Positions 1 through 64,000 of a stretch of 64,000 nucleotides of DNA are shown one piece after another. Under the pieces are notes generated by a model. It was given only the letters and a program-made list of their open reading frames with translations, had not been told where the DNA came from and did no database searches. The stretch is taken from positions 1-64,000 of the forward strand of contig CAMAUX010000013.1 in NCBI GenBank assembly GCA_945861435.1, in the 5' to 3' direction. Position numbers and translations under genes: made by a program. This DNA is from Chthoniobacter flavus. GTDB taxonomy: Bacteria > Verrucomicrobiota > Verrucomicrobiia > Chthoniobacterales > Chthoniobacteraceae. Within the stretch, counting starts at the first letter, position 1. The number at the start of each line of letters is the position of its first letter.

Positions 1-514
1 TGTTGGGGCGAGTTGCCCGTGCACCGGTGCTATTGATCTCCCAAGCCTGGGGTGGAATCCAAAAGCACAGCCCCCTCATCGAGAGAATTTTGGAGTGGGA
101 AATCCCCGCTTCGCCGAAGTTGGATCCAGACCCGCCAAACCCCGCTTCGTGCCACGCGATTAAAGCCGCGTTTTAGCCCGAACTTCCGTTTTCGGGTTCA
201 ACCCGATCGCCCGCCGCAGCAACCCGCAAAAAAATCGCCCCTCTTCAAACCCTCCACCACTCCACAATCCCCCGCCCACCACGACCACGCACCCGGGTGC
301 TGGACCTGCTGGAACGGCACCTCGCCACGCCCCGGCAATCCCTCCTCGCCCTCAATCGAGGTCCCTGCCGATCACCACAGAAAGATGCGAGCCCAGCTCA
401 TAGACGTGGCGTCTCGCCCTATTGCGCAATCCTCAGTAAGTGCCACTCCGAGATAAACGTCCCCTCGCCCACCAAATCTCCCAGCGCAAGCTACCCCGCA
501 GCCCAATCGCCCGC
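1..514. other. Intergenic or unassigned left edge
   Basis: I find no convincing gene here. The plus-strand ORF at 52-456 has a low-complexity Pro/Ser/Arg composition typical of a frame-shadow in GC-rich DNA. Two plus-strand frames are open from base 1 for about 50 codons, so the tail of a gene entering from the left cannot be excluded. A 10-bp perfect palindrome (gcaccggtgc, 21-30) and a small inverted repeat (cgggtt-c-aacccg, near 193) are present without a clear role. Confidence 0.5.
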
Positions 515-1156
515 TCAGCGCGAAGCGCCCGCTTCGCCACCAACCTGCGGCGATGGTTCCGCCAGTGCCGCCCGTAATTCCGAACCCTGCGCCTGCATGG
601 CTTCAGCGAGATCCCGCGCCCGCCGGACGCTCTCGAGAGACTGGGCTGTCGCCTCTCCCACCGGGGCATCCCTGAGCAGTTCCAATAATGCAGCCTGCTC
701 ACCACAAAGCCTCTTCAGCGTCCTGAGCGCTTCCCGGGCCCGCGCACTGCGCCCTCCCATCTGCTGCAACTGTCGCTGGTAAACCTGCGCCCGCCGCCCG
801 TACACAGCTGCCTCTTCCTCACGCCCCTCCGCCACCAGTTGATCCCCTGCTCTCTTCACATCCGCAGCCAGCTTGGCGGTCGCAGCCTCGAGAGCATCCG
901 CCCCCTCAATCCGGCCGGGCACACCTGCAGTCCACGTTGTACACGCCGTGAGCTCCATCTCCCAGGTGCGCAGCGCCGCCGGCAGTGTGGCTTGAAAACC
1001 AGCCTCCCAGTCGATCGACGCTCCCACACCGACTCTGGAACCCCCCCCCCCAAACCACCCGCGCGCCAGCACGGATTCGAGGCACGCAGCGCCGCCAAAC
1101 CCAACGACGAACCACAGCGCATACCGACCAACATGTGCGAACCAAACCGGTCTCAT
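515..1156 (-). CDS. Hypothetical membrane-anchored coiled-coil protein
   Basis: Family not recognised. The 213-residue product has one N-terminal hydrophobic segment (about residues 11-30, ending in GGAACLESVLA), a glycine-rich linker, and then a long Ala/Glu/Arg/Gln-rich region (about 85-200) that looks helical or coiled-coil. It is probably anchored in the inner membrane with a periplasmic helical domain. It begins 28 bases after the stop of the large dehydrogenase gene and on the same strand, so it is probably the last gene of that transcript. An 11-G run lies inside the coding sequence just after the membrane segment. The frame before and after the run matches one sensible protein, so the 11-base length is the in-frame state. 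Confidence 0.55.
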   Translation of the reverse strand: MRPVWFAHVGRYALWFVVGFGGAACLESVLARGWFGGGGSRVGVGASIDWEAGFQATLPAALRTWEMELTACTTWTAGVPGRIEGADALEAATAKLAADVKRAGDQLVAEGREEEAAVYGRRAQVYQRQLQQMGGRSARAREALRTLKRLCGEQAALLELLRDAPVGEATAQSLESVRRARDLAEAMQAQGSELRAALAEPSPQVGGEAGASR

Positions 1157-1184
1157 GTCCTGTGGATCACGAACCCCATCAGCA

Positions 1185-4100
1185 TCACTCCAAACGCAGG
1201 TAGTCGAATCCCACCAGCAGCGAGGGCCGCGCCGATGAATTGTGCCCCGTGATGGTCACCTCCAGAGTGTGCGCCCCCGCCTGCATCTCAAACTCACCCA
1301 GCGCGAGCTCCGGCGTGTTCACCACAGAACGGTCATACAGGTCCAACTCCCCGAGCGCACAAGGCTTCCCGTCGATCTTCAATGAAACCTGCGCGTAATC
1401 CGGCGCCTTCGTGAACACAGCCATCAACCTCTGCCGCCCAGCCTTCGCCACCGGGAACTTCAGCGTGAGCCGGTCTCCCACCTTGCCGCCCACCCACCAC
1501 AGATGCTGATTGCCAGTCCATGCCCCCGCGCTGAAACCACCCATCGCTTGCGGACGCGCACTGCCGCCCGTCACCACGGGCTCGAGGGTCTCGCCCTCCA
1601 AAGCATCCTTCACCACCTTCCCTCCCTTTCCTCCGCCCACCCCGGCTCCTTTGGACCCCGTCGCACCCGTGGCTCCGCTCTGAAGGTAGGCGACGAGATC
1701 CACCACCTGCTCGGGTTGCAGAGCATCGAAGAGCCCTTCAGGCATCGTGGACACCTTCGACACCTCACGATTTCTCACGCCCGCCTTGTCGATCGTGAAC
1801 TCCACTCCGCCCGGCATCGCCAGACGGTAAACCGCACCCGTTTCCTGCTTCACAATCCCCGTCATCACGCGCCCGTCGGCCATGGTGAAGATGTTGAGCT
1901 GATAGTCCTTTCCAATGAGCGCATTCGGATCGAGGACGTTATCGAGCACGTAGTCCAGGTTCCCGCGGTTTGAGCCCGTGAGATCCGGGCCCACATCCTG
2001 CCCCTCACCGAAGAGCCTGTGGCAGAGTCCACACGTCGCCCCGAATGTCGCACGTCCCTTTTCCAAGCTCGCCGCCTTGAGCTTCGCGGGCGTCAGCAGA
2101 GCCTGATACTTCGCACGCTGCTGAGGCAGATCCGCCCGACTGACGTTCGCTGTCCCCACCACCTGCGCGATCAGCGCGTCCACCTCCTTGTCCTGCAACG
2201 CCTGCAACTGCCGCACAAGGAAGGGCGAGATCACCGTCGCAGCCACCCGCTTGGATTCCACCGCCTTCAGGAGCACGCGCCCACCCGCCGAGGAAGAGGC
2301 AAGCGTATTGATCGCGTCCCCCTGCTCAGTCCCCGAGAACCCACCACCCAAAAGCGCTCCGAGCACCGAGGGCGCTTCCGGAGCCGCCAGAACCGCGAGC
2401 GCTTGAATCGCCTTGCGCCTCAATGGAGACGGCGTCTCCTTTCCACCCACGACGCCCAGCACCGCGGCTGCCGAGCCTTGATCACCCGCCTGCAGCAGCA
2501 CCGCGAGAGCTTGCTCACGCTCCGCCGTCGGCCGCGCGCCATCGCCCAGCACGGTCCGGAATTCACCCAGCGCCCCGGCATCCCCGAAGAGCGCAGACAG
2601 CTCGCGCACCAACTGCACCGCCTTCGGCGTCGCACCCTCTCTGAGCCGCGCCTCCAATGCGGACCACTCAGCCGGAGCCTTGAGCTTTCCTGCCGTCCGC
2701 GCCGCCCCGACAATCAGCGTCAGCGAAGTCTCGCGCCTGGCCGCGTCCGGCTCCTTCGCCAGATCGCCCAGCATCGAGATCCTCCCTGCCTCATCGGAGG
2801 AGAGGCGGCGGTAGACGAGCTCCGTCACCTTCGGGATTTTTGAACCACGCGCCAACTCGAGGCCGGCTGCAAAGTCCGCACCCACCAACGGCTCAATCCC
2901 GTACCAGATGAGAAGCGGGATGCACGGGTCGTCCTTGTCCTCACCATGTCGGAGGAGTGCCGATGCGAGTGCGCGCCTGCCTTCCAGCGGCAGGCGTTGC
3001 AGCGAGGAAGCCAGCTCGCGACGCACCACGGCCGAGCCCTCCCCGGAACCCAGCTTCCCAAGATCCGCCGCAAACTCCCCTGCCTTCACATTGCCGCCCA
3101 CCACAAACCGCACCGCCCATGCACGCACCTCCGGAGCACCGTCAGAAAGAAACTCCCGCGCGCCCGCCGCATCGATCGCGTTAACCGCCCCCATGCACCA
3201 CAGCGCGCGCAAACGCCGGGCGACTGGCTCGGCCTTGTCCTTCACCACGGAACGGAGCACGGTGCGCGCCACCTCGTCCAAACGCTGTCCGCCTGCGCCA
3301 CTGCTGCGTTCCATGAGAATGCGCCGTGCCATGCGAGAGAACCACTCGTTCTCCATCTGCACCACGCGCCGGGCGAGATCCGCATCGCTCTCGGCCGCGA
3401 GATTCCCTTTCCATGCCTTCCATCCCACCGAACTCACCCGGTACATGCGGCCATTGCTTCGATCCCACAATTCCACCGCACCGCTCCCGCGATGGCATAC
3501 CTGCTTGTCGCTCCAATCGCTCACATAAAGCGCCCCGTCCGGCCCCACCTTCTGCGTCACCGGAACGAAATTCATGTCGTTTGCCCGGAGGAAATCGCTC
3601 CCGTGCCTGCCCACAAAGGTGCTCCCCTGCACATCAAGGAAGTCGCTCACCAAACGATGCCCGTGCAGGTTTCCGAAAATCAGCGTGTCGCGGTAGGTGG
3701 CCGGGAACAGGCTTGCCTGATAGATCGCCAGCCCACAGTGCGCATGACCGCCCCCGAGCGCGTTGGTGTCCGCGTTCACCACCCCGGCCCCCGTCGTCTT
3801 GTCAAAACTCACGTCGGGCCGCTGATTGCCCGCGTAGTGCGCATGGTTGGCGATGGTCTTGATGTCCTCGTACGTCTGCGCGTTGAAGTGCTGCCCCGCC
3901 TGCCTCTGATACCGACCGCCAGGCACAATGTGGAAAAGGTGCGGAATCACGCACGCCGTCACAAAAAACTCCCCGCCCCGGTCGTAGTCGAGCCCCCATG
4001 GATTGCTCGTCCCATGCGCAAACACCTCGAACACACGCCGCACCGGATGGTACCGCCACACTCCCGCATTGATGGGCTCGCGCTCCGCATCCGGCACGCC

Positions 4101-5885
4101 GGGCCTGCCCACCTTGCTGTGCGTGAACACGCCGTGGCACCCGTAAAGCCAGCCATCCGGCCCCCAGACAAAACTGTTGAGCGTCTCGTGCGTGTCCTGC
4201 GAACCCCATCCATCCAAAACCGCATACGCCGTGAACTTGAGCCCCGGCACCTTCTGCCACCCGGCAAACGACGCATCCTCCGCGTCCGGCTTGTCGTCAT
4301 GATCCCGGTCCGGGATGAACATCAAATACGGAGCCGCCCCCACCCATACGCCTCCAAACCCCACCTCGATGCCGCTCGCAAGACTGATCCCCTCGCAGAA
4401 CACCTTGCGCGTCTCATACGTTCCGTCGCCGTCCTTGTCCTCGAAGATCAAGATCCGGTCGAGCCCCGCGCCCGGCTGGCGCGGCTGCGGATAGCTCATC
4501 CCCTCCACCACCCAGATGCGCCCGCGCTCATCAAAGGTGAACGCGATCGGCTGCACCAACTCTGGTTCCGCGGCCACCAGATCCGCCTTGAACCCACCCG
4601 GCAACTGCATGGCCTTGAGCGCCTCCTTCGGCGAAAGTCCGTGCGCATAATCCTGCTGCTTCGTGAGCGCAGGCCCGTACAGCGGCTTGGGCGCAAGCTG
4701 CTGCGCCTCGGCGGCTGACACCGTCGCGCGCACCTGCGTGAGAATGAACACCCCCGCCTTGTTGGCACTGACAATGTCCGGCAGACCATCTCCGCTCACG
4801 TCCCCCACCTGCACGTCCACGCCCACCCCGCTCTCCGCGTCCACAAGGTGCGGAACAAAATCCACGCCACCTTTGCCATCGCGCACCGTCTCGTACCAGT
4901 ACACCACGCGCGCACCGCGCTCGTCGGGATCGTGCCCGTTGTGCGCCCAGTACCGCTTGCCCGTCACCACGTCCAGAATCCCATCCCCATTCATGTCCGC
5001 CAACGCAGCGGCGTGCGGCTGCGAAAACACGATCCCATAAGGACTCTCAGCCGGAGTCTCCCCCGCAAGCATGCGCCGACTCCAACCCTCCGCGGCCCCC
5101 GGCTTTCCCTGCAAAAACACCGCGGTGCCGTAACGATGCGCCGCGAGACTCGAGAACACATCCCGTGTGCCGTTTCCATCAAAGTCGTAAGCGAACATCT
5201 GCGCGCCGCCGCCGATGCCAGTCAGCGGATGCTGAATCCACGGGCCGGAAGCCGTGTGCTCCCACCAGCCTCGCGCTTCCAACAGGTCCGGCTTCCCGTC
5301 GCCATTCACATCCCCCACCCCAAGCCCGTGCGTGAACTTCTGCGCCTTGCGATCATCGCTCACCGCCACGAAATTCCATGGCTGAGTCGGCTTGCTCCAG
5401 TCCGGCTCGTAATAGCCGAAACGACCGAAGAGGCTGCACACAAGCTCTGGCTTCCCATCGCCCGTGATGTCCGTGAACACAGGCGACTCATTGTCCACCA
5501 CATCCGCCACCACATGCACCGTCCACGGCTTGTCGTCGGAGGTGCCCGGGTTCAGATAAAGCCGCGCCTCTTTTCCGGGAAAACCCAGCACAAGGATGTC
5601 GCTCCGACCATCCCCGTTGAAGTCCCACACGTAGGCGAAGAAGTTGTCCGAGTAGCCGTTGATGTTGAAAACCTTCGGCTCATAAAACGCATGCCGCTTC
5701 TCAAACGCCGGTCCCTCCCACCAGAAGGGCCCGGCAACGACGTCCGGCTTTCCATCTCCATTGATGTCCCCAATCGCCACTCCCTCCGAATAAAACTCAC
5801 CGTGGAGTTGCTGACGTTTCCACGTGATCTGCGTCTCGGCTTGCAGGGACGCAACGGCAAGCAGCCACAAAAAGGAGGATTTCAT
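1185..5885 (-). CDS. Secreted FG-GAP/putative dehydrogenase/HEAT/cytochrome c protein
   Basis: Very large exported protein (1566 aa) of the membrane-bound dehydrogenase family seen in Planctomycetes and Verrucomicrobia. The ORF runs further upstream, but the ATG at 5885 starts a clean signal peptide (MKSSFLWLLAVASLQA), so I place the start there. Order of parts: FG-GAP/VCBS-type repeats with calcium-loop motifs such as DINGDGKPD (about 20-390), a soluble-dehydrogenase-like propeller (about 430-840), a helical HEAT-like region (about 880-1240), a c-type cytochrome domain with haem motif CGLCH near residue 1283, and a C-terminal beta-sandwich resembling carbohydrate-binding modules (about 1400-1566). 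Expected role: periplasmic oxidation of a sugar-like substrate with electrons passed to the haem. The actual substrate is unknown for the family. Confidence 0.85.
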   Translation of the reverse strand: MKSSFLWLLAVASLQAETQITWKRQQLHGEFYSEGVAIGDINGDGKPDVVAGPFWWEGPAFEKRHAFYEPKVFNINGYSDNFFAYVWDFNGDGRSDILVLGFPGKEARLYLNPGTSDDKPWTVHVVADVVDNESPVFTDITGDGKPELVCSLFGRFGYYEPDWSKPTQPWNFVAVSDDRKAQKFTHGLGVGDVNGDGKPDLLEARGWWEHTASGPWIQHPLTGIGGGAQMFAYDFDGNGTRDVFSSLAAHRYGTAVFLQGKPGAAEGWSRRMLAGETPAESPYGIVFSQPHAAALADMNGDGILDVVTGKRYWAHNGHDPDERGARVVYWYETVRDGKGGVDFVPHLVDAESGVGVDVQVGDVSGDGLPDIVSANKAGVFILTQVRATVSAAEAQQLAPKPLYGPALTKQQDYAHGLSPKEALKAMQLPGGFKADLVAAEPELVQPIAFTFDERGRIWVVEGMSYPQPRQPGAGLDRILIFEDKDGDGTYETRKVFCEGISLASGIEVGFGGVWVGAAPYLMFIPDRDHDDKPDAEDASFAGWQKVPGLKFTAYAVLDGWGSQDTHETLNSFVWGPDGWLYGCHGVFTHSKVGRPGVPDAEREPINAGVWRYHPVRRVFEVFAHGTSNPWGLDYDRGGEFFVTACVIPHLFHIVPGGRYQRQAGQHFNAQTYEDIKTIANHAHYAGNQRPDVSFDKTTGAGVVNADTNALGGGHAHCGLAIYQASLFPATYRDTLIFGNLHGHRLVSDFLDVQGSTFVGRHGSDFLRANDMNFVPVTQKVGPDGALYVSDWSDKQVCHRGSGAVELWDRSNGRMYRVSSVGWKAWKGNLAAESDADLARRVVQMENEWFSRMARRILMERSSGAGGQRLDEVARTVLRSVVKDKAEPVARRLRALWCMGAVNAIDAAGAREFLSDGAPEVRAWAVRFVVGGNVKAGEFAADLGKLGSGEGSAVVRRELASSLQRLPLEGRRALASALLRHGEDKDDPCIPLLIWYGIEPLVGADFAAGLELARGSKIPKVTELVYRRLSSDEAGRISMLGDLAKEPDAARRETSLTLIVGAARTAGKLKAPAEWSALEARLREGATPKAVQLVRELSALFGDAGALGEFRTVLGDGARPTAEREQALAVLLQAGDQGSAAAVLGVVGGKETPSPLRRKAIQALAVLAAPEAPSVLGALLGGGFSGTEQGDAINTLASSSAGGRVLLKAVESKRVAATVISPFLVRQLQALQDKEVDALIAQVVGTANVSRADLPQQRAKYQALLTPAKLKAASLEKGRATFGATCGLCHRLFGEGQDVGPDLTGSNRGNLDYVLDNVLDPNALIGKDYQLNIFTMADGRVMTGIVKQETGAVYRLAMPGGVEFTIDKAGVRNREVSKVSTMPEGLFDALQPEQVVDLVAYLQSGATGATGSKGAGVGGGKGGKVVKDALEGETLEPVVTGGSARPQAMGGFSAGAWTGNQHLWWVGGKVGDRLTLKFPVAKAGRQRLMAVFTKAPDYAQVSLKIDGKPCALGELDLYDRSVVNTPELALGEFEMQAGAHTLEVTITGHNSSARPSLLVGFDYLRLE

Positions 5886-6014
5886 AACAAGGGGGTGGCT
5901 CCGCTCGGAGAATTCAGCGGAATGCCCGCAACGATGCTCGATACGCTGTCGGCCATAAAGGAATTGTTTGGATTCAGCTCGCCCCAAAACCCGTTCCCAC
6001 AGCACTCCGACAGC

Positions 6015-6734
6015 TCAAAACGCGCCCGTTTTCAAAAACGACAGCACCCGCGCGATGACCGCCTTGTCGCTCATCAGAAAGGGATGCGAAACGTGCATCA
6101 CCAAATGCTGCCGCTCCCCCGCCACGTGCGTGCGCTCCACCGAAACCTTGCCGTCATCGGGACCGGGAATGAGCAAGCTATTGATCCAGTTGATCGAACG
6201 ATCCCCCGCAATCACTCCAAGCTCAAAGCGCACCGCCCCCAGCCGTGATGGCCCCTCCTCCACCCCAGTCCCCAACCCGCCACCCGCAGGCCCGTTCAAC
6301 TTTCGGAACAGCCACCAGTCTCCGAAACTGTCCACCACCTCGCTTCCCTGATTGGGAGGACCCAGCATCACCACGCGCCCAAGCCGCGGCTCCTTGTGGC
6401 TGGCGAAGTACGCCCGCACAAGGATCCCGCCCATCGAATGCGTCACGAAGTGAACCCGCGCGCATCCTTTCAACTGCGGGTTTGCCAGCGCAGCCGGCAC
6501 GACACTCCCGGCGAGTTCCTCCGCCGTAGCCGTCCGCGAAGGATAATCCACATTGAGCACCTCATACCCCGCGCCACGCAACGCCACCTCCATCGGACGC
6601 ATGCTGCGCTCCGTGCGGCAGAGCCCGTGCAACAGGATCACGCCCTCACCGGCCCGAGCCCACGCCGACACCACGCAAAGCACCAGAGCACAGAACACGG
6701 ACCGGCAACGCCTGCGCCGTGCTCTGCTGCCCAT
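6015..6734 (-). CDS. Alpha/beta hydrolase, lipase-like, exported
   Basis: The 239-residue product has an arginine-rich n-region and a hydrophobic stretch (CALVLCVVSAWARA), consistent with a signal peptide. The fold is recognisable from VILLHG near the N-terminus (oxyanion region) and the nucleophile elbow THSMGG. Candidate acid and base are the Asp in PGPDDGKVS and the His in MHVSHPF, giving a complete Ser-Asp-His triad. It resembles small triacylglycerol-lipase or PGAP1-like hydrolases, so an ester in a lipid or acylated glycan is the likely substrate. It starts 26 bases after the stop of the upstream dehydrogenase-cytochrome gene, suggesting one transcript. Confidence 0.75.
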   Translation of the reverse strand: MGSRARRRRCRSVFCALVLCVVSAWARAGEGVILLHGLCRTERSMRPMEVALRGAGYEVLNVDYPSRTATAEELAGSVVPAALANPQLKGCARVHFVTHSMGGILVRAYFASHKEPRLGRVVMLGPPNQGSEVVDSFGDWWLFRKLNGPAGGGLGTGVEEGPSRLGAVRFELGVIAGDRSINWINSLLIPGPDDGKVSVERTHVAGERQHLVMHVSHPFLMSDKAVIARVLSFLKTGAF

Positions 6735-6760
6735 GGGCCCCGAATCAATCCCGCATCCAC

Positions 6761-9379
6761 TCAGCGGGCGTCCGCACGATCTCCGGGCTTCTCGCCGGAA
6801 AGAATCTGCAACTCATGGATCGACCAGTAGGTCCCAGCCGTCTTCCCGGTCTGCGTGATGCGGATGGCCTTCGCCACCGAAGGCTTGAAGCCAATCTCAG
6901 TCACGCCGCCCTTGCCCTCCCCTTTGGCCGCAGGCTCCCACTTGGCTCCATCCTTGGAAACCTCCACAGTGAAACCGCGCGGGAAATCTCCCGGTGACGT
7001 CCCGGCATCGAGCACCAAACCCGCCACCGACGTGGCCTGCGGCAGGTCGATCTGCACCCACATTCCCGGAGCCTGTGCTGTGTGCGTGTCGTAGCGCGTA
7101 TCCATCTTCCCGTCGATGGCATTGGCCAGCGCAGCGGGATTGTGACTGGCAGTGAGCTTCCAATCACGTCGGTTGGAAACTGTGGCGGGCCCGAACTGCG
7201 TGAGTTCCTCCACCGTGAACGGCGTCGTGCGATCCTTGAGCTTCGCACGCACCGCGGCCACTTCCTTGGACGAGATGGTGTCGGACTTGTTGCCAAAACT
7301 GTTGCGCACATAAGACCCCACCGAGGCGATCCACTGGTCGTTGTTGCTCTCCATCGCCACCATCTGCGCCTCATAAGCCTTGCCGTTCACCGGACCCGCA
7401 AGCCCCTTGAGCAGCACCGCAATAAACGCATCCTTCACTCCGTTCACCGTCCGCGACGCCGCAAGCGCCGGTGCCAGCGTCTCCCCCGGACGCCCATCAA
7501 CCGGCGTTCCGCGCCCATCCGGATTGTGACAGGTGAAGCACAGCTCGTTGAAGATGTCGTTTCCACGCGTCAGCAGCCCCTTCTGATCGCCGCTGAATTC
7601 CTTCCCCCAGCTGCGCTTGGGCGCCAGAATCTGCATCGCAATCTCCCGCATCCCGGGATGCCCGGTCGCTCCCGCGATGCTCGCCTGCACCAGTGACTTC
7701 GCCTTCTCCGGGTTGATCAGACGCGCCGAGCACAGCGCCTGCAAAGCCACGCTGCCGTCTGCATCCTTCGCCAACGCCGCGATGTCCTCAATCAGGCTCT
7801 GATCGCCCGCCCGATAAAGGCTCTCCGCCACACGCACCGCAGTCGCGCGCACCCGTGCGTCCTGATCCTTCATCCGGCCCCGCACCAGCGCAGCATCGAG
7901 ACCCCCCATCCCCTCCAGCGTCCAGAGCGCGTGGATGCGAGCCAGCGGGTTGGCACCCTGCTCAGCCAGCTTCACCAGCGCAGGCTTCACCGCGGCATCC
8001 TGCTTGAGCACCAGCAGCTTCTGCGCGGTGTCACGCCACCAGCCGTTGGGATGCTCCAGCGCAGCCACGAGTTCCGCAGAAGACGCCTTGTAGAGAGAAG
8101 GCTGAGGTCCCGGCTTGAAGTCATCGTGCACGAGTCGGTAGATGCGGCCGCGTGCCACCGACCGGTCGAGGTCGTACTGCTTCACCACCTTGCGCAGGTA
8201 GCTGCCCTCCTTCACCCAGTTCCCCTCCTGGATGATCCCGCGGTACATGTCCACAAGGTACAGCGTCCCGTCAGGTGCGGTGTTCATGTTCACGATCCGA
8301 AAAAGCGGATCCGTCGAGCGGATGAACTCCGACTTGTCGTAGGCATTACTCAAATAGGTGAGCCCGTCGCGCACCTCAGCCACCGTGCGCCGCACCAGAC
8401 GCCCCACCGGCTCGGAAAAGAGCAACTGCCCGCGAAGGTCCGCTGGCAGACGATCCCCACGGAACACCTCCGCCCCGCACGTTGCCGTGAAATGGTTGAG
8501 CGTCTTGTCCTCCGGACGAAACCGACGATCCCCACCCTGCACGTCGGCGAGACCCACCGCAGGCCATACCTCCGCGTAATCCTCCGAAAACTGCTTATCC
8601 ACATTGAAGCCCCCGTAGAGAATGTGCGTCTGGAAATTGAGCGGCCCGCGTTCCCCACCCGCGTTCACGATCCACAGCTTGCCCACGTCATCCTGTGTGA
8701 GCCCCCACTGGCCGCCATTGGAGGGGATGGTCTCTTTGATCGGAGGCTTGCCACCCGGCTGCCACCGCAGGCGCCAGTTGTTGTAGGTCATGTAGAGCCA
8801 GTTGTCCGCCGCCCAAATCAGCCCGCTCTGCTGGTGCTCCATGTTCCCACCGCGCGGCCCGCCCTCAAACCACAGCGTCTTCTGATCCGCCACACCATCC
8901 CCGTCCGTGTCCTTATAAAGGAAGATGTCCTGCGTGTCGGTCTCGTTGACAAGCAACTCTCCCGGTCCGAGAGGAAGGATCATCCGCGGCAGAAGCAGCT
9001 TGTCCACAAACACACTGTGCTTGTCGAAGTTCCCATCCCCCTTGCTCGACCAGTGCAGCGACACCCGGCTCGTCGGCGCATGCTCGTCCGTGCCATCCGC
9101 GTCCTGCATGTACGTGCGCATCTCCGCCACGAACATCCGCCCATTCCCATCAAAGGTCGCCACCACAGGTTCCTGCACGTGCGGTTCCGCCAGCACCACT
9201 TCCAGATGATACCCCTTGGGCACCTGCACCGTCTTGAGCGTGTCCTCCGGTGACAGCGCCTTCACCGAAGGCATCTTGGCAAACTCTTCCACCGCAGGCT
9301 TCGGTGCTTCAGCGGCAAACAACGGGGAACTCAGCGCGAGTGCGATCGGGGCAGCAAGGATGGGCTTGGGGATTTTCAT
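6761..9379 (-). CDS. Secreted putative dehydrogenase/HEAT/cytochrome c with discoidin-like C-terminus
   Basis: This 872-aa exported protein belongs to the same family as the 1566-aa protein downstream. I start it at the ATG at 9379, which gives the signal peptide MKIPKPILAAPIALALSSPLFA; the ORF itself begins 10 codons earlier. Segments: signal peptide; dehydrogenase propeller (about 35-400, with DKDTDGDGVAD-type loops); HEAT-like repeats (about 430-570); cytochrome c domain with CFTCH near residue 613; and a C-terminal F5/8 type C (discoidin-like) domain (about 740-872), a fold often used to bind sugars. Predicted role is periplasmic or surface oxidation of a carbohydrate. It is followed closely by the lipase-like gene and preceded by the RND efflux operon on the same strand. 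Confidence 0.85.
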   Translation of the reverse strand: MKIPKPILAAPIALALSSPLFAAEAPKPAVEEFAKMPSVKALSPEDTLKTVQVPKGYHLEVVLAEPHVQEPVVATFDGNGRMFVAEMRTYMQDADGTDEHAPTSRVSLHWSSKGDGNFDKHSVFVDKLLLPRMILPLGPGELLVNETDTQDIFLYKDTDGDGVADQKTLWFEGGPRGGNMEHQQSGLIWAADNWLYMTYNNWRLRWQPGGKPPIKETIPSNGGQWGLTQDDVGKLWIVNAGGERGPLNFQTHILYGGFNVDKQFSEDYAEVWPAVGLADVQGGDRRFRPEDKTLNHFTATCGAEVFRGDRLPADLRGQLLFSEPVGRLVRRTVAEVRDGLTYLSNAYDKSEFIRSTDPLFRIVNMNTAPDGTLYLVDMYRGIIQEGNWVKEGSYLRKVVKQYDLDRSVARGRIYRLVHDDFKPGPQPSLYKASSAELVAALEHPNGWWRDTAQKLLVLKQDAAVKPALVKLAEQGANPLARIHALWTLEGMGGLDAALVRGRMKDQDARVRATAVRVAESLYRAGDQSLIEDIAALAKDADGSVALQALCSARLINPEKAKSLVQASIAGATGHPGMREIAMQILAPKRSWGKEFSGDQKGLLTRGNDIFNELCFTCHNPDGRGTPVDGRPGETLAPALAASRTVNGVKDAFIAVLLKGLAGPVNGKAYEAQMVAMESNNDQWIASVGSYVRNSFGNKSDTISSKEVAAVRAKLKDRTTPFTVEELTQFGPATVSNRRDWKLTASHNPAALANAIDGKMDTRYDTHTAQAPGMWVQIDLPQATSVAGLVLDAGTSPGDFPRGFTVEVSKDGAKWEPAAKGEGKGGVTEIGFKPSVAKAIRITQTGKTAGTYWSIHELQILSGEKPGDRADAR

Positions 9380-9394
9380 GGGAGGATAGTTTCC

Positions 9395-9419
9395 GCGCCC
9401 CTCCATCATCGGGGGGCGC
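9395..9419 (-). repeat. GC-rich hairpin in the leader of the 872-aa dehydrogenase gene
   Basis: A 7-bp perfect inverted repeat (gcgcccc ... ggggcgc) with an 11-base loop lies 16 bases upstream of the chosen ATG. It could be a leader hairpin affecting translation, or incidental in GC-rich DNA. There is no T-tract, so it is not a convincing terminator for the RND operon. Confidence 0.35.
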
Positions 9420-9486
9420 TAATGGCAACCGATGAAACCAGACTTTATTAGATACTGACACCCTCAAAAACACGCCAACCGCCCCC

Positions 9487-12400
9487 TCACCCACGCACCG
9501 CCGCAGCCATCCCAGCGGCCGTGCTCCGCCCCCGCATCCACTGCCGGATCCGATCCAGCAACAGATACACGACCGGCGTGGTGTAGAGGGTCAGCACCTG
9601 ACTCACCACCAAGCCCCCCACCACCGCAACCCCCAGCGGCCGCCGCAATTCCGAACCCACCCCGCTCCCAAGCATCAACGGCAGCGCGCCAAGCAATGCC
9701 GCAAAAGTGGTCATCAGGATCGGCCGCAACCGTTGCTGGCACGCGCGCTGAATCGCCTCCTCCGGCCCAAGCCCCTCCACGCGCTCTGCCTGCAGCGCGA
9801 AGTCCACCATCATGATCGCGTTCTTCTTCACGATGCCGATGAGGAGAAAGATCCCGATCATCGCCATCACATCGAGCTCCATGTGGCACACACTCAGCGC
9901 CAGCAGAGCGCCCGCCCCCGCCGAGGGCAGCGTCGAAAGAATCGTGAGCGGATGCAGCAGGCTCTCGTAGAGAATTCCCAGCGTGAGATAAATCACCAGC
10001 AGCGCCGCCACGATGAGTACCGGCATCGAATCCATCGACGCCTTGAACGCACCCGCAGTTCCCGCAAACGAACGCTGCATCCCCTCGGGAATCCCCAGTT
10101 CATCCACCGCCGCACTGATCACCTCCGTCGCCTCCGAGAACGACACGCCCGGCGCCACATTGTAAGAGAACGTGAGCGCCGCAAACACCCCTTGGTGACT
10201 GATGGAAAGCGATGCCGGCCGCGCCTCCCACCGCGCAAGTTCATCCAGCGGGATCAGAGCCCCCGAACTGCTGCGCAGCGTCACCTGCTCAAAGGCCCCG
10301 GAATCCTTCGCCTGCGCCGCCTCCAGCACCACACGGTACTGGTTGAGCGGTGCGTAGATCGTCGACACGATCCGCTGACCGAACGAACTGTTGAGCGCCG
10401 CGTCCACCTCCTGCACGCTCACCCCGGTGCGCGCACACGCCTCCCGATCCACCACTAGGCGCGAAACCGTCGCCCGGTCCTCAAAGTCGCTATTCACATC
10501 GGTGAGCTGCTTGAGCCCGAGCAGCGCCGCCTTCACCCGCGGCTCCCATTCCCTCAACAACTCAAGATCCCCCGCCTGCAGCGTGTACTGGTAGAGCGCA
10601 CGGCTGCTGCGCCCACCGATGCGCAGGTCCTGCGAAGGCATCAGAAAAAGCGACGCTCCGGGGATCTTCGAAAGTTTCCCGCGGAACCGCCCAAGCACCA
10701 CGTCGAGCGAGTCCCGCTCCGCCGCGGGCTTGAGCCCAACATAAACAGTTGCGCTGTTCTTGGCCCCGCCCATGTGCGATCCCGACCCCGTGTTGGCGTT
10801 CACCGAGTCCACCGCCGGATCCGCCTGCACGATGCGCGCAATCTCCACGAGCCGCTCCTTCATCGCCTGAAAGGAGATGTTCTGGTCCGCGCTGATCCTG
10901 CCCAGCAGCAGCCCGGTGTCTTGTTGCGGGAAAAAGCCCTTCGGCATCACCACATACATCCTCGCCGTGAATGCCACCACCCCAGCCAGCGCCAGCAGCG
11001 TCAGCCACCGATGCCGCAACGCGAGCCCCAGCGTCTGCGCATAAAACCCCTGCACCATCTCAAACACCCGGTCCGCCGCGCGTCCAAAAAAACCCGGCGG
11101 CCCGTGCCTGCGACCGCCGAGCAACTGCGAGCACATCATGGGAGTGAGTGTCAGCGACACCACCAACGACACCGCGATCGCCGCGGAGAGCACCACCGCG
11201 AACTCCCGAAACAGCAGTCCGGTAAGTCCACCCATCAACAGGATCGGCAAAAACACCGCCACCAGCGACACGCTCATCGAGATCACCGTGAACGTCACCT
11301 CCCGCGTCCCACGCCGAACCGCCTCCACCAAAGGCAACCCGGCCTCTTGATGACGCATCACGTTTTCCAAAACCACCACCGCATCATCCACCACAAACCC
11401 TGTGCTGATCGTCAGCGCCATCAGCGAGAGATTATCAAGGCTGTGACCGCACAGGTACATCACCCCAAAAGTCCCAAGCAACGACACCGGCACCGCCACC
11501 CCGGGAATCAACGTCGCACGCACCCGCCGCAGGAAAGCGAACACCACCAGCACCACCAACCCTGTCGCCAGAAGCAACGAGCGCTGCACCTCGCTCACAG
11601 ACGCCCGGATCGTGTGCGTGCGCTCGCTCGTGATCCGCAGGTCCATCGTCGGAGGCACCATCGCCTGCAACCGCGGCATCAACGCCTTCACCGCATCCAC
11701 CACCTCGATGATGTTCGCCCCGGACTGGCGGAACACCGCGAACCCCACCGAGGGCTTGCCATTCGTACTCCCAAAATTGAAGGCGTCCTGCACCGACTCA
11801 GTCACGTCCCCCAACTCCCCGAGCCGCACCGCAGCACCTCCGCGATAGCTCACAATCACATCCCCGTACTCCTTGGCCGTCGTGATCTGGTCAGTCGCGC
11901 CCACCTGCCACCGACGCACCCCGTCCTCCACCACCCCCTTGGGCCGGTTCACGTTCGCACTCACAATCGCTCGCCTCGCATCCTCCATCGTCAAACCCGC
12001 GCGCGTCAGCGCAGGCATGTCCAGCGTCGCACGAATCGCCCGCAACGAACTCCCACCCACACTCACCAAACCCACCCCGTCCACCTGCGAAATCTTCTGC
12101 GCCACCACCGTCGCCGCCACATCGTAAATCTGCCCAGGCGTCGCCACATCCGACGTCAGCGCCATGATCATCACCGGCGAGTCGGCAGAATTCGCCTTCC
12201 GATAACTCGGCACACTCGGCATCCCGCTCGGCAAAAGCGTGCGCGCCGCGTTGATCGCCGCCTGCACGTCCCGCGCCGCGCTGTCCGGATCCCGGCTGAT
12301 ATCGAACTGCAATCCGATCCGCGTCGCCCCCATCGACGAATACGACGTCATCTCCGTCACCCCGGCAATACGCCCCAGCGTGCGCTCAAGCGGCGTCGCC

Positions 12401-12588
12401 ACCGTCGCCGCCATCGTCTCCGGACTCGCCCCCGGCAGCACCGCTGACACCGAGATCGCCGGGAAATCCACCTGCGGCAGCGGCGATACCGGAAGGTGGA
12501 AATAGGCCATCGCGCCGGCAAGCGCCACCGCCAGCGCCGCAAGCGTCACCCCCACCGGACGCCGGATGAAAACGTCCACGAGGCTCAT
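9487..12588 (-). CDS. mdtC: RND multidrug efflux permease, MdtC type
   Basis: Inner-membrane proton-driven efflux pump subunit of the AcrB/HAE-1 superfamily (1033 aa, the normal family length). The N-terminus [21 protein letters not shown] is the first membrane helix, followed by the porter domain. Transmembrane helix 4 carries the essential Asp-Asp pair in [13 protein letters not shown] near residue 400. The second half repeats the 6-helix plus large periplasmic loop layout. Its ATG overlaps the stop of the upstream mdtB-like gene by four bases (ATGA), indicating translational coupling. In Escherichia coli MdtB and MdtC form a heterotrimer, and the paired arrangement here suggests the same. 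No outer-membrane TolC-type gene lies next to the operon in this window. Confidence 0.92.
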
Positions 12589-15500
12589 GGTTGCGAAACG
12601 ACAACGTCCTCCGTACTGCGCACCGGGACGATCCGCACACGCCCCCTCCGCGCGAGCCCGTCGAAAAAGAGATAGATCACGGGCGTCGAGAAAAGAGTCA
12701 GCAACTGACTCACCAGCAGCCCACCCACCATCGTCAGCCCGAGCGGATGCCGCAGTTCCGAACCCTCACCGCTCCCGACCATCAACGGCAGTGCCCCCAA
12801 CAACGCCGCCAGCGTCGTCATCAGGATCGGCCGCAGACGCAGCAGCGAAGCCTCGAAAATCGCGTCTCGCGGCGATGCCCCCCTCTCGCGTTCGGCCTCC
12901 AGCGCGAAGTCGATCATCATGATCGCGTTCTTTTTCACGATGCCGATCAGGAGCACGATCCCGATCACCGCCATCACGCCAAGCTCCGAACCCGCCAGCT
13001 TGAGCGCCAGCAGCGCCCCCACTCCCGCGCTCGGCAGCGTCGAGAGAATCGTCACCGGGTGGATGAAGCTCTCGTAGAGGATCCCCAGCACGATGTACAT
13101 CACCACCACCGCCGCAAGAATCAGAAGCAACTGATTACCCAGCGCCCCCTCAAACGCCCGCGCCGCCCCCTCGAATCCCGTCTCAATCGAAGCCGGCATC
13201 CCCAGCTCCTTCTCCGCCCGTCGGATCGCCCCGGTCGCATCCCCCAGTGACGCACCACGCCCAAGATTGAAGCTCACCGTCACCGCCGGAAACTGATCAT
13301 CCCTCGCAATCACGAGGCTCGCAGGCGCCTCCACGATCCGGGCGATCGTCAGCAGCGGCACCTGCACCCCGCTCGCCCCGGGAACATACACATGATCAAA
13401 GGCGCCGAGCCCCCGCGTGAACTCCGGCGCATGCTCGAGCACCACACGGTACTGCCCGCTCTGCGTGAAGATCGTCGACACCAGACGCTGCCCAAACGCG
13501 TTGTAGAGTGCCGCATCGATCGCTGCCACCGTCACCCCCACACGGCCCGCGGCCTCCCGGTCGATCTCCACCCGCGCCTGCAGACCGCGCTCAAGAAGGT
13601 CATCCGCCACATCGGCAAGCAACGGCGACTCACGCAGCTTCGCCACCAACTGCGGCGTCCACTCCCGCAGCACCGCCATATCGGGAGACTGCAGCGTGAG
13701 CTGGTACTGCGTGCGGCTCACGCGATCCTCAATGGTGAGATCCTGAACCGGCTGCAAATAGAGCACCACACCGGGCAGCGTACGCCCACGATCCTGCAGC
13801 CTCCGCACCACCTCCACGGCATCCCCCTTGCGCTGCGAACGCGGTTTGAGGCGCACCAGCATGCGCCCGCTGTTGGGTGTGGAATTCACCCCGTCCACCC
13901 CGATGAACGACGACACGCCAGCCACCGCCGGATCCGCGAGCACGAGCTTCACGAGCTCCACCTGGTGCCGGCCCATCGCCGCAAAAGACACGCTCTGTTG
14001 CGCCTCTACAAACCCCTGCAGAAGCCCCGTATCCTGCACCGGAAAGAACCCCTTCCCCACACTGATATAGAGCAGCACCGTCGCCGCGACCGTCCCGAGA
14101 AACCCCAGCATCGTCCCTCTCCGGTGCTCGAGCGCCCCCTGCAACAACCGTCCGTACCCTTGGGTAAGACGGTCGAACAACCCGCCCAACCAAGTCGCAA
14201 GCGGCCCCTCGGGCCCGTGCCGCAAGAGCCGCGCGCACATCATCGGAGTCAACGTCAGCGACACCACCGCCGAAATCACAATGGAGATCGCCAGCGTGAT
14301 CGCAAACTCGCGGAACAACCGCCCCACCACATCCTGCATGAAGAGCAGCGGAATCAGCACCGCGATCAGAGAGAGCGTTAGAGAGATAATCGTGAACCCG
14401 ATCTGACGCGCCCCCTTGAGCGCCGCAACCCTCGGAGGTTCCCCCGCCTCCACATACCGCACGATGTTCTCAATCATCACGATGGCATCATCCACCACAA
14501 AGCCCGACGCGATCGTGAGCGCCATCAGCGTGAGGTTGTTCAGGCTGAACCCGCAAAACCACATCGCCCCAAAGGTCCCCACCAGCGAGAGCGGTACCGC
14601 CACCGCCGGAATCAGCGTCGCTCGCACGCTGCGCAGGAACACGAAGATCACCGCCACCACCAGCACCACAGCGAGCACCAACTCCTCCTGCACCGAATGC
14701 ACCGACGCACGGATCGTCACCGTCCGGTCCGTGAGCGGCACAAAATCCACCGAACGCGGCAGCGTCTCGCGCAGCTTCGGCAGCAGCGCATGGATGCGAT
14801 CCACCACCTCGATCACATTCGCCCCGGGCTGCCGCTGCACATTCACCACCACCGCCGACACCGTGTCCGCCCATGCCGCAAGACGCGTGTTCTCCGCGTC
14901 CTCCACCACATCCGCCACCTCGCAAACCCGCACCGGTGCTTGGTTGCGCCACGCCACCACCAATTGCCGGTAATCCTCCACCGACAGAAGCTGGTCGTTC
15001 GCATCAATCGTGCTGCTGCGCGTCGGCCCGTCAAAGCCCCCCTTCGGCTGATTCACATTGCCCGCCGTGATCGCCGCCCGCAGATCCTCCGTGCTCAGCC
15101 CCCTCGCAGCCAAGGCCACCGGGTTCGCCCGGATCCGCACCGCCGGCCGCATCCCGCCACTCAACGACACCATCCCGACCCCTCCCACCTGGGAGAGCTT
15201 CGGCACGAGACGCGTCTCCGCGAGATCCTGCACCCTCGTGAGCGGCAGACTCTTGGAAGTGAGCGCAAAGGTGAGCACCGGCGCGTCCGCCGGATTCACC
15301 TTGTTGTAAATGGGCGGCGTCGGAAGGTCCAAGGGAAGCAGGTTCGCGGCCGCATTGATCGCCGCTTGAACCCCCTGCTCCGCAACATCCAAGCGCAGCC
15401 CCAGATTAAAGCGCAGCGTGATGATCGAACTGCCCCCGCTGCTCACCGAGTACATCTGCGCAAGCCCGGGCATCTGCCCAAACTGCCTCTCCAACGGCGC

Positions 15501-15692
15501 AGTGATTGAGGAGGTGATGACGTCAGGCCCCGCGCCGGGATGCAAGGTCGTCACCTGGATCGTTGGATAATCCACCTGCGGCAGCGCAGACACCGGAAGC
15601 AACCGGTACGCAAGCGACCCCGCGAGCACCAGCGCCAGCATCAGCAGCGTGGTCGCCACCGGCCTCTCGATGAACAGGCGCGAAGGATTCAT
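12585..15692 (-). CDS. mdtB: RND multidrug efflux permease, MdtB type
   Basis: 1035-aa AcrB-superfamily permease. The ORF extends 31 codons upstream, but the start at 15692 gives the family N-terminus [19 protein letters not shown] and lies 16 bases past the adaptor-gene stop, so I prefer it. Strong resemblance to E. coli MdtB throughout ([45 protein letters not shown]). Proton-relay aspartates are present in [13 protein letters not shown] near residue 400. It forms the middle gene of an adaptor-permease-permease operon and should assemble with the MdtC-type subunit in the inner membrane to export hydrophobic or amphipathic compounds. Confidence 0.92.
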
Positions 15693-15708
15693 CACCGCGG
15701 ATTCGTAT

Positions 15709-16950
15709 TCAACCGCTCGAGGACTCCTCGTCCTTGCGCACGCGCTTTCCACCACCTCCTCCGCCACCATCGGCCTTGGCTCCACTCACCTCCACCCGCG
15801 CACCATCGCGCAGACGATCCACCCCCTGCGTCACCACCTGTTCCCCGGGCTTCAACCCCGTGCGCACCAGCGTCCGCTCTCCCGAGGTGCCGCCCAAAGT
15901 CACGAGGCGCATCGACACCGTCCGATCCGCCTGCAGCACATAAACGAAAGCCCCCTGCGCACCGCGCTGAATCGCCACCGCAGGCGCCACCGCTGCCCCG
16001 GGTTCCACGCCCACACGAAGCCGACTCACCACAAACTGGTTGGGAAACAGCGCCCCGTCCTCATTGGCAAGCTCCGCCTTCAGCCGCAGCGTGCCCGACC
16101 CGAGGTCGATCTGGTTGTCCATCGTCACCAGAGTTCCGCGCCCCAATGGAGCCTGCATCTCGCGATCCAAGGCCTCCACAGGAACCGGCTTCCCGCTCGC
16201 AAGCTCGCGTCGAACCGCAGACACCTGTTCCTGTGGCACAGAAAAAACGAGCCCGATCGGCTCCACCTGCGTCACCAGCACCAGCCCGTTCGGATCAGAC
16301 GCATGCACCATGTTGCCCGCATCCACACGCCGCAAACCCACCCGGCCCGCAATCGGCGAACGGATCCGCGCATAGTCGAGCTGCAGTTCCGCACTCGCCA
16401 CCGCCGCACGATCCGCTGCGATCGTGGCCTCCGTCTGCCGTACCATCGAAGCCTGCGTGTCCGCCTTCTGCTGCTCGAGCGACCCCTGCTTGAGCAAAGC
16501 CGCGTACCTCCCAAGATCCGCACGCGCGTTCTCCAGCAGCGCCTCATCCCGCACCAACTGTGCCCTCGCTTGGTCGAGCTGCACCTGAAACGGACGCGGA
16601 TCAATCTCCGCAAGCAAATCACCCGCCTTCACCAACTGCCCCTCCTTGAAGTGCACCTTCTGCAGTTCCCCGTCCACCCGACTGCGCACCACCACCACGT
16701 TCAGCGGTGTCACCGTCCCGGAAAGACTCACCCACTCCTCAAAATCCTCGTGCTGCACATTCCCCACCATCACCGGCACCCCACCGCGCCCCCCTCCCAT
16801 CGGACCACGCCCCGGCCGCGCTCCGCCTGCATCCTCCTGCCTTCCCCATCCCCACCACGCCCCGCCAGCCATGAGGGCAACCACAAACACCGCGCAGCCT
16901 GTGCGCAGGGCTCGGGACGGCCGGGACTGGGGTGGATCCACGCTCATCAT
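15709..16950 (-). CDS. mdtA: RND efflux periplasmic adaptor (membrane fusion protein), MdtA type
   Basis: HlyD/MFP-family adaptor, about 413 aa, linking the MdtBC pump to an outer-membrane channel. After an N-terminal membrane anchor ([17 protein letters not shown]) and a Gly/Arg/Pro-rich linker come the barrel-sandwich half-motif ([28 protein letters not shown]), an alpha-helical hairpin (about 120-180), the second lipoyl half ([17 protein letters not shown]), a beta-barrel and a membrane-proximal domain. The C-terminus is Gly/Lys-rich. The start is uncertain: ATG codons exist at 17007, 16971, 16950 and 16947, and I chose 16950 because an AAGAAG stretch precedes it. It is the first gene of the operon and divergent from the EamA gene. 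Confidence 0.88.
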
Positions 16951-17165
16951 CTTCTTATCAATGCCACCCATGCGCGCCGGCCGCACCCAGCGCAGCAGCA
17001 GCACCACTCCATGGCCTCAACGGCCGGAACGGACTGCGCCACTCTTCAAGTGAATGCGGCTCGTGCGCACGCAGGCGACAAGCCCCTCACCATGAACCCG
17101 CATTCGCCACACATCAAGCCCCGCGCTCCATAGGAAAACGGTGACAGCCCACGAACCCCAACCCC

Positions 17166-18107
17166 ATGCTCCCTCAACCCCCTGTGCAATCACGTCACCA
17201 CCCCCGCTTCCCTCCTTTCGCAGGCCTCGCATTAGGGATCCTCGCAATCTCCTGTGCCTCCCTCCTCGCTCGCAAAGCTCTGGAAGGCGCCCCCGCACTC
17301 GTCGTCGCTGCACTGCGCATGACAGCCGCGTCGGCCGTCCTCGCCCCGCTCGCAATCCTGCGCCACCGACGATCCTACGCCAGCCTCCGCTCGCGCGACT
17401 TCCTCCTCGGAGTCGCCGCCGGCGTCCTGCTCGCCGCTCACTTCGCCACGTGGATCGCCTCCCTCCAGCACACCAGCGTCATCAACTCCGTGGTCCTCGT
17501 CAGCACCGCCCCTCTCTTCGTCGCGCTCGGCTCCCGATTCCTCCTGCGTGAATCGATCCCATCCCCAGCCATCGGCGGGATGCTCGCTGCGCTCGCTGGC
17601 TGCTTCCTCATCGCGTTTCAGGACGCCGGCTCCCCCCAGTCGCGACCCCACGGCATCCTCGGTGACGCACTGGCCCTCACCGGCGCAGCCACCGTGGGCG
17701 CCCATCTCCTCATCGGGCGCAACCTGCGCTCAAAGCTCCCGCTCGTGCCCTACGCAACGCTCGTATACGGCAGCGCCGCACTCACGCTCCTCCTCGCCTG
17801 CCTCGCCGCCGGCAAACCCATCCTCGGACATTCCAACGCCACCTACCTCTGGATCGCACTCCTTGGCCTGGGCCCGCAACTCCTCGGCCACTCCGCGTAC
17901 AACTGGGCACTCGCATTCCTCCCACCCACCACCGTCGCCGTCGCCATGCTCGGAGAACCCGTCGGCTCCAGCCTCCTCGCGTTCCTCGTTCTGGGCGAAA
18001 CCCCGGGCATCATCAGCATCCTCGGCGCCGCTCTCATTCTCGGAGGCATTCTCGCTTCCACCCGCAACGCCCCACCTCCACCCAACCCAATCGCCAGCGA
18101 ATCCTGA
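17166..18107 (+). CDS. EamA/DMT family transporter
   Basis: The 313-residue integral membrane protein has about ten hydrophobic helices arranged as two EamA repeats (roughly 20-150 and 165-300). Typical features are LEGAPALVVAALRMTAASAVL in repeat 1 and VAMLGEPVGSSLLAFLVLGETP in repeat 2, the latter being the conserved Glu-Pro region of drug/metabolite transporters. It probably exports or imports a small metabolite; the substrate cannot be told from sequence. It is divergent from the efflux operon across a 215-base intergenic region in which I find no good promoter motif. Confidence 0.85.
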   Translation: MLPQPPVQSRHHPRFPPFAGLALGILAISCASLLARKALEGAPALVVAALRMTAASAVLAPLAILRHRRSYASLRSRDFLLGVAAGVLLAAHFATWIASLQHTSVINSVVLVSTAPLFVALGSRFLLRESIPSPAIGGMLAALAGCFLIAFQDAGSPQSRPHGILGDALALTGAATVGAHLLIGRNLRSKLPLVPYATLVYGSAALTLLLACLAAGKPILGHSNATYLWIALLGLGPQLLGHSAYNWALAFLPPTTVAVAMLGEPVGSSLLAFLVLGETPGIISILGAALILGGILASTRNAPPPPNPIASES

Positions 18108-18163
18108 TCCGCATTCCCTCTTCCCATTTTCCGCATCCGCAAACCATTCTCGCTCCTCACCCC

Positions 18164-18991
18164 ATGAAACCCTTCCGCACATTCCTGCTCGTCCTCTGCA
18201 TCCTCACGGCTTCTCCCCTCGTTCACGCACAGCAATCCACCGAACCCACCAACGCTGCCGAAGCCGCTGCGAAAAAGGCGGCCGCTGAAAAGCAAATCGC
18301 CGACAAGTACGCCGCTCTCGTCGCCTCCCTTCCCCCGGAGGAACAAGCATGGGAAGCCGTTCTCCAAAAGCAGCTCGGCGGCTTCTACCTGCCCATCCAC
18401 ATGCGCGAAAAAATCCAGGGCAAATCCAACGCATGGGACTTCGTACGCGACGACCCAAAGCTCCCCCGCATCCTCCTCATCGGCGACTCCGTCTCGCGCG
18501 GTTACACACAAGCCGTCCGCGACGCGCTCAAGGGCAAAGCCAACGTCCACCGCGCACCCGCCAACTGCGGCCCCACCGCCTCCGGCATCAAGAACCTCGA
18601 CGTGTGGCTGGGCGACGGCCGCTGGGACCTCATCCATTTCAACTTCGGCATCCACGACCGCGCCACCCCCGTCGCCGATTACATCGCCCGCATGGAGGAA
18701 CTCGTAACCAGAATAAACGCGCGCACCGAGCGCCTCCTCTGGGCCAGCACCACCCCCATTCCCGACGACGCGGCCAAAAAGCAAAGCGCCGCCTCCATCG
18801 TGGAACGCAACCAAGCCGCCGCCGCCCTCATGCAGAAACTCGGCATCCCGACCGACGACCTCTTCGCAGCCATCACCCCGCGCCTCGCCACGCTGCAGAA
18901 CCCGAACGATGTGCACTTCAACGCAGAGGGCTATGTCTTCCTCGGAACCGAAGTCGCCAAGGCCATCGAGCAGGCGCTCGCCCGCAAGTAA
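18164..18991 (+). CDS. Exported SGNH/GDSL hydrolase
   Basis: 275-aa secreted esterase-like protein. The signal peptide (MKPFRTFLLVLCILTASPLVHA) is followed by an Ala/Lys-rich helical spacer and then the SGNH core. Block I is IGDSVSRG with the nucleophile at about Ser109, block III is NFGIHD, and block V is NDVHFNAEGY with the Asp-x-His pair, so the catalytic set is complete. Such enzymes in PVC bacteria are thought to deacylate polysaccharides or glycolipids. Unlike the SGNH-like domain in the 1076-aa protein of this window, this one looks active. It is 56 bases after the EamA gene and may share its transcript. Confidence 0.82.
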   Translation: MKPFRTFLLVLCILTASPLVHAQQSTEPTNAAEAAAKKAAAEKQIADKYAALVASLPPEEQAWEAVLQKQLGGFYLPIHMREKIQGKSNAWDFVRDDPKLPRILLIGDSVSRGYTQAVRDALKGKANVHRAPANCGPTASGIKNLDVWLGDGRWDLIHFNFGIHDRATPVADYIARMEELVTRINARTERLLWASTTPIPDDAAKKQSAASIVERNQAAAALMQKLGIPTDDLFAAITPRLATLQNPNDVHFNAEGYVFLGTEVAKAIEQALARK

Positions 18992-19064
18992 CCGACGAGG
19001 TCCCCATCACCGGCCCGGCCCCGCAACCTTGCCAACGCGGAACTGAAAGTTCACACAGAGCATC

Positions 19065-21404
19065 GTGAAAAAGATGCTCTCCCTCCTCATCTGGCTCGGC
19101 GTGGCGCTCCTTGGCGCATTCGCCTACATGACCCTCGCCCTCAAACAGGGGGAGACGCTCAACTCCGGCTACATCCTGCTCGCGGCCCTCTGCACCTACG
19201 CCATCGGCTACCGCTTCTACTCCAAATGGATCGCCGCCACCGCACTCGCTCTCGATGACCGCCGCGCCACCCCCTGCGAGGTCCACGACGACGGCAAGGA
19301 TTTCGTAAAAACCAACAAGTGGATCGTCTTCGGACACCACTTCGCCGCCATCTCGGGGCCCGGCCCCTTGGTCGGACCGGTCCTCGCCGCTCAGTTCGGC
19401 TACCTGCCCGGCACCCTCTGGATCCTCATCGGCGTCGTGCTCGGCGGCGCGGTTCAGGACTTCATCATCCTCACCGCCTCCATGCGCCGCAACGGCCGTT
19501 CGCTCGCCCAGATGCTGCGCGACGAACTCAACCCGGCTGCCGGGATGATCGGCGTCATCGCCATCATCTCCATCATGATCATTCTCCTGGCAGTGCTAGC
19601 ACTCGTGGTCGTGAACGCTCTCGCCGAGAGCCCATGGGGCGTGTTCACCGTCGCCGCCACCGTCCCCATCGCTCTGCTCATGGGCGGTTACCTGCGCTGG
19701 ATCCGCGTGGGCAAAGTGCTCGAGGGCTCACTGCTCGGCGTCGTCCTCCTCCTCCTCGCCGTCTGGGGCGGCCAGTACGTGCACGCCTCGCCGGAACTCT
19801 CCAAGGTGTTCACCATCACCGCGGCCCCGCTCGCCTGGACCATCATCGTCTACGCGCTCGCCGCAAGCGTCCTCCCCGTATGGCTCCTGCTCGCCCCACG
19901 CGATTACCTCTCCACCTTCATGAAGCTGGGCACCATCTTCGCCCTCGCCCTCGGTGTCTTCGTCGTCCTCCCGGACCTCCGCATGCCAGCCCTCACCCAG
20001 TTCGTCGACGGCTCAGGTCCCGTCGTCCCCGGCAAGCTCTTCCCCTTCTGCTTCATCACCATCGCCTGCGGCGCCATCAGCGGCTTCCACACCCTCATCT
20101 CCAGCGGCATCACGCCCAAGATCATCACCCGCGAAACCTACGCACGTCCCGTCGGCTACGGTGCCATGTGCCTCGAATCCCTCGTCGCCATCATGGCGCT
20201 CGTCGCCGCCTGCACCCTCGAACCCGGCGTCTACCTCAGCATGAACATCAAGGCTCCGGGAGCCGATGCAGCTGCCGTCGCCGCGGCCACCGTCGCACAG
20301 GTCAACGCCTACGGCCCCGTCTACGCCGTCACCGTCGACCAGATGCACTCCCTCGCCGACCTCGTGAAAGAGACCTCCCTCTTCGGTCGCACCGGCGGCG
20401 CCGCCACCCTCGCCGTCGGCATGGCCAATATCTTCGCCAAGGTCTTCGGCGATGGCCTCCTCGGCATCTGGTACCACTTCGCCCTCATGTTCGAGGCCCT
20501 CTTCATCCTCACCACCTTGGATGCAGGCACGCGCGTCGGCCGCTACCTTCTCCAAGACGCCCTCGGTCACCTTTGGAAACCCCTCGGGAAAACCGACAGC
20601 CTCGCAGCCAACCTCTTCGCCAGCACACTCGTCGTCGCCGCATGGGGCTACTTCCTCCTCAAAGCCGTCTACGATCCAGACGGCGGCATCAAAGCCCTCT
20701 GGCCCATCTTCGGCATCGCCAACCAACTCCTCGCCTCCGTCGCCCTCTGTCTCGCCACCACAGTCCTCCTGAAGACCGGCCTCGCCCGCATCCCCAAGCC
20801 GCGCCCCGCGCTCGCACTCGTCGCCCTGCTCCCGCTCGCATGGCTGCTCACGGTCACCGTCACCGCCAGCCTCCAGAAAATCAGTCACCCAGACCCCAAG
20901 ATCGGCTTCCTTGCAGGCGCCGCAGCCGCCGAGAAGAAAGTCCCGGCCCTCGAAAAGACCCTCGCCACCGCCGAATCCACGCAGGATGCAGCCGCCATCG
21001 CCACAGCGCGCAAGACGCTGCGCTCAGCACAGGCGCAACACTTCAACCTGCGCCTCGACGCCATCATCACCGGAGCCTTCCTCTGCCTCGTCTCCCTCAT
21101 CCTCGCTCTCAGCCTCCGCGAATGGCTGCGCCTGCTCCGCGGCACCATCCCCCCAAAGCTCGCAGAGACCGAGCCCGTCTGGATTGACGCCGAACCCGCC
21201 ACCACCGGCGGACCCGTCAGCGCAATGGGCGCCATCGCTCTCGGGCTCAGCCTTCTCAAGGAAGTCTCCGGTGAAGCCGCCGTGGAGCGCGCCACCATCC
21301 AAGCCTGCAACTGCGCACCCGAAAACGCCCCCCCTTCCGCACGCCGCAACGTATTCCTCTCCACCACCGAAGCGCGTTACCGCGGCATCAACCGCTGCTG
21401 CTAA
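19065..21404 (+). CDS. cstA: Carbon starvation protein A, peptide transporter
   Basis: CstA-family integral membrane protein that takes up peptides or pyruvate-type nutrients under carbon limitation. The core matches the family well: YRFYSKWIAATALALDDRRATP, NKWIVFGHHFAAISGPGPLVGPVLAAQFG and GAVQDFIILTASMRRNGRSLAQM, with many helices. At 779 aa it is longer than E. coli CstA (701 aa). The additional length is mainly a helical Ala/Lys/Glu segment near residue 620-655 and a tail ending in several cysteines (CNCAPENAPP ... INRCC). The start is GTG at 19065 or ATG at 19074. Confidence 0.9.
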   Translation: MKKMLSLLIWLGVALLGAFAYMTLALKQGETLNSGYILLAALCTYAIGYRFYSKWIAATALALDDRRATPCEVHDDGKDFVKTNKWIVFGHHFAAISGPGPLVGPVLAAQFGYLPGTLWILIGVVLGGAVQDFIILTASMRRNGRSLAQMLRDELNPAAGMIGVIAIISIMIILLAVLALVVVNALAESPWGVFTVAATVPIALLMGGYLRWIRVGKVLEGSLLGVVLLLLAVWGGQYVHASPELSKVFTITAAPLAWTIIVYALAASVLPVWLLLAPRDYLSTFMKLGTIFALALGVFVVLPDLRMPALTQFVDGSGPVVPGKLFPFCFITIACGAISGFHTLISSGITPKIITRETYARPVGYGAMCLESLVAIMALVAACTLEPGVYLSMNIKAPGADAAAVAAATVAQVNAYGPVYAVTVDQMHSLADLVKETSLFGRTGGAATLAVGMANIFAKVFGDGLLGIWYHFALMFEALFILTTLDAGTRVGRYLLQDALGHLWKPLGKTDSLAANLFASTLVVAAWGYFLLKAVYDPDGGIKALWPIFGIANQLLASVALCLATTVLLKTGLARIPKPRPALALVALLPLAWLLTVTVTASLQKISHPDPKIGFLAGAAAAEKKVPALEKTLATAESTQDAAAIATARKTLRSAQAQHFNLRLDAIITGAFLCLVSLILALSLREWLRLLRGTIPPKLAETEPVWIDAEPATTGGPVSAMGAIALGLSLLKEVSGEAAVERATIQACNCAPENAPPSARRNVFLSTTEARYRGINRCC

Positions 21405-21443
21405 CCTGCGCGAGGCTACGCCCCACCAGCTCCCTCCCTCACC

Positions 21444-21992
21444 GTGAATCCCCCCGCCGGCGAAGCCGCCATCCTCGCTCTCGAGCGCCCGCATCCCGTG
21501 CTCTGGACGCTATACTTCATCCGTAGCCTCCTGACCGGCCCCTTGTTTTTCCTCACGCTTCCCCTTCTCTATTTCCGCTACCAAACCCTCCGCTACCGCT
21601 TCGACCGCGAGGGAATCCACATGACGGTCGGCCTCCTTTTCCGGAGCGAGGTCAACATCACCTACGCACGCATCCAGGACATCCACCTCAGCTCCGGAAT
21701 CCTCCAGCGCTGGCTCGGCCTCGCCGACCTCCAGATCCAGACCGCCTCCGGCACCGCCGGCGCAGAACTCACCATCGAGGGTTTCAAGGAATTCGAGGCC
21801 ATCCGCGACTTCCTCTACGCAAGGATGCGCGATGCCCGCGAAAAAACCACGCACACTCCGCCCCCGCTCCCCCACGCGTCCGGCGACGACGCCGTGACCC
21901 TCCTCCTCGCCATCCGCGACGAACTCCGCCAGACACGCGAACTCCTCCAAACCCGCTCCGGCAAAGCATCCCAGCCCGGCCCGCATGTCTGA
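21444..21992 (+). CDS. PH-domain membrane protein (YdbS-like)
   Basis: 182-aa protein starting with GTG. One or two hydrophobic segments (FIRSLLTGPLFFLTLPLLYF) are followed by a bacterial PH domain (bPH2/DUF304; about 45-130) with the family pattern RYRFDREGIHM...VNITYARIQDIHLSSGILQRWLGLADLQIQTASG. The C-terminus is Pro-rich then helical. These YdbS/YdbT-type proteins sit in the inner membrane; their molecular role is poorly defined. It overlaps the next PH-domain gene by 8 bases, so the two are coupled and probably form a complex. Confidence 0.8.
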   Translation: MNPPAGEAAILALERPHPVLWTLYFIRSLLTGPLFFLTLPLLYFRYQTLRYRFDREGIHMTVGLLFRSEVNITYARIQDIHLSSGILQRWLGLADLQIQTASGTAGAELTIEGFKEFEAIRDFLYARMRDAREKTTHTPPPLPHASGDDAVTLLLAIRDELRQTRELLQTRSGKASQPGPHV

Positions 21993-22719
21993 CCCCCTCC
22001 GCAATCTCGCCACGCGCATCCTGCGCATCCCGCACGACCCCTCTCCTCCACCGGGCGACGAAGCCAGTGCGCGCATCTTCCGCGCAGCACCCGCTTACCT
22101 CCGATACCGCATCGTCCTTTTGTTCATCGGCCTCCTCCTGACGCTCGGCTTCGGCGGGATCCTTCTCGGTGCATTGAACCTCGCCCTCGCAACCGACCGC
22201 TCCGCCCCCGACTCCCTGCGCACAGTGGTCCTCGTCATCTCTTTGCTGCTGTTGCTCTGCATCCTCCTGCACGCCCTCTTCTCCTCCGCCCTGCTCCGGC
22301 TCGACTTCGAAAAACGCTGGTACCTCGTCACCAACCGCAGCCTGCGCATCCGCGAAGGCCTGATCAACGTGCGCGAGATGACCGTGATGTTCGCCAACAT
22401 CCAGAACGTCTCCATCATGCAGGGTCCCATCCAGCGCGCCCTCGGCATCGCCGATCTCAAGGTGGAGACGGCCGGCGGCGGCGGCACCCAGTCCGACCAG
22501 AAGCAACTCGGCCCCAACCTCCACACCGCATGGTTCCGCGGCATCGACAATGCATCCGAGGTCCGGCAACTCATCCAAGACCGCCTCCGCGCATTGAAGG
22601 ACTCCGGCCTCGGCCACCACGAGGAATCTCTCCACACCCCCTCGCCCGATTTTCTCGACGCGCTCCGCGCCGTCCACGCCGAAGCCCGCGCGCTCCGCGA
22701 ATCGGCGGCGGCGTTCTAA
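21985..22719 (+). CDS. PH-domain membrane protein, partner of the preceding gene
   Basis: 244-aa protein with two strongly hydrophobic helices (IVLLFIGLLLTLGFGGILLGA and VVLVISLLLLLCILLHALF) followed by a bPH2 domain: WYLVTNRSLRIREGLINVREMTVMFANIQNVSIMQGPIQRALGIADLKVETAGGGG. The C-terminal part (about 180-244) is helical and charged. It starts inside the end of the previous PH-domain gene, which mirrors the paired ydbS-ydbT arrangement known elsewhere. Probably an inner-membrane complex; substrate or partner unknown. Confidence 0.8.
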   Translation: MSDPLRNLATRILRIPHDPSPPPGDEASARIFRAAPAYLRYRIVLLFIGLLLTLGFGGILLGALNLALATDRSAPDSLRTVVLVISLLLLLCILLHALFSSALLRLDFEKRWYLVTNRSLRIREGLINVREMTVMFANIQNVSIMQGPIQRALGIADLKVETAGGGGTQSDQKQLGPNLHTAWFRGIDNASEVRQLIQDRLRALKDSGLGHHEESLHTPSPDFLDALRAVHAEARALRESAAAF

Positions 22720-22823
22720 TCGATCAGAGCATCCATCGTCCGATCGGGCCGCTGCGATCGCACACGCCCCGCCTGCCCCCCCCTGCCCCCGCCTGCCGTG
22801 CCGCCCAAATCCGCAACTCACGC

Positions 22824-23402
22824 TCAGACGACCCCTCGCATCCACTTGGGCAGGGGTGCGTTCACACTGATCCGCTTTCCCGCCTCGAAAACCGCGACTT
22901 TGCGGAAGGGCACCCGCAGATCCTCGTTGTCGAAGATCCACACATGCTGCACCCCACGGATCGCCGCCCGCCAATTGGCCAGGATGCGCGGGTGACGAGT
23001 GATCAACTTTTCCGAGGACACATCGTGTACCCCCTGCGATCCGCGCATCGCCACGCGCTCCTCAGAAATCTCCGGACCCGAGATGCCGATGAAACAAAGA
23101 ACCACCGTGTATCCGCGGTCTTCAGCGCCCTTCAAGAAGGAGAGATTGTCACCGACCGGATCCGAAAAGACCGTTTCAAAAACGAAGCTCTCCCCCTGGT
23201 TCACCAACTCTTGTCGCAGACTCCCCGCCACGCGAGCCGCAGTGTACGAATCCATCTCCAGCTCCCTTGCGAGCACGTCCACGTTGACGAAGCGGAGCCC
23301 AGCCGGCTTGAGGTGCGCATGGTAAAACGTGGTCTTCCCAGCCCCGTTGGGCCCCGCCACCGCAACCACCACAGGCCGTCCGTCCAGCAGCGCCCACCTC
23401 AT
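22824..23402 (-). CDS. Zeta-toxin-like P-loop ATPase (putative toxin)
   Basis: 192-aa cytoplasmic P-loop protein of the Zeta-toxin/COG4185 type. Walker A is GPNGAGKTT (about 17-25), followed by FVNVDVLARELE and the FVFETVFSD segment typical of zeta-like kinases that phosphorylate a nucleotide sugar. I start at the ATG at 23402, which overlaps the upstream antitoxin stop as TGATG; the ORF track used a GTG one codon earlier. The tight coupling to a ParD-like gene supports a toxin-antitoxin module. Whether it is toxic, and whether it acts on UDP-GlcNAc as classical zeta toxins do, is inference. Confidence 0.75.
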   Translation of the reverse strand: MRWALLDGRPVVVAVAGPNGAGKTTFYHAHLKPAGLRFVNVDVLARELEMDSYTAARVAGSLRQELVNQGESFVFETVFSDPVGDNLSFLKGAEDRGYTVVLCFIGISGPEISEERVAMRGSQGVHDVSSEKLITRHPRILANWRAAIRGVQHVWIFDNEDLRVPFRKVAVFEAGKRISVNAPLPKWMRGVV

Positions 23403-23794
23403 CACTTGCCGGCCTTCGCACCCTTGCCCGTCTTCACCACTTCAAACCTCCGATTCACAAACCGACCCACGCTGCGTTTGCCATCGGCACACGTCCGCAC
23501 CAGCAAGCCCGGCGTCTCAGCAGCCTCATAGTGTGGAAATGACAGCGCCTCGAGGTGATCGGCCACACGCCGACGCCCCTCCGGCGTGTCCACCGTCTCC
23601 AGACACTCCGACAACGCCCTCGCACCACCGGCCCGCGAAAGCGCCATCACCTGCACCCCTTGGAGCAAGGGTTCCACGGCTCGACCGAGCTTCGCCCAGA
23701 ACTCGATCTGGCCGGCGATGGAGCGCTCTGCCACCTCGCCCGTGAGCCGCGCATCCAGCACCAAACCATCGGAAAGCTTCACGGGCTGACTCAT
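23402..23794 (-). CDS. ParD-like antitoxin
   Basis: 130-aa protein with a ParD_like N-terminal region (VKLSDGLVLDARLTGEVAERSIAGQIEFWAKLGRAVEPLLQG), the family that usually acts as antitoxin and DNA-binding autorepressor. The C-terminal half (SFPHYEAAETPGLLVRTCADGKRSVGRFVNRRFEVVK) is longer than in minimal antitoxins and may contact the toxin. I prefer the ATG at 23794 over the GTG at 23803, because a promoter-like -10 element occupies 23802-23807 and would overlap the GTG. Its stop overlaps the toxin ATG. A perfect palindrome between the promoter hexamers suits autoregulation. Confidence 0.78.
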   Translation of the reverse strand: MSQPVKLSDGLVLDARLTGEVAERSIAGQIEFWAKLGRAVEPLLQGVQVMALSRAGGARALSECLETVDTPEGRRRVADHLEALSFPHYEAAETPGLLVRTCADGKRSVGRFVNRRFEVVKTGKGAKAGK

Positions 23795-23801
23795 ACTCGT
23801 C

Positions 23802-23829
23802 ACGGTAGCAAAACGCTACCCGCAGTCAA
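23802..23829 (-). promoter_or_regulatory. Promoter and palindromic operator of the toxin-antitoxin operon
   Basis: Reading the minus strand, TTGACT (23824-23829) and TACCGT (23802-23807) form a -35/-10 pair with a 16-base spacer. The -10 ends 7 bases before the ATG at 23794, so the transcript would be leaderless or nearly so. The sequence ggtagc-aaaac-gctacc (23804-23820), a perfect 6-bp inverted repeat with a 5-base centre, fills the space between the two hexamers and overlaps the -10. That is where an antitoxin repressor would be expected to bind. The hexamers and palindrome are visible directly; their function is inferred. Confidence 0.55.
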
Positions 23830-23926
23830 CCCGCCACAACCCACAGCGACCAAGCTCATCCCCCACGCGCCCCCTCCCTCATAGATGCCTTGCCTCACGC
23901 CCCCTTTGCCCGAATGCTCACCCCCG

Positions 23927-24838
23927 ATGCTTAGCTGCTCCACCTGCTGGAACTCCGGCCGTCACACCGACGGCGAAGCCATGCTGCTCGAACTGCGCGA
24001 ACTCGGCTTCGAATTCGTCGAACTCTCCCATGGCATCCGCCTCTCCCTCGTCGACGGCATCCAGCGCGCCTTCGACAAGGGACTGGTCCGCTTCTCCAGC
24101 CTCCACAACTTCTGCCCGCTGCCGGTGGAGATCACCCGCGCCTCCCCAGACTGTTACAAATTCTCCGCCGACGACTCACGCGAACGCGACCGCGCTGTCC
24201 GCCTCAGCTGCCAGACCATCGACTTCGCCGTGCGTCTGGGCGCTCCCCGCGTCGTCCTGCATCTCGGCCGCACCAGCCTCCCGGATTACACCGACCAACT
24301 CGTGCGCATGGCCGAAGCGGGCGGCATCCACTCTCGCGACTACGTGAAGCTCAAGCTCCAGTGCGTGCGCCGCCGCGAAACGGAAGCAGAGGCAGCACTC
24401 GAACGCTCCAAGGAATGCCTCGAGAAAATCATCGAGTACGCAGCCGAACACAACGTCTCCCTCGGCTTCGAGAGCCGCCACAAAATCGAGGAGATCCCCA
24501 GCGAACGCGAGATGCTCCGCCTGCTGCGCGAATTCGTCTACCCGCACGTCGGCTACTGGCACGACTTCGGCCATGTGCAGGTCAAACACAACCTCGGCTT
24601 CCTCGACCATCCACAGTGGCTCGCACAGGTCGCCCCGCGCCTCATCGGCTGCCATCTCCACGACACCGTCTGGCCCGGCAATGACCATGTCTCCCCTTTC
24701 TGCGGCGGCATCGACTACCACAGCCTCATCCCACTGCTCCCCAAGGACACCCTCTACGTCTTCGAGATCAGCCCAAAGCGCGCCCGCGAAGAAATCGTCG
24801 CCGCCCGCGAAAAATGGGTCTCCACCTTCGGCGCCTGA
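23927..24838 (+). CDS. Sugar phosphate isomerase/epimerase-like TIM barrel
   Basis: About 303 aa, Xylose-isomerase-like TIM-barrel family (AP endonuclease 2 fold). The start at 23927 gives the typical MLSCSTCWNSGRHTDGEAML; the ORF extends 14 codons upstream. Putative metal ligands and barrel strands: LHLGRTSLPDY, SLGFESRHKIEEIP (Glu), HVGYWHDFGHVQVK (Asp/His), LIGCHLHDTVWPGNDH (His) and LYVFEISP (Glu). Enzymes of this family isomerise or epimerise sugars, inositols or their keto forms. It is followed after 39 bases by a flippase-like membrane gene. The substrate is unknown. Confidence 0.72.
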   Translation: MLSCSTCWNSGRHTDGEAMLLELRELGFEFVELSHGIRLSLVDGIQRAFDKGLVRFSSLHNFCPLPVEITRASPDCYKFSADDSRERDRAVRLSCQTIDFAVRLGAPRVVLHLGRTSLPDYTDQLVRMAEAGGIHSRDYVKLKLQCVRRRETEAEAALERSKECLEKIIEYAAEHNVSLGFESRHKIEEIPSEREMLRLLREFVYPHVGYWHDFGHVQVKHNLGFLDHPQWLAQVAPRLIGCHLHDTVWPGNDHVSPFCGGIDYHSLIPLLPKDTLYVFEISPKRAREEIVAAREKWVSTFGA

Positions 24839-24877
24839 TCCGGCCGCCGAACTCCTCTCCCTTCCCCCGGCCGCTTT

Positions 24878-25882
24878 GTGAGAAAACGCATCCTTCAAAT
24901 CCTCCAGGCGACCATCACGCTCGGCATCCTCTGGCTCCTGCTGCGCGATCCCCAGAAGCGCCACGAAATGGCGGAGATCCTCCGCGGCGCCCGCCCACTC
25001 TGGCTCGCCGCAGGCCTCCTGACTTACGGCATCGTGGAACTCCTTTCCGCATGGCGCTGGCACCTTCTCCTCAAGGTCCAGGACATCCACCTACCCAAAA
25101 TCCGCGTCCTCCAACTCACCATGATCGGGGTCTTCTTCAACTACCTCGTCCCAGGTGGCACCGGTGGCGACCTCGTCAAAGGCTTCTATCTCCTGAAGGA
25201 AACCACCGGACGCAGCGCCGCCGCACTCCTCTCCGTGCTGATGGACAGACTCCTCGGCCTCTTCACCCTCATCCTCATGGCCGGCGCTCTGAGCCTCGTG
25301 CGCTGGCAATGGCTCACCAGCACCCCGCAAACCGCGGGCTACGCATGGATCGGCCTCGGCATTCTTGCAGCCAGCCTCTTCGCTCTCCTGCTCTCCATCG
25401 CAGCCACCGCCTTCGGATGGGTCAACCGCCTCCCCGCTCGCATCCCCGGCCGCCGCTGGTTGATGGAAGCCTCCATGGCCTACGCCCTCTACGGCAGGGC
25501 ATGGAAAACCTGCACAGCCAGCGTCCTCCTTTCGGTAGCCATCAACGTCGGCTACTTCGGCACCTTCTACTGCGCCAACCGCGCCCTCCAATCCGCCACA
25601 GCAGAACGCCTCAGCTTCCTCGACCTCTGCAGCGTCATGCCCCTCATCAACGCCATCACCTCCCTGCCCCTGAGCTTCGGTGGAATCGGCGTCCGCGAGA
25701 AACTCTTCGACGAATTTCTCACCCACCTCTGCGGCACCTCCTCGGCCATAGCCGTGCTCACTTCGTCCACCGGCTACTTCCTTACCCTCCTCTGGGGAAT
25801 GGCCGGCGGCGCTGTCTACCTCTTCTATCGACCTTCCACCCCTGCGGCACCAGATCCCGCACCCGCGAACCCCAAGGAATGA
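24878..25882 (+). CDS. Flippase-like integral membrane protein (LPG synthase TM / UPF0104)
   Basis: 334-aa polytopic membrane protein with GTG start and about eight hydrophobic helices. Matches the lysylphosphatidylglycerol synthase transmembrane/UPF0104 family: LLSAWRWHLLLKVQDI, FFNYLVPGGTGGDLVKGFYLLKET, AALLSVLMDRLLGLFTL and LPLSFGGIGVREKLF. It lacks the C-terminal acyl/aminoacyl-transferase domain of MprF, so a lipid or lipid-linked sugar flippase function is more likely than lysyl transfer. Its stop overlaps the ATG of the RibD_C gene (ATGA). Confidence 0.8.
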   Translation: MRKRILQILQATITLGILWLLLRDPQKRHEMAEILRGARPLWLAAGLLTYGIVELLSAWRWHLLLKVQDIHLPKIRVLQLTMIGVFFNYLVPGGTGGDLVKGFYLLKETTGRSAAALLSVLMDRLLGLFTLILMAGALSLVRWQWLTSTPQTAGYAWIGLGILAASLFALLLSIAATAFGWVNRLPARIPGRRWLMEASMAYALYGRAWKTCTASVLLSVAINVGYFGTFYCANRALQSATAERLSFLDLCSVMPLINAITSLPLSFGGIGVREKLFDEFLTHLCGTSSAIAVLTSSTGYFLTLLWGMAGGAVYLFYRPSTPAAPDPAPANPKE

Positions 25883-26556
25883 AGCGCCCCTTCATCACCG
25901 CCAACTTCGCGCAGACATGGGATGCACGCATCTCCACGCGCAACCATACCCCGGTCGACTTCTCCTCCCCCACCGACAAACGCTGCCTGTTTGAAATTAG
26001 AGCCTCCGCAGACGCGATCCTTTGCGGCTCACGCACCATCGCCACTGACGACGCCACCCTCGCACTGCCACAACGCTCCCTGCGCGCACAGCGCATCAAA
26101 GCAGGCAAGCCACCCTGCCCTCTACGCGTCCTCATCACCAACTCCGGCAGACTCAATCCCAGCCTCAAGATCTTCAGCGAAACCTCCGCCCCGCTCCTCA
26201 TCTTCTCCACCACACGGATGCCCGCGCGCATCCGGCGCGCTCTTGAAGAAAAAGCGGACCTGCACCTCACCGACAAACCGTCCGTCGACCTCCACGCCAT
26301 GCTTGCCCATCTGCATGCGCAGCGCGGTGTGGAACGCCTGCTTTGCGAGGGGGGCCCCACTCTCCTGCGTTCCCTCCTTGAGGCCGACCTCGTCGACCAG
26401 ATCCACCTCACCCTCTGCCCGCTCCTCTTTGGCGGCCTCGAGGCCCCCGGCATCACCGGCCCAGCCGCATCGCATCTCGCGCAGAGCCGCCACTGGAGGC
26501 TCGAGTCCATGCAGGTCCACGGCGGGGAATGCTTCCTGCGCTACGGCAGGAAATAA
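25879..26556 (+). CDS. RibD C-terminal-domain reductase
   Basis: 225-aa cytoplasmic protein with the RibD_C/dihydrofolate-reductase fold. The track ORF begins far upstream in another gene; the ATG at 25879, overlapping the flippase stop as ATGA, begins MKRPFITANFAQTWDARIST, a normal family start. Signatures: IRASADAILCGSRTIATDD (substrate and NADPH region) and GVERLLCEGGPTLLRSLLEADLVDQ near the C-terminus. It lacks the deaminase half of bifunctional RibD, so it may reduce a pyrimidine intermediate of riboflavin synthesis or a different pterin-like substrate. The coupling to a membrane flippase is unusual. Confidence 0.78.
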   Translation: MKRPFITANFAQTWDARISTRNHTPVDFSSPTDKRCLFEIRASADAILCGSRTIATDDATLALPQRSLRAQRIKAGKPPCPLRVLITNSGRLNPSLKIFSETSAPLLIFSTTRMPARIRRALEEKADLHLTDKPSVDLHAMLAHLHAQRGVERLLCEGGPTLLRSLLEADLVDQIHLTLCPLLFGGLEAPGITGPAASHLAQSRHWRLESMQVHGGECFLRYGRK

Positions 26557-26568
26557 GCCGCTCCCCCC

Positions 26569-26592
26569 TTCCAGACACTTCCTCGTCTGGAA
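26569..26592. repeat. Perfect 8-bp inverted repeat between ribD-like and DUF1080 genes
   Basis: ttccagac-acttcctc-gtctggaa is a perfect 8-bp inverted repeat with an 8-base loop, 12 bases after the RibD_C stop. It has no downstream T-tract on either strand. It may end the upstream transcript or act as an operator for the sugar operon that starts at 26803. Nothing else is evident in the 246-base gap. Confidence 0.4.
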
Positions 26593-26802
26593 CAAACTTA
26601 GCCCGATTCTTTGCAAAAGCGACGATCTTCCCGCTTGCCTCCCCAGACCCCCTGCGCTTACTTCGGCTCCCGTTAGCCAGCCCCCACCGCATGCCCGTCC
26701 GCAGCGCCGACTCCCCACCGAACTCGCGCCTCATCGCCCTCCAACGCACGGCACGCTCCACCTTTTCACACCCACAAACACTCCCCTCTCCCATCCCAGA
26801 AA

Positions 26803-28116
26803 ATGCGCTCCACTCCACTCCTCAGCCTCCTCGCAATCTGCCTCCTGCGCGGCATCACCCACGCTGAACTCAACGTCCCGCCCCAAGGCTTCACCGCGCT
26901 CTTCAACGGAAAAGACCTCGACGGCTGGCGCGGCGGCTGGACCGAGGACCACCGCAAACTCCTCGCCCTCTCCGACGACGAACGCAAAACCAAGCTCGAC
27001 GCATGGACCGCCGACATGCGCGAACACTGGAAGATCGAGAACGGCGAACTCCTCAACGACGGCCACGGCAAGTACGCCACCACCGCCGCCGATTACGGCG
27101 ACTTCGAGTTGCTCCTCGAATACAACATGGCTCCCAAAGGCGATTCCGGCGTCTACCTCCGCAACGTCCCACAGGTCCAGATCTGGGATCCCCAGCATGA
27201 AGACCCGGGTGCAAAACTCGGCCGAGCCAAGGGCAGCGGCGGCCTCTGGAACAACTCCCAAGGCGCTCCAGGAAAGGATCCCCTCGTCGTCGCCGACAAA
27301 CCCTGCGGCGAATGGAACTCCCTGCGCGTGCTCATGGTCGGCGCCCGTGTCTCCGTCTGGCTCAACGACAAACCCGTCGTCGACCACGCACTGCTCGAGA
27401 ATTACTACGATCGCAAAACCCCCATCCCCGCACGCGGCCCCATCGGCCTCCAAACCCATGGCGCTCCCATCAAGTGGCGCAACGTGTTCGTGCGCCCAAT
27501 CGGCAGCGACGAGGCCAACAAAATCCTCGCCTCCAAGTCCACCGCCTCCTTCCAGAGCATCTTCAATGGCAAGGACCTCGAGGGCTGGGCCGGACCGGTA
27601 GACAATTACCAAGCCGTCGACGGCGCCATCACCTGCAAGCCCTCCAAGGGCGGAACCGTCTACCACAAGCAGGACCTCTCCGACTTCGTGGCACGCGTCG
27701 ACTTCAAGCTCCCACCCGGCGGCAACAACGGCCTCGCCATCCGCTATCCAGGCCAGGGCGACACCGCCTACGTCGGCATGTGCGAGTGCCAGGTCCTCGA
27801 CGACAACTACGACAAGGTCCGCGGCAAGATCGACCCACGCCAGGCTCATGGCTCCGCCTACGGCATGGTCGCCGCCGCACGCGGATATCAACACCCCATC
27901 GGTGAATGGAACTTCCAGGAAGTCACCGTCCAAGGCTCCACCATCAAGGTCGAACTCAACGGCACCATCATCCTCGACACCGACCTCTCCAAAATCACCG
28001 AAACCATGGGCACCCACCCCGGCAAGGACCGCACCCACGGCTTCTTCGGCTTCGCCGGCCACGGCGACCCCGTGATGTTCCGCAACATCCTCATCAAAAC
28101 CCTCTCCGCACAATGA
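26803..28116 (+). CDS. Exported protein with two DUF1080 (3-keto-disaccharide hydrolase) domains
   Basis: 437-aa secreted protein. Signal peptide MRSTPLLSLLAICLLRGITHA, then two DUF1080 concanavalin-like domains: domain 1 begins FTALFNGKDLDGWRGG (about 27-245) and domain 2 begins FQSIFNGKDLEGWAG (about 248-437). DUF1080 proteins are now linked to hydrolysis of 3-keto-glycosides, the step after a dehydrogenase oxidises the sugar at C3. The downstream gene is a Gfo/Idh/MocA oxidoreductase, overlapping by ATGA, which fits a keto-sugar pathway. Two domains in one chain suggest a double hydrolase or one binding and one catalytic unit. Confidence 0.87.
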   Translation: MRSTPLLSLLAICLLRGITHAELNVPPQGFTALFNGKDLDGWRGGWTEDHRKLLALSDDERKTKLDAWTADMREHWKIENGELLNDGHGKYATTAADYGDFELLLEYNMAPKGDSGVYLRNVPQVQIWDPQHEDPGAKLGRAKGSGGLWNNSQGAPGKDPLVVADKPCGEWNSLRVLMVGARVSVWLNDKPVVDHALLENYYDRKTPIPARGPIGLQTHGAPIKWRNVFVRPIGSDEANKILASKSTASFQSIFNGKDLEGWAGPVDNYQAVDGAITCKPSKGGTVYHKQDLSDFVARVDFKLPPGGNNGLAIRYPGQGDTAYVGMCECQVLDDNYDKVRGKIDPRQAHGSAYGMVAAARGYQHPIGEWNFQEVTVQGSTIKVELNGTIILDTDLSKITETMGTHPGKDRTHGFFGFAGHGDPVMFRNILIKTLSAQ

Positions 28117-29165
28117 GCAAACAGAAGCAGTACAACGTCGGCGTCATCGGCTACGGCTGGGCCGCCACCGCACACATCGCCGCCATCAACGCCAGCAAGC
28201 AGGCGCGCGTGACCGCCGTCTACTCCTCGCGCCCGCTGGATGATGCCGAACTCAGCGCCAAGCACGGCTCCCCCATCAAGTCCCACACGGACCTGAGCAA
28301 GCTCCTCGCCGACCCCTCCATCGACGTCGTCTCCATCACCAGCTATCCCGACCAGCACGCCGATCACTTCATTGCCGCTGCCCAGCACGGCAAACACGTC
28401 ATCCTCGAGAAGCCCATGGCCATCGAGTGGCCCGAGATCCTCCGCATGAAAAAGGCCGCGGAAAAAGCCGGGATCAAATCCTGCATCTGCTTTGAGTGCC
28501 GCTACTCCTCGCAATTCCTCGCCACCAAAGGCCTCATCGACTCCGGCCTCCTCGGCTCCCTCCACTACGGCGAAGTCGACTACTACCACGGCATCGGCCC
28601 CTGGTACGGACAGTACCGCTGGAACACCAAGCGCGAACTGGGCGGCAGCGCCCTCCTCACCGCGGGCTGCCACGCGCTCGACGCCCTCCTCCTGTGCATG
28701 GGCAGCGAGGTCGTCGAGGTCACCAGCTACTCCACACAGAGCGCCCACAAGATCTTCAAGGCCTACGAGTATCCCACCTCCTCCACCACCATCCTCAAGT
28801 TCGCCAACGGCGCCATCGGTAAAACCGCCGCCATCGTCGACTGCTTCCAGCCCTACTACTTCCACACCCACCTCGTCGGCAGCGAAGGCAGCGTCCTCGA
28901 CAATAAATTCCACAGCCAGAAACTCCCCGGCACCGACCGCCACGCGTGGAGTCAGCTCAGTCTCAAACTTCTGGATTCCGGTGACGTGAGCGACCACCCC
29001 TACTCCACCCAGTTCCAAGCCTTCTTCGACGCTCTCGACAAGGGCAAGGATGTCCCCCTCACCAGCTTCGCCAACGCCTTCACCTCGCACCGCGTCATCG
29101 CCGCCGCCGACAAGTCCGCCGCCGAAGGACGCCCGGTCAAACTCTCCGAAATCCGCACCAAATAG
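28113..29165 (+). CDS. Gfo/Idh/MocA family oxidoreductase, cytoplasmic
   Basis: 350-aa NAD(P)-dependent sugar oxidoreductase. The true start is ATG 28113 (MSKQKQYNVGVIGYGWAATAHIAAI), overlapping the DUF1080 stop. The Rossmann region (about 8-125) carries the VILEKPMAIEWPE signature, and the C-terminal domain has the substrate-binding stretch SALLTAGCHALDALLLCMG. No signal peptide is seen, in contrast to the next gene of the same family, so the two may work on opposite sides of the membrane. Likely interconverts a hydroxyl and keto group on a mono- or disaccharide. Confidence 0.87.
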   Translation: MSKQKQYNVGVIGYGWAATAHIAAINASKQARVTAVYSSRPLDDAELSAKHGSPIKSHTDLSKLLADPSIDVVSITSYPDQHADHFIAAAQHGKHVILEKPMAIEWPEILRMKKAAEKAGIKSCICFECRYSSQFLATKGLIDSGLLGSLHYGEVDYYHGIGPWYGQYRWNTKRELGGSALLTAGCHALDALLLCMGSEVVEVTSYSTQSAHKIFKAYEYPTSSTTILKFANGAIGKTAAIVDCFQPYYFHTHLVGSEGSVLDNKFHSQKLPGTDRHAWSQLSLKLLDSGDVSDHPYSTQFQAFFDALDKGKDVPLTSFANAFTSHRVIAAADKSAAEGRPVKLSEIRTK

Positions 29166-29209
29166 AATCCCAACGGGCCCTCATTCACCGCCCCCCTCCT
29201 CACCAAATC

Positions 29210-30496
29210 ATGCAACACCCCATCCTATCCCGCAGACGCTTCCTGCAGAACTCCGCTGCCTTCGCAGCGCTTGCCTCCGCGCCCGCCATCCTGCGCGGCG
29301 CGCCCAGTGACAAGATGCTCAAGATCGCCCTCGTGGGCTGTGGCGGACGCGGCTCGGGTGCGGCCAACCAAGCCCTCAGCACCTACCAGCAAGGCCCGAT
29401 CAAACTCGTCGCCATGGCGGACATGTTCGAGGAACGCCTCACCACCTCTCTCAACAACCTCAACGCCAAGCACGCCGACCGCATCGACGTGCCCAAGGAG
29501 CGCCAGTTCCTCGGCTTCGACGGCATCGACAAGGTCCTCGCCACCGACGTCGACGTCGTCCTCCTCACCACCCCTCCCGGATTCCGCCCCGAACATTTCG
29601 AAAAGGTGGTCAAGGCAGGCAAACACGCCTTCTGTGAAAAACCCATCGCCACCGATGCCCCCGGCGTGCGCCGCTTCCTCGCAGCCGCCGCCGAATCAAA
29701 GGCCAAGGGCCTCGGTGTCCAATCCGGTTTCTGCTGGCGTTCCAAGTACGCCGAACGCGAAGTCTACAAGCGAGTGCACGAGGGAATGATCGGCGACGTA
29801 CGCGCCGCCTACGGCACCTACCTCGGCGCCAGCCCCTGGGTGAAGGAGCGCAAACCCGAATGGAACGACCTCGAGTACATGCTCCGCAACTGGATGTACT
29901 ACTGCTGGCTCTCCGGCGACCACATCGTCGAGCAGGCCGTCCACACCGTCGACAAATTGTCGTGGGCCTTCGGCGACGTCGCACCCATCAGCGCCACCGG
30001 CCAGGGCGGCCGCCAGCAGCGCGTCGAAGACCAGTTCGGCCACGTCTACGATCACTTCACCATCGTCTACGAATACCCGAACAGCGCCCGCGGCATCATC
30101 GCCTGCAGACAGCAACAAGGCTGCGCCAACGACGTCTCCGACCACGTCCTCGGCACCAAGGGCTTCGTGCGCCAGACCAGCGGCCGCATGAACGTCATCG
30201 AAGCCGGCTCCGAACGCTGGAAGTTCGACGGCGAAAAGAACGACATGTACCAGACCGAGCACGACGAATTCGTCGCCTCGCTGCGTGCCGGCAAGCCCCT
30301 CAACTTCGCCGACAAAATCGCCCACTCCACCATGCTCGCCATCCTCGGGCGCATGTCCGCCTACACCGGACAAACCATCACCTGGGAGGACGCCTGCAAT
30401 TCCAAGGAAGACCTGCGCCCCCCGATGCCGCTCGATTTCGCGGCCAAGTATCCCACGCCTCCCGTCCCCATCCCGGGCCGCACCAAGTTCATCTAA
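29210..30496 (+). CDS. Gfo/Idh/MocA family oxidoreductase with Tat signal
   Basis: 428-aa protein that starts with a twin-arginine signal (SRRRFLQNSAAFAALASAPAIL), so it is exported folded with its NAD(P) cofactor. The Rossmann part (KIALVGCGGRGSGAANQAL ... AFCEKPIATDAPG) is followed by the GFO/IDH C-terminal domain (YMLRNWMYYCWLSGDHIVEQAVHTVDKLSWA). Typical of PVC bacteria, where tightly bound NAD(P) allows periplasmic sugar redox chemistry. It lies 44 bases after the cytoplasmic paralogue and completes a DUF1080-Gfo/Idh-Gfo/Idh operon, a plausible keto-glycoside processing set. Confidence 0.88.
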   Translation: MQHPILSRRRFLQNSAAFAALASAPAILRGAPSDKMLKIALVGCGGRGSGAANQALSTYQQGPIKLVAMADMFEERLTTSLNNLNAKHADRIDVPKERQFLGFDGIDKVLATDVDVVLLTTPPGFRPEHFEKVVKAGKHAFCEKPIATDAPGVRRFLAAAAESKAKGLGVQSGFCWRSKYAEREVYKRVHEGMIGDVRAAYGTYLGASPWVKERKPEWNDLEYMLRNWMYYCWLSGDHIVEQAVHTVDKLSWAFGDVAPISATGQGGRQQRVEDQFGHVYDHFTIVYEYPNSARGIIACRQQQGCANDVSDHVLGTKGFVRQTSGRMNVIEAGSERWKFDGEKNDMYQTEHDEFVASLRAGKPLNFADKIAHSTMLAILGRMSAYTGQTITWEDACNSKEDLRPPMPLDFAAKYPTPPVPIPGRTKFI

Positions 30497-30499
30497 GCA

Positions 30500-30516
30500 G
30501 GCGCGCCAAGCGCGCC
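30500..30516 (+). terminator. GC hairpin directly after the Tat Gfo/Idh gene
   Basis: ggcgcgc-caa-gcgcgcc is a perfect 7-bp stem with a three-base loop, starting three bases after the TAA. There is no T-run, so classical intrinsic termination is doubtful; it may protect the 3' end or belong to the structured repeat region that follows. Confidence 0.4.
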
Positions 30517-30526
30517 CACAGCAGCA

Positions 30527-30561
30527 CGCAGCAGGCTGCGCCGTCGATGGCGCGCCGCCAT
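30527..30561. repeat. Two short palindromes preceding the 9-bp repeat array
   Basis: cgcagc-ag-gctgcg (30527-30540) and atggcg-cgc-cgccat (30547-30561) are perfect 6-bp inverted repeats that follow the hairpin at 30500 and run straight into the tandem array. The dense packing of inverted repeats suggests a folded RNA or repeat element rather than a protein-coding stretch. Confidence 0.45.
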
Positions 30562-30599
30562 GGACTTCATGGACTTCATGGACTTCATGGACTTCATGG
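30559..30599. repeat. Tandem 9-bp array A (catggactt x4 plus partial unit)
   Basis: Four identical copies of catggactt (30559-30594) are followed by a partial catgg. Because nine is a multiple of three, the array is open in all useful frames and creates an artefactual MDFMDFMDF start on the ORF track. Its core atggac is complementary to the gtccat core of array B 73 bases downstream, so the two can pair. Confidence 0.85.
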
Positions 30600-30672
30600 T
30601 TGCTGTCCGCCCGCACATCGACCGGTTGTCACACCCTCCACGCCCCTGCCCCGGCATCCACTGGCAATTGAA

Positions 30673-30702
30673 CATGTCGTCCATGTCGTCCATGTCGTCC
30701 AT
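30673..30702. repeat. Tandem 9-bp array B (catgtcgtc x3 plus partial unit)
   Basis: Three identical copies of catgtcgtc (30673-30699) are followed by cat. The unit contains gtccat across the junctions, the reverse complement of atggac in array A. Pairing A with B gives 7 of 9 matched bases per unit with a two-base internal loop. It ends 34 bases before the deacetylase ATG, so any structure lies in or near that gene's leader. Confidence 0.85.
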
Positions 30703-30736
30703 CTACGCGCTTCTCCCACTCCACCGCGCTCCCCCC

Positions 30737-31504
30737 ATGAATCCCCCACTACCGCGAATCCTCCTGCGCATCGTCCTCGCCGCCCTCCTCCTTCTCGCCC
30801 CGCACACCCGCGCTACGGAGCCTGAGCGCATCGTCGTCCTCACCTTCGATGACTCCGTCGCCAGCCATGCCACCTTCGTCGCCCCGCTTCTCAAAAAGCT
30901 CGGATTTGGCGCCACCTTCTTCATCACCGAAGGCTTCGAATTCCTCGAAGACAAGGAGCATTACATGACCTGGGCGCAGATCCGCTCACTCCACGATCAG
31001 GGCTTCGAGATCGGCAACCACACCCGCCGCCACACTGGCGTCGGCAAGCAGAAACCCGCGGACCTCGAGGCCGACATCGCCTTCATCGAGGAGCGTTGCG
31101 CAGAACACGGCATCCCGCGCCCCACCAGCTTCTGCTATCCCGGCTACCAAGTCAGCGACACTGCCGTCGAGATCCTCGCGCGCCGCGGCTACCAGTTTGC
31201 ACGGGCCGGCGGAATGCAGCCCTACCTTCCATCCACCGACCATCCCCTGCGCATCCCGCAGATCTTCGACGGCAAGCCCGAGACCAACCTCACCCACTTC
31301 AAGGCCGCAGTCTCACAAGCCGGCGAAGGGCGCATCCTCGTCCTCACCTTCCACGGAGTGCCCGACATCAAGCATCCCTGGGTCAACACAGACCCCGAAA
31401 AGTTCCGTTCCTACATGGATCACCTCAAGGAACAGGGCTGCCGTGTCGTCGCCCTTCGTGACCTTAAGACACTCCTCCAACCAAACGCTGCTCCAGCGAA
31501 GTGA
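30737..31504 (+). CDS. Exported polysaccharide deacetylase (NodB domain)
   Basis: About 255 aa. The track ORF starts inside the upstream repeats; the ATG at 30737 gives a proper signal peptide (MNPPLPRILLRIVLAALLLLAPHTRA). The NodB core has motif 1 TFDDS (Asp38-Asp39), motif 2 HTRRHTG (metal-binding His95 and His99) and motif 3 FCYPGYQ. The C-terminal LTFHGVPD supplies the late motif with His. It probably removes N- or O-acetyl groups from a polysaccharide or peptidoglycan in the periplasm. The repeat region lies just upstream. It converges on the plsC-like gene with a 52-base gap. Confidence 0.85.
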   Translation: MNPPLPRILLRIVLAALLLLAPHTRATEPERIVVLTFDDSVASHATFVAPLLKKLGFGATFFITEGFEFLEDKEHYMTWAQIRSLHDQGFEIGNHTRRHTGVGKQKPADLEADIAFIEERCAEHGIPRPTSFCYPGYQVSDTAVEILARRGYQFARAGGMQPYLPSTDHPLRIPQIFDGKPETNLTHFKAAVSQAGEGRILVLTFHGVPDIKHPWVNTDPEKFRSYMDHLKEQGCRVVALRDLKTLLQPNAAPAK

Positions 31505-31556
31505 ACCGCAACGGCCAACCGATCCACCCCGCCAAACCGGCCGCGCTCCGATCGGC

Positions 31557-32354
31557 TCAGCCGCGCCAAATCCCCAGCCCGCTCACCTCCGCGTGCAGAC
31601 TGATTGCGGCCTTCTGCCGTGAGCCCTCCAAACGGCGCGGCACTCCAAAACGCAGCTGCGCCTTCGCATCCCGCTCCTTCATCAATGCCCAGAGACAGTC
31701 GGGCAGCGAACGCTCGCCAAAGTACGCGACTTCGTCAAAACGCGCACCATCCGCCTTCTGATACCCCACCCACGCGGGCACCACGGGGAAGCCGCACTCG
31801 ATCGCGGGCTGCAAAAGCGACGAACGAAACGGAAGCACCGAAGTGCCGCAGGAGCTTGTCCCCTCCGGGAACAGCACAACGAGCATGCCCGCCTCCAGCG
31901 CCAAGCGCACCGCATCGTTCACCCGGACCACATCCGCGCGACGACCCCGGTCGATGAAGAGCGTACCGGAGGCCCTCGCCACACGTCCCACCATGGGCCA
32001 TGCCGCCACTTCAGACTTGGCCACAAACACCACAGGACGCACCGCGCTGATCACGAGGATGTCGGCGAAGCTCACATGATTGCTCACCACAATCCCTGCA
32101 CCCATCGGCACGCTCCCCGTCACCTCCACGCGCACGCCCAGAACATCGAGGAGCGCACGACTCAATCGATGGAGCTCCCTCGCCCGCCCCGCTCTGGCAC
32201 GCCCGCAATCCTCCGTCGTGAACGATCCGGCGAAACTGGCCACAGCCCGCTCCGCAATCATCGAGCCCACCGTGAGCGCCTTGCGCCACGGTTCCCATGC
32301 CGCCGCCATCGATCCTCCGGCAAGGACTGGTGCCGATTCCCACACCGCATTCAT
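31557..32354 (-). CDS. olsA: 1-acyl-glycerol-3-phosphate acyltransferase-like, probable OlsA
   Basis: 265-aa membrane-associated acyltransferase of the PlsC family. Contains the HX4D motif in SNHVSFADI (His93-Asp98) and FPEGTSS (about 162-168). General PlsC proteins make phosphatidic acid, but this gene begins two bases after the stop of an OlsB-like N-acyltransferase, the usual arrangement for ornithine-lipid synthesis, in which OlsA adds the second acyl chain to lyso-ornithine lipid. I therefore favour OlsA, with phosphatidic acid synthesis as the alternative. Confidence 0.75.
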   Translation of the reverse strand: MNAVWESAPVLAGGSMAAAWEPWRKALTVGSMIAERAVASFAGSFTTEDCGRARAGRARELHRLSRALLDVLGVRVEVTGSVPMGAGIVVSNHVSFADILVISAVRPVVFVAKSEVAAWPMVGRVARASGTLFIDRGRRADVVRVNDAVRLALEAGMLVVLFPEGTSSCGTSVLPFRSSLLQPAIECGFPVVPAWVGYQKADGARFDEVAYFGERSLPDCLWALMKERDAKAQLRFGVPRRLEGSRQKAAISLHAEVSGLGIWRG

Positions 32355-32356
32355 CC

Positions 32357-33202
32357 TCAGTCCAGAAATGCAGCCGACTGCTGCGGCAAAGAATCAAGGT
32401 CGAGCAGCGTGAGGAAATCGATCGTCTTGAACTGCCGGTCCAACGCCGGCGGTCCGCAGATCTTCGCCCCAAGGGACAGGTAGGCATTCAGCAACCGCGG
32501 CACCTTCACCCTGCGCGGCTCCTCATCCGTTGGCGATGCGCCCACACAGCTGAAACCCGGAAGCGGTCCCGTCTGGAAGCGACGCTCAGCGAGGTGCGCA
32601 CCGGCCAACTGCGCATACATCAGCGCGCCTTCCGCGGGATCCACAGAGTTGAGCGAACTGCACCCAAGCAGATACCTGCAGCGGTGCAGCCGCGCGTACT
32701 GGGCGATTCCCCGCCAGAGAAGGGTGAGCACCTGCAAATTGCGATGCCGCGCATCCACGCATGCCCGTCCGAGTTCCACCACCTCAGCCATCACCGGCTC
32801 AAATGGCGCCATCGCGAACTCCTGCCCGCTATAAAAACCCCGGCCATTCCTGGCCGCTGTGCCTGTCTGCATCCGGTAAGTGCCCACCACCTGCCCGTCA
32901 CATTCCACAAGCAGATGCTCGCACACAGGGTCGAACTCGTCCTCATCGCGCAGCGTGAGGTAGGACGCCTCAAGCCCCTCCTGAAGCTCCAGATTGAAAA
33001 CCATGAATCGCAGGGCCTGCACCGCCCTCACCTCCTCGGCATTGCGCGCAAGGCGCATCGTGTAGGAGTTGTTGCCACCGGCCCGGGACAAAATCCGCCG
33101 CCCGAACCGCTCGTCACGCGTGCTGGCTGTGCCAGCCATTGGAGTCTCGATCACGGGTCGGGAAATTATCAGGGACTTCCCCGCAGTGGGTGGCAGGGTC
33201 AT
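32357..33202 (-). CDS. olsB: OlsB-like ornithine N-acyltransferase (GNAT/hemolysin-type)
   Basis: About 281 aa, start chosen at ATG 33202 (MTLPPTAGKS); the ORF continues 25 codons upstream and another ATG lies at residue 22. GNAT-like acyltransferase of the OlsB family: MRLARNAEEVRAVQALRFMVFNLEL (N-terminal strand and helix), EHLLVECDGQVVGTYRMQTG (acetyltransferase core) and VVELGRACVDARHRNLQVLTLLWRGIAQYA (acyl-donor loop). OlsB attaches a 3-hydroxyacyl chain from acyl carrier protein to the alpha-amine of ornithine. With the adjoining OlsA-like gene it would supply phosphorus-free membrane lipids, useful under phosphate limitation. Confidence 0.75.
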   Translation of the reverse strand: MTLPPTAGKSLIISRPVIETPMAGTASTRDERFGRRILSRAGGNNSYTMRLARNAEEVRAVQALRFMVFNLELQEGLEASYLTLRDEDEFDPVCEHLLVECDGQVVGTYRMQTGTAARNGRGFYSGQEFAMAPFEPVMAEVVELGRACVDARHRNLQVLTLLWRGIAQYARLHRCRYLLGCSSLNSVDPAEGALMYAQLAGAHLAERRFQTGPLPGFSCVGASPTDEEPRRVKVPRLLNAYLSLGAKICGPPALDRQFKTIDFLTLLDLDSLPQQSAAFLD

Positions 33203-33356
33203 GGCATCCCCGTGAATTCGGGAAGACAGAATTGTGCATCCGCCACATCGCCCTCCAAGCCCCGCCCTACGCCTCAATCCGACATCCCCGGCCGCCGCTC
33301 ACAGGAGCCATAACCTCGCATCCCACCACCAAAGCCACATACCTGGTCCCGCCCGC

Positions 33357-33899
33357 TCAGGATGCGTACAGCTCGGGACGAAGGACACCGATGAAGGGCA
33401 GGTTGCGATATCGCTCCTGATAATCGAGCCCGTACCCCACGACGAACTCGTCCCCAATCTCAAACCCGACATAGCGCGCCTCAAAGTGCTCGGCCCTCTC
33501 CTTGCGTTTGCTCAGCAGCACACACGCCTCGACGCTGAGCGGCTTTGCCTCGCGCCGCAGCCTCTCCGCAATCGCATGCAGCGTGCGCCCGCTGTCGAGG
33601 ATGTCGTCGAGCACGAGCACGTGGCGACCATCCACGTCCGGCAGCGAAGCCTGCTCAAAAGTCACCACCCCGCTGCTCTCCGTTCCGCCGTGGTAACTCG
33701 CCACGCTCAGGCAGTCGAGTTGCAGCGGCAAGGGCACACGGCGTAGCAGGTCGGAGGCGAAGATGAGCGAGCCGTTGAGCACAGCGATCACCGTCAACTC
33801 GCGCCCCTGATAGTCCGCAGCCACCCGCGCAGCCAGCGCATCCAATCGCCGCAGGATCGTGCGCTCTTGAAAAAGGATGCGTTCGATGTCGCCGACCAT
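33357..33899 (-). CDS. hpt: Hypoxanthine phosphoribosyltransferase
   Basis: 180-aa cytosolic purine-salvage enzyme converting hypoxanthine or guanine plus PRPP into IMP or GMP. PRPP-binding motif HVLVLDDILDSGRTL (about 93-107), upstream LNGSLIFASDLLRR, and the C-terminal GFEIGDEFVVGYGLDYQERYRNLPFIGVL are all characteristic. Length is normal. A purine-rich AAAGGG stretch precedes the ATG. It is divergent from the TIM-barrel gene at 34052. Confidence 0.92.
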   Translation of the reverse strand: MVGDIERILFQERTILRRLDALAARVAADYQGRELTVIAVLNGSLIFASDLLRRVPLPLQLDCLSVASYHGGTESSGVVTFEQASLPDVDGRHVLVLDDILDSGRTLHAIAERLRREAKPLSVEACVLLSKRKERAEHFEARYVGFEIGDEFVVGYGLDYQERYRNLPFIGVLRPELYAS

Positions 33900-33997
33900 G
33901 CCCGCCCTTTAACCGTCGACACGCCATTCGCAAGCCTTTTCGCCCGCCGCACAACGCCACCCCCGATAACAAAGCCGGGGAAAATTCCTTGGCCGCC

Positions 33998-34029
33998 ACG
34001 GGGTCCTCCGGATAGAGGGAGGACCCTGT
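33998..34029 (+). promoter_or_regulatory. Long leader hairpin before the TIM-barrel gene at 34052
   Basis: gggtcctcc-ggatagag-ggaggaccc is a perfect 9-bp stem, extended by a G-T wobble and two further pairs to about 12 bp, with an 8-base loop. It ends 22 bases before the ATG and holds the only GGGAGGA purine tract in the leader, inside the stem. There is no T-run. It could be a leader regulatory element or operator; function is inferred. Confidence 0.4.
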
Positions 34030-34051
34030 TCAAACCAACCATCCGACTCCC

Positions 34052-35083
34052 ATGGCCAAACCCTGCTACCATCCCTCCATCGAAGGCGCCCAGCACGGCG
34101 CAAAATCCCTCGTCGAATTCCTCAATTACGCAAAGAAGGCTGGCGCCACCGGAGCGCAGCCCAGCAACTACATGCTGCAGGAAGGCGCTGGCTTCAAGAC
34201 GGCCAAAACCATCCGCGAAACTTTCGAGAAGGCCGGCATGACCCTCGATGGCGTGAGCGCCCACTGCCCTTTCTGGGTCCACACCACCGCATGGACCAAC
34301 AGCCCCACCGTGCGCCCCTTCATCCCGAAGGAACTCGCAAAGAAGAGCGCCGCCGACATCGAGGCATGGAGCGAAAAGTACATCCTCAAACTGATGGACC
34401 TCCTCGCCGAACTCGGCCTCAAGGTCCTCCCCATGTTCTGGGGCACCGCTTTCGGCTGGGAACTCGCCTCGGGCTATCCCTGGGGCTTCTGGGCCGGCCC
34501 GGGCTACGACCTGCTCGCTGAGGGCAAGGAACGCTTCGTCAAAAAAACCCGCAAGATCCGCGCACACGCCAAAAAGCTCGGCTTCAAGCTTTGCCATGAG
34601 ATCCATCCCGGCACCGCCGCCTCCACGGCGGACGATTTCAACATGCTCGTCGACATCTGCGACGGCGACGAGACCCTCGGCGTCAACGCCGACCCCTCCC
34701 ACTGCTGGGAGGGTGAGAGCTGGGAAACCCGCTTCCTCAAGGTCGGCCCCCGCATCTGGGCAGCCCACGTGAAGAACTTCGTGATCCGCCAGGGAATGCC
34801 GCTGCGCACCATGGAGCCGAATTGGGCCAAGCGCGCCATGCAGTTCACGGACCTGCCCAGCGGTGATTTGAACATGAACCGCTACGTGGAACTCCTGCTC
34901 ATGGTCGGCTATCCCAGCCGCTACTGCCAGTTGCACGGCACCCCCACGGCCCCCCTCGTCGTCGAAGCCGAAAGCGCCCACCGCGACCTCGACACCACCA
35001 GCGCCAACGGTATCGCCTTCGTGCGCGATCACCTCCTCATCTCCCCCGCCGCCGGAAGCTTCGAGGACGGCATGGGCGCCTGA
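34052..35083 (+). CDS. Xylose-isomerase-like TIM-barrel sugar isomerase/epimerase
   Basis: 343-aa cytoplasmic protein of the sugar phosphate isomerase/epimerase family. Probable metal ligands are spread as expected on the barrel: FKLCHEIHPGTA (Glu), GVNADPSHCWEG (Asp/His), IWAAHVKNFVI (His) and APLVVEAESAH (Glu). Trp and Gly-rich PMFWGTAFGWELASGYPWGFWAGPGYD marks a subfamily common in Verrucomicrobia. It has its own hairpin leader and a strong terminator directly downstream, so it appears to be monocistronic. Substrate unknown; inosose or a keto-sugar is plausible. Confidence 0.78.
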   Translation: MAKPCYHPSIEGAQHGAKSLVEFLNYAKKAGATGAQPSNYMLQEGAGFKTAKTIRETFEKAGMTLDGVSAHCPFWVHTTAWTNSPTVRPFIPKELAKKSAADIEAWSEKYILKLMDLLAELGLKVLPMFWGTAFGWELASGYPWGFWAGPGYDLLAEGKERFVKKTRKIRAHAKKLGFKLCHEIHPGTAASTADDFNMLVDICDGDETLGVNADPSHCWEGESWETRFLKVGPRIWAAHVKNFVIRQGMPLRTMEPNWAKRAMQFTDLPSGDLNMNRYVELLLMVGYPSRYCQLHGTPTAPLVVEAESAHRDLDTTSANGIAFVRDHLLISPAAGSFEDGMGA

Positions 35084-35103
35084 GGCTTCGCTCAACCCCG
35101 TTG

Positions 35104-35143
35104 AAGGCCGCATCCGGACTACCGGGTGCGGCCTTTCCATTTT
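35104..35143 (+). terminator. Strong intrinsic terminator after the TIM-barrel gene
   Basis: aaggccgcatccgg-acta-ccgggtgcggcctt is a 14-bp stem with a single T-G wobble and a tetraloop, followed by a T-rich tail (tccatttt). It starts 20 bases after the stop codon and separates the isomerase transcript from rpoA. Confidence 0.9.
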
Positions 35144-35379
35144 GCGCCCCTCAAACCGAAGCCGAGCCAGGAAACTTCCCCTGCCTGCGCCAGACCCGAC
35201 GCACGCTCCCGGGCCGCGCCGGATGGCAAGTTTGCTATTTACAACACAGGCGCTGTGGTCTTTCCTCCTCGCCCCCAAGCGCAAACTCCAGATACCGCCG
35301 TTGGTCCTTGGGCAGAGACATTCAGAGTCTCCTGCCGCCAGCGCCAAGGGAAACCCGGCGGAATAGAAGACAAGACAAC

Positions 35380-36387
35380 ATGCCCATCCGTTTAGGCCGT
35401 TTCGAAATGCCGAAGTCGCTCGTCAAAGACGAAGCCTCGGCCACCAGCACCTATGCCAAGTTCATTGCCGAGCCCTTTGAGGCCGGTTACGGACACACCG
35501 TCGGCAACTCCCTCCGCCGCGTTCTTCTGAGCTCACTCGAAGGCGCCGCAATCACCGCCGTCAAAATCCAAGGCGCTGAACACGAATTCCAGACCCTTCC
35601 CCACGTCGTCGAAGACGTCACCGACATCGTCCTCAACCTCAAGAAGATCAAGTTCAAGGCGCACGATCACGAGATCCGCAACCTCTCCATCTCCGTCAAC
35701 AAGGAAGGCGCCGTCACCGCCGCCGACATTCAGGACAGCGCCCAGTGCGAAGTTCTCAACAAGGACCAGATCATCTGCGTCCTCGACAAGAAGCAGAAGT
35801 TCGAAGCCGAACTCGAGGTCAAGGTCGGCCGCGGCTTCGCCACCGGCGACGAGAACAAGACCCCGGACCAACCCATCGGCATCATCGCCATCGACTCCAT
35901 CTTCTCCCCGGTCACCCGCGTGAAATACGCCGTTGGCACCACCCGCGTGGGCCAGCGCACCGACTACGACAAGCTCGAACTTGAAATCTGGACCGACGGC
36001 CGCATCACTCCGGAAGAAGCGCTCGTCCAGTCCTCCTCCATCCTCAAAAAGCACTTCGAGCCCTTCTACGGCTACGACGAGAACGCCGTCGCCTTCGACG
36101 AGACTCCTCAGGTGCAGAATCAGGAGAACCAGAAGCTCAAGAAGCTCCTCGCCATGTCGGTCAACGAGATCGAACTCTCCGTCCGCGCCGCCAACTGCCT
36201 CAACAACGCCAACATCACCACCGTCGGCCAACTCGCCCAGAAGTCCGAAAGCGAGATGCTCAAGTACCGCAACTTCGGGAAGAAATCCCTCAACGAGATC
36301 AAGGAAAAGCTCACCCAGCTCAACCTCTCCCTCGGCATGAAATTCGAAGGCGGACTCATCGACGGCCCCCAAGAGGCCCTCCGCTAA
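35380..36387 (+). CDS. rpoA: RNA polymerase alpha subunit
   Basis: 335-aa alpha subunit. The track ORF starts far upstream in the leader; ATG 35380 gives MPIRLGRFEMPKSLVKDEA, the normal family length. The N-terminal dimerisation domain (about 1-230) includes EPFEAGYGHTVGNSLRRVLLSSLEGAAIT. The C-terminal domain (about 255-320) includes IELSVRAANCLNNANITTVGQLAQKSESEMLKYRNFGKKSLNEIKEKL, the helix-hairpin-helix DNA-binding part. It is not preceded by rpsM-rpsK-rpsD as in most bacteria but by a terminated sugar-isomerase gene. It therefore needs its own promoter in the 236-base leader. The only candidate I see there is a weak extended -10 (TGCTATTTA near 35233) without a matching -35. Confidence 0.97.
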   Translation: MPIRLGRFEMPKSLVKDEASATSTYAKFIAEPFEAGYGHTVGNSLRRVLLSSLEGAAITAVKIQGAEHEFQTLPHVVEDVTDIVLNLKKIKFKAHDHEIRNLSISVNKEGAVTAADIQDSAQCEVLNKDQIICVLDKKQKFEAELEVKVGRGFATGDENKTPDQPIGIIAIDSIFSPVTRVKYAVGTTRVGQRTDYDKLELEIWTDGRITPEEALVQSSSILKKHFEPFYGYDENAVAFDETPQVQNQENQKLKKLLAMSVNEIELSVRAANCLNNANITTVGQLAQKSESEMLKYRNFGKKSLNEIKEKLTQLNLSLGMKFEGGLIDGPQEALR

Positions 36388-36417
36388 CAAACACCGCCTC
36401 ATCCAAAGCTCATTCCC

Positions 36418-36921
36418 ATGCGTCACCAACGTAAAACGGTCAAGCTCCAGCGCAGCCAGTCCCACCGGGACGCGCTCCTGGCAAACCAAGTGGTCAGCCT
36501 GATCCACCACAACCGAATCAAAACAACCCTCGCCAAGGCCAAGGCCGTCCGCCCTCTCGCGGAAAAGATGCTCACCCTCGGCAAGAAGAAAACCCTTCAT
36601 GCCCGGCGTCTGGCGCTCTCCGCTCTCCGCCACAACGAAGAAGCCGTGAAGCGTCTCTTCGAAGAGGTCGCACCTCGCTCCGCCACCCGCAACGGCGGCT
36701 ACACCCGCATCATCAAGCTCGGTCAGCGCAAGAGCGACTCCGCTCCCATGGCCCTCATCGAGTGGGTCGACGGCCCCGCCGTCGAAGTCGCCACTCCGGA
36801 ACCAGCCGCAAAGCCCGAGAAGAAGGCCAAAAAGGCTGATGCAGCACCCGCCGCAGAAGGATCCTCGGAGGCTGCTCCCGAAAAGAAGCCGCGCGCAAAG
36901 AAGAAGGCCGCAGCCGAATAG
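36418..36921 (+). CDS. rplQ: Ribosomal protein bL17 with basic C-terminal extension
   Basis: 167-aa large-subunit protein. The first ~118 residues are canonical bL17 (MRHQRKTVKLQRSQSHRDALLANQVVSLI ... RNGGYTRIIKLGQRKSDSAPMALIEWVD). The remaining ~45 residues form a low-complexity Lys/Ala/Glu/Pro tail (AKPEKKAKKADAAPAA ... KKPRAKKKAAAE) absent from E. coli L17. It sits 30 bases after rpoA and is closed by an intrinsic terminator, giving a two-gene rpoA-rplQ operon. Confidence 0.96.
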   Translation: MRHQRKTVKLQRSQSHRDALLANQVVSLIHHNRIKTTLAKAKAVRPLAEKMLTLGKKKTLHARRLALSALRHNEEAVKRLFEEVAPRSATRNGGYTRIIKLGQRKSDSAPMALIEWVDGPAVEVATPEPAAKPEKKAKKADAAPAAEGSSEAAPEKKPRAKKKAAAE

Positions 36922-36965
36922 CTAGGAACCCGCGGGCCTAAACGCCCGCACTCATCAAAAACTTC

Positions 36966-36998
36966 AAAGGGCGGGATCCACACGGATCCCGCTCTTTT
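36966..36998 (+). terminator. Intrinsic terminator of rpoA-rplQ
   Basis: gcgggatcc-acac-ggatcccgc is a perfect 9-bp stem extended by AAAGG/TCTTT pairs with one wobble, followed by ctctttt. A smaller hairpin without a T-run (gcgggc-ctaaac-gcccgc, 36932-36949) lies between it and the stop codon. Confidence 0.9.
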
Positions 36999-37252
36999 GC
37001 TTTCCATCACTGCTTTCAGAAATAGTAAACGACGCCTTCGGCATCGACCCCATTGCCGTTCCGAGTGGGCGGCAGAGCCTCAAGCAGTTTTCCTCAACGG
37101 CCCCGGCTCTGGTGCCGGAAGTGCCAACGGCAAGCTGTGCGCGCCCCCCCCAAAAACGGCTGCAACACCTCTGCTTCGAGTCGACAAGCCCCACACCACC
37201 AAAGAGCGACTGGTTCTTCACAAGGTTTCCGCGTAAATGCAGCATCCCCCCA

Positions 37253-38686
37253 ATGCTCACCCTCAACGGCCTACCCAAATCCTCGTGCGCCGGAATCACA
37301 CGCCGCGAACTCCTGCAGATCGGCGGTGCGGGCCTCCTCGGACTCTCGCTCCCCAAACTCTTCGCAGCCCAATCCACTTCAGCCCCCTTCCGCGGCGGCC
37401 GCGCCAAGTCCGTCATCTTCCTTTTTCTCTTCGGTGGACCGAGCCAGCTCGAAACCTTTGACCTGAAACCGGATGCACCCCGCGAAATCCGGGGGCCGTT
37501 CACCCCCATCCGCTCGCGCACACCGGATCTGCTCATGTGCGAGCACCTCAGCCGTCTTGCTGGAATCTCGAACAAGTTCGGGATCATCCGCACGATGTCC
37601 CACTCGTACAACGACCACAGTGGTGCGGCCCACTATTTGCAGACAGGAAGACGCTGGCATCTGCCGGTGGGCGGCGGGTTCTCAGCCACGCCGGAAGACT
37701 GGCCCTCAATGGGCTCGATCGTCGAATACCTCAGCCAGCAGGCTCCAGGCGGCCTCGACAAACACTCCCCATCCTACGCAGTGCTTCCCAACTGGCTGGG
37801 TCGCCTCCAAGACGTCGGCCAGTACCGCCGTCCGGGGCAATACGCAGGCTGGCTGGGAAACGGCTACAACCCCATGACCACCCGCATCGACAAACGTGGG
37901 AAGTCCGACAATCCCTACTGGCGCGATTGCCCGGACCCAGAACTCAACTACACCATCGAGGGCCTCGATCCCTTGGTCCCCATGGACCGGGTGCGGGAAC
38001 GCGACGCATTGCTGCGCCAACTCGAAAGCATCCGCAGCCGGCTCGCCTCAGGCGAGGCAGACGCTCTCGACCAGCACCGCAAACGCGCCATGGCTCTCAT
38101 CGCCTCCGACACAATGGCCGCCGCCCTCGACATCCGCCGCGAACCCGAACAAATCCGGGACCGCTACGGCCGCCATCTCTTCGGCCAGAGTTGCCTGATG
38201 GCACGCCGATTCGTGGAGGCCGGAACCCGTTTCGTCACCGTTCACTACGACTGCGTCGACGGTTACAGCTGGGACTCCCACCTGACGAGCGACGACGTCC
38301 GAAACCACCTGCTGCCCACCTTCGACCAAGCCTGCGCCGCGCTGCTTTGCGATCTCGAAGAGCGCGGCCTTCTCGATGAGACCCTCGTCGTCGCCATCGG
38401 CGAAATGGGACGCACCCCCGTGGCCAACGCAAAGTGGGGCCGCGGCCACTGGAGCACCTGCTTCCCTGCACTCCTCGCCGGCGCAGGCATTCGCGGTGGC
38501 ACCGTGTACGGAAAGACCGATGCCAAGGCCGAGTACCCCACGGAGGGAACAGTCACCCCCGAGGACCTCGCAAAGACCATCTATTGGGCGCTGGGAGTGG
38601 ATCCAGAAATGTTCCTCTCCAACCGACAGGGGCGCCCAGTCCCTCTGGTGGAAAGCGGCCGCCCGCTCATCCAACTCTTCGGCTGA
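37253..38686 (+). CDS. DUF1501 sulfatase-like exported protein with Tat-type signal
   Basis: 477-aa DUF1501 protein, start at ATG 37253 (MLTLNGLPKSSCAG); the track ORF begins 47 codons earlier. Twin-arginine-like signal TRRELLQIGGAGLLGLSLPKLFA, then the alkaline-phosphatase-superfamily-like core: KSVIFLFLFGGPSQLETFDLKPDAP at the start, TMSHSYNDHSGAAHYLQTG in the middle, and VVAIGEMGRTPVANAKWGRGHWSTCFPALLAGAGIRGGTVYGKTD near the end. Usually encoded next to a DUF1549/DUF1553 cytochrome gene in PVC bacteria, but no such partner is adjacent here. Function in the family is not established. Confidence 0.87.
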   Translation: MLTLNGLPKSSCAGITRRELLQIGGAGLLGLSLPKLFAAQSTSAPFRGGRAKSVIFLFLFGGPSQLETFDLKPDAPREIRGPFTPIRSRTPDLLMCEHLSRLAGISNKFGIIRTMSHSYNDHSGAAHYLQTGRRWHLPVGGGFSATPEDWPSMGSIVEYLSQQAPGGLDKHSPSYAVLPNWLGRLQDVGQYRRPGQYAGWLGNGYNPMTTRIDKRGKSDNPYWRDCPDPELNYTIEGLDPLVPMDRVRERDALLRQLESIRSRLASGEADALDQHRKRAMALIASDTMAAALDIRREPEQIRDRYGRHLFGQSCLMARRFVEAGTRFVTVHYDCVDGYSWDSHLTSDDVRNHLLPTFDQACAALLCDLEERGLLDETLVVAIGEMGRTPVANAKWGRGHWSTCFPALLAGAGIRGGTVYGKTDAKAEYPTEGTVTPEDLAKTIYWALGVDPEMFLSNRQGRPVPLVESGRPLIQLFG

Positions 38687-38991
38687 GCACGACGCGAGCA
38701 TCCGCACTGCTGAAAACGCACGACAACGCGCATTCCATCCCCGGCGCGGCCGGACTTCACAACCGATCTCACCCCCCCGCTTCTCGCGCTTCGACGTGGC
38801 GGCTATCCAGCGACAAACCACCCAGAATCCACCAGGTAGTGAGCAACTGCGCAGTCGCCCCGAAACAAGCCGCGTCCAGCATTCCAAATCCTTCTCGATT
38901 GGCCTCAACTACCCACCAATAAATCCCCCCGGACCGGGTTGCCTCACCGGAAGCCCTCCGCATTCAATCTCTCAACCGCACCCATCTCGCC
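38687..38991. other. 305-base gap, no gene seen
   Basis: Contains no ORF with recognisable homology, no T-tailed hairpin after the DUF1501 gene, and only a 7-C run. It probably carries the promoter for the dehydrogenase fusion gene, but I cannot point to convincing hexamers. Confidence 0.5.
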
Positions 38992-41900
38992 ATGAACACA
39001 CGCCTCATCGCTCTCGCCGCATTTGCTGGACTCCCCATCGCGGCCTTCGCCCAGACCATGAACTCCGCGCCGCAGAATGCGCCCCACGCAATCATGCCCG
39101 TCCCAGACGCAGCCGCCACCAAGCGCGCGCAGACCGTGGCCGCTCCGCAAAAAGGAGAGCGACTGGTCCTCATCGGCAACGGCCTCGCCGAACGCGACGT
39201 CCATTACAGCCTCATCGAGACCGAACTCCACAGCCGCTACCCTCAGGGCGATCTCTTCGTGCGCAACATGGGCCACGTCGGCGACACCCCGGGCTTCCGA
39301 CCCCACCCCTCCCGCGTCTCCCAATGGGCGTTCCCCGGAGCCGACAAATTCCACCCGGAACTCGCCACTCATCACGGCAAGGGCTTCTTCCCCATGCCCG
39401 ATGAATGGCTCGCCTTCCTCAAAGCCGACACCATCGTCGCCTTCTTCGGCTACAACGAATCCTTCGAAGGCCCAGCACGCGTCGCGAACTTCGAAGCCGA
39501 ACTCGATGCATGGGCCCAGCACACGCTGAGCAAAGCCTACAACGGCAAAGCAGCCCCCCGCCTCGTTCTCGCCTCCCCCATCGCCTTCGAGGACCAGTCC
39601 GCAAAACGCGACCTGCCCAACGGCCAGAAGGAAAACGCGAACCTCGCCCTCTACGCCAAAGCCGTCGAGTCCGTCGCCAAGAAGCACGGCCTCACCTTCA
39701 TCGACCTGTTCACATCCACCAAGGCTCTCTTCGCCTCCTCAAAAGCCCCCCTCACCACCGGCGGATTCGTCCCCAACCAGGAAGGCTACAAACGCCTCGC
39801 AGAAATCCTCGCCGACGGTCTCTACGGCAAGCAGGCGCGCGTCTCCAAAGCCGACCCCGCCCAACTCCACGAAGCCGTCCGCCAAAAGGACTGGTTCTGG
39901 AACAATGACTACAACCTCCTCAACGGCGTCCACACCCACGGCCAGCGCTACAACCCCTTCGGCCCGCAGAATTATCCCGAGGAAGTCGCCAAAACCCGCG
40001 AGATGGCGGCACTGCGCGACACCCTCATCCACGACGTCGCCGCCGGCCGCAAACGCGACCTCACCGTCGACGACAGCAAGACGCGAACACTTCCTCCCGT
40101 CCCCTCCAACTACCAACCCAGCGTCAAGAACGGCAGCGAACAGTACCTCTATGGCGACGACGCCGTGAAGAGCCTCACCGTTCCCGAGGGCTACAAAGTC
40201 GAACTCTTCGCCAGCGAAAAGGAGTTCCCCAACCTCGCCAACCCGCTCCAACTCTCCTTCGACAACAAGGGCCGCCTCTGGGTCGCCGTCGCCCCCACCT
40301 ATCCCCATTACCGTCCGGGCGACGCCATGCCCAACGACAAGATCCTCATCTACGAAGACACCGATGGCGACGGCAAGGCCGACCGCGAGACCGTATTCGC
40401 AGACCATCTCCACCTCCCCATCGGCTTCGAGTTCGCGCCCGAAGGCGTCTACCTCTCCCAGGAGCCCAACCTCGTCCTCCTGCGCGACACCAACGGCGAC
40501 GACAAAGCCGACAGCTCCGAGATCATCCTCGGCGGATTCGACACCCACGACACCCACCACGCCATCAGCGCCTACACCGCCGATCCCAGTGGCGCGTTCA
40601 TGCTTTGCGAAGGCGTGTTCCTCCACACCAACGTCGAGACCCCGTACGGCCCCGTGCGCTGCGTCGACGGCGGCTTCTTGCGCTACAGCCCCCAGCGCGG
40701 TCACCTCGAGCGCACCTCCCAACTCTCCATCCCCAACCCATGGGGCTTCGTCTTCGACCGCTGGGGTCAGGACTTCTTCCTCCACACCTCCGGCACCACC
40801 ATGAACTGGATGCTGCCGGTCTCGTTGAAGACCCCCTTCGGCGCCAAGAACCCAGCCACCATCGACCTCATCCCCAAGGGCCAGAGCGTGCGCCCCACCT
40901 CCGGCCTCGAAGTCGTCTCCTCACGCCATTTCCCGGAAAACGTCCAAGGCGACATCATCCTCTGCAACGCCATCGGATTCCTCGGCATCAAACAGCATCA
41001 GATCGAGGACGAAGACACCGGCTGGAAAACCACCTTCCGCCACGATCTGCTCAAGAGCTCCGACGGCAACTTCCGCCCCGTCGACCTCGAGTTCGCACCC
41101 GACGGCTCCCTCTACGTCATCGACTGGCACAACCCTCTCATCGGTCACATGCAACACAATGCGCGCGACCCGCTCCGGGATCACGTCCACGGCCGCATCT
41201 ACCGCATCACCTATCCCTCGCGCCCGCTCCTGAAGCCTGCGCAGATTGCCGGCGCGCCCATCGCAACCCTCCTCAACAATCTTCAGGAACCCGAACTGCG
41301 CACCCGTTACCGCACCCGCCGCGAACTGCGCGCACGCTCCGCAGCCGAGGTGCTCCCAGCCCTCAAAACCTGGGTGGCAGGTCTCAACAAAGCCGACGCC
41401 GAATACGAACACTCCGTGCTCGAAGCGCTCTGGACCACATGGGGCCTCAACCAAGTGGACGAACCCCTCCTTCGACAACTCCTCCAATCCCCGGACTTCC
41501 ACGCCCGCTGCGCCGCCGTCCGCGTCCTGCGCTACAGCACCCACCGCATCGCCGACCACGCCGCGCTGTTGGAAAAAGCCGCCGCGGATCCCCATGGCCG
41601 CGTGCGTCTCGAAGCGCTCGTCGCCGCCTCGTGGCTCCCGGATAATGAAGCCACCGCCGCCAAGAAAATTGTCGCGATCGCTGCCGCGCTACCGCTCGAT
41701 AAATGGAGTCAGGCCCCAGCAAAAACGGCGACCGAGCGTCTCGCTGGCATCGTCGGCACCGAGGCCCCGGATCATCCCGAACTCGCCGCGCCCAAGCATC
41801 TGACTCAGGAGGCAAAGACTCAGTATCTCGCCGGCCAGAAGATCTACTTCCGCGAAGGCCACTGCGTGACCTGCCACCAACCCAACGGCAAGGGCCTCGA

Positions 41901-42222
41901 CCCCGCCTTCCCCTCCATTGAAAAGAGCCCGTGGGTCGCGGGCGATCCCGAGCGCCTCATCAAGGTCGCCATGTACGGCCTCATGGGACCCCTCGAGGTC
42001 AACGGCAAGAAGTACGACGGTCAGGTCCCCATGACACCCTTCGCCGGAATGCTCAACGACGCCGAAATGGCTTCCGTGCTCACCTTCGTGCGCAACAGCT
42101 TCGGCAACAAATCCGAGCCCGTCTCCGCCTCACAGGTCCAGAAGGTCCGCGCCGCTTATCCAGGACGCACCACCTTCTTCACCGCCGAGGAAATCCTCAA
42201 AGCCCACCCGCTCACCCAGTAG
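38992..42222 (+). CDS. Exported pseudo-SGNH/dehydrogenase/HEAT/cytochrome c fusion
   Basis: 1076-aa periplasmic protein. Signal peptide MNTRLIALAAFAGLPIAAFAQ; SGNH-hydrolase-like domain (about 57-285); dehydrogenase propeller (about 385-760; YEDTDGDGKADRETVF, DWHNPLIGH); HEAT-like helices (about 770-920); and a cytochrome c domain with CVTCH at residue 958. The SGNH part has lost its catalytic residues: block I reads LIGNGLAER instead of GDS, and the block V region reads GGFVPNQEGYK, without the Asp-x-His pair. It may therefore bind rather than cleave a glycan and present it to the dehydrogenase. It is followed 33 bases later by the DUF1592 dihaem gene. Confidence 0.85.
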   Translation: MNTRLIALAAFAGLPIAAFAQTMNSAPQNAPHAIMPVPDAAATKRAQTVAAPQKGERLVLIGNGLAERDVHYSLIETELHSRYPQGDLFVRNMGHVGDTPGFRPHPSRVSQWAFPGADKFHPELATHHGKGFFPMPDEWLAFLKADTIVAFFGYNESFEGPARVANFEAELDAWAQHTLSKAYNGKAAPRLVLASPIAFEDQSAKRDLPNGQKENANLALYAKAVESVAKKHGLTFIDLFTSTKALFASSKAPLTTGGFVPNQEGYKRLAEILADGLYGKQARVSKADPAQLHEAVRQKDWFWNNDYNLLNGVHTHGQRYNPFGPQNYPEEVAKTREMAALRDTLIHDVAAGRKRDLTVDDSKTRTLPPVPSNYQPSVKNGSEQYLYGDDAVKSLTVPEGYKVELFASEKEFPNLANPLQLSFDNKGRLWVAVAPTYPHYRPGDAMPNDKILIYEDTDGDGKADRETVFADHLHLPIGFEFAPEGVYLSQEPNLVLLRDTNGDDKADSSEIILGGFDTHDTHHAISAYTADPSGAFMLCEGVFLHTNVETPYGPVRCVDGGFLRYSPQRGHLERTSQLSIPNPWGFVFDRWGQDFFLHTSGTTMNWMLPVSLKTPFGAKNPATIDLIPKGQSVRPTSGLEVVSSRHFPENVQGDIILCNAIGFLGIKQHQIEDEDTGWKTTFRHDLLKSSDGNFRPVDLEFAPDGSLYVIDWHNPLIGHMQHNARDPLRDHVHGRIYRITYPSRPLLKPAQIAGAPIATLLNNLQEPELRTRYRTRRELRARSAAEVLPALKTWVAGLNKADAEYEHSVLEALWTTWGLNQVDEPLLRQLLQSPDFHARCAAVRVLRYSTHRIADHAALLEKAAADPHGRVRLEALVAASWLPDNEATAAKKIVAIAAALPLDKWSQAPAKTATERLAGIVGTEAPDHPELAAPKHLTQEAKTQYLAGQKIYFREGHCVTCHQPNGKGLDPAFPSIEKSPWVAGDPERLIKVAMYGLMGPLEVNGKKYDGQVPMTPFAGMLNDAEMASVLTFVRNSFGNKSEPVSASQVQKVRAAYPGRTTFFTAEEILKAHPLTQ

Positions 42223-42255
42223 CCACGCCCCCCCTCAAACTCACCACTCCCGCAA

Positions 42256-45200
42256 ATGCGATCCGTCCTGCGAATCGTCCTGACCTCCTGCGTGCTCGCG
42301 CCCCTGGGCCTCTCCGGCGCCCCCTCCACGGACGCACCGCGCGCGGTCATGCCCGAAAAACACCGGGCGCTTTTCAAAGAACACTGCATCGCCTGCCACG
42401 GACCGGAGAAACAGAAGGGCAAGTTCCGCGTGGATGAACTCCCCCTCGAGATCACCACGATCGAGAGCGCCGAGAAGTGGCAGAAGGTCCTCAACACACT
42501 CAATGCCGGCGAAATGCCGCCCGAGGAGGAGAAGCAGCCCTCCACCGCCGCCAAGACCGACTTCCTCGACGATCTCGCCAACGTGATGGTCGCCGCACGC
42601 CGCAACCTCTCCGACCAGAACGGCACCCTCACCATGCGCCGCCTCAACCGGCGCGAATACAAGAACACCCTCCGCGCACTCCTCGGCATCGACATCAACG
42701 TGTCCGACCTCCCCGCAGACACCGGCACCGGTGGATTCGACACCTTCGGATCCAACCTCTTCATGTCGGCAAACCAGTTCGAGCAATACCAGAACCTCGG
42801 ACGCGAAGCCCTCGAGGAGGCGTTCGTTCGCCTCGCTGTGGCGGGCGAACAGCGCAGTCTCCGCTACGAAGCCGAGGACACCCTCAAGACCATCACCAAG
42901 ACCTACAACGAAAAGATCGACGCCCTCGCTCGCGCCAAACGCTGGGTCGCCGCGGTCGAGGCCGCCGCCGCACTCCCCGAAAATGCCACCGTCGTCGCGG
43001 AGACCCGAAAGGAATCCAAGGACGACGCCACCTTCCGTCGCTCATGGCAGCGCATTCACGGCGCACCGGCTCCCGAGGAATTCGGCTTCAACACCGTCGA
43101 GAATAACGCCGACAAGGCCAACGGTGCCCTCTCGTATGAAGGCACCATCGGTGCCGCCTACATGCGTCCCTATCACGAGCGCTACCTCAAGCAACCGCAC
43201 CTCGACACGGGAGCCTACCTTACCATCATGGCCGGCACGGACATCGGCAACGATACGCTCTCCATCTACGTGCCGCAAAACTGGCCCGTCGGCGAATACA
43301 CCGTCCGCGTACGCGTCGCCGCCACGCCACATGCACCCCCGGAACGCCGCTTCATCGAATTCGGCATCCATCCCCGCAACGGCCAGGTGATGAGCACCCA
43401 TGAGGTCACGGGAACCATGGACGCTCCGCAGATCATCGAAATCCCGCTCACCCTCACCAAGGGCAACACCGAACGCGACAACCGCACCCTCTTCATCCGC
43501 GAAAAGGGCAGCAACGATCACTTCACCCAAACCCGTCGCATCTTCGGCGAAGGCAAGTCCAAGAACGGCATCGGCCCGGAACTCGCCATCTGGGTCGACT
43601 GGATGGAGGTCGAACGCAAACCCGACACCGCCGCCGCGACGCCCAAATTCGGCATCGGTGCCAGCCGCCAGGTCGGCTCCGTCTCGGCGAAGGGCCTCAA
43701 CAAACTCCGCTACGAATGCGAGCAGGCCAACGAGAAGGTCTCCGCCTATCTCGCCGAACAGGTCGACGCACGCGCACGCGCCCAGGCATGGGTGAAGGAG
43801 GTCGACCAAGCCGCCGCCCGCCCCGAGAACGCAGAGGCCGCCGCGGACATCCGCAATAACTCCAAAAACGACGCCATCTTCCGCCGCTCATGGGCAAAGC
43901 TCCAAGGCGCTCCCTCCCCGGAATCCTTCGGCTTCAAAACGGAGGAGAACAACGCCGACAAGGCCAACTCCGCGCTCGGCGAGAACTGGCAGAAGTACCA
44001 CGAATACTACCTCTCAAGGCCGGCACTGGACCGTGGCGCCTACCTCGGCACTCCCACCATGCATCCCGCCGTGATGGCGCTGGGCTTCCTCCAACTCCCC
44101 GTGCCCGCGGAATGGAACAGCGGCGACTACGTCCTCCGCGTTCGCATCGCCGCTGCGAAGGAAGCTCGCCCCGAACAGCGCTTTCTCGAAGCCGGCATGC
44201 ACCCGCGCAACGGCATGGTGCGCGCCACCTTCGAGATCACCGGCACCATGGAGTCTCCACAGATCGTCGAGATGCCCTTCACTCTCTCACGCGTCCAAGA
44301 CGATCCCGGCGACCGCACCCTCTTCATCCGCGAGAAAGGCGCATGGGACAACAACGATGAGGGCGGCCGCAAACGCAGCGAAGCCCTGAAGCGCAACGGC
44401 ATCGGACCGGAGGCCGTCCTCTGGATCGACTACATGGAGATCGAGCGCCTCACCAACACCTCCCAGCCAGACAAAGCGCCCGCCATCGCCGCCCTGCGCA
44501 TCCCGCTCGACGACCAAGGCACCGCGCCCTCCAGCACAGACGTGCACGACGCCATCCAACGCTTCGCCTCCGTGGCATTCCGCGGCGCAGAGCCCCCACA
44601 GGACTACCTCGATCGCCTCACGAACATCTACGAAACAAGGCGCAAGGCGGGCGCCAAGCACAGCGCCGCACTCCGCGAAACGCTTTCCGTCGTCCTCTCC
44701 TCCCCGATGTTCCTCTACCTCGCCGAGCCCGCTCCCGAAGAAAAACGCCGCCCCCTCACCGGCCCCGAACTCGCCACGCGCCTCTCCTACTTCCTCTGGG
44801 GTGCGCCCCCAGACGATCAGCTCCTTGAACTCGCGCGCAACGGAAGCCTCGAAAAACCCAGCGTGCTCGCATCCGAAACCACGCGGCTCCTCGACGACTC
44901 GCGCTCCCGCGACTTTGTCCAAGGCCTCCTCTACCAGTGGCTCGGCATGGATCGCCTCGACTTCTTCGAGGTCAACCGTCCGAAGTACCCGCGCTTCGAC
45001 GACAGCACCCGCCTCGCCGCAAAAAAAGAGGTCTACGAAACCTTCGCCCATCTCCTGCACCACAACGCCCCGCTACGCGATCTCCTAAAATCCAACTACG
45101 CCATCCTCAATCACCTGCTCGCCGAATTCTACGGAATCCCCGGCGTCTCAGGCGACGAGTTCCGCAAGGTGCAGCTCCCAACGGACTCCCCGCGCGGCGG

Positions 45201-45804
45201 CCTCCTCGGCATGGCCGCAGTCGCACTCATGGGCGGCAACGGCGACCGCACCAGCCCCGTTGAACGCGGCGCATGGGTGCTGCGCAAAATCCTCCACGAA
45301 CCGCCTCCGCCCGCCCCCGCCAACATCCCGCAGATCACGCGCCTCGCCGGCAAAGTACTCACCACCCGCGAACGCCTGCAGATGCACCAAGAAGATGCCC
45401 AGTGCGCCAGCTGCCACCGCAAGATCGACCCCGTCGGCTTCGCCCTCGAAAACCTCGACGCCGTCGGCCAGTGGCGCACCGAAGACACCTATCAAGTCAT
45501 GGACGAAAAGGGAAAACCCGTGAAGGGCGCCTCCAAGACATGGCAGATCGAGGCCAGCGGCCAGATCCACAAAGGGCCCGCATTCAAAGACTACTTCGAG
45601 TTCCGCAACATCGTGGCTTCAAAGTCCGACGCCTTCGCGAAGGGCTTCAGCGAGGTGCTCCTCGAATACGCGCTCGGACGTCCCGTCGGTTTCCGCGACG
45701 AACCCCTCGTCACCCAAATGGTCCGCGATGCAGCACAAAACAACCTCGCGGTGCGCGGCTTCATCCACACCCTCGTCGCCAGCAAGGAATTCCACACCAA
45801 GTGA
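42256..45804 (+). CDS. DUF1587/1592/1588/1585 dihaem cytochrome protein with duplicated module
   Basis: 1182-aa exported protein. Signal peptide (MRSVLRIVLTSCVLAPLGLSG), N-terminal cytochrome (CIACH, residues 44-48), DUF1587 (RLNRREYKNTLRALLGID, about 118-135), then two copies of a roughly 230-residue module (about 224-455 and 505-733). The DUF1595/1592 region follows (about 760-990; RPLTGPELATRLSYFLWGAPPDDQLL), then DUF1588 with a second haem motif CASCH at residue 1050 (CASCHRKIDPVGFALENLDAVGQ), and DUF1585 at the end (SEVLLEYALGRPVG). Such proteins are paired with DUF1552 proteins, as here. An electron-transfer or polysaccharide-oxidising role is suspected but unproven. The duplicated module looks like a carbohydrate-binding beta-sandwich. 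Confidence 0.88.
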   Translation: MRSVLRIVLTSCVLAPLGLSGAPSTDAPRAVMPEKHRALFKEHCIACHGPEKQKGKFRVDELPLEITTIESAEKWQKVLNTLNAGEMPPEEEKQPSTAAKTDFLDDLANVMVAARRNLSDQNGTLTMRRLNRREYKNTLRALLGIDINVSDLPADTGTGGFDTFGSNLFMSANQFEQYQNLGREALEEAFVRLAVAGEQRSLRYEAEDTLKTITKTYNEKIDALARAKRWVAAVEAAAALPENATVVAETRKESKDDATFRRSWQRIHGAPAPEEFGFNTVENNADKANGALSYEGTIGAAYMRPYHERYLKQPHLDTGAYLTIMAGTDIGNDTLSIYVPQNWPVGEYTVRVRVAATPHAPPERRFIEFGIHPRNGQVMSTHEVTGTMDAPQIIEIPLTLTKGNTERDNRTLFIREKGSNDHFTQTRRIFGEGKSKNGIGPELAIWVDWMEVERKPDTAAATPKFGIGASRQVGSVSAKGLNKLRYECEQANEKVSAYLAEQVDARARAQAWVKEVDQAAARPENAEAAADIRNNSKNDAIFRRSWAKLQGAPSPESFGFKTEENNADKANSALGENWQKYHEYYLSRPALDRGAYLGTPTMHPAVMALGFLQLPVPAEWNSGDYVLRVRIAAAKEARPEQRFLEAGMHPRNGMVRATFEITGTMESPQIVEMPFTLSRVQDDPGDRTLFIREKGAWDNNDEGGRKRSEALKRNGIGPEAVLWIDYMEIERLTNTSQPDKAPAIAALRIPLDDQGTAPSSTDVHDAIQRFASVAFRGAEPPQDYLDRLTNIYETRRKAGAKHSAALRETLSVVLSSPMFLYLAEPAPEEKRRPLTGPELATRLSYFLWGAPPDDQLLELARNGSLEKPSVLASETTRLLDDSRSRDFVQGLLYQWLGMDRLDFFEVNRPKYPRFDDSTRLAAKKEVYETFAHLLHHNAPLRDLLKSNYAILNHLLAEFYGIPGVSGDEFRKVQLPTDSPRGGLLGMAAVALMGGNGDRTSPVERGAWVLRKILHEPPPPAPANIPQITRLAGKVLTTRERLQMHQEDAQCASCHRKIDPVGFALENLDAVGQWRTEDTYQVMDEKGKPVKGASKTWQIEASGQIHKGPAFKDYFEFRNIVASKSDAFAKGFSEVLLEYALGRPVGFRDEPLVTQMVRDAAQNNLAVRGFIHTLVASKEFHTK
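42925..43620 (+). repeat. Internal module, copy 1, of the DUF1592 protein
   Basis: Encodes about residues 224-455: a short helix (RWVAAVEAAAALPENA), FRRSWQRIHGAPAPEEFGF, ENNADKANGAL, then a beta-sandwich ending in FIEFGIHPRNG, RTLFIREKG and IWVDWMEVERK. It aligns in order with copy 2. Confidence 0.8.
43768..44456 (+). repeat. Internal module, copy 2, of the DUF1592 protein
   Basis: Encodes about residues 505-733: AWVKEVDQAAARPENA, FRRSWAKLQGAPSPESFGF, ENNADKANSAL, FLEAGMHPRNG, RTLFIREKG and LWIDYMEIERL. In a 54-residue gap-free stretch near the start of the module, 35 residues are identical to copy 1 by eye. Confidence 0.8.
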
Positions 45805-45918
45805 TGGCTCACCCCACGGCAACTCACCTGCCAAACATCCGCTCCTCGAACTAAACCCACGCAGCAGCGGCGCTCCATCGCCCCCAACTTACCCCACGAA
45901 CCCAGAACATCCGGCACC

Positions 45919-47205
45919 ATGAAAACCCGTCGCCAGTTCCTCCAATCCAGCACCGCACTCATCGCCCTGCCCTTCCTCGATTCGCTGGGATTCCGCTCCT
46001 TCGCTTCAACCGCTGGTTCCGCCACGCCGCCCAAGCGCCTCATCTTCCTTGGCTTCGGCTGGGGAATCACGGAGAGCACGTGGTACCCGGACATCACCAA
46101 GCCCGGCACCGATTACGCACTGCCGATCGGGATCGCACCGCTTGCCCGCCACAAAGCGGACTTCTCCGTCGTGCAGGGGCTCTGGAACAAATACTCCAAC
46201 GAGGGACACTGGGGCAGCACCATGTGGCTCACGGGCGCCAACCGCTACGCACAGCCAGGACAGAGCTTCCACAACAGCATCAGCGCCGACCAAGTGGCGG
46301 CCGCAAAGCTCGGTCTCGAAACCCGCTTCGCCTCCCTCCAACTCAATGGCAGCCAAACCGGCGACCTCAGCGGCCATGGCCCCGGCCTTTCCATGGCATG
46401 GGACGTAAGCGGCAAACCCATCGGCGGTCTCAACGGACCCGTGGCCGCTTTCCACAGGCTCTTTGCCAAGGACACCACGCCCATCGAGGAACAGAAGGCC
46501 ATGCTCGCCCAGAAACGCAGCGTCCTCGACGCCGTGCTCGGCAACGCCAAATCCCTCCAGCGCGGCCTCGCGAAGAACGACAACGCCAAACTCGAGGAAT
46601 ACTTCCAGAGCATCCGCGACATCGAAGTCCGCCTCGCCAAGGAAGAACAGTGGATGGGCGTTCCCCAGCCCGCAGCCCCCCTCCCCGAACCCAAGCCCGG
46701 AGTCAACGGACGCGAGGAGATCAAGCTCATGTACGACATCATGCTCGCCGCGATGCAGACCGACAGCACGCGCGTCATGACCTTCCGCCAACCCGTGAAC
46801 ACCCTGCTCACCGCCATGGATATCAAAGTGCACCCGCACGACATGAGCCATTACCACACCACCCTTGGTGAAAAACTCGACGCATCCCAGCGCCGCGACA
46901 TCGCCCAGAGCGAGCTCCTCGCCGGATTCCTCGACAAACTCAAGAGCACCAAGGAGGCCGACGGCTCGCGCCTCTTCGACAACGTCGCACTCGCCTACGG
47001 CAGCAACATCCGCACCGGCCACGAACTCACAAACTGCCCCACCATCCTTACCGGCGGCGCGGCAGGCCTCAAACTCGGCCACAGTATCGTCGCCCCCAAG
47101 GACACCCCCCTCTGCAACGCATGGCTCAGCCTGCTCCACGGCGTCGGCGTGAAGGCCGAACGCCACGGCGACAGCACAGGCCTCCTCAAGGAAATCCTCG
47201 CCTGA
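45919..47205 (+). CDS. DUF1552 exported protein
   Basis: 428-aa protein with a twin-arginine-type leader (MKTRRQFLQSSTALIALPFLDSLGF) and a DUF1552 core (KRLIFLGFGWGITESTWYPD; ALAYGSNIRTGHELTNCPTILTGGAAGLKLG). DUF1552 genes are usually next to a DUF1592-type gene in Planctomycetes and Verrucomicrobia, exactly as here (114 bases downstream). The domain resembles DUF1501/sulfatase-like proteins, and its function is unknown. Probably folded in the cytoplasm before export. Confidence 0.88.
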   Translation: MKTRRQFLQSSTALIALPFLDSLGFRSFASTAGSATPPKRLIFLGFGWGITESTWYPDITKPGTDYALPIGIAPLARHKADFSVVQGLWNKYSNEGHWGSTMWLTGANRYAQPGQSFHNSISADQVAAAKLGLETRFASLQLNGSQTGDLSGHGPGLSMAWDVSGKPIGGLNGPVAAFHRLFAKDTTPIEEQKAMLAQKRSVLDAVLGNAKSLQRGLAKNDNAKLEEYFQSIRDIEVRLAKEEQWMGVPQPAAPLPEPKPGVNGREEIKLMYDIMLAAMQTDSTRVMTFRQPVNTLLTAMDIKVHPHDMSHYHTTLGEKLDASQRRDIAQSELLAGFLDKLKSTKEADGSRLFDNVALAYGSNIRTGHELTNCPTILTGGAAGLKLGHSIVAPKDTPLCNAWLSLLHGVGVKAERHGDSTGLLKEILA

Positions 47206-47389
47206 GCCATCGCCGCAACTCGCTCTTCAGCCCTTAAGGCTGCGCGATTCCCAGCAAAACATCCGCGATCAGCAACGCGCCGCGCGCAACCGCGGACGCA
47301 TGCGACATCGGGCCAAATCCCAAGCGCCACTGCTGAGTTCCCCTTCGCTCTGTTCCCCCGTATATCCCGCACAGTTCTGCCCCGAACCG

Positions 47390-48469
47390 ATGACACCTCC
47401 CTTTTCCCGACGCCAGTTCCTTGCGGCCGCCGCCACCACCACCGCCGCACTGCTCCATCCCCCACGCCTGCGCGCACAGCCCAAGACCGCCCCGGATTTC
47501 CACGGCTCCATCGTCGGCCATGGCTCTCTGCGCTACCGCATCGATAAACGCTGGAGCAAGGCCGATCCCCAAAAGTTCCCGGTGCGCGACTGCCACGAGA
47601 TGGTGCAGGTCGCCGATGGCCGCCTCTTCCTGCTCACCAACCATCCCCAGAACAACGTCCTCATTTACCACACCGACGGCACCCTCCTCGGACACTGGAC
47701 TCTCAAGCTCTCCGGCGCACACGGACTCACCGTCCACACCGACTCCGAAGGCCGCGAATTCCTCTATCTCACCGACACTAGCGGGCGCGTTCTCAAGACA
47801 ACCCTCGAGGGCGAAATCGAACTCGAACTCTCCCACCCATCCAAGCTCGGTGCCTACAAGGACACCGATGCCTACAGCCCCACGGAAACTGCGGTCTCCC
47901 CCTCCGGCGACATCTACGTAGCCGACGGCTACGGATCCCAGTTCATCCTTCGCTTCGATCACCAAGGCCGATTCCTCGGAAAGTTCGGCGGCAAAAGCAC
48001 CCAACCCTCCAATCCCGGCAAGTTCATGCAGGCCCATGGCGTCGCGCTCGACACCCGCGGCCCAGAACCCCTCCTCGTCTGCACCGAACGCGTCCGCAAC
48101 GAATTCAACTGGTTCACCCTCGATGGAAAACATATCCGCGGCGTCTACCTCCCAGGCGCCTATGTCAGCCGCGCTGTAATCCACGGGCGTCACCTCTACT
48201 CCGGCGTCTGCTTCGGCGCCAAACCCGACGACTACCGCATGTGGCAGAAGCGCGGCTTCGTCACCATCCTCGACGAACACGACAAGGTGGTCTCCAACCC
48301 CGGCGGCCAGAAACCCACTTACCGCGAGGGTCGCCTGCAACTGCTCCTCCAAGACCAACCGATCTTTGAGAACTGCCACGACGTCTGCGTCGACTCGAAG
48401 GACGACCTCTACGTCTGCCAGTGGAACAGCGGCAACGTCTATCCCTACAAACTCCACCGCGAGTCTTAA
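47390..48469 (+). CDS. Tat-exported NHL-type beta-propeller protein
   Basis: About 359 aa. The start at ATG 47390 gives a Tat-like signal (SRRQFLAAAATTTAALLHPPRLRA); the track ORF is 30 codons longer without a signal. The rest consists of repeated NHL/six-bladed propeller units (GAHGLTVHTDSEGREFLYLTD, DIYVADGYGSQFILRFDHQGRFLGKFG, DLYVCQWNSGNVYPYKLH). Such proteins resemble peptidyl-glycine or sugar-lactone lyase folds and may bind or process a sugar lactone. Lies in the glycan-oxidation cluster between DUF1552 and an esterase gene. Confidence 0.72.
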   Translation: MTPPFSRRQFLAAAATTTAALLHPPRLRAQPKTAPDFHGSIVGHGSLRYRIDKRWSKADPQKFPVRDCHEMVQVADGRLFLLTNHPQNNVLIYHTDGTLLGHWTLKLSGAHGLTVHTDSEGREFLYLTDTSGRVLKTTLEGEIELELSHPSKLGAYKDTDAYSPTETAVSPSGDIYVADGYGSQFILRFDHQGRFLGKFGGKSTQPSNPGKFMQAHGVALDTRGPEPLLVCTERVRNEFNWFTLDGKHIRGVYLPGAYVSRAVIHGRHLYSGVCFGAKPDDYRMWQKRGFVTILDEHDKVVSNPGGQKPTYREGRLQLLLQDQPIFENCHDVCVDSKDDLYVCQWNSGNVYPYKLHRES

Positions 48470-48553
48470 GCGAAGCCTCCGCTTCGTTTGCCCAAGCCAC
48501 TTCCGAAGCCGCCAAGCAACCACACCTCCAAACCACCGCGACCACCCCTGCCC

Positions 48554-50617
48554 ATGCGCACCATCCTCACAGGCCTCTTCGTCCTCGTCGCCGCATCCAT
48601 CCTCACTGCTGCAGATACCGCCACTCCGCGCGGTGACGCACTGCTCAAGGACTACCTCCAGAACCAGACCGCCGCGCTCTCCACACACTCCGCCGCCCTC
48701 TATCCAGACCTGCCCGCATGGCAGGCCGCGCGCCCCGAACTCGAGCGCCAGGTGCGCGAGATGCTCGGACTCGACCCATGGCCGGAAAAAACCCCGCTCC
48801 ACGCCACCATCACAGGCAGCGTGGACTGTGACGGGTTCACCGTCGAGAACCTCCACTTCCAATCCCAGCCCGGCCTCTATGTCACGGCCAACCTCTACCG
48901 GCCCAAGAACCTTTCTGGCAAAGCACCCGCGGTCCTCTACCTCTGCGGCCACGGACTCGAAAAGGACAAAGCCACCGGCGTGAGCTACGGCAACAAGACT
49001 CATTACCAGCATCACGGAGCATGGTTCGCCAAGCACGGCTACGTCTGCCTCATCCTCGACACCCTCCAACTTGGCGAAATCGAGGGGCACCACCGCATCA
49101 CCTTCGACGAAGCCAAGTGGTGGTCTGTATCCCGCGGCTACACCCCCACCGGCGTCGAAGCATGGAATGCCGTCCGCGCGATCGACTACCTGCTCACCCG
49201 TCCCGAGATCGACCCGGAGCGTATCGGCGTCACGGGCCGTTCCGGAGGTGGCGGCTACACCTGGTGGATCACCGCCATCGACCAGCGCATCAAGACCGCA
49301 GTGCCTGTCGCGGGCATCACCGATCTTCACAACCACATCCTCGATCACACCATCGACGGCCACTGCGACTGCATGTTCATGCTCAACACCTACCAGTGGG
49401 ATTACTGGCAGGTCGCTGCCCTTGCCGCACCGCGCCCCGTCCTCCTTGCCAACACCGACAAGGACAACATCTTCCCGCTCGATGGCGTCGTGCGCCTGCA
49501 CAGCGAGGTGCGTCACCTCTATCACCTGCTCGGCGTGCCGCGCCACTGGGGCCTCAACATCACCGAGGGTCCCCACAAAGACACGCAGGAACTCCAGCTC
49601 CACGCCTTCGTCTGGATGGAACGCTTCCTCAAAAACAGCGAAGCACCCATCGAAAGCCTCGCCATGCCGCGGATCCCACGCGAACAACTCCGCGTCTTCC
49701 AGCACCTGCCAACCGACCAGCGCAATACCACCGTCGAGGAAAGCTTCGTCCCCGCAGCCCCGGCACCCACCCTCCCCGAAACGCCCGCCCATTGGGCATC
49801 CCAGCGCGATGCATGGCTGAACGCCCTGCGCACAATATGCTTCCGAGCCTGGCCTGCTAAAGCCCCAGATTCCGCACCGGAACTCGTCTCCACGCGCACA
49901 CTCGAAGGCATTCAACTCACGCACTACTCCCTCCAATCCCAGCCCGGCGTCTCCCTCGACCTCTACCTTCTCCACTCTCCCACCCTCAAGGAACCGGAAC
50001 TCATCACCCTCAACGTTCTGGATCAAAAAGGATGGAAGGACTTCGCCGCCATGGCTCTCACCGGCGACCCTCTTCCGCCCTCAGCGAGAGCCGACCTCGC
50101 CTCCCAACGCAGCATGCTTCTCGCACGCCCATGGGTCATGGCTTACCTCGCTCCGCGAGGGATCGGCCCCACCTCGTGGAGCCACGGATTAAAGAAGGAC
50201 ACCCAGAGCGAGCGGCGTCTCATCATGCTCGGGCAAACCACCGACTCCATGCGCGTGTGGGATGTGCGGCGCACCGTGCAAAGCGTGCGCAGCATCGCAA
50301 GGTACAAGACCACCGCTCTCTGGCTCCAGGCCGAGGGCGCCATGGCAGGCGTCACCCTTTACGCATCCCTCTTCGAACCCGACATCACCCGACTCGACCT
50401 CTGGCAGCTCCCACACTCCCACACCACTGGCCCCACCTTCCTCAACGTCCTGCGCGTTCTCGACCTGCCCGCCGCCGTCGCGCTCGCCGCCGAAAGAAGC
50501 CGGGTCCGCATTTACGACGCCGATGCAACTGCATGGACCTATCCCTCAAAAGTCGCCGCACAGCTCGGCTGGCCCACCGACCGCATCGACATCCGCACCC
50601 CGCCGCCAGCGCCCTGA
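48554..50617 (+). CDS. Two-domain alpha/beta hydrolase, acetylxylan-esterase-like
   Basis: About 687 aa, start ATG 48554 after the shadow N-terminus. Signal peptide MRTILTGLFVLVAASILTAAD. Domain 1 (about 60-370) is an acetyl-xylan-esterase/dienelactone-hydrolase-type fold: APAVLYLCGHG, IGVTGRSGGGGYTWW with nucleophile Ser230, LANTDKDNIFP (acid) and ITEGPHKD (His). Domain 2 (about 440-685) repeats the fold, but the elbow position reads WLQAEGAMAG, with no serine, so it looks inactive and may bind substrate. It would remove ester groups so that the neighbouring dehydrogenases can reach the polymer. It follows the beta-propeller gene by 84 bases. Confidence 0.78.
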   Translation: MRTILTGLFVLVAASILTAADTATPRGDALLKDYLQNQTAALSTHSAALYPDLPAWQAARPELERQVREMLGLDPWPEKTPLHATITGSVDCDGFTVENLHFQSQPGLYVTANLYRPKNLSGKAPAVLYLCGHGLEKDKATGVSYGNKTHYQHHGAWFAKHGYVCLILDTLQLGEIEGHHRITFDEAKWWSVSRGYTPTGVEAWNAVRAIDYLLTRPEIDPERIGVTGRSGGGGYTWWITAIDQRIKTAVPVAGITDLHNHILDHTIDGHCDCMFMLNTYQWDYWQVAALAAPRPVLLANTDKDNIFPLDGVVRLHSEVRHLYHLLGVPRHWGLNITEGPHKDTQELQLHAFVWMERFLKNSEAPIESLAMPRIPREQLRVFQHLPTDQRNTTVEESFVPAAPAPTLPETPAHWASQRDAWLNALRTICFRAWPAKAPDSAPELVSTRTLEGIQLTHYSLQSQPGVSLDLYLLHSPTLKEPELITLNVLDQKGWKDFAAMALTGDPLPPSARADLASQRSMLLARPWVMAYLAPRGIGPTSWSHGLKKDTQSERRLIMLGQTTDSMRVWDVRRTVQSVRSIARYKTTALWLQAEGAMAGVTLYASLFEPDITRLDLWQLPHSHTTGPTFLNVLRVLDLPAAVALAAERSRVRIYDADATAWTYPSKVAAQLGWPTDRIDIRTPPPAP

Positions 50618-50770
50618 ATCCTGAGCCAATCCCGCACGGCACGATACCCGCTCCCTTTCATTCCTAGTCGGACATTGCGATGAATTGCTCCCTCCACCGC
50701 ATCCAAGTGGAGACTGGTACGCTCAAACCAAACCTGCTCCACTGCGCCCCCGAACAACCCTCTTCAAACC

Positions 50771-51067
50771 ATGTTTTCACACGTTGTCATCTGGTGGACT
50801 AATCCTGAAGTGCCCAACGCAGAGGAACTCATCCTCGCCGGCGCCGAAAAATATCTGCGCCCGATCCCGTTCCTCAAAGCCTACCACATTGGCCGCATGG
50901 CCACGAGCCACCGCCCCGTGGTCGAGCAGTCCTACCAGGTCGCCATGCATGTAGCCTTCGAAGACAAGGCAGCCCAGGACGTTTACCAAGACCACCCGCT
51001 CCACCTCGACTTCGTGCGCGAATGCAAACACGCCTGGAGCCGCGTCGTCATCTACGACTTCGAATAA
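50771..51067 (+). CDS. Dabb (stress-responsive A/B barrel) domain protein
   Basis: 98-aa single-domain ferredoxin-like protein. MFSHVVIWWTNPEV, PIPFLKAYHIGRMATSHRPVVEQSYQVAMHVAFEDKAAQDVYQDHPLHLDFVREC and the VVIYDF ending are the family pattern. Dabb proteins are small cytoplasmic dimers; some act in aromatic compound or olivetolic-acid-type chemistry, others are stress-related. A precise role cannot be assigned. Confidence 0.85.
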   Translation: MFSHVVIWWTNPEVPNAEELILAGAEKYLRPIPFLKAYHIGRMATSHRPVVEQSYQVAMHVAFEDKAAQDVYQDHPLHLDFVRECKHAWSRVVIYDFE

Positions 51068-51094
51068 ACCGAAGGGCAGTCACCTCCGCGTCCG

Positions 51095-51112
51095 CCCGGC
51101 CATCGCGCCGGG
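51095..51112. terminator. Weak hairpin between convergent Dabb and lipoprotein genes
   Basis: cccggc-catcgc-gccggg, a perfect 6-bp stem 27 bases after the Dabb stop, lies in a 111-base convergent gap. No proper T-tract, so termination is only a possibility. Confidence 0.3.
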
Positions 51113-51178
51113 TTCACTCCCCCAAAACACTTTCGGCCCCTCATTCTCCCGCGCAGGCCGGAGGCCATCGCTCTCTAG

Positions 51179-51730
51179 TCACCTCTCGGCCGCGCGATTG
51201 AGCGCCCTTGCCGCCTTCTCAGCAATCTGCGGGAACCGCGTCAGCCCGCTGATGATCCATGCCGTACACGACCTGTCGGTGAAGCTCTCCTTCCCCAGAA
51301 CCCTGTCACCTCGCTTGCGGATCACGACGACCTTTTCCGTGATCGTGCAGGCATTCGAGGGGCCGGCGCGGTAAAACTTCAGAAGCTTGTCCAACCCGGA
51401 AAGCTCGCGTTCGCTCAACTGCACCCCCCCCAGCGGAATCTCCACCACGCGCCCGCGCGCCTTCGGGTCGGGGTCCACTTCGGAGACCCATACCTTCATC
51501 GATGGGTTCGCTTCAGGGCGGTACTCGAACCTGAACACCTCGCGCCTGTTCGGGCCCTCGCTCGTGAAGTTCACCTCCAAAGTGTCGGTCGGCGGCAGCC
51601 CGCTGAAGTGCACAAGATGCGGCGACTCTGAGCACCCCGTCAGAACCCACACCCCGGCACAAGCGACGAATCTCCAAAGCGTCTCGCGAAGACGCTTGTA
51701 AAGACTGCGTGCGGTCGGCGTTTGGGCCAT
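51179..51730 (-). CDS. Hypothetical lipoprotein
   Basis: About 183 aa, family not recognised. The start at ATG 51730 has a GGAG ribosome-binding site seven bases upstream, unlike most genes here. The N-terminus (LWRFVACAGVWVLTGCSES) ends in a lipobox, so the protein should be lipidated at Cys and anchored to a membrane. The mature part has beta-rich segments (DTLEVNFTSEGPNRREVFRFEYRP, NACTITEKVVVIRKRGDRVLG) and a helical end. It contains an 8-G run in frame. Divergent from the GH16 gene across 249 bases that include a perfect 12-bp palindrome (cgcgcatgcgcg, 51760-51771). Confidence 0.6.
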   Translation of the reverse strand: MAQTPTARSLYKRLRETLWRFVACAGVWVLTGCSESPHLVHFSGLPPTDTLEVNFTSEGPNRREVFRFEYRPEANPSMKVWVSEVDPDPKARGRVVEIPLGGVQLSERELSGLDKLLKFYRAGPSNACTITEKVVVIRKRGDRVLGKESFTDRSCTAWIISGLTRFPQIAEKAARALNRAAER

Positions 51731-51979
51731 GGAACAACTCCGGTAGAGGAACCGACGGCCGCGCATGCGCGCCTGCCGATTCGTTTAACTGCCTGCTGGA
51801 TGCAAAACTTATCAAAACCCCGGACAGATGGAAAGCGCCCTGAGCAAAACATCGTCCAACGCTGACAGCCTAAAGGATGCCAACACCCCTGATAAAAAAA
51901 CGCACCACCCCCACTCAAAAACACAAACGGGCACCCTCTATGCTCCTTAAGAGTGCGTCCCTCAAGACCCTCAAACACT

Positions 51980-52855
51980 ATGAAACCAACCAACCCAATC
52001 CCCGCGGCGGACCCCAACTCCCAGCGGCCATGGCGGCCACGCTTCATCCAGCACATCCTCGGGTGGACGTGCACACTCCTCGTCCTGATGCATGCCGCCT
52101 CGACCCTCGCCGTCGCACCCGCCGGCTACCAACTCCTCTGGTCCGATGAGTTCGATGGAAACGCCCTCGATCCCGCCAAGTGGAAACACCACTGGAGCGG
52201 ACAGCGCCGCGACGCCCTCAACGCCCCGGAGGCTGTGAGCGTCGAGGACGGTTTCCTCGTCATCAGCACCTTCACCGAGGACGGCATCCACCGCACCGGC
52301 ATGATCAGCACCGAGGGGCTCTTCGAAGCCCGCTACGGTTACTGGGAAGCTGCCATCCAGTTCCAAGACGCACCGGGCACCTTCTCCGACTTCTGGATCC
52401 ACTCCCCCACCATCGGCGAGCCCCATGACAACGTGGCCGTGGCCGGAGTCGAAATCGACGTCATCGAGCACCGCACCATCGACAACGCCGGCAACGATCT
52501 CTCCGGCAAGTCCTCCATGAACCTCCATTGGGGCGGCTATGACATCTACCACGATGGCGACGGCGATCTCACCCCCGACCTCCAACTCGGCACAGGCTTC
52601 CATGTCTACGGCTTCGAATGGACCGAGGCCGCTTACCGCTTCTACATCGATGGCAGGCTCGTCTGGAGCCACCACAAATCCATCTCCCAACGCACCCAGT
52701 ACGCCATCTTCAGCACCGAGGTGGAGAGCGAACTCTGGTCGGGCCGCATCCCCGAGGAAGGCTACGGCGACCGCCTCAACACCCGGGTGAAAATGCTCGT
52801 CGACTACGTGCGCTACTACGCCCCCGACCCCTCCACGCCCTCCCTCAAGGACTAA
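51980..52855 (+). CDS. GH16 family glycoside hydrolase (beta-glucanase/agarase-like)
   Basis: About 291 aa. N-terminal hydrophobic signal (WTCTLLVLMHAASTLA), then a GH16 jelly-roll: GYQLLWSDEFDGNALDPAKW (start of domain), FEARYGYWEAAIQFQDAPGTFSDFWIHS, and the catalytic motif VEIDVIEH with Glu158 (nucleophile), Asp160 and Glu163 (acid/base). FHVYGFEWTEAAYRFYIDGRLVW follows as in agarases and porphyranases. It hydrolyses internal beta-linkages in an extracellular polysaccharide; specificity cannot be read. The 3' end overlaps the convergent GH63 gene by 11 bases. Confidence 0.88.
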   Translation: MKPTNPIPAADPNSQRPWRPRFIQHILGWTCTLLVLMHAASTLAVAPAGYQLLWSDEFDGNALDPAKWKHHWSGQRRDALNAPEAVSVEDGFLVISTFTEDGIHRTGMISTEGLFEARYGYWEAAIQFQDAPGTFSDFWIHSPTIGEPHDNVAVAGVEIDVIEHRTIDNAGNDLSGKSSMNLHWGGYDIYHDGDGDLTPDLQLGTGFHVYGFEWTEAAYRFYIDGRLVWSHHKSISQRTQYAIFSTEVESELWSGRIPEEGYGDRLNTRVKMLVDYVRYYAPDPSTPSLKD

Positions 52856-55541
52856 CCGCAGCACCAGACGGCACCGCCGAACCCGCACGCAGGCTGTCGC
52901 GCTTCTCGCCCACAAGCTTCACCACCAGCGCGGTCCATCCCGTCTGGTGCGAGGCCCCAATCCCCTCGCCGGTCTCCGCGTGGAAGTATTCGTGGAAGAG
53001 CAACAGCTCCTTCCAATGCGCCACATCGCCGTAACGCGTCGCCCCGCCAAAACACGGACGGTGCCCGTTCGCATCCGGGACAAAAAGCGCGATGAGCCGG
53101 TCGCAAAGATCCAGCGCCACCTCTCTCAGGCTCGCCATCCGCCCGGAGCCCGTGGGGTACTCGATCGTGAAGCTCTCCCCGTAGAAATGCGCGTAACTCT
53201 CCAGAGCCTCGATCAGCAGGTAGTTGGTGGGAAACCAGATCGGCCCGCGCCAGTTCGAGTTGCCGCCAAACATGTCCGTCGTCGCCTCCCCGGGCGCATA
53301 CGCCACCTCGTGCCGCTGCCCCCCGTGCTCGAACGTGAAGGGCGTGTCCTCATGCGTCTTGCTGAGTGAACGCACGCCGAACTCCGAAAGAAACTCCCGC
53401 GGATCCAGCATGTAAGCCAGCGTCCTGCGCAGACGATCCGCCGTCGGAATCGCCAGCAGACAGCGCCCGGGCGTCCCGTCCGTCGCGCGCCGCACCTTGA
53501 TGTAGCGCAGAAGATCCGGCCGGTTCGTCAGAAACCAGTCCAGCCGCTTGCGGAACCCGGGCAGCGCATCAATGGTTTCCTGCTTCAGCACGCTCACCGC
53601 GCACAAAGGCAGCAGACCCACAAGGGAACGGATCCGCAGCGGGATCGGATCGCGATGGTTGATGATGAGTTGGTCGTAATAGAACCCGTCCGCCTCGTCC
53701 CAGAGCCCTGTCCCGCCCAGCGAGTTGATGGCATCGCAGATGCTCACGAAATGCTCGAAGAACTTCGAGGCGATGTCCTCGTACGCAGGCCGCACCAGCG
53801 CCAGCTCAAGGGAGATCGACAGCATCGTCAGACAGTACGACGCCATCCACGCCGTGCCGTCGGCCTGATTCAAACGCCCCCCACCAGGCAGCGGACGCGA
53901 CCGGTCAAACACCCCGATGTTATCGAGCCCAAGGAACCCGCCGCCAAACACGTGCCGGCCCTCGACGTCCTTGCGGTTCACCCACCACGTGAAATTGAGC
54001 AGCAGCTTCTGAAACGCACGCTCAAGGAAGAACACATCCCGCTCCCCGCGCGCGTCCGCCATCTTGTACACGCGCCACACCGCCCACGCATGGACGGGTG
54101 GATTCACATCCGAGAAGTTCCACTCGTAGGCCGGTAACTGCCCGTTGGGATGCATGTACCATTCCCGCAGCAGCACCAAAAGCTGCTCCTTGGCAAAGTC
54201 CGGATCCACTGCACAGAACGGAATCATGTGGAAGGCCGTGTCCCACGCCGCAAACCACGGGTACTCCCATTTGTCGGGCATCGAGAAAACATCCTTCGCG
54301 TAGAAATGTGACCAGTCGGAATTGCGTCCCTGCAGCCGAGCCTCGGAAGGTGGCCTTCCGTTGCCCGCGCGCATCCACTCCTCCACCACGTAGTAGTAAA
54401 ACTGCTTCGTCCACAAAAGCCCCGCGTAGCCCTGCCGACAGACCCTCCTCTCCTCCTCGGAGATGCCCTGCGGTATCACCCCATCGTAAAAGGCTTCACT
54501 CCCAGCGATCCGCTCCGAGAACGTCTCCTCAAAACCCTCCAGCGCGTTGAGCCCATTCGCCTCGCCCACCAAGTGCAGCCGGCAACGGATCGTCGCCGAT
54601 GCGCCGGGCGCCACCACGAGGGAAAAATGCGCGGCCGCCTTTGTACCCTCCAGCGCCGGATTCACCGCCTCCGCCTCCCCTTGAATCAGCAACCGATGGA
54701 AGGCGTCCTTCACGTAGGGCGACGGATTGTGCTCCGCGCCAAAACTGCGGTGGTTGGTCTCGTTGTCGGTGAACAGCCAGCGCGGCTCAACCGACTCGCC
54801 TGCCGCCTCCGCGTAAAAGAGAAAGTCACCCAACCCCTCGTGCTGAAGCGCCAGCCCGCCCCCCACCGCACGCATCCACGGCTTGTCCAACGGCGCCTCC
54901 GGATTATCCACCCATTCCCATGTGTTCCGGAACCAGAGGCTCGGCAGAACATGGATGGGCGCTGGTTCGGGACCATGGTTGGTCACAGTGATCCGCCAAA
55001 GCAGGTCTTCGGGGGAGCGCTTTGCCACCTCCTGAAGAACGTCAAAATAACGCCCCTCATCGAAGAGCCCCATGTCTGCAAGCTCACATTCAGGTCCGAG
55101 CCGGCCCAGACGCTGGTTTTCCTCACGCAGCGCCGTGTACGGATACCGCCCCTGCGGATACTTGTAGAGTGCCTTGGTGTAGGAATGGCTCGGCGTCGAA
55201 TCGAGGTAGTAATAGCACTCCTTCACGTCCTCACCGTGGTTGCCCTCCACCCCGCTCAACCCAAAAAGCCGCTCCTTGAGGATCGTGTCCTGTCCATTCC
55301 AGAGGGCGGGCGCAAAGCACAGCCTGCACTGCCGGTCCGTCCATCCCTGCAATCCGTCCTCCCCCCATCGGTAAGCACGCCGCCGCGCATGATCATGGGG
55401 GAAGCTCTCCCAACTATTGCCGTGGTCGGAATCATCCTCGCGCACCGTCCCCCACTGCCGTTCGCTCAGGAACGGTCCCCAGCGACGCCACCGCTTCTGT
55501 CCTCCTCTTCCCTCCGCAAGCCGATCCTTCTCCCGATGCAT
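52845..55541 (-). CDS. GH63/MGH1-type glycoside hydrolase
   Basis: About 898 aa. The track ORF begins 96 codons upstream within the PQQ gene region; ATG 55541 gives [11 protein letters not shown] and the expected family length. (alpha/alpha)6-barrel glucosidase of the GH63/mannosylglycerate-hydrolase-like group: [26 protein letters not shown] carries the probable catalytic Asp, WEYPWFAAW is strongly conserved, and [20 protein letters not shown] holds a second acidic position. No signal peptide, so it is cytoplasmic and probably cleaves short alpha-linked glycosides such as glucosylglycerate or trehalose-like solutes. Confidence 0.88.
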
Positions 55542-55647
55542 GAGTAAGGGTTTAGCAAACCCTTTGCCTGCGAGCAAAACCAACCTGCGATTTACCACCT
55601 CAAAACACCGGGAACTGCACAAAAAACCGCGGCGGCTCACTCTCCCG

Positions 55648-57015
55648 CTAACCCGCGAAGTCGTAGCACAGCAGCCACTCCTCGCTGCGAAGATAGAGCC
55701 GGCGGTTAGCCAGCACAGGACCAGTCCAGCAGGGATAGCCCATCCGCGGCACCTGCCAGCGGTCGATCTCCTCGAGCCTCTCCGCATTCGGCGCGAAAAG
55801 CCCCAGCAATCCCGCCTCCCCAAGCGCAATCAACCTGCCCTCCGCAAGCACGAAGGACCCGCGTCCAAACACCTTCGGAGCAGCTTCTCCCGGCTGCAGC
55901 TTCGAATGCCCCGCGTTCGGCCACCCCTCGTCCCGCTCCCAGCGCAGCGTGCCGTCCTTCCACCCCACGCACCGCAACCTCGCATCGGGCTCGTTGCGTC
56001 CGCTGAATCCGTAAAGATTTCCCCCCACGAGAACCGGCCGCGCCCAGTGCATCTCCAACTGCAGCCCGCGCCAGACTTCATCCGCGCCCCGACAGTCCGG
56101 ACGCACCCGCAACGCCACAGTTCCCGACCGGTAATAGGCCGAGGAAATCAACACGGTGTCGCCCTCCACCACCGGCGTCATCGCATTCACCGAAGCGTCG
56201 GCGCGCGAACGGAACCAGTACGAAAACCGATGCTCACCCGTCTTCGGATCGAGCACCACGAGCCCCTGCCGCGTCACACAGAAAACCAACCGCTGGCCGT
56301 GCACCGTCGCTGCCACAGGCGTGCAATAGCTCGCCTGCTTCTGAAACGCGGGATCCGCCGGACTCCAATGTACAAGCCGTTCGCCGGGCCATCCATGCAT
56401 GGGCTGCCCCTCCCATGTCCGCGCACCCACATTCTCCCAGAGCGTGCGGCCCGTCTCCGGATCGAAGGCAACAACACCTGAATTGGGCTGCCCCCCAAGG
56501 ATCACGATCAGACGACCGTCCTCCAGAATCGGAGAACTCCCCACCCCAAAAAACGCCTCCGGCACTTCAAACTCACGCCCGGTATCCCGCCGCCACAACA
56601 GCTTCCCGTCCGAAAGATTCAAACAGAGAAGCACCCCCTCCGCCCCGAAGGTATAGCAACGCCCGCCCGCAAGCAGCGGACTGCACCTCGGCCCGTTGTT
56701 GTATCCAAAGGGATCTGTGAAGTGGCTCGGATACTTGTGCTCCCACAGCCCTACTCCCGTCCCCGCATCGCACGCCTCCACCACCTCCTCGTTCCCCAAC
56801 CGATGATGAACCACCAATACACCGCCCAGAACCGACGGCGCGCTATACCCAGTCCCCACCCGCTTCTCCCAAAGCAACGGCGGCCCCTCCGCGCCGAGTT
56901 TCGCCCTCAGCCCCTTCTCCGTGGACACATTATCCCGGGTCGGTCCCAGAAATTCAGGCCAGTCGCCGGCCAGAAGCAACGAGGGTAGAGCAAGCAGGAT
57001 CCAGAGGAGGCGCAT
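55648..57015 (-). CDS. Exported PQQ-like beta-propeller protein
   Basis: 455-aa secreted protein. Signal peptide MRLLWILLALPSLLLAG, then DWPEFLGPTRDNVSTEKGL, the standard opening of PVC outer-membrane-assembly-like PQQ propellers. Repeating blades such as GKLLWRRDTGREFEVP, VVAFDPETGRTLWENVGARTWEG and VVLDPKTGEHRFSYWF carry the DxxTGxxLW pattern. PQQ co-factor ligands are not obvious, so many of these are binding rather than redox proteins. It precedes the GH63 gene by 106 bases on the same strand. Confidence 0.83.
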   Translation of the reverse strand: MRLLWILLALPSLLLAGDWPEFLGPTRDNVSTEKGLRAKLGAEGPPLLWEKRVGTGYSAPSVLGGVLVVHHRLGNEEVVEACDAGTGVGLWEHKYPSHFTDPFGYNNGPRCSPLLAGGRCYTFGAEGVLLCLNLSDGKLLWRRDTGREFEVPEAFFGVGSSPILEDGRLIVILGGQPNSGVVAFDPETGRTLWENVGARTWEGQPMHGWPGERLVHWSPADPAFQKQASYCTPVAATVHGQRLVFCVTRQGLVVLDPKTGEHRFSYWFRSRADASVNAMTPVVEGDTVLISSAYYRSGTVALRVRPDCRGADEVWRGLQLEMHWARPVLVGGNLYGFSGRNEPDARLRCVGWKDGTLRWERDEGWPNAGHSKLQPGEAAPKVFGRGSFVLAEGRLIALGEAGLLGLFAPNAERLEEIDRWQVPRMGYPCWTGPVLANRRLYLRSEEWLLCYDFAG

Positions 57016-57100
57016 CCGGGAAAGATGTTCCGTGCCCCCTCACCCGTCCAGCGCTGCCTTTTCCGGGGCTACAGGGCCGCCACGCAGAGCGCGCGCACCC

Positions 57101-57130
57101 TTGTCAGCCTCCCTCCTCCCTGCGTAGGGT
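57101..57130 (+). promoter_or_regulatory. Candidate promoter of ridA-pyrE
   Basis: TTGTCA (57101-57106) and TAGGGT (57125-57130) are separated by 18 bases, in the divergent gap between the PQQ gene and ridA. The -35 hexamer is the same as the one before fur. Transcription would start about seven bases before the ATG at 57144, leaving almost no leader. Confidence 0.4.
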
Positions 57131-57143
57131 GACCGTTTACCCA

Positions 57144-57524
57144 ATGAAGAAAGTCATCAGCACTCCGGAGGCCCCCGCCGCCGTGGGTCCCTACTCTCAG
57201 GCGATCGCCGCCGGCCCGCTGCTCTTCTGCGCCGGACAGATCCCCCTGTGCCCGTCCGACGGACAACTCGTCGACGGAGATGTCGCCGCCCAGACCCGTC
57301 AGGTGCTCGAAAACGTGGCCGCAGTCCTGCGCGCCAACTCCATGACCTTCACCGATGTGGTGAAGGCCACCGTGTTCATGACCAGCCTCGGCGACTTCGC
57401 CGCCATGAACGCGGTCTACGGCGAATTCTTTGGTGAACCCCACCCAGCCCGCTCCACCGTGCAGGTAAGCGCCCTGCCGCGCGGCGCCCAAGTGGAGATC
57501 GAAGTCACAGCCTACCGCCCATGA
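57144..57524 (+). CDS. ridA: RidA/YjgF family enamine/imine deaminase
   Basis: 126-aa cytosolic trimeric protein that hydrolyses reactive enamine/imine intermediates. Start ATG 57144 (MKKVISTPEAPAAVGPYSQAIAAG); a GTG five codons upstream is less likely. Conserved family pieces include GPLLFCAGQIPL, TRQVLENVAAVL, VVKATVFMTSLGDFAAMNAVYGEFF and PARSTVQVSALPRGAQVEIEVTAY with the active-site Arg. Coupled by ATGA overlap to pyrE. Confidence 0.92.
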   Translation: MKKVISTPEAPAAVGPYSQAIAAGPLLFCAGQIPLCPSDGQLVDGDVAAQTRQVLENVAAVLRANSMTFTDVVKATVFMTSLGDFAAMNAVYGEFFGEPHPARSTVQVSALPRGAQVEIEVTAYRP

Positions 57525-58090
57525 ACCCCGAAATCCTCGACCTCTTCCGCCAGACCAACGCCCTCCTCGAAGGCCACTTTCTCCTCCGCTCAGGGCTCCA
57601 CAGCCGCCAGTTCTTCCAGTGCGCGCTGCTCCTGCAGCACACGCCCATCGCCGCCAAAGTCTGCGCGATGCTCGCAGACAAACTCCGAGCCTTCCCCGCC
57701 GACAAGGTCATCTCCCCAGCGCTAGGCGGCGTCATCGTCGGCCATGAAGTCGCCCGATCCCTCTCACTCCCTCACATCTTTGCCGAGAAAGACGACGCCG
57801 GCCGACTCGTCCTCCGCCGCGGCTTCGAAATCGCCCGGGGCGAACGCTTCCTCGTCGCCGAGGACGTAGTCACCCGCGGCGGCCGTGTTCAGGAAACCAT
57901 CGACATCGTCCGCGCCCACGGAGGCGTGGTCGTCGCGGCCGCCTGCCTCGTCGACCGCAGCGGCGGTCAGCACCCAGACTTCGGCGCCCCCTTCATCTCG
58001 CTCACCGAAATGCAGGTCGAAACCTTCGGCCCGGACGCACTGCCCCCGGATCTTGCGGCCACTCCCGCGGTGAAGCCCGGCAGCAAGTAA
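57521..58090 (+). CDS. pyrE: Orotate phosphoribosyltransferase
   Basis: 189-aa enzyme of pyrimidine synthesis that makes orotidine 5'-phosphate from orotate and PRPP. EGHFLLRSGLHSRQFFQCALL at the start (substrate loop), VISPALGGVIVGHEVARSL, and the PRPP motif FLVAEDVVTRGGRVQETID (about 110-128) are all clear. The flexible-loop lysine sits in FAEKDDAGRLVLRRGFEI. It overlaps ridA by four bases, so the pair is translationally coupled. secA follows after 104 bases. Confidence 0.93.
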   Translation: MNPEILDLFRQTNALLEGHFLLRSGLHSRQFFQCALLLQHTPIAAKVCAMLADKLRAFPADKVISPALGGVIVGHEVARSLSLPHIFAEKDDAGRLVLRRGFEIARGERFLVAEDVVTRGGRVQETIDIVRAHGGVVVAAACLVDRSGGQHPDFGAPFISLTEMQVETFGPDALPPDLAATPAVKPGSK

Positions 58091-58194
58091 GCCAGCCCCC
58101 CATCGATTCCTCCCCTCATTTTCCCGGTGCTCAGACGCCCAAGCCCCTGCTTGCACCCACCCTGCCCCAGCCTTAAACCTTTGCGCCCGCTCCC

Positions 58195-61148
<2,954 letters not shown>

Positions 61149-61155
<7 letters not shown>

Positions 61156-61172
61156 CCCCAGGCCTCCAGCGC
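61149..61172. terminator. Hairpin over the secA stop and the convergent Nudix end
   Basis: gcgctg-accccaggcctc-cagcgc, a perfect 6-bp stem spanning the secA stop codon, in a 22-base convergent gap. No T-run. It may serve as a bidirectional 3' end. Confidence 0.3.
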
Positions 61173-61177
61173 AAACC

Positions 61178-61777
61178 TCAGCGCAGTAGTCCCATCGCCG
61201 TCATCCGCGCGTAGGCTGAGAGTGTGTTCGCGTCCCGGATTTCGCCGGACGCAATCATCCCCTCAAACTCCCCAAGCGTGAACCCGCGCACCTCCGTGAT
61301 CGCCTCACCACTGTCGTGCGCACTTCCCTGCGGACTTGGCACCACAGGACTCATCAGCAACAGATGGCTGTGCTCGTCGGTAAATCCGGCACTCGAAAAA
61401 AAGTGCCCGAGCGAAATAATCTCGCCGCTCACACCAAGCTCGTAGCCAGTTTCCTCCCTCATCTCGCGCCGCCCAGCCCCGCAGATGACTTCCCACGAAT
61501 GCTTGCCCCCCTCATCAATCTGGCCTGCTGGAAACTCCCAAAGACTCGCTTGAATCGGCACCCTCTCCTGGCGAACTAAAAGAAACCGTCCATCCTCCGT
61601 TCGTGGCACCACGACCACGGCCCCTTTTCGGTAAGCCACAGTCCACTGAAACGATTGAGAACGTACGGGCGACGTCAACTCGACCCGATGCACCTCAATG
61701 TACGGATTGGCAAACAGCACCTCCTCGCCCTGAATCCGCCAGCCTTCATCTCCGAGGATAAACCGATGGAAGGGCAT
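61178..61777 (-). CDS. Nudix hydrolase, ADP-ribose-pyrophosphatase-like
   Basis: 199-aa cytosolic protein. The Nudix box is EVICGAGRREMREETGYEL, with the preceding SLWEFPAGQIDEGG typical of ADP-ribose pyrophosphatases (NudF/YffH-like). It would hydrolyse a nucleoside diphosphate linked to another group. It begins nine bases after the argH stop and so is probably co-transcribed with argH. Confidence 0.88.
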   Translation of the reverse strand: MPFHRFILGDEGWRIQGEEVLFANPYIEVHRVELTSPVRSQSFQWTVAYRKGAVVVVPRTEDGRFLLVRQERVPIQASLWEFPAGQIDEGGKHSWEVICGAGRREMREETGYELGVSGEIISLGHFFSSAGFTDEHSHLLLMSPVVPSPQGSAHDSGEAITEVRGFTLGEFEGMIASGEIRDANTLSAYARMTAMGLLR

Positions 61778-61786
61778 GATACGTCC

Positions 61787-63151
61787 TCAGGAAAGCGCCG
61801 CCTTCCAGCGTGCCATCTGCGCCGACACATTCGCCGGCGAAGGTGCGCCCGTCGCTCCGCGTGCCTCCATCGACTTGTCCACATCGAACAACTCGAAAAC
61901 ATCCGCTCCAAACGCCGCTGAAATCCCCTGGTAATCCCCCAACCCAAGCTCCGGCAGCTCGCAACCCCTCTCCGCACACAAACCCACCGCCTTCCCCACC
62001 GCCTCGTGGGCCAGTCGGAACGGCACTCCACGGTTCACCAGATAATCCGCAAGGTCCGTCGCCAGCAGATTGGGATCCGCCACCGCAGCAGCGCACGCAT
62101 CCGGACGCGCCGCCATCCCGCCCAGCATCGCACTGAAAACCGCCAGCGCCGCCTTCACCGTGTCCACCGAATCGAACACCGGTTCCTTATCCTCCTGCAT
62201 GTCACGATTGTAGGTCATCGGCAGCCCTTTGAGCGTGGTTAGCAGCGAGACCAAATTCCCAATCACACGCCCCGTCTTGCCACGCGTCAGCTCCGCCACG
62301 TCGGGATTCTTCTTCTGCGGCATCAGCGACGAACCCGTCGTGAACGCATCGCTGATCGTGATGAACTTGAACTCGCTCGACGCCCAGAGAATCACATCCT
62401 CGCTCAACCGGGAAAGATGCACCGCCACCAGCGAAAGCCCAGCCAGCAACTCCACCGCAAAGTCGCGGTCGCTCACCGCATCCATGCTGTTCTGCGTCAC
62501 TTCAGCGAACCCCAGCAAATCCGCCACCAACCGCCGATCCAGCACGATGGTGGAGCCCGCAATCGCCCCCGAACCCAGCGGACAGACGTTCATGCGCCGG
62601 CGGCAATCCTGCAGACGCTCGCGGTCTCTTTGAAACATCTCCACGTAAGCCAGCAGATGATGCGCAAAGTACACCGGTTGCGCGCGCTGCAGATGCGTGT
62701 ATCCGGGAATGATCACCTCCCCGCACCGCTCTGCCAGCCCCAACAGCGCCCTCTGCATTTCAACGAGCCCCTCCAATAACACGTCACACTCCGCGCGCAG
62801 ATAAAGCCGCAGATCCAGCGCCACTTGATCGTTCCGGCTCCTCGCCGTGTGAAGCTTGGCCCCCGCAGCCCCAATGCGCTTGGTGAGCTCTGCCTCGATA
62901 TTCATGTGGATGTCCTCCAACTCCGCCTTGAATCGGAAACTCCCACCCTCAATCTCCGCACCAATCTCCTCAAGACCCACCACGATCTGCGCGCGCTCTT
63001 GCGCCGTGATCAACCCCGCCTTCTCCAGAGCAGCCGAGTGCGCTTTGGACCCCTCTATGTCATGACGCCACAGCCGCCAGTCGAAACTAATCGACTCACT
63101 ATACTGCTGGAGAAGCTGCGCGGTTTGTTCCTTGAAACGACCTTTCCACAT
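61787..63151 (-). CDS. argH: Argininosuccinate lyase
   Basis: 454-aa tetrameric lyase of arginine biosynthesis, splitting argininosuccinate to arginine and fumarate. MWKGRFKEQTAQLLQQYSESISFDWRLWRHDIEGSKAHSAAL at the start, LHTARSRNDQVALDLRLYLR, YTHLQRAQPVYFAHHLLAYVE and the fumarase/ASL signature GSSLMPQKKNP near residue 275 with the catalytic Ser. Full length. The downstream Nudix gene is tightly spaced; fur lies upstream on the same strand with a 118-base gap containing a 9-C run. Confidence 0.96.
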   Translation of the reverse strand: MWKGRFKEQTAQLLQQYSESISFDWRLWRHDIEGSKAHSAALEKAGLITAQERAQIVVGLEEIGAEIEGGSFRFKAELEDIHMNIEAELTKRIGAAGAKLHTARSRNDQVALDLRLYLRAECDVLLEGLVEMQRALLGLAERCGEVIIPGYTHLQRAQPVYFAHHLLAYVEMFQRDRERLQDCRRRMNVCPLGSGAIAGSTIVLDRRLVADLLGFAEVTQNSMDAVSDRDFAVELLAGLSLVAVHLSRLSEDVILWASSEFKFITISDAFTTGSSLMPQKKNPDVAELTRGKTGRVIGNLVSLLTTLKGLPMTYNRDMQEDKEPVFDSVDTVKAALAVFSAMLGGMAARPDACAAAVADPNLLATDLADYLVNRGVPFRLAHEAVGKAVGLCAERGCELPELGLGDYQGISAAFGADVFELFDVDKSMEARGATGAPSPANVSAQMARWKAALS

Positions 63152-63269
63152 ATTGAGCGAAGTCTGCGGTTGATGATTGTTGAATTAAAAAAGGAGCCAC
63201 GCGCAACCAACCCATACCGCGCGTCACCCCCCCCCCATGGTCACGCCATCGCCATGGTCGTGTCGCGAT

Positions 63270-63743
63270 TCACGCCGTTCCTGCCGCCGCATTTCGCCGA
63301 CAGGACCCCGTCTGCTTGAACTCGTCGCAACTAGCCTCGATCCGAATGATCTTCTTGTCGGCCGTGAACCCCAACCGCTTGCTGATGCAGGTCTCCAAGG
63401 TGTCGATGTGCAGGTCCTCAAACTCCACGATCCGGTTGCAGTCTGAACAAATCAGATGGTTGTGGTTGGGATGATCCAGATAGTTCGGATCGTAAAACTT
63501 AAAGTCCCTCCCAAAATCCATCTCCTTCAACACCCCGCACTCCACCAAAAGCGGTAGCGTCCGATAAACCGTCGACCGCGAAACCGACTCATCAATCTTG
63601 CGCGCCATCAACAGCAGATCCTCCGCCGTATAGTGCTCCGTCGTACTAAAGGCCGCCTCGATAATGGCATCGCGCTGGCTCGTCTTGCGGAGCCCCTTTT
63701 TCGCCAGAAATTCGTAAATACGGTCGCGGACGCCGGAGTCCAT
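63270..63743 (-). CDS. fur: Fur family metalloregulator
   Basis: 157-aa winged-helix repressor. The start at ATG 63743 (MDSGVRDRIYEFLAKKGLRKTSQRDAIIEAAF) agrees with family starts; the track ORF is 29 codons longer. DNA-binding helix region ISRSTVYRTL-like (VSRSTVYRTLPLLVECGVLKEMDFG), metal region FYDPNYLDHPNHNHLICSDCNRIVEF with a CxxC pair, and a C-terminal CDEFKQTGSC pair as in ferric-uptake regulators. Fur, PerR or Zur cannot be distinguished from sequence alone; iron-responsive Fur is the first choice. Its promoter leaves no leader and carries overlapping palindromes. Confidence 0.9.
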   Translation of the reverse strand: MDSGVRDRIYEFLAKKGLRKTSQRDAIIEAAFSTTEHYTAEDLLLMARKIDESVSRSTVYRTLPLLVECGVLKEMDFGRDFKFYDPNYLDHPNHNHLICSDCNRIVEFEDLHIDTLETCISKRLGFTADKKIIRIEASCDEFKQTGSCRRNAAAGTA

Positions 63744-63749
63744 TTGCCG

Positions 63750-63777
63750 ATTATAGTTTGGAGTCAGGTCCTGACAA
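63750..63777 (-). promoter_or_regulatory. Promoter of fur (leaderless)
   Basis: On the minus strand, TTGTCA (63772-63777; five of six bases match TTGACA) and a perfect TATAAT (63750-63755) are 16 bases apart. The -10 ends six bases before the ATG at 63743, so transcription should start at or next to the start codon. No Shine-Dalgarno sequence is present, consistent with a leaderless mRNA. Confidence 0.75.
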
Positions 63778-63806
63778 GCGGCTTGTCGCTCAACAGCCAG
63801 CGACAA
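63763..63806. repeat. Three overlapping inverted repeats on the fur promoter
   Basis: gtcagg-t-cctgac (63763-63775), gacaagc-g-gcttgtc (63773-63787) and ttgtcgct-caacagcc-agcgacaa (63783-63806) are each perfect. Neighbouring repeats share an arm, so binding or folding at one would exclude the next. The first two cover the -35 hexamer. Likely operators for Fur itself or another regulator; they are more GC-rich than the classical Fur box. Confidence 0.6.
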
Positions 63807-63868
63807 CCGCTCCCGGCAATGGCGCCACACAGCACAACGGCATCACCACCGCGAGGGCCCCTCCCTCA

Positions 63869-64000
63869 TCACGCGCTGCTACCCTCGATCAGCTTCTGCA
63901 GCAACGGCCGATGACAATGCTGCTCCGACTCCCCGCAGTGACAGAGCAACGTGACGTTCTGCCTCTCTCCGAGCTCTCTCAAAAGACGCAGCGTAAATTT
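63869..64000 (-). CDS. DUF488 family protein, C-terminal fragment
   Basis: Only the last 43 codons are inside the window; the gene enters from the right edge. The translated end (LRELGERQNVTLLCHCGESEQHCHRPLLQKLIEG) matches the Cys/His motif CHCGESEQHCHR of DUF488 proteins. Function of the family is unknown. It is too short for the ORF track and is on the same strand as fur, 125 bases upstream of it. Confidence 0.8.
   Translation of the reverse strand, partial: KFTLRLLRELGERQNVTLLCHCGESEQHCHRPLLQKLIEGSSA

Follow-up and report, generated by a model that had tools for sequence, protein, structure and literature searches.

The PSCyt and PSD domain names go back to Studholme et al. 2004. In Verrucomicrobia, a family of unknown genes has been described as the usual neighbour of the PSCyt3 gene, CBM domains occur, and the pairing as well as a carbohydrate-related role have already been proposed (He et al. 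2017, PMC5615132). Cbp2D of Cellvibrio japonicus combines DUF1587 and two CxxCH domains with a CBM2 (PMC8981238). Growth of Cellvibrio on insoluble cellulose requires Cbp2D (PMC12542752), and a wheat-straw metasecretome contained a CBM2-DUF1592 protein of Cellvibrio (PMC6004670).

In the 64-kb stretch of Chthoniobacteraceae DNA analyzed here (the window), the six plus-strand genes of the original prediction were real and as described according to Pfam and TIGRFAM domain matches (Table 1). All six encode export leaders, as had been claimed, with the Tat type present in the DUF1501, DUF1552 and NHL proteins and the Sec type in the other three; leader types (RR motif vs ordinary Sec) were read by eye. 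The three haem centres were also recovered as one CxxCH motif in the DUF7133 protein (residue 958) and two in the dihaem protein (residues 44 and 1050). The DUF7133 protein additionally matched TIGR02604 (PVC dehydrogenase-like, 210.8 bits at a cut-off of 122.2), and the pseudo-SGNH character assigned to it was confirmed: the GDS serine motif reads GNG in the window copy and in each of the nine orthologues, and the window copy also lacks the Asp/His of block V. The DUF7133 gene is separated from the dihaem gene by 33 bp, and further carbohydrate genes are located elsewhere in the window. Promoter and terminator scanning yielded no more matches than shuffled sequence, and an Rfam search returned zero matches.

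Table 1. Coordinates of the six exported genes and of features within the dihaem protein gene (positions in the window).
Feature	Position	Strand	Evidence and remarks
DUF1501 protein	37253..38686	+	PF07394, 299 bits; Tat-type leader ITRRELL
Pseudo-SGNH/DUF7133 propeller/HEAT/cytochrome c protein	38992..42222	+	PF23500, 224 bits; Sec-type leader
Dihaem DUF1592 protein	42256..45804	+	PSCyt1, PSD3, PSD5, PSD4, PSCyt3, PSD2 (Pfam); Sec-type leader
N-terminal haem c site CIACH (PSCyt1)	42385..42399	+	Conserved in 52/52 aligned sequences
CBM6/35-like jelly-roll module 1, with helical insert	42850..43620	+	Foldseek, repeats; boundaries approximate
CBM6/35-like module 2, tandem copy	43699..44448	+	Repeat analysis; boundaries approximate
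C-terminal haem c site CASCH (PSCyt3)	45403..45417	+	CxxCH and conservation
DUF1552 (HXXSHH) protein	45919..47205	+	PF07586, 250 bits vs gathering score 30; Tat-type leader KTRRQFL
NHL-type beta-propeller	47390..48469	+	Tat-type leader FSRRQFL; upstream start 47300 possible
Two-domain alpha/beta hydrolase, AXE1/S9-like esterase	48554..50617	+	GRSGGG nucleophile elbow; Sec-type leader

Within this run, a conserved association was observed between the DUF1592 and DUF1552 genes. In the Chthoniobacteraceae genome, all 35 DUF1552 genes had a DUF1592/PSCyt3 gene no more than 5 kb away, with 2.6 expected (binomial P about 3e-40). The two were also linked at 73 of 80 loci drawn from several phyla (among them Verrucomicrobiota, Planctomycetota, Lentisphaerota, Acidobacteriota and Bacteroidota), while the seven unlinked loci corresponded to contig ends or short contigs. 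These 80 loci were collected by a scan with the alignment of closer homologues, more diverse alignments being too variable. The closest orthologues of the window's own pair remain together in relatives, and a close copy is present in the cultured Chthoniobacter flavus Ellin428. The two-gene module (42256-47205) is thus shown by computation to be a conserved unit with about 35 copies in the genome.

The remaining four genes did not follow this pattern. The original prediction had treated all six as one export-dependent system for de-esterifying, binding and oxidising a glycan; its reading as a single operon directed at one glycan is consistent with the shared strand, the export leaders on every product, the 33-bp gap and the carbohydrate genes elsewhere in the window. 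Neighbourhood comparison argues against such an operon, since the closest pair orthologues in relatives are accompanied by none of the other four genes, which are absent within about 12-15 kb of the pairs in the genomes G030 (87-96% identity) and G025 (74-89%). Their orthologues sit elsewhere and without a conserved neighbour in the case of the DUF7133 gene (nine genomes, in which it stands alone), the propeller (five) and the esterase (three), and that of the window DUF1501 gene (one genome) is likewise located elsewhere. Moreover, in 12 relatives rplQ, which precedes the run in the window, has none of the six genes after it. Proximity to PSCyt3 genes occurred at chance rates for both DUF1501 (4/37, expected 4.8) and DUF7133 (4/37, expected 3.2), and from these rates it follows arithmetically that about 0.8 pair per genome should have both genes no more than 7 kb away by chance alone. 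We therefore consider a six-gene operon very unlikely; the other four genes are independent and mostly chance neighbours. Lack of co-occurrence in other genomes, which the original prediction had listed as refuting evidence, was the outcome for the complete six-gene set. Since only DUF1592 and DUF1552 co-occur in other genomes, the real object is the two-gene module.

DUF1501 belongs with a different partner. In 55 of the 62 cases in the genome the DUF1501 gene adjoins PSCyt2, with the window copy among the seven that do not, and it was accordingly rejected as a member of the DUF1592-DUF1552 pair. The window DUF1501 gene is an orphan of this parallel PSCyt2-DUF1501 module.

The dihaem protein has the domain order PSCyt1-PSD3-(2x CBM6/35-like)-PSD5-PSD4(=DUF1592)-PSCyt3-PSD2, with all six Pfam domains scoring above their curated cut-offs, and nearly all of its relatives contain exactly two CxxCH motifs. 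Downstream of CIACH, M87-P88-P89 is invariant in the family, and this Met is the likely axial ligand of the N-terminal haem as judged from the alignment. H1044, just before CASCH, is invariant as well, and a conserved Met or His is absent after CASCH in the family alignment. The two modules between PSD3 and PSD5 are 49% identical to each other with an 846-bp period, and their CBM6/35-like assignment derives from Foldseek matches of the AF2 model to CBM35 and CBM6. The catalytic core gave no convincing PDB match, PSCyt1 retrieved no X183 chain among its matches when searched for homology to the X183 structures, and sequence searches found no solved structure for either DUF1592 or DUF1552.

This architecture could also belong to an accessory electron shuttle, in which the dihaem protein binds glycan and feeds an LPMO-like enzyme while DUF1552 serves as its folding or assembly partner. 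The X183 domain of Cbp2D slowly reduces an LPMO (PMC8981238), and the N-terminal haem with its invariant MPP resembles a His/Met site of the electron-transfer type. We regard such a shuttle as quite unlikely, as the relatives of Cbp2D in T. turnerae were judged unlikely LPMO donors (PMC10916295), LPMO is absent among the 25 commonest families of pair neighbours, and thirty-five different pairs are many for a single generic donor.

The surroundings of the pairs are diverse. Their 108 same-strand neighbours span 78 Pfam families, among which carbohydrate enzymes form a minority and sulfatases (8/108) and FGE (3/108) are represented. PF06439 was found in four of the 108 and prompted us to consider a 3-keto-glycoside pathway (oxidation followed by PF06439 cleavage), which was rejected: in the genome, none of the 24 genes for PF06439 (3-keto-disaccharide hydrolases) has a PSCyt3 gene within 5 kb, and their proximity to DUF7133 or PSCyt2 was not above chance. 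The heterogeneity of the neighbours would suit a pair that acts on a non-glycan (e.g. a lipid, cell-wall or aromatic substrate) and uses its CBM-like modules for attachment only. The recurrence of CBM modules in the dihaem family (Foldseek; PMC5615132) and the cellulose phenotype of Cbp2D (PMC12542752) make this improbable.

For the DUF1552 protein, an AF2 model was obtained with a pLDDT of 88 and a pTM of 0.87. In a Foldseek search against the PDB, nearly all of the 50 matches listed were sulfatases, LtaS/YejM, phosphonate monoester hydrolase or PafA-type phosphatases (best E 1.2e-4), and the best matches in a viral library were DUF1501 and sulfatases. Since TM-scores were low (about 0.4), the predicted alkaline-phosphatase/sulfatase type of fold is supported at the superfamily level only. 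HHalign identified DUF1552 and DUF1501 as homologues (98.6%, E 1.4e-15), and the alignment, which establishes this relationship computationally, pairs H97 with H122 and H368 with H399, all 100% conserved. Neither this fold nor the homology was found described in the literature on Verrucomicrobia PSCyt3 genes. H97, D124, H311 and H368 are invariant in DUF1552 and H307 is kept in 72 of 73 sequences, and the C-terminal strand-loop aligns with the SDHG region of sulfatases. The sulfatase motifs C/S-x-P-x-R and the DD/SDHG metal ligands are absent. With CxPSR missing and an invariant His occupying or adjoining its position, DUF1552 is unlikely to be a classical sulfatase.

The same features bear on whether DUF1552, as a member of the alkaline phosphatase superfamily, actively hydrolyses a sugar sulfate, phosphate or carboxyl ester and is regenerated or regulated by the haem protein. 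While the superfamily fold (Foldseek), the homology to DUF1501 and five highly conserved His/Asp across the N- and C-terminal halves would accommodate such an activity, the lack of the canonical Cys/Ser nucleophile motif and of the SDHG ligands renders it rather doubtful. A further tentative idea, which we hold to be unlikely, places DUF1552 and DUF1501 in one Tat-exported class of the alkaline-phosphatase fold, in which a histidine metal site has taken over from the nucleophile. Members of this class would provide the catalysis, or hold the substrate, in two parallel haem-coupled complexes that oxidise glycans and have been massively duplicated; bacteria would then possess an oxidative means of attacking polysaccharides in addition to LPMOs and hydrolases.

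The glycan oxidation of the original prediction did not hold for the six-gene set and remains plausible for the DUF1592-DUF1552 pair, with its two haems, CBM6/35-like modules and Cbp2D-like architecture. According to the mechanism that we propose, an (oligo)saccharide would be bound by the CBM-like modules, either on the cell surface or within the periplasm, and may then be processed at a site made up of the PSD4/PSCyt3 core, the histidine-rich DUF1552 pocket or both. Use of the Tat route by DUF1552 would be in keeping with cytoplasmic folding around a metal. Electrons would pass from the C-terminal haem to the N-terminal His/Met haem, then to cytochromes of the periplasm and into the respiratory chain. 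Taken as a whole, a functional unit formed by the pair at 42256-47205, with four independent neighbours and a glycan-binding, haem-coupled mechanism, has in our estimate about an even chance of being correct. The sulfatases and FGE among the pair neighbours speak in its favour. Against it count the low TM-scores of DUF1552, the dihaem core without a convincing PDB match, the minority of carbohydrate enzymes among the neighbours, the lack of PF06439 genes near PSCyt3 and the judgement on the T. turnerae relatives as LPMO donors. With about 35 PSCyt3-DUF1552 and about 55 PSCyt2-DUF1501 pairs in one genome, uncharacterised periplasmic chemistry claims a considerable share of the proteome in bacteria that are widespread in soil and freshwater. 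Narrowing six genes to two, with a predicted fold and a candidate active site for the partner and a possible link of the haem protein, by analogy, to the cellulose phenotype of Cbp2D, yields a small testable target.

Compared with known systems, the window pair shares its domains with the Verrucomicrobia PSCyt3/DUF1552 genes (PMC5615132) and differs by its two tandem CBM6/35-like modules. Cbp2D and the Teredinibacter turnerae proteins TERTU_2913/3803 are similarly exported multi-haem c proteins, CBM-bearing in the case of Cbp2D and TERTU_3803, but have CBM2/CBM10 instead of CBM6/35-like modules, and a DUF1552 partner is not described for them in PMC8981238, PMC10916295 or PMC12542752. Compared by the description in the legend of Fig. 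1 (PMC8981238), Cbp2D resembles the dihaem protein in having a haem c domain, DUF1587 and a second CxxCH domain (in Cbp2D the C-terminal X132); the dihaem protein lacks the CBM2 and X158 (YceI-like) domains of Cbp2D. The alkaline phosphatase/sulfatase superfamily resembles DUF1552 in its predicted fold, whereas the invariant His triad and the missing CxPSR set DUF1552 apart. Finally, the DUF1501-PSCyt2/PSD1 pairs also combine an exported haem c protein with a Tat-exported DUF1552 homologue, although their haem protein belongs to another family and the window holds the orphan DUF1501 only.

The six plus-strand genes of the run named by the original prediction were all recovered, and each carries an export leader, three of the Tat-like RR type vs three of the Sec type as assigned by eye. 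This split agrees with the rule that attachment of haem c follows export by Sec and that the Tat system carries folded proteins. The haem centres anticipated, at least three, are matched by three CxxCH motifs, one in the DUF7133 protein and two in the dihaem protein. The SGNH domain of the DUF7133 protein is indeed a pseudo-domain, with GNG replacing the catalytic serine in the window copy as well as in 9/9 orthologues.

Genes of the run and other features of the window
Feature	Position	Strand	Leader	Motifs, matches or remarks
DUF1501	37253-38686	+	RR	
Pseudo-SGNH / DUF7133 (TIGR02604) / HEAT / cytochrome c protein	38992-42222	+	Sec-type	CxxCH at residue 958
Dihaem PSCyt/PSD protein	42256-45804	+	Sec-type	CxxCH at residues 44 and 1050
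DUF1552	45919-47205	+	RR	
NHL propeller	47390-48469	+	RR	
Two-domain AXE1/S9-like hydrolase	48554-50617	+	Sec-type	
Two more large DUF7133 (TIGR02604-type) proteins	1185-9409	-		matches at 3429-4634, 8120-9253
Single ORF, two tandem 3-keto-disaccharide hydrolase (PF06439/DUF1080) domains	26803-28116	+		matches at 26887-27495, 27550-28098; ~24 such genes in own genome
GH16 enzyme, after the run	51953-52855	+		kappa-carrageenase-like score weak, below cut-off
MGH1/GH63-like enzyme, after the run	52845-55829	-		

The reading of all six genes as one export-dependent glycan oxidation system is not supported; co-occurrence in other genomes, the check proposed with it, was not found. The window's own genome encodes 37 PSCyt3 (the dihaem type), 35 DUF1552 and 53 PSCyt2 genes, with about 65 matches to DUF1501 and about 43 to DUF7133. 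With expected counts taken from uniform random placement, which ignores gene clustering, 35/35 DUF1552 genes had a PSCyt3 gene on their own strand no more than 5 kb away vs 2.6 expected, and DUF1501 and DUF7133 were each within 5 kb of 4/37 PSCyt3 genes (4.8 and 3.2 expected, respectively), a chance rate. By arithmetic from these fractions, about 0.8 pairs per genome would have both DUF1501 and DUF7133 within 7 kb by luck. DUF1501's own partner is PSCyt2, found within 5 kb of 55/62 copies, always on the same strand (reciprocally 52/53); the window copy is one of seven exceptions, with 63 kb between it and the nearest PSCyt2. The genome holds two parallel families, about 55 DUF1501-PSCyt2 and 35 DUF1552-PSCyt3 pairs, each combining a Tat-exported AP-fold-type protein with an exported haem c protein. 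One DUF1501 paralogue (G000:C15:27894-28439) has an internal TAG stop and is possibly a pseudogene.

Among the relatives compared, many of them fragmented metagenome assemblies, the closest dihaem orthologues (genomes G030 and G025) adjoin a DUF1552 gene whose product is 96% and 89% identical to that of the window, respectively, and the other four genes are absent for about 12-15 kb around these pairs. Orthologues of those four were located away from the pair (DUF7133 in nine genomes, propeller in five, esterase in three and DUF1501, 79% identical, in one). The nine DUF7133 loci had no true conserved neighbour. Distant DUF1592 homologues about 3.5 kb from one of them (L149), and near the DUF1501 orthologue on the opposite strand (L159), are what chance predicts because of the copy numbers. 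None of the six genes followed rplQ, which precedes the run in the window, in 12 relatives.

The real unit is a two-gene module of known kind, of which the window copy is a subtype with tandem CBM-like modules. This dihaem-DUF1552 pair is ancient and broad: the genes adjoin each other in 73/80 named loci from several phyla, with DUF1552 on either side and frequent overlaps of a few bases, and nearly all dihaem copies have exactly two CxxCH. Among the seven unlinked loci, the contig stops at the dihaem gene in six, and the remaining one (L232) lies on a contig of 6.7 kb. Pairs also occur outside the PVC phyla, in Pleomorphovibrio marinus (L268, Bacteroidota) and Bryobacteraceae (L276, Acidobacteriota), and "planctomycete-specific" is therefore a misleading name. 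The former locus has two DUF1552 genes in tandem and a shorter dihaem ORF.

The dihaem protein is ordered as PSCyt1 haem (CxxCH and MPP invariant), PSD3, a tandem pair of modules sharing 49% identity, and PSD5-PSD4-PSCyt3-PSD2. In its model (pLDDT 84.5) Foldseek matched the tandem part to CBM35/CBM6-like jelly rolls and returned no convincing structural relative of the core, whose invariants include R842, D853, W895, Y959 and R1004. An invariant His precedes the C-terminal haem by six residues, no Met/His is conserved after this haem, and the site may be unusual or open.

For DUF1552 (pLDDT 88, pTM 0.87), nearly all PDB matches listed were alkaline-phosphatase-superfamily enzymes (sulfatases, LtaS, YejM, phosphonate monoester hydrolase and PafA), with TM-scores near 0.4 that point to the superfamily only. 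Because the fold is of the sulfatase type and the CxPSR nucleophile motif of sulfatases is absent, DUF1552 is predicted to be sulfatase-like in fold and not a classical sulfatase. Short sub-alignments, non-significant alone (E 0.12), placed a conserved His at the sulfatase Cys or one residue off. Homology to DUF1501 extends over most of the protein (HHalign 98.6%, E 1.4e-15); H97 and H368 align with H122 and H399 of DUF1501 and are 100% conserved (73/73, 44/44), and H311 falls one or two columns off H343. The fold assignment and this homology are useful additions.

The computation shows the pairing, the order of domains, both haem sites, the CBM-like modules, the class of fold and the homology to DUF1501. 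Beyond these results, we propose that a glycan would be held by the CBM modules and oxidized at the PSD4/PSCyt3 core, in the histidine pocket of DUF1552 or at both, and that its electrons would reach the respiratory chain via both haems. The 108 same-strand neighbours of pairs include eight sulfatases and three FGE, a context supporting the glycan reading. Both the pairing and a carbohydrate role had already been put forward by He et al. (PMC5615132). The closest protein with experiments is Cbp2D of Cellvibrio japonicus, whose domain map has an annotated DUF1587 and two CxxCH domains, X183 and X132 (PMC8981238). An LPMO donor role was judged unlikely for its T. turnerae relatives (PMC10916295), a wheat-straw metasecretome contains a CBM2-DUF1592 Cellvibrio protein (PMC6004670), and Cbp2D plays an important part in growth on insoluble cellulose (PMC12542752).
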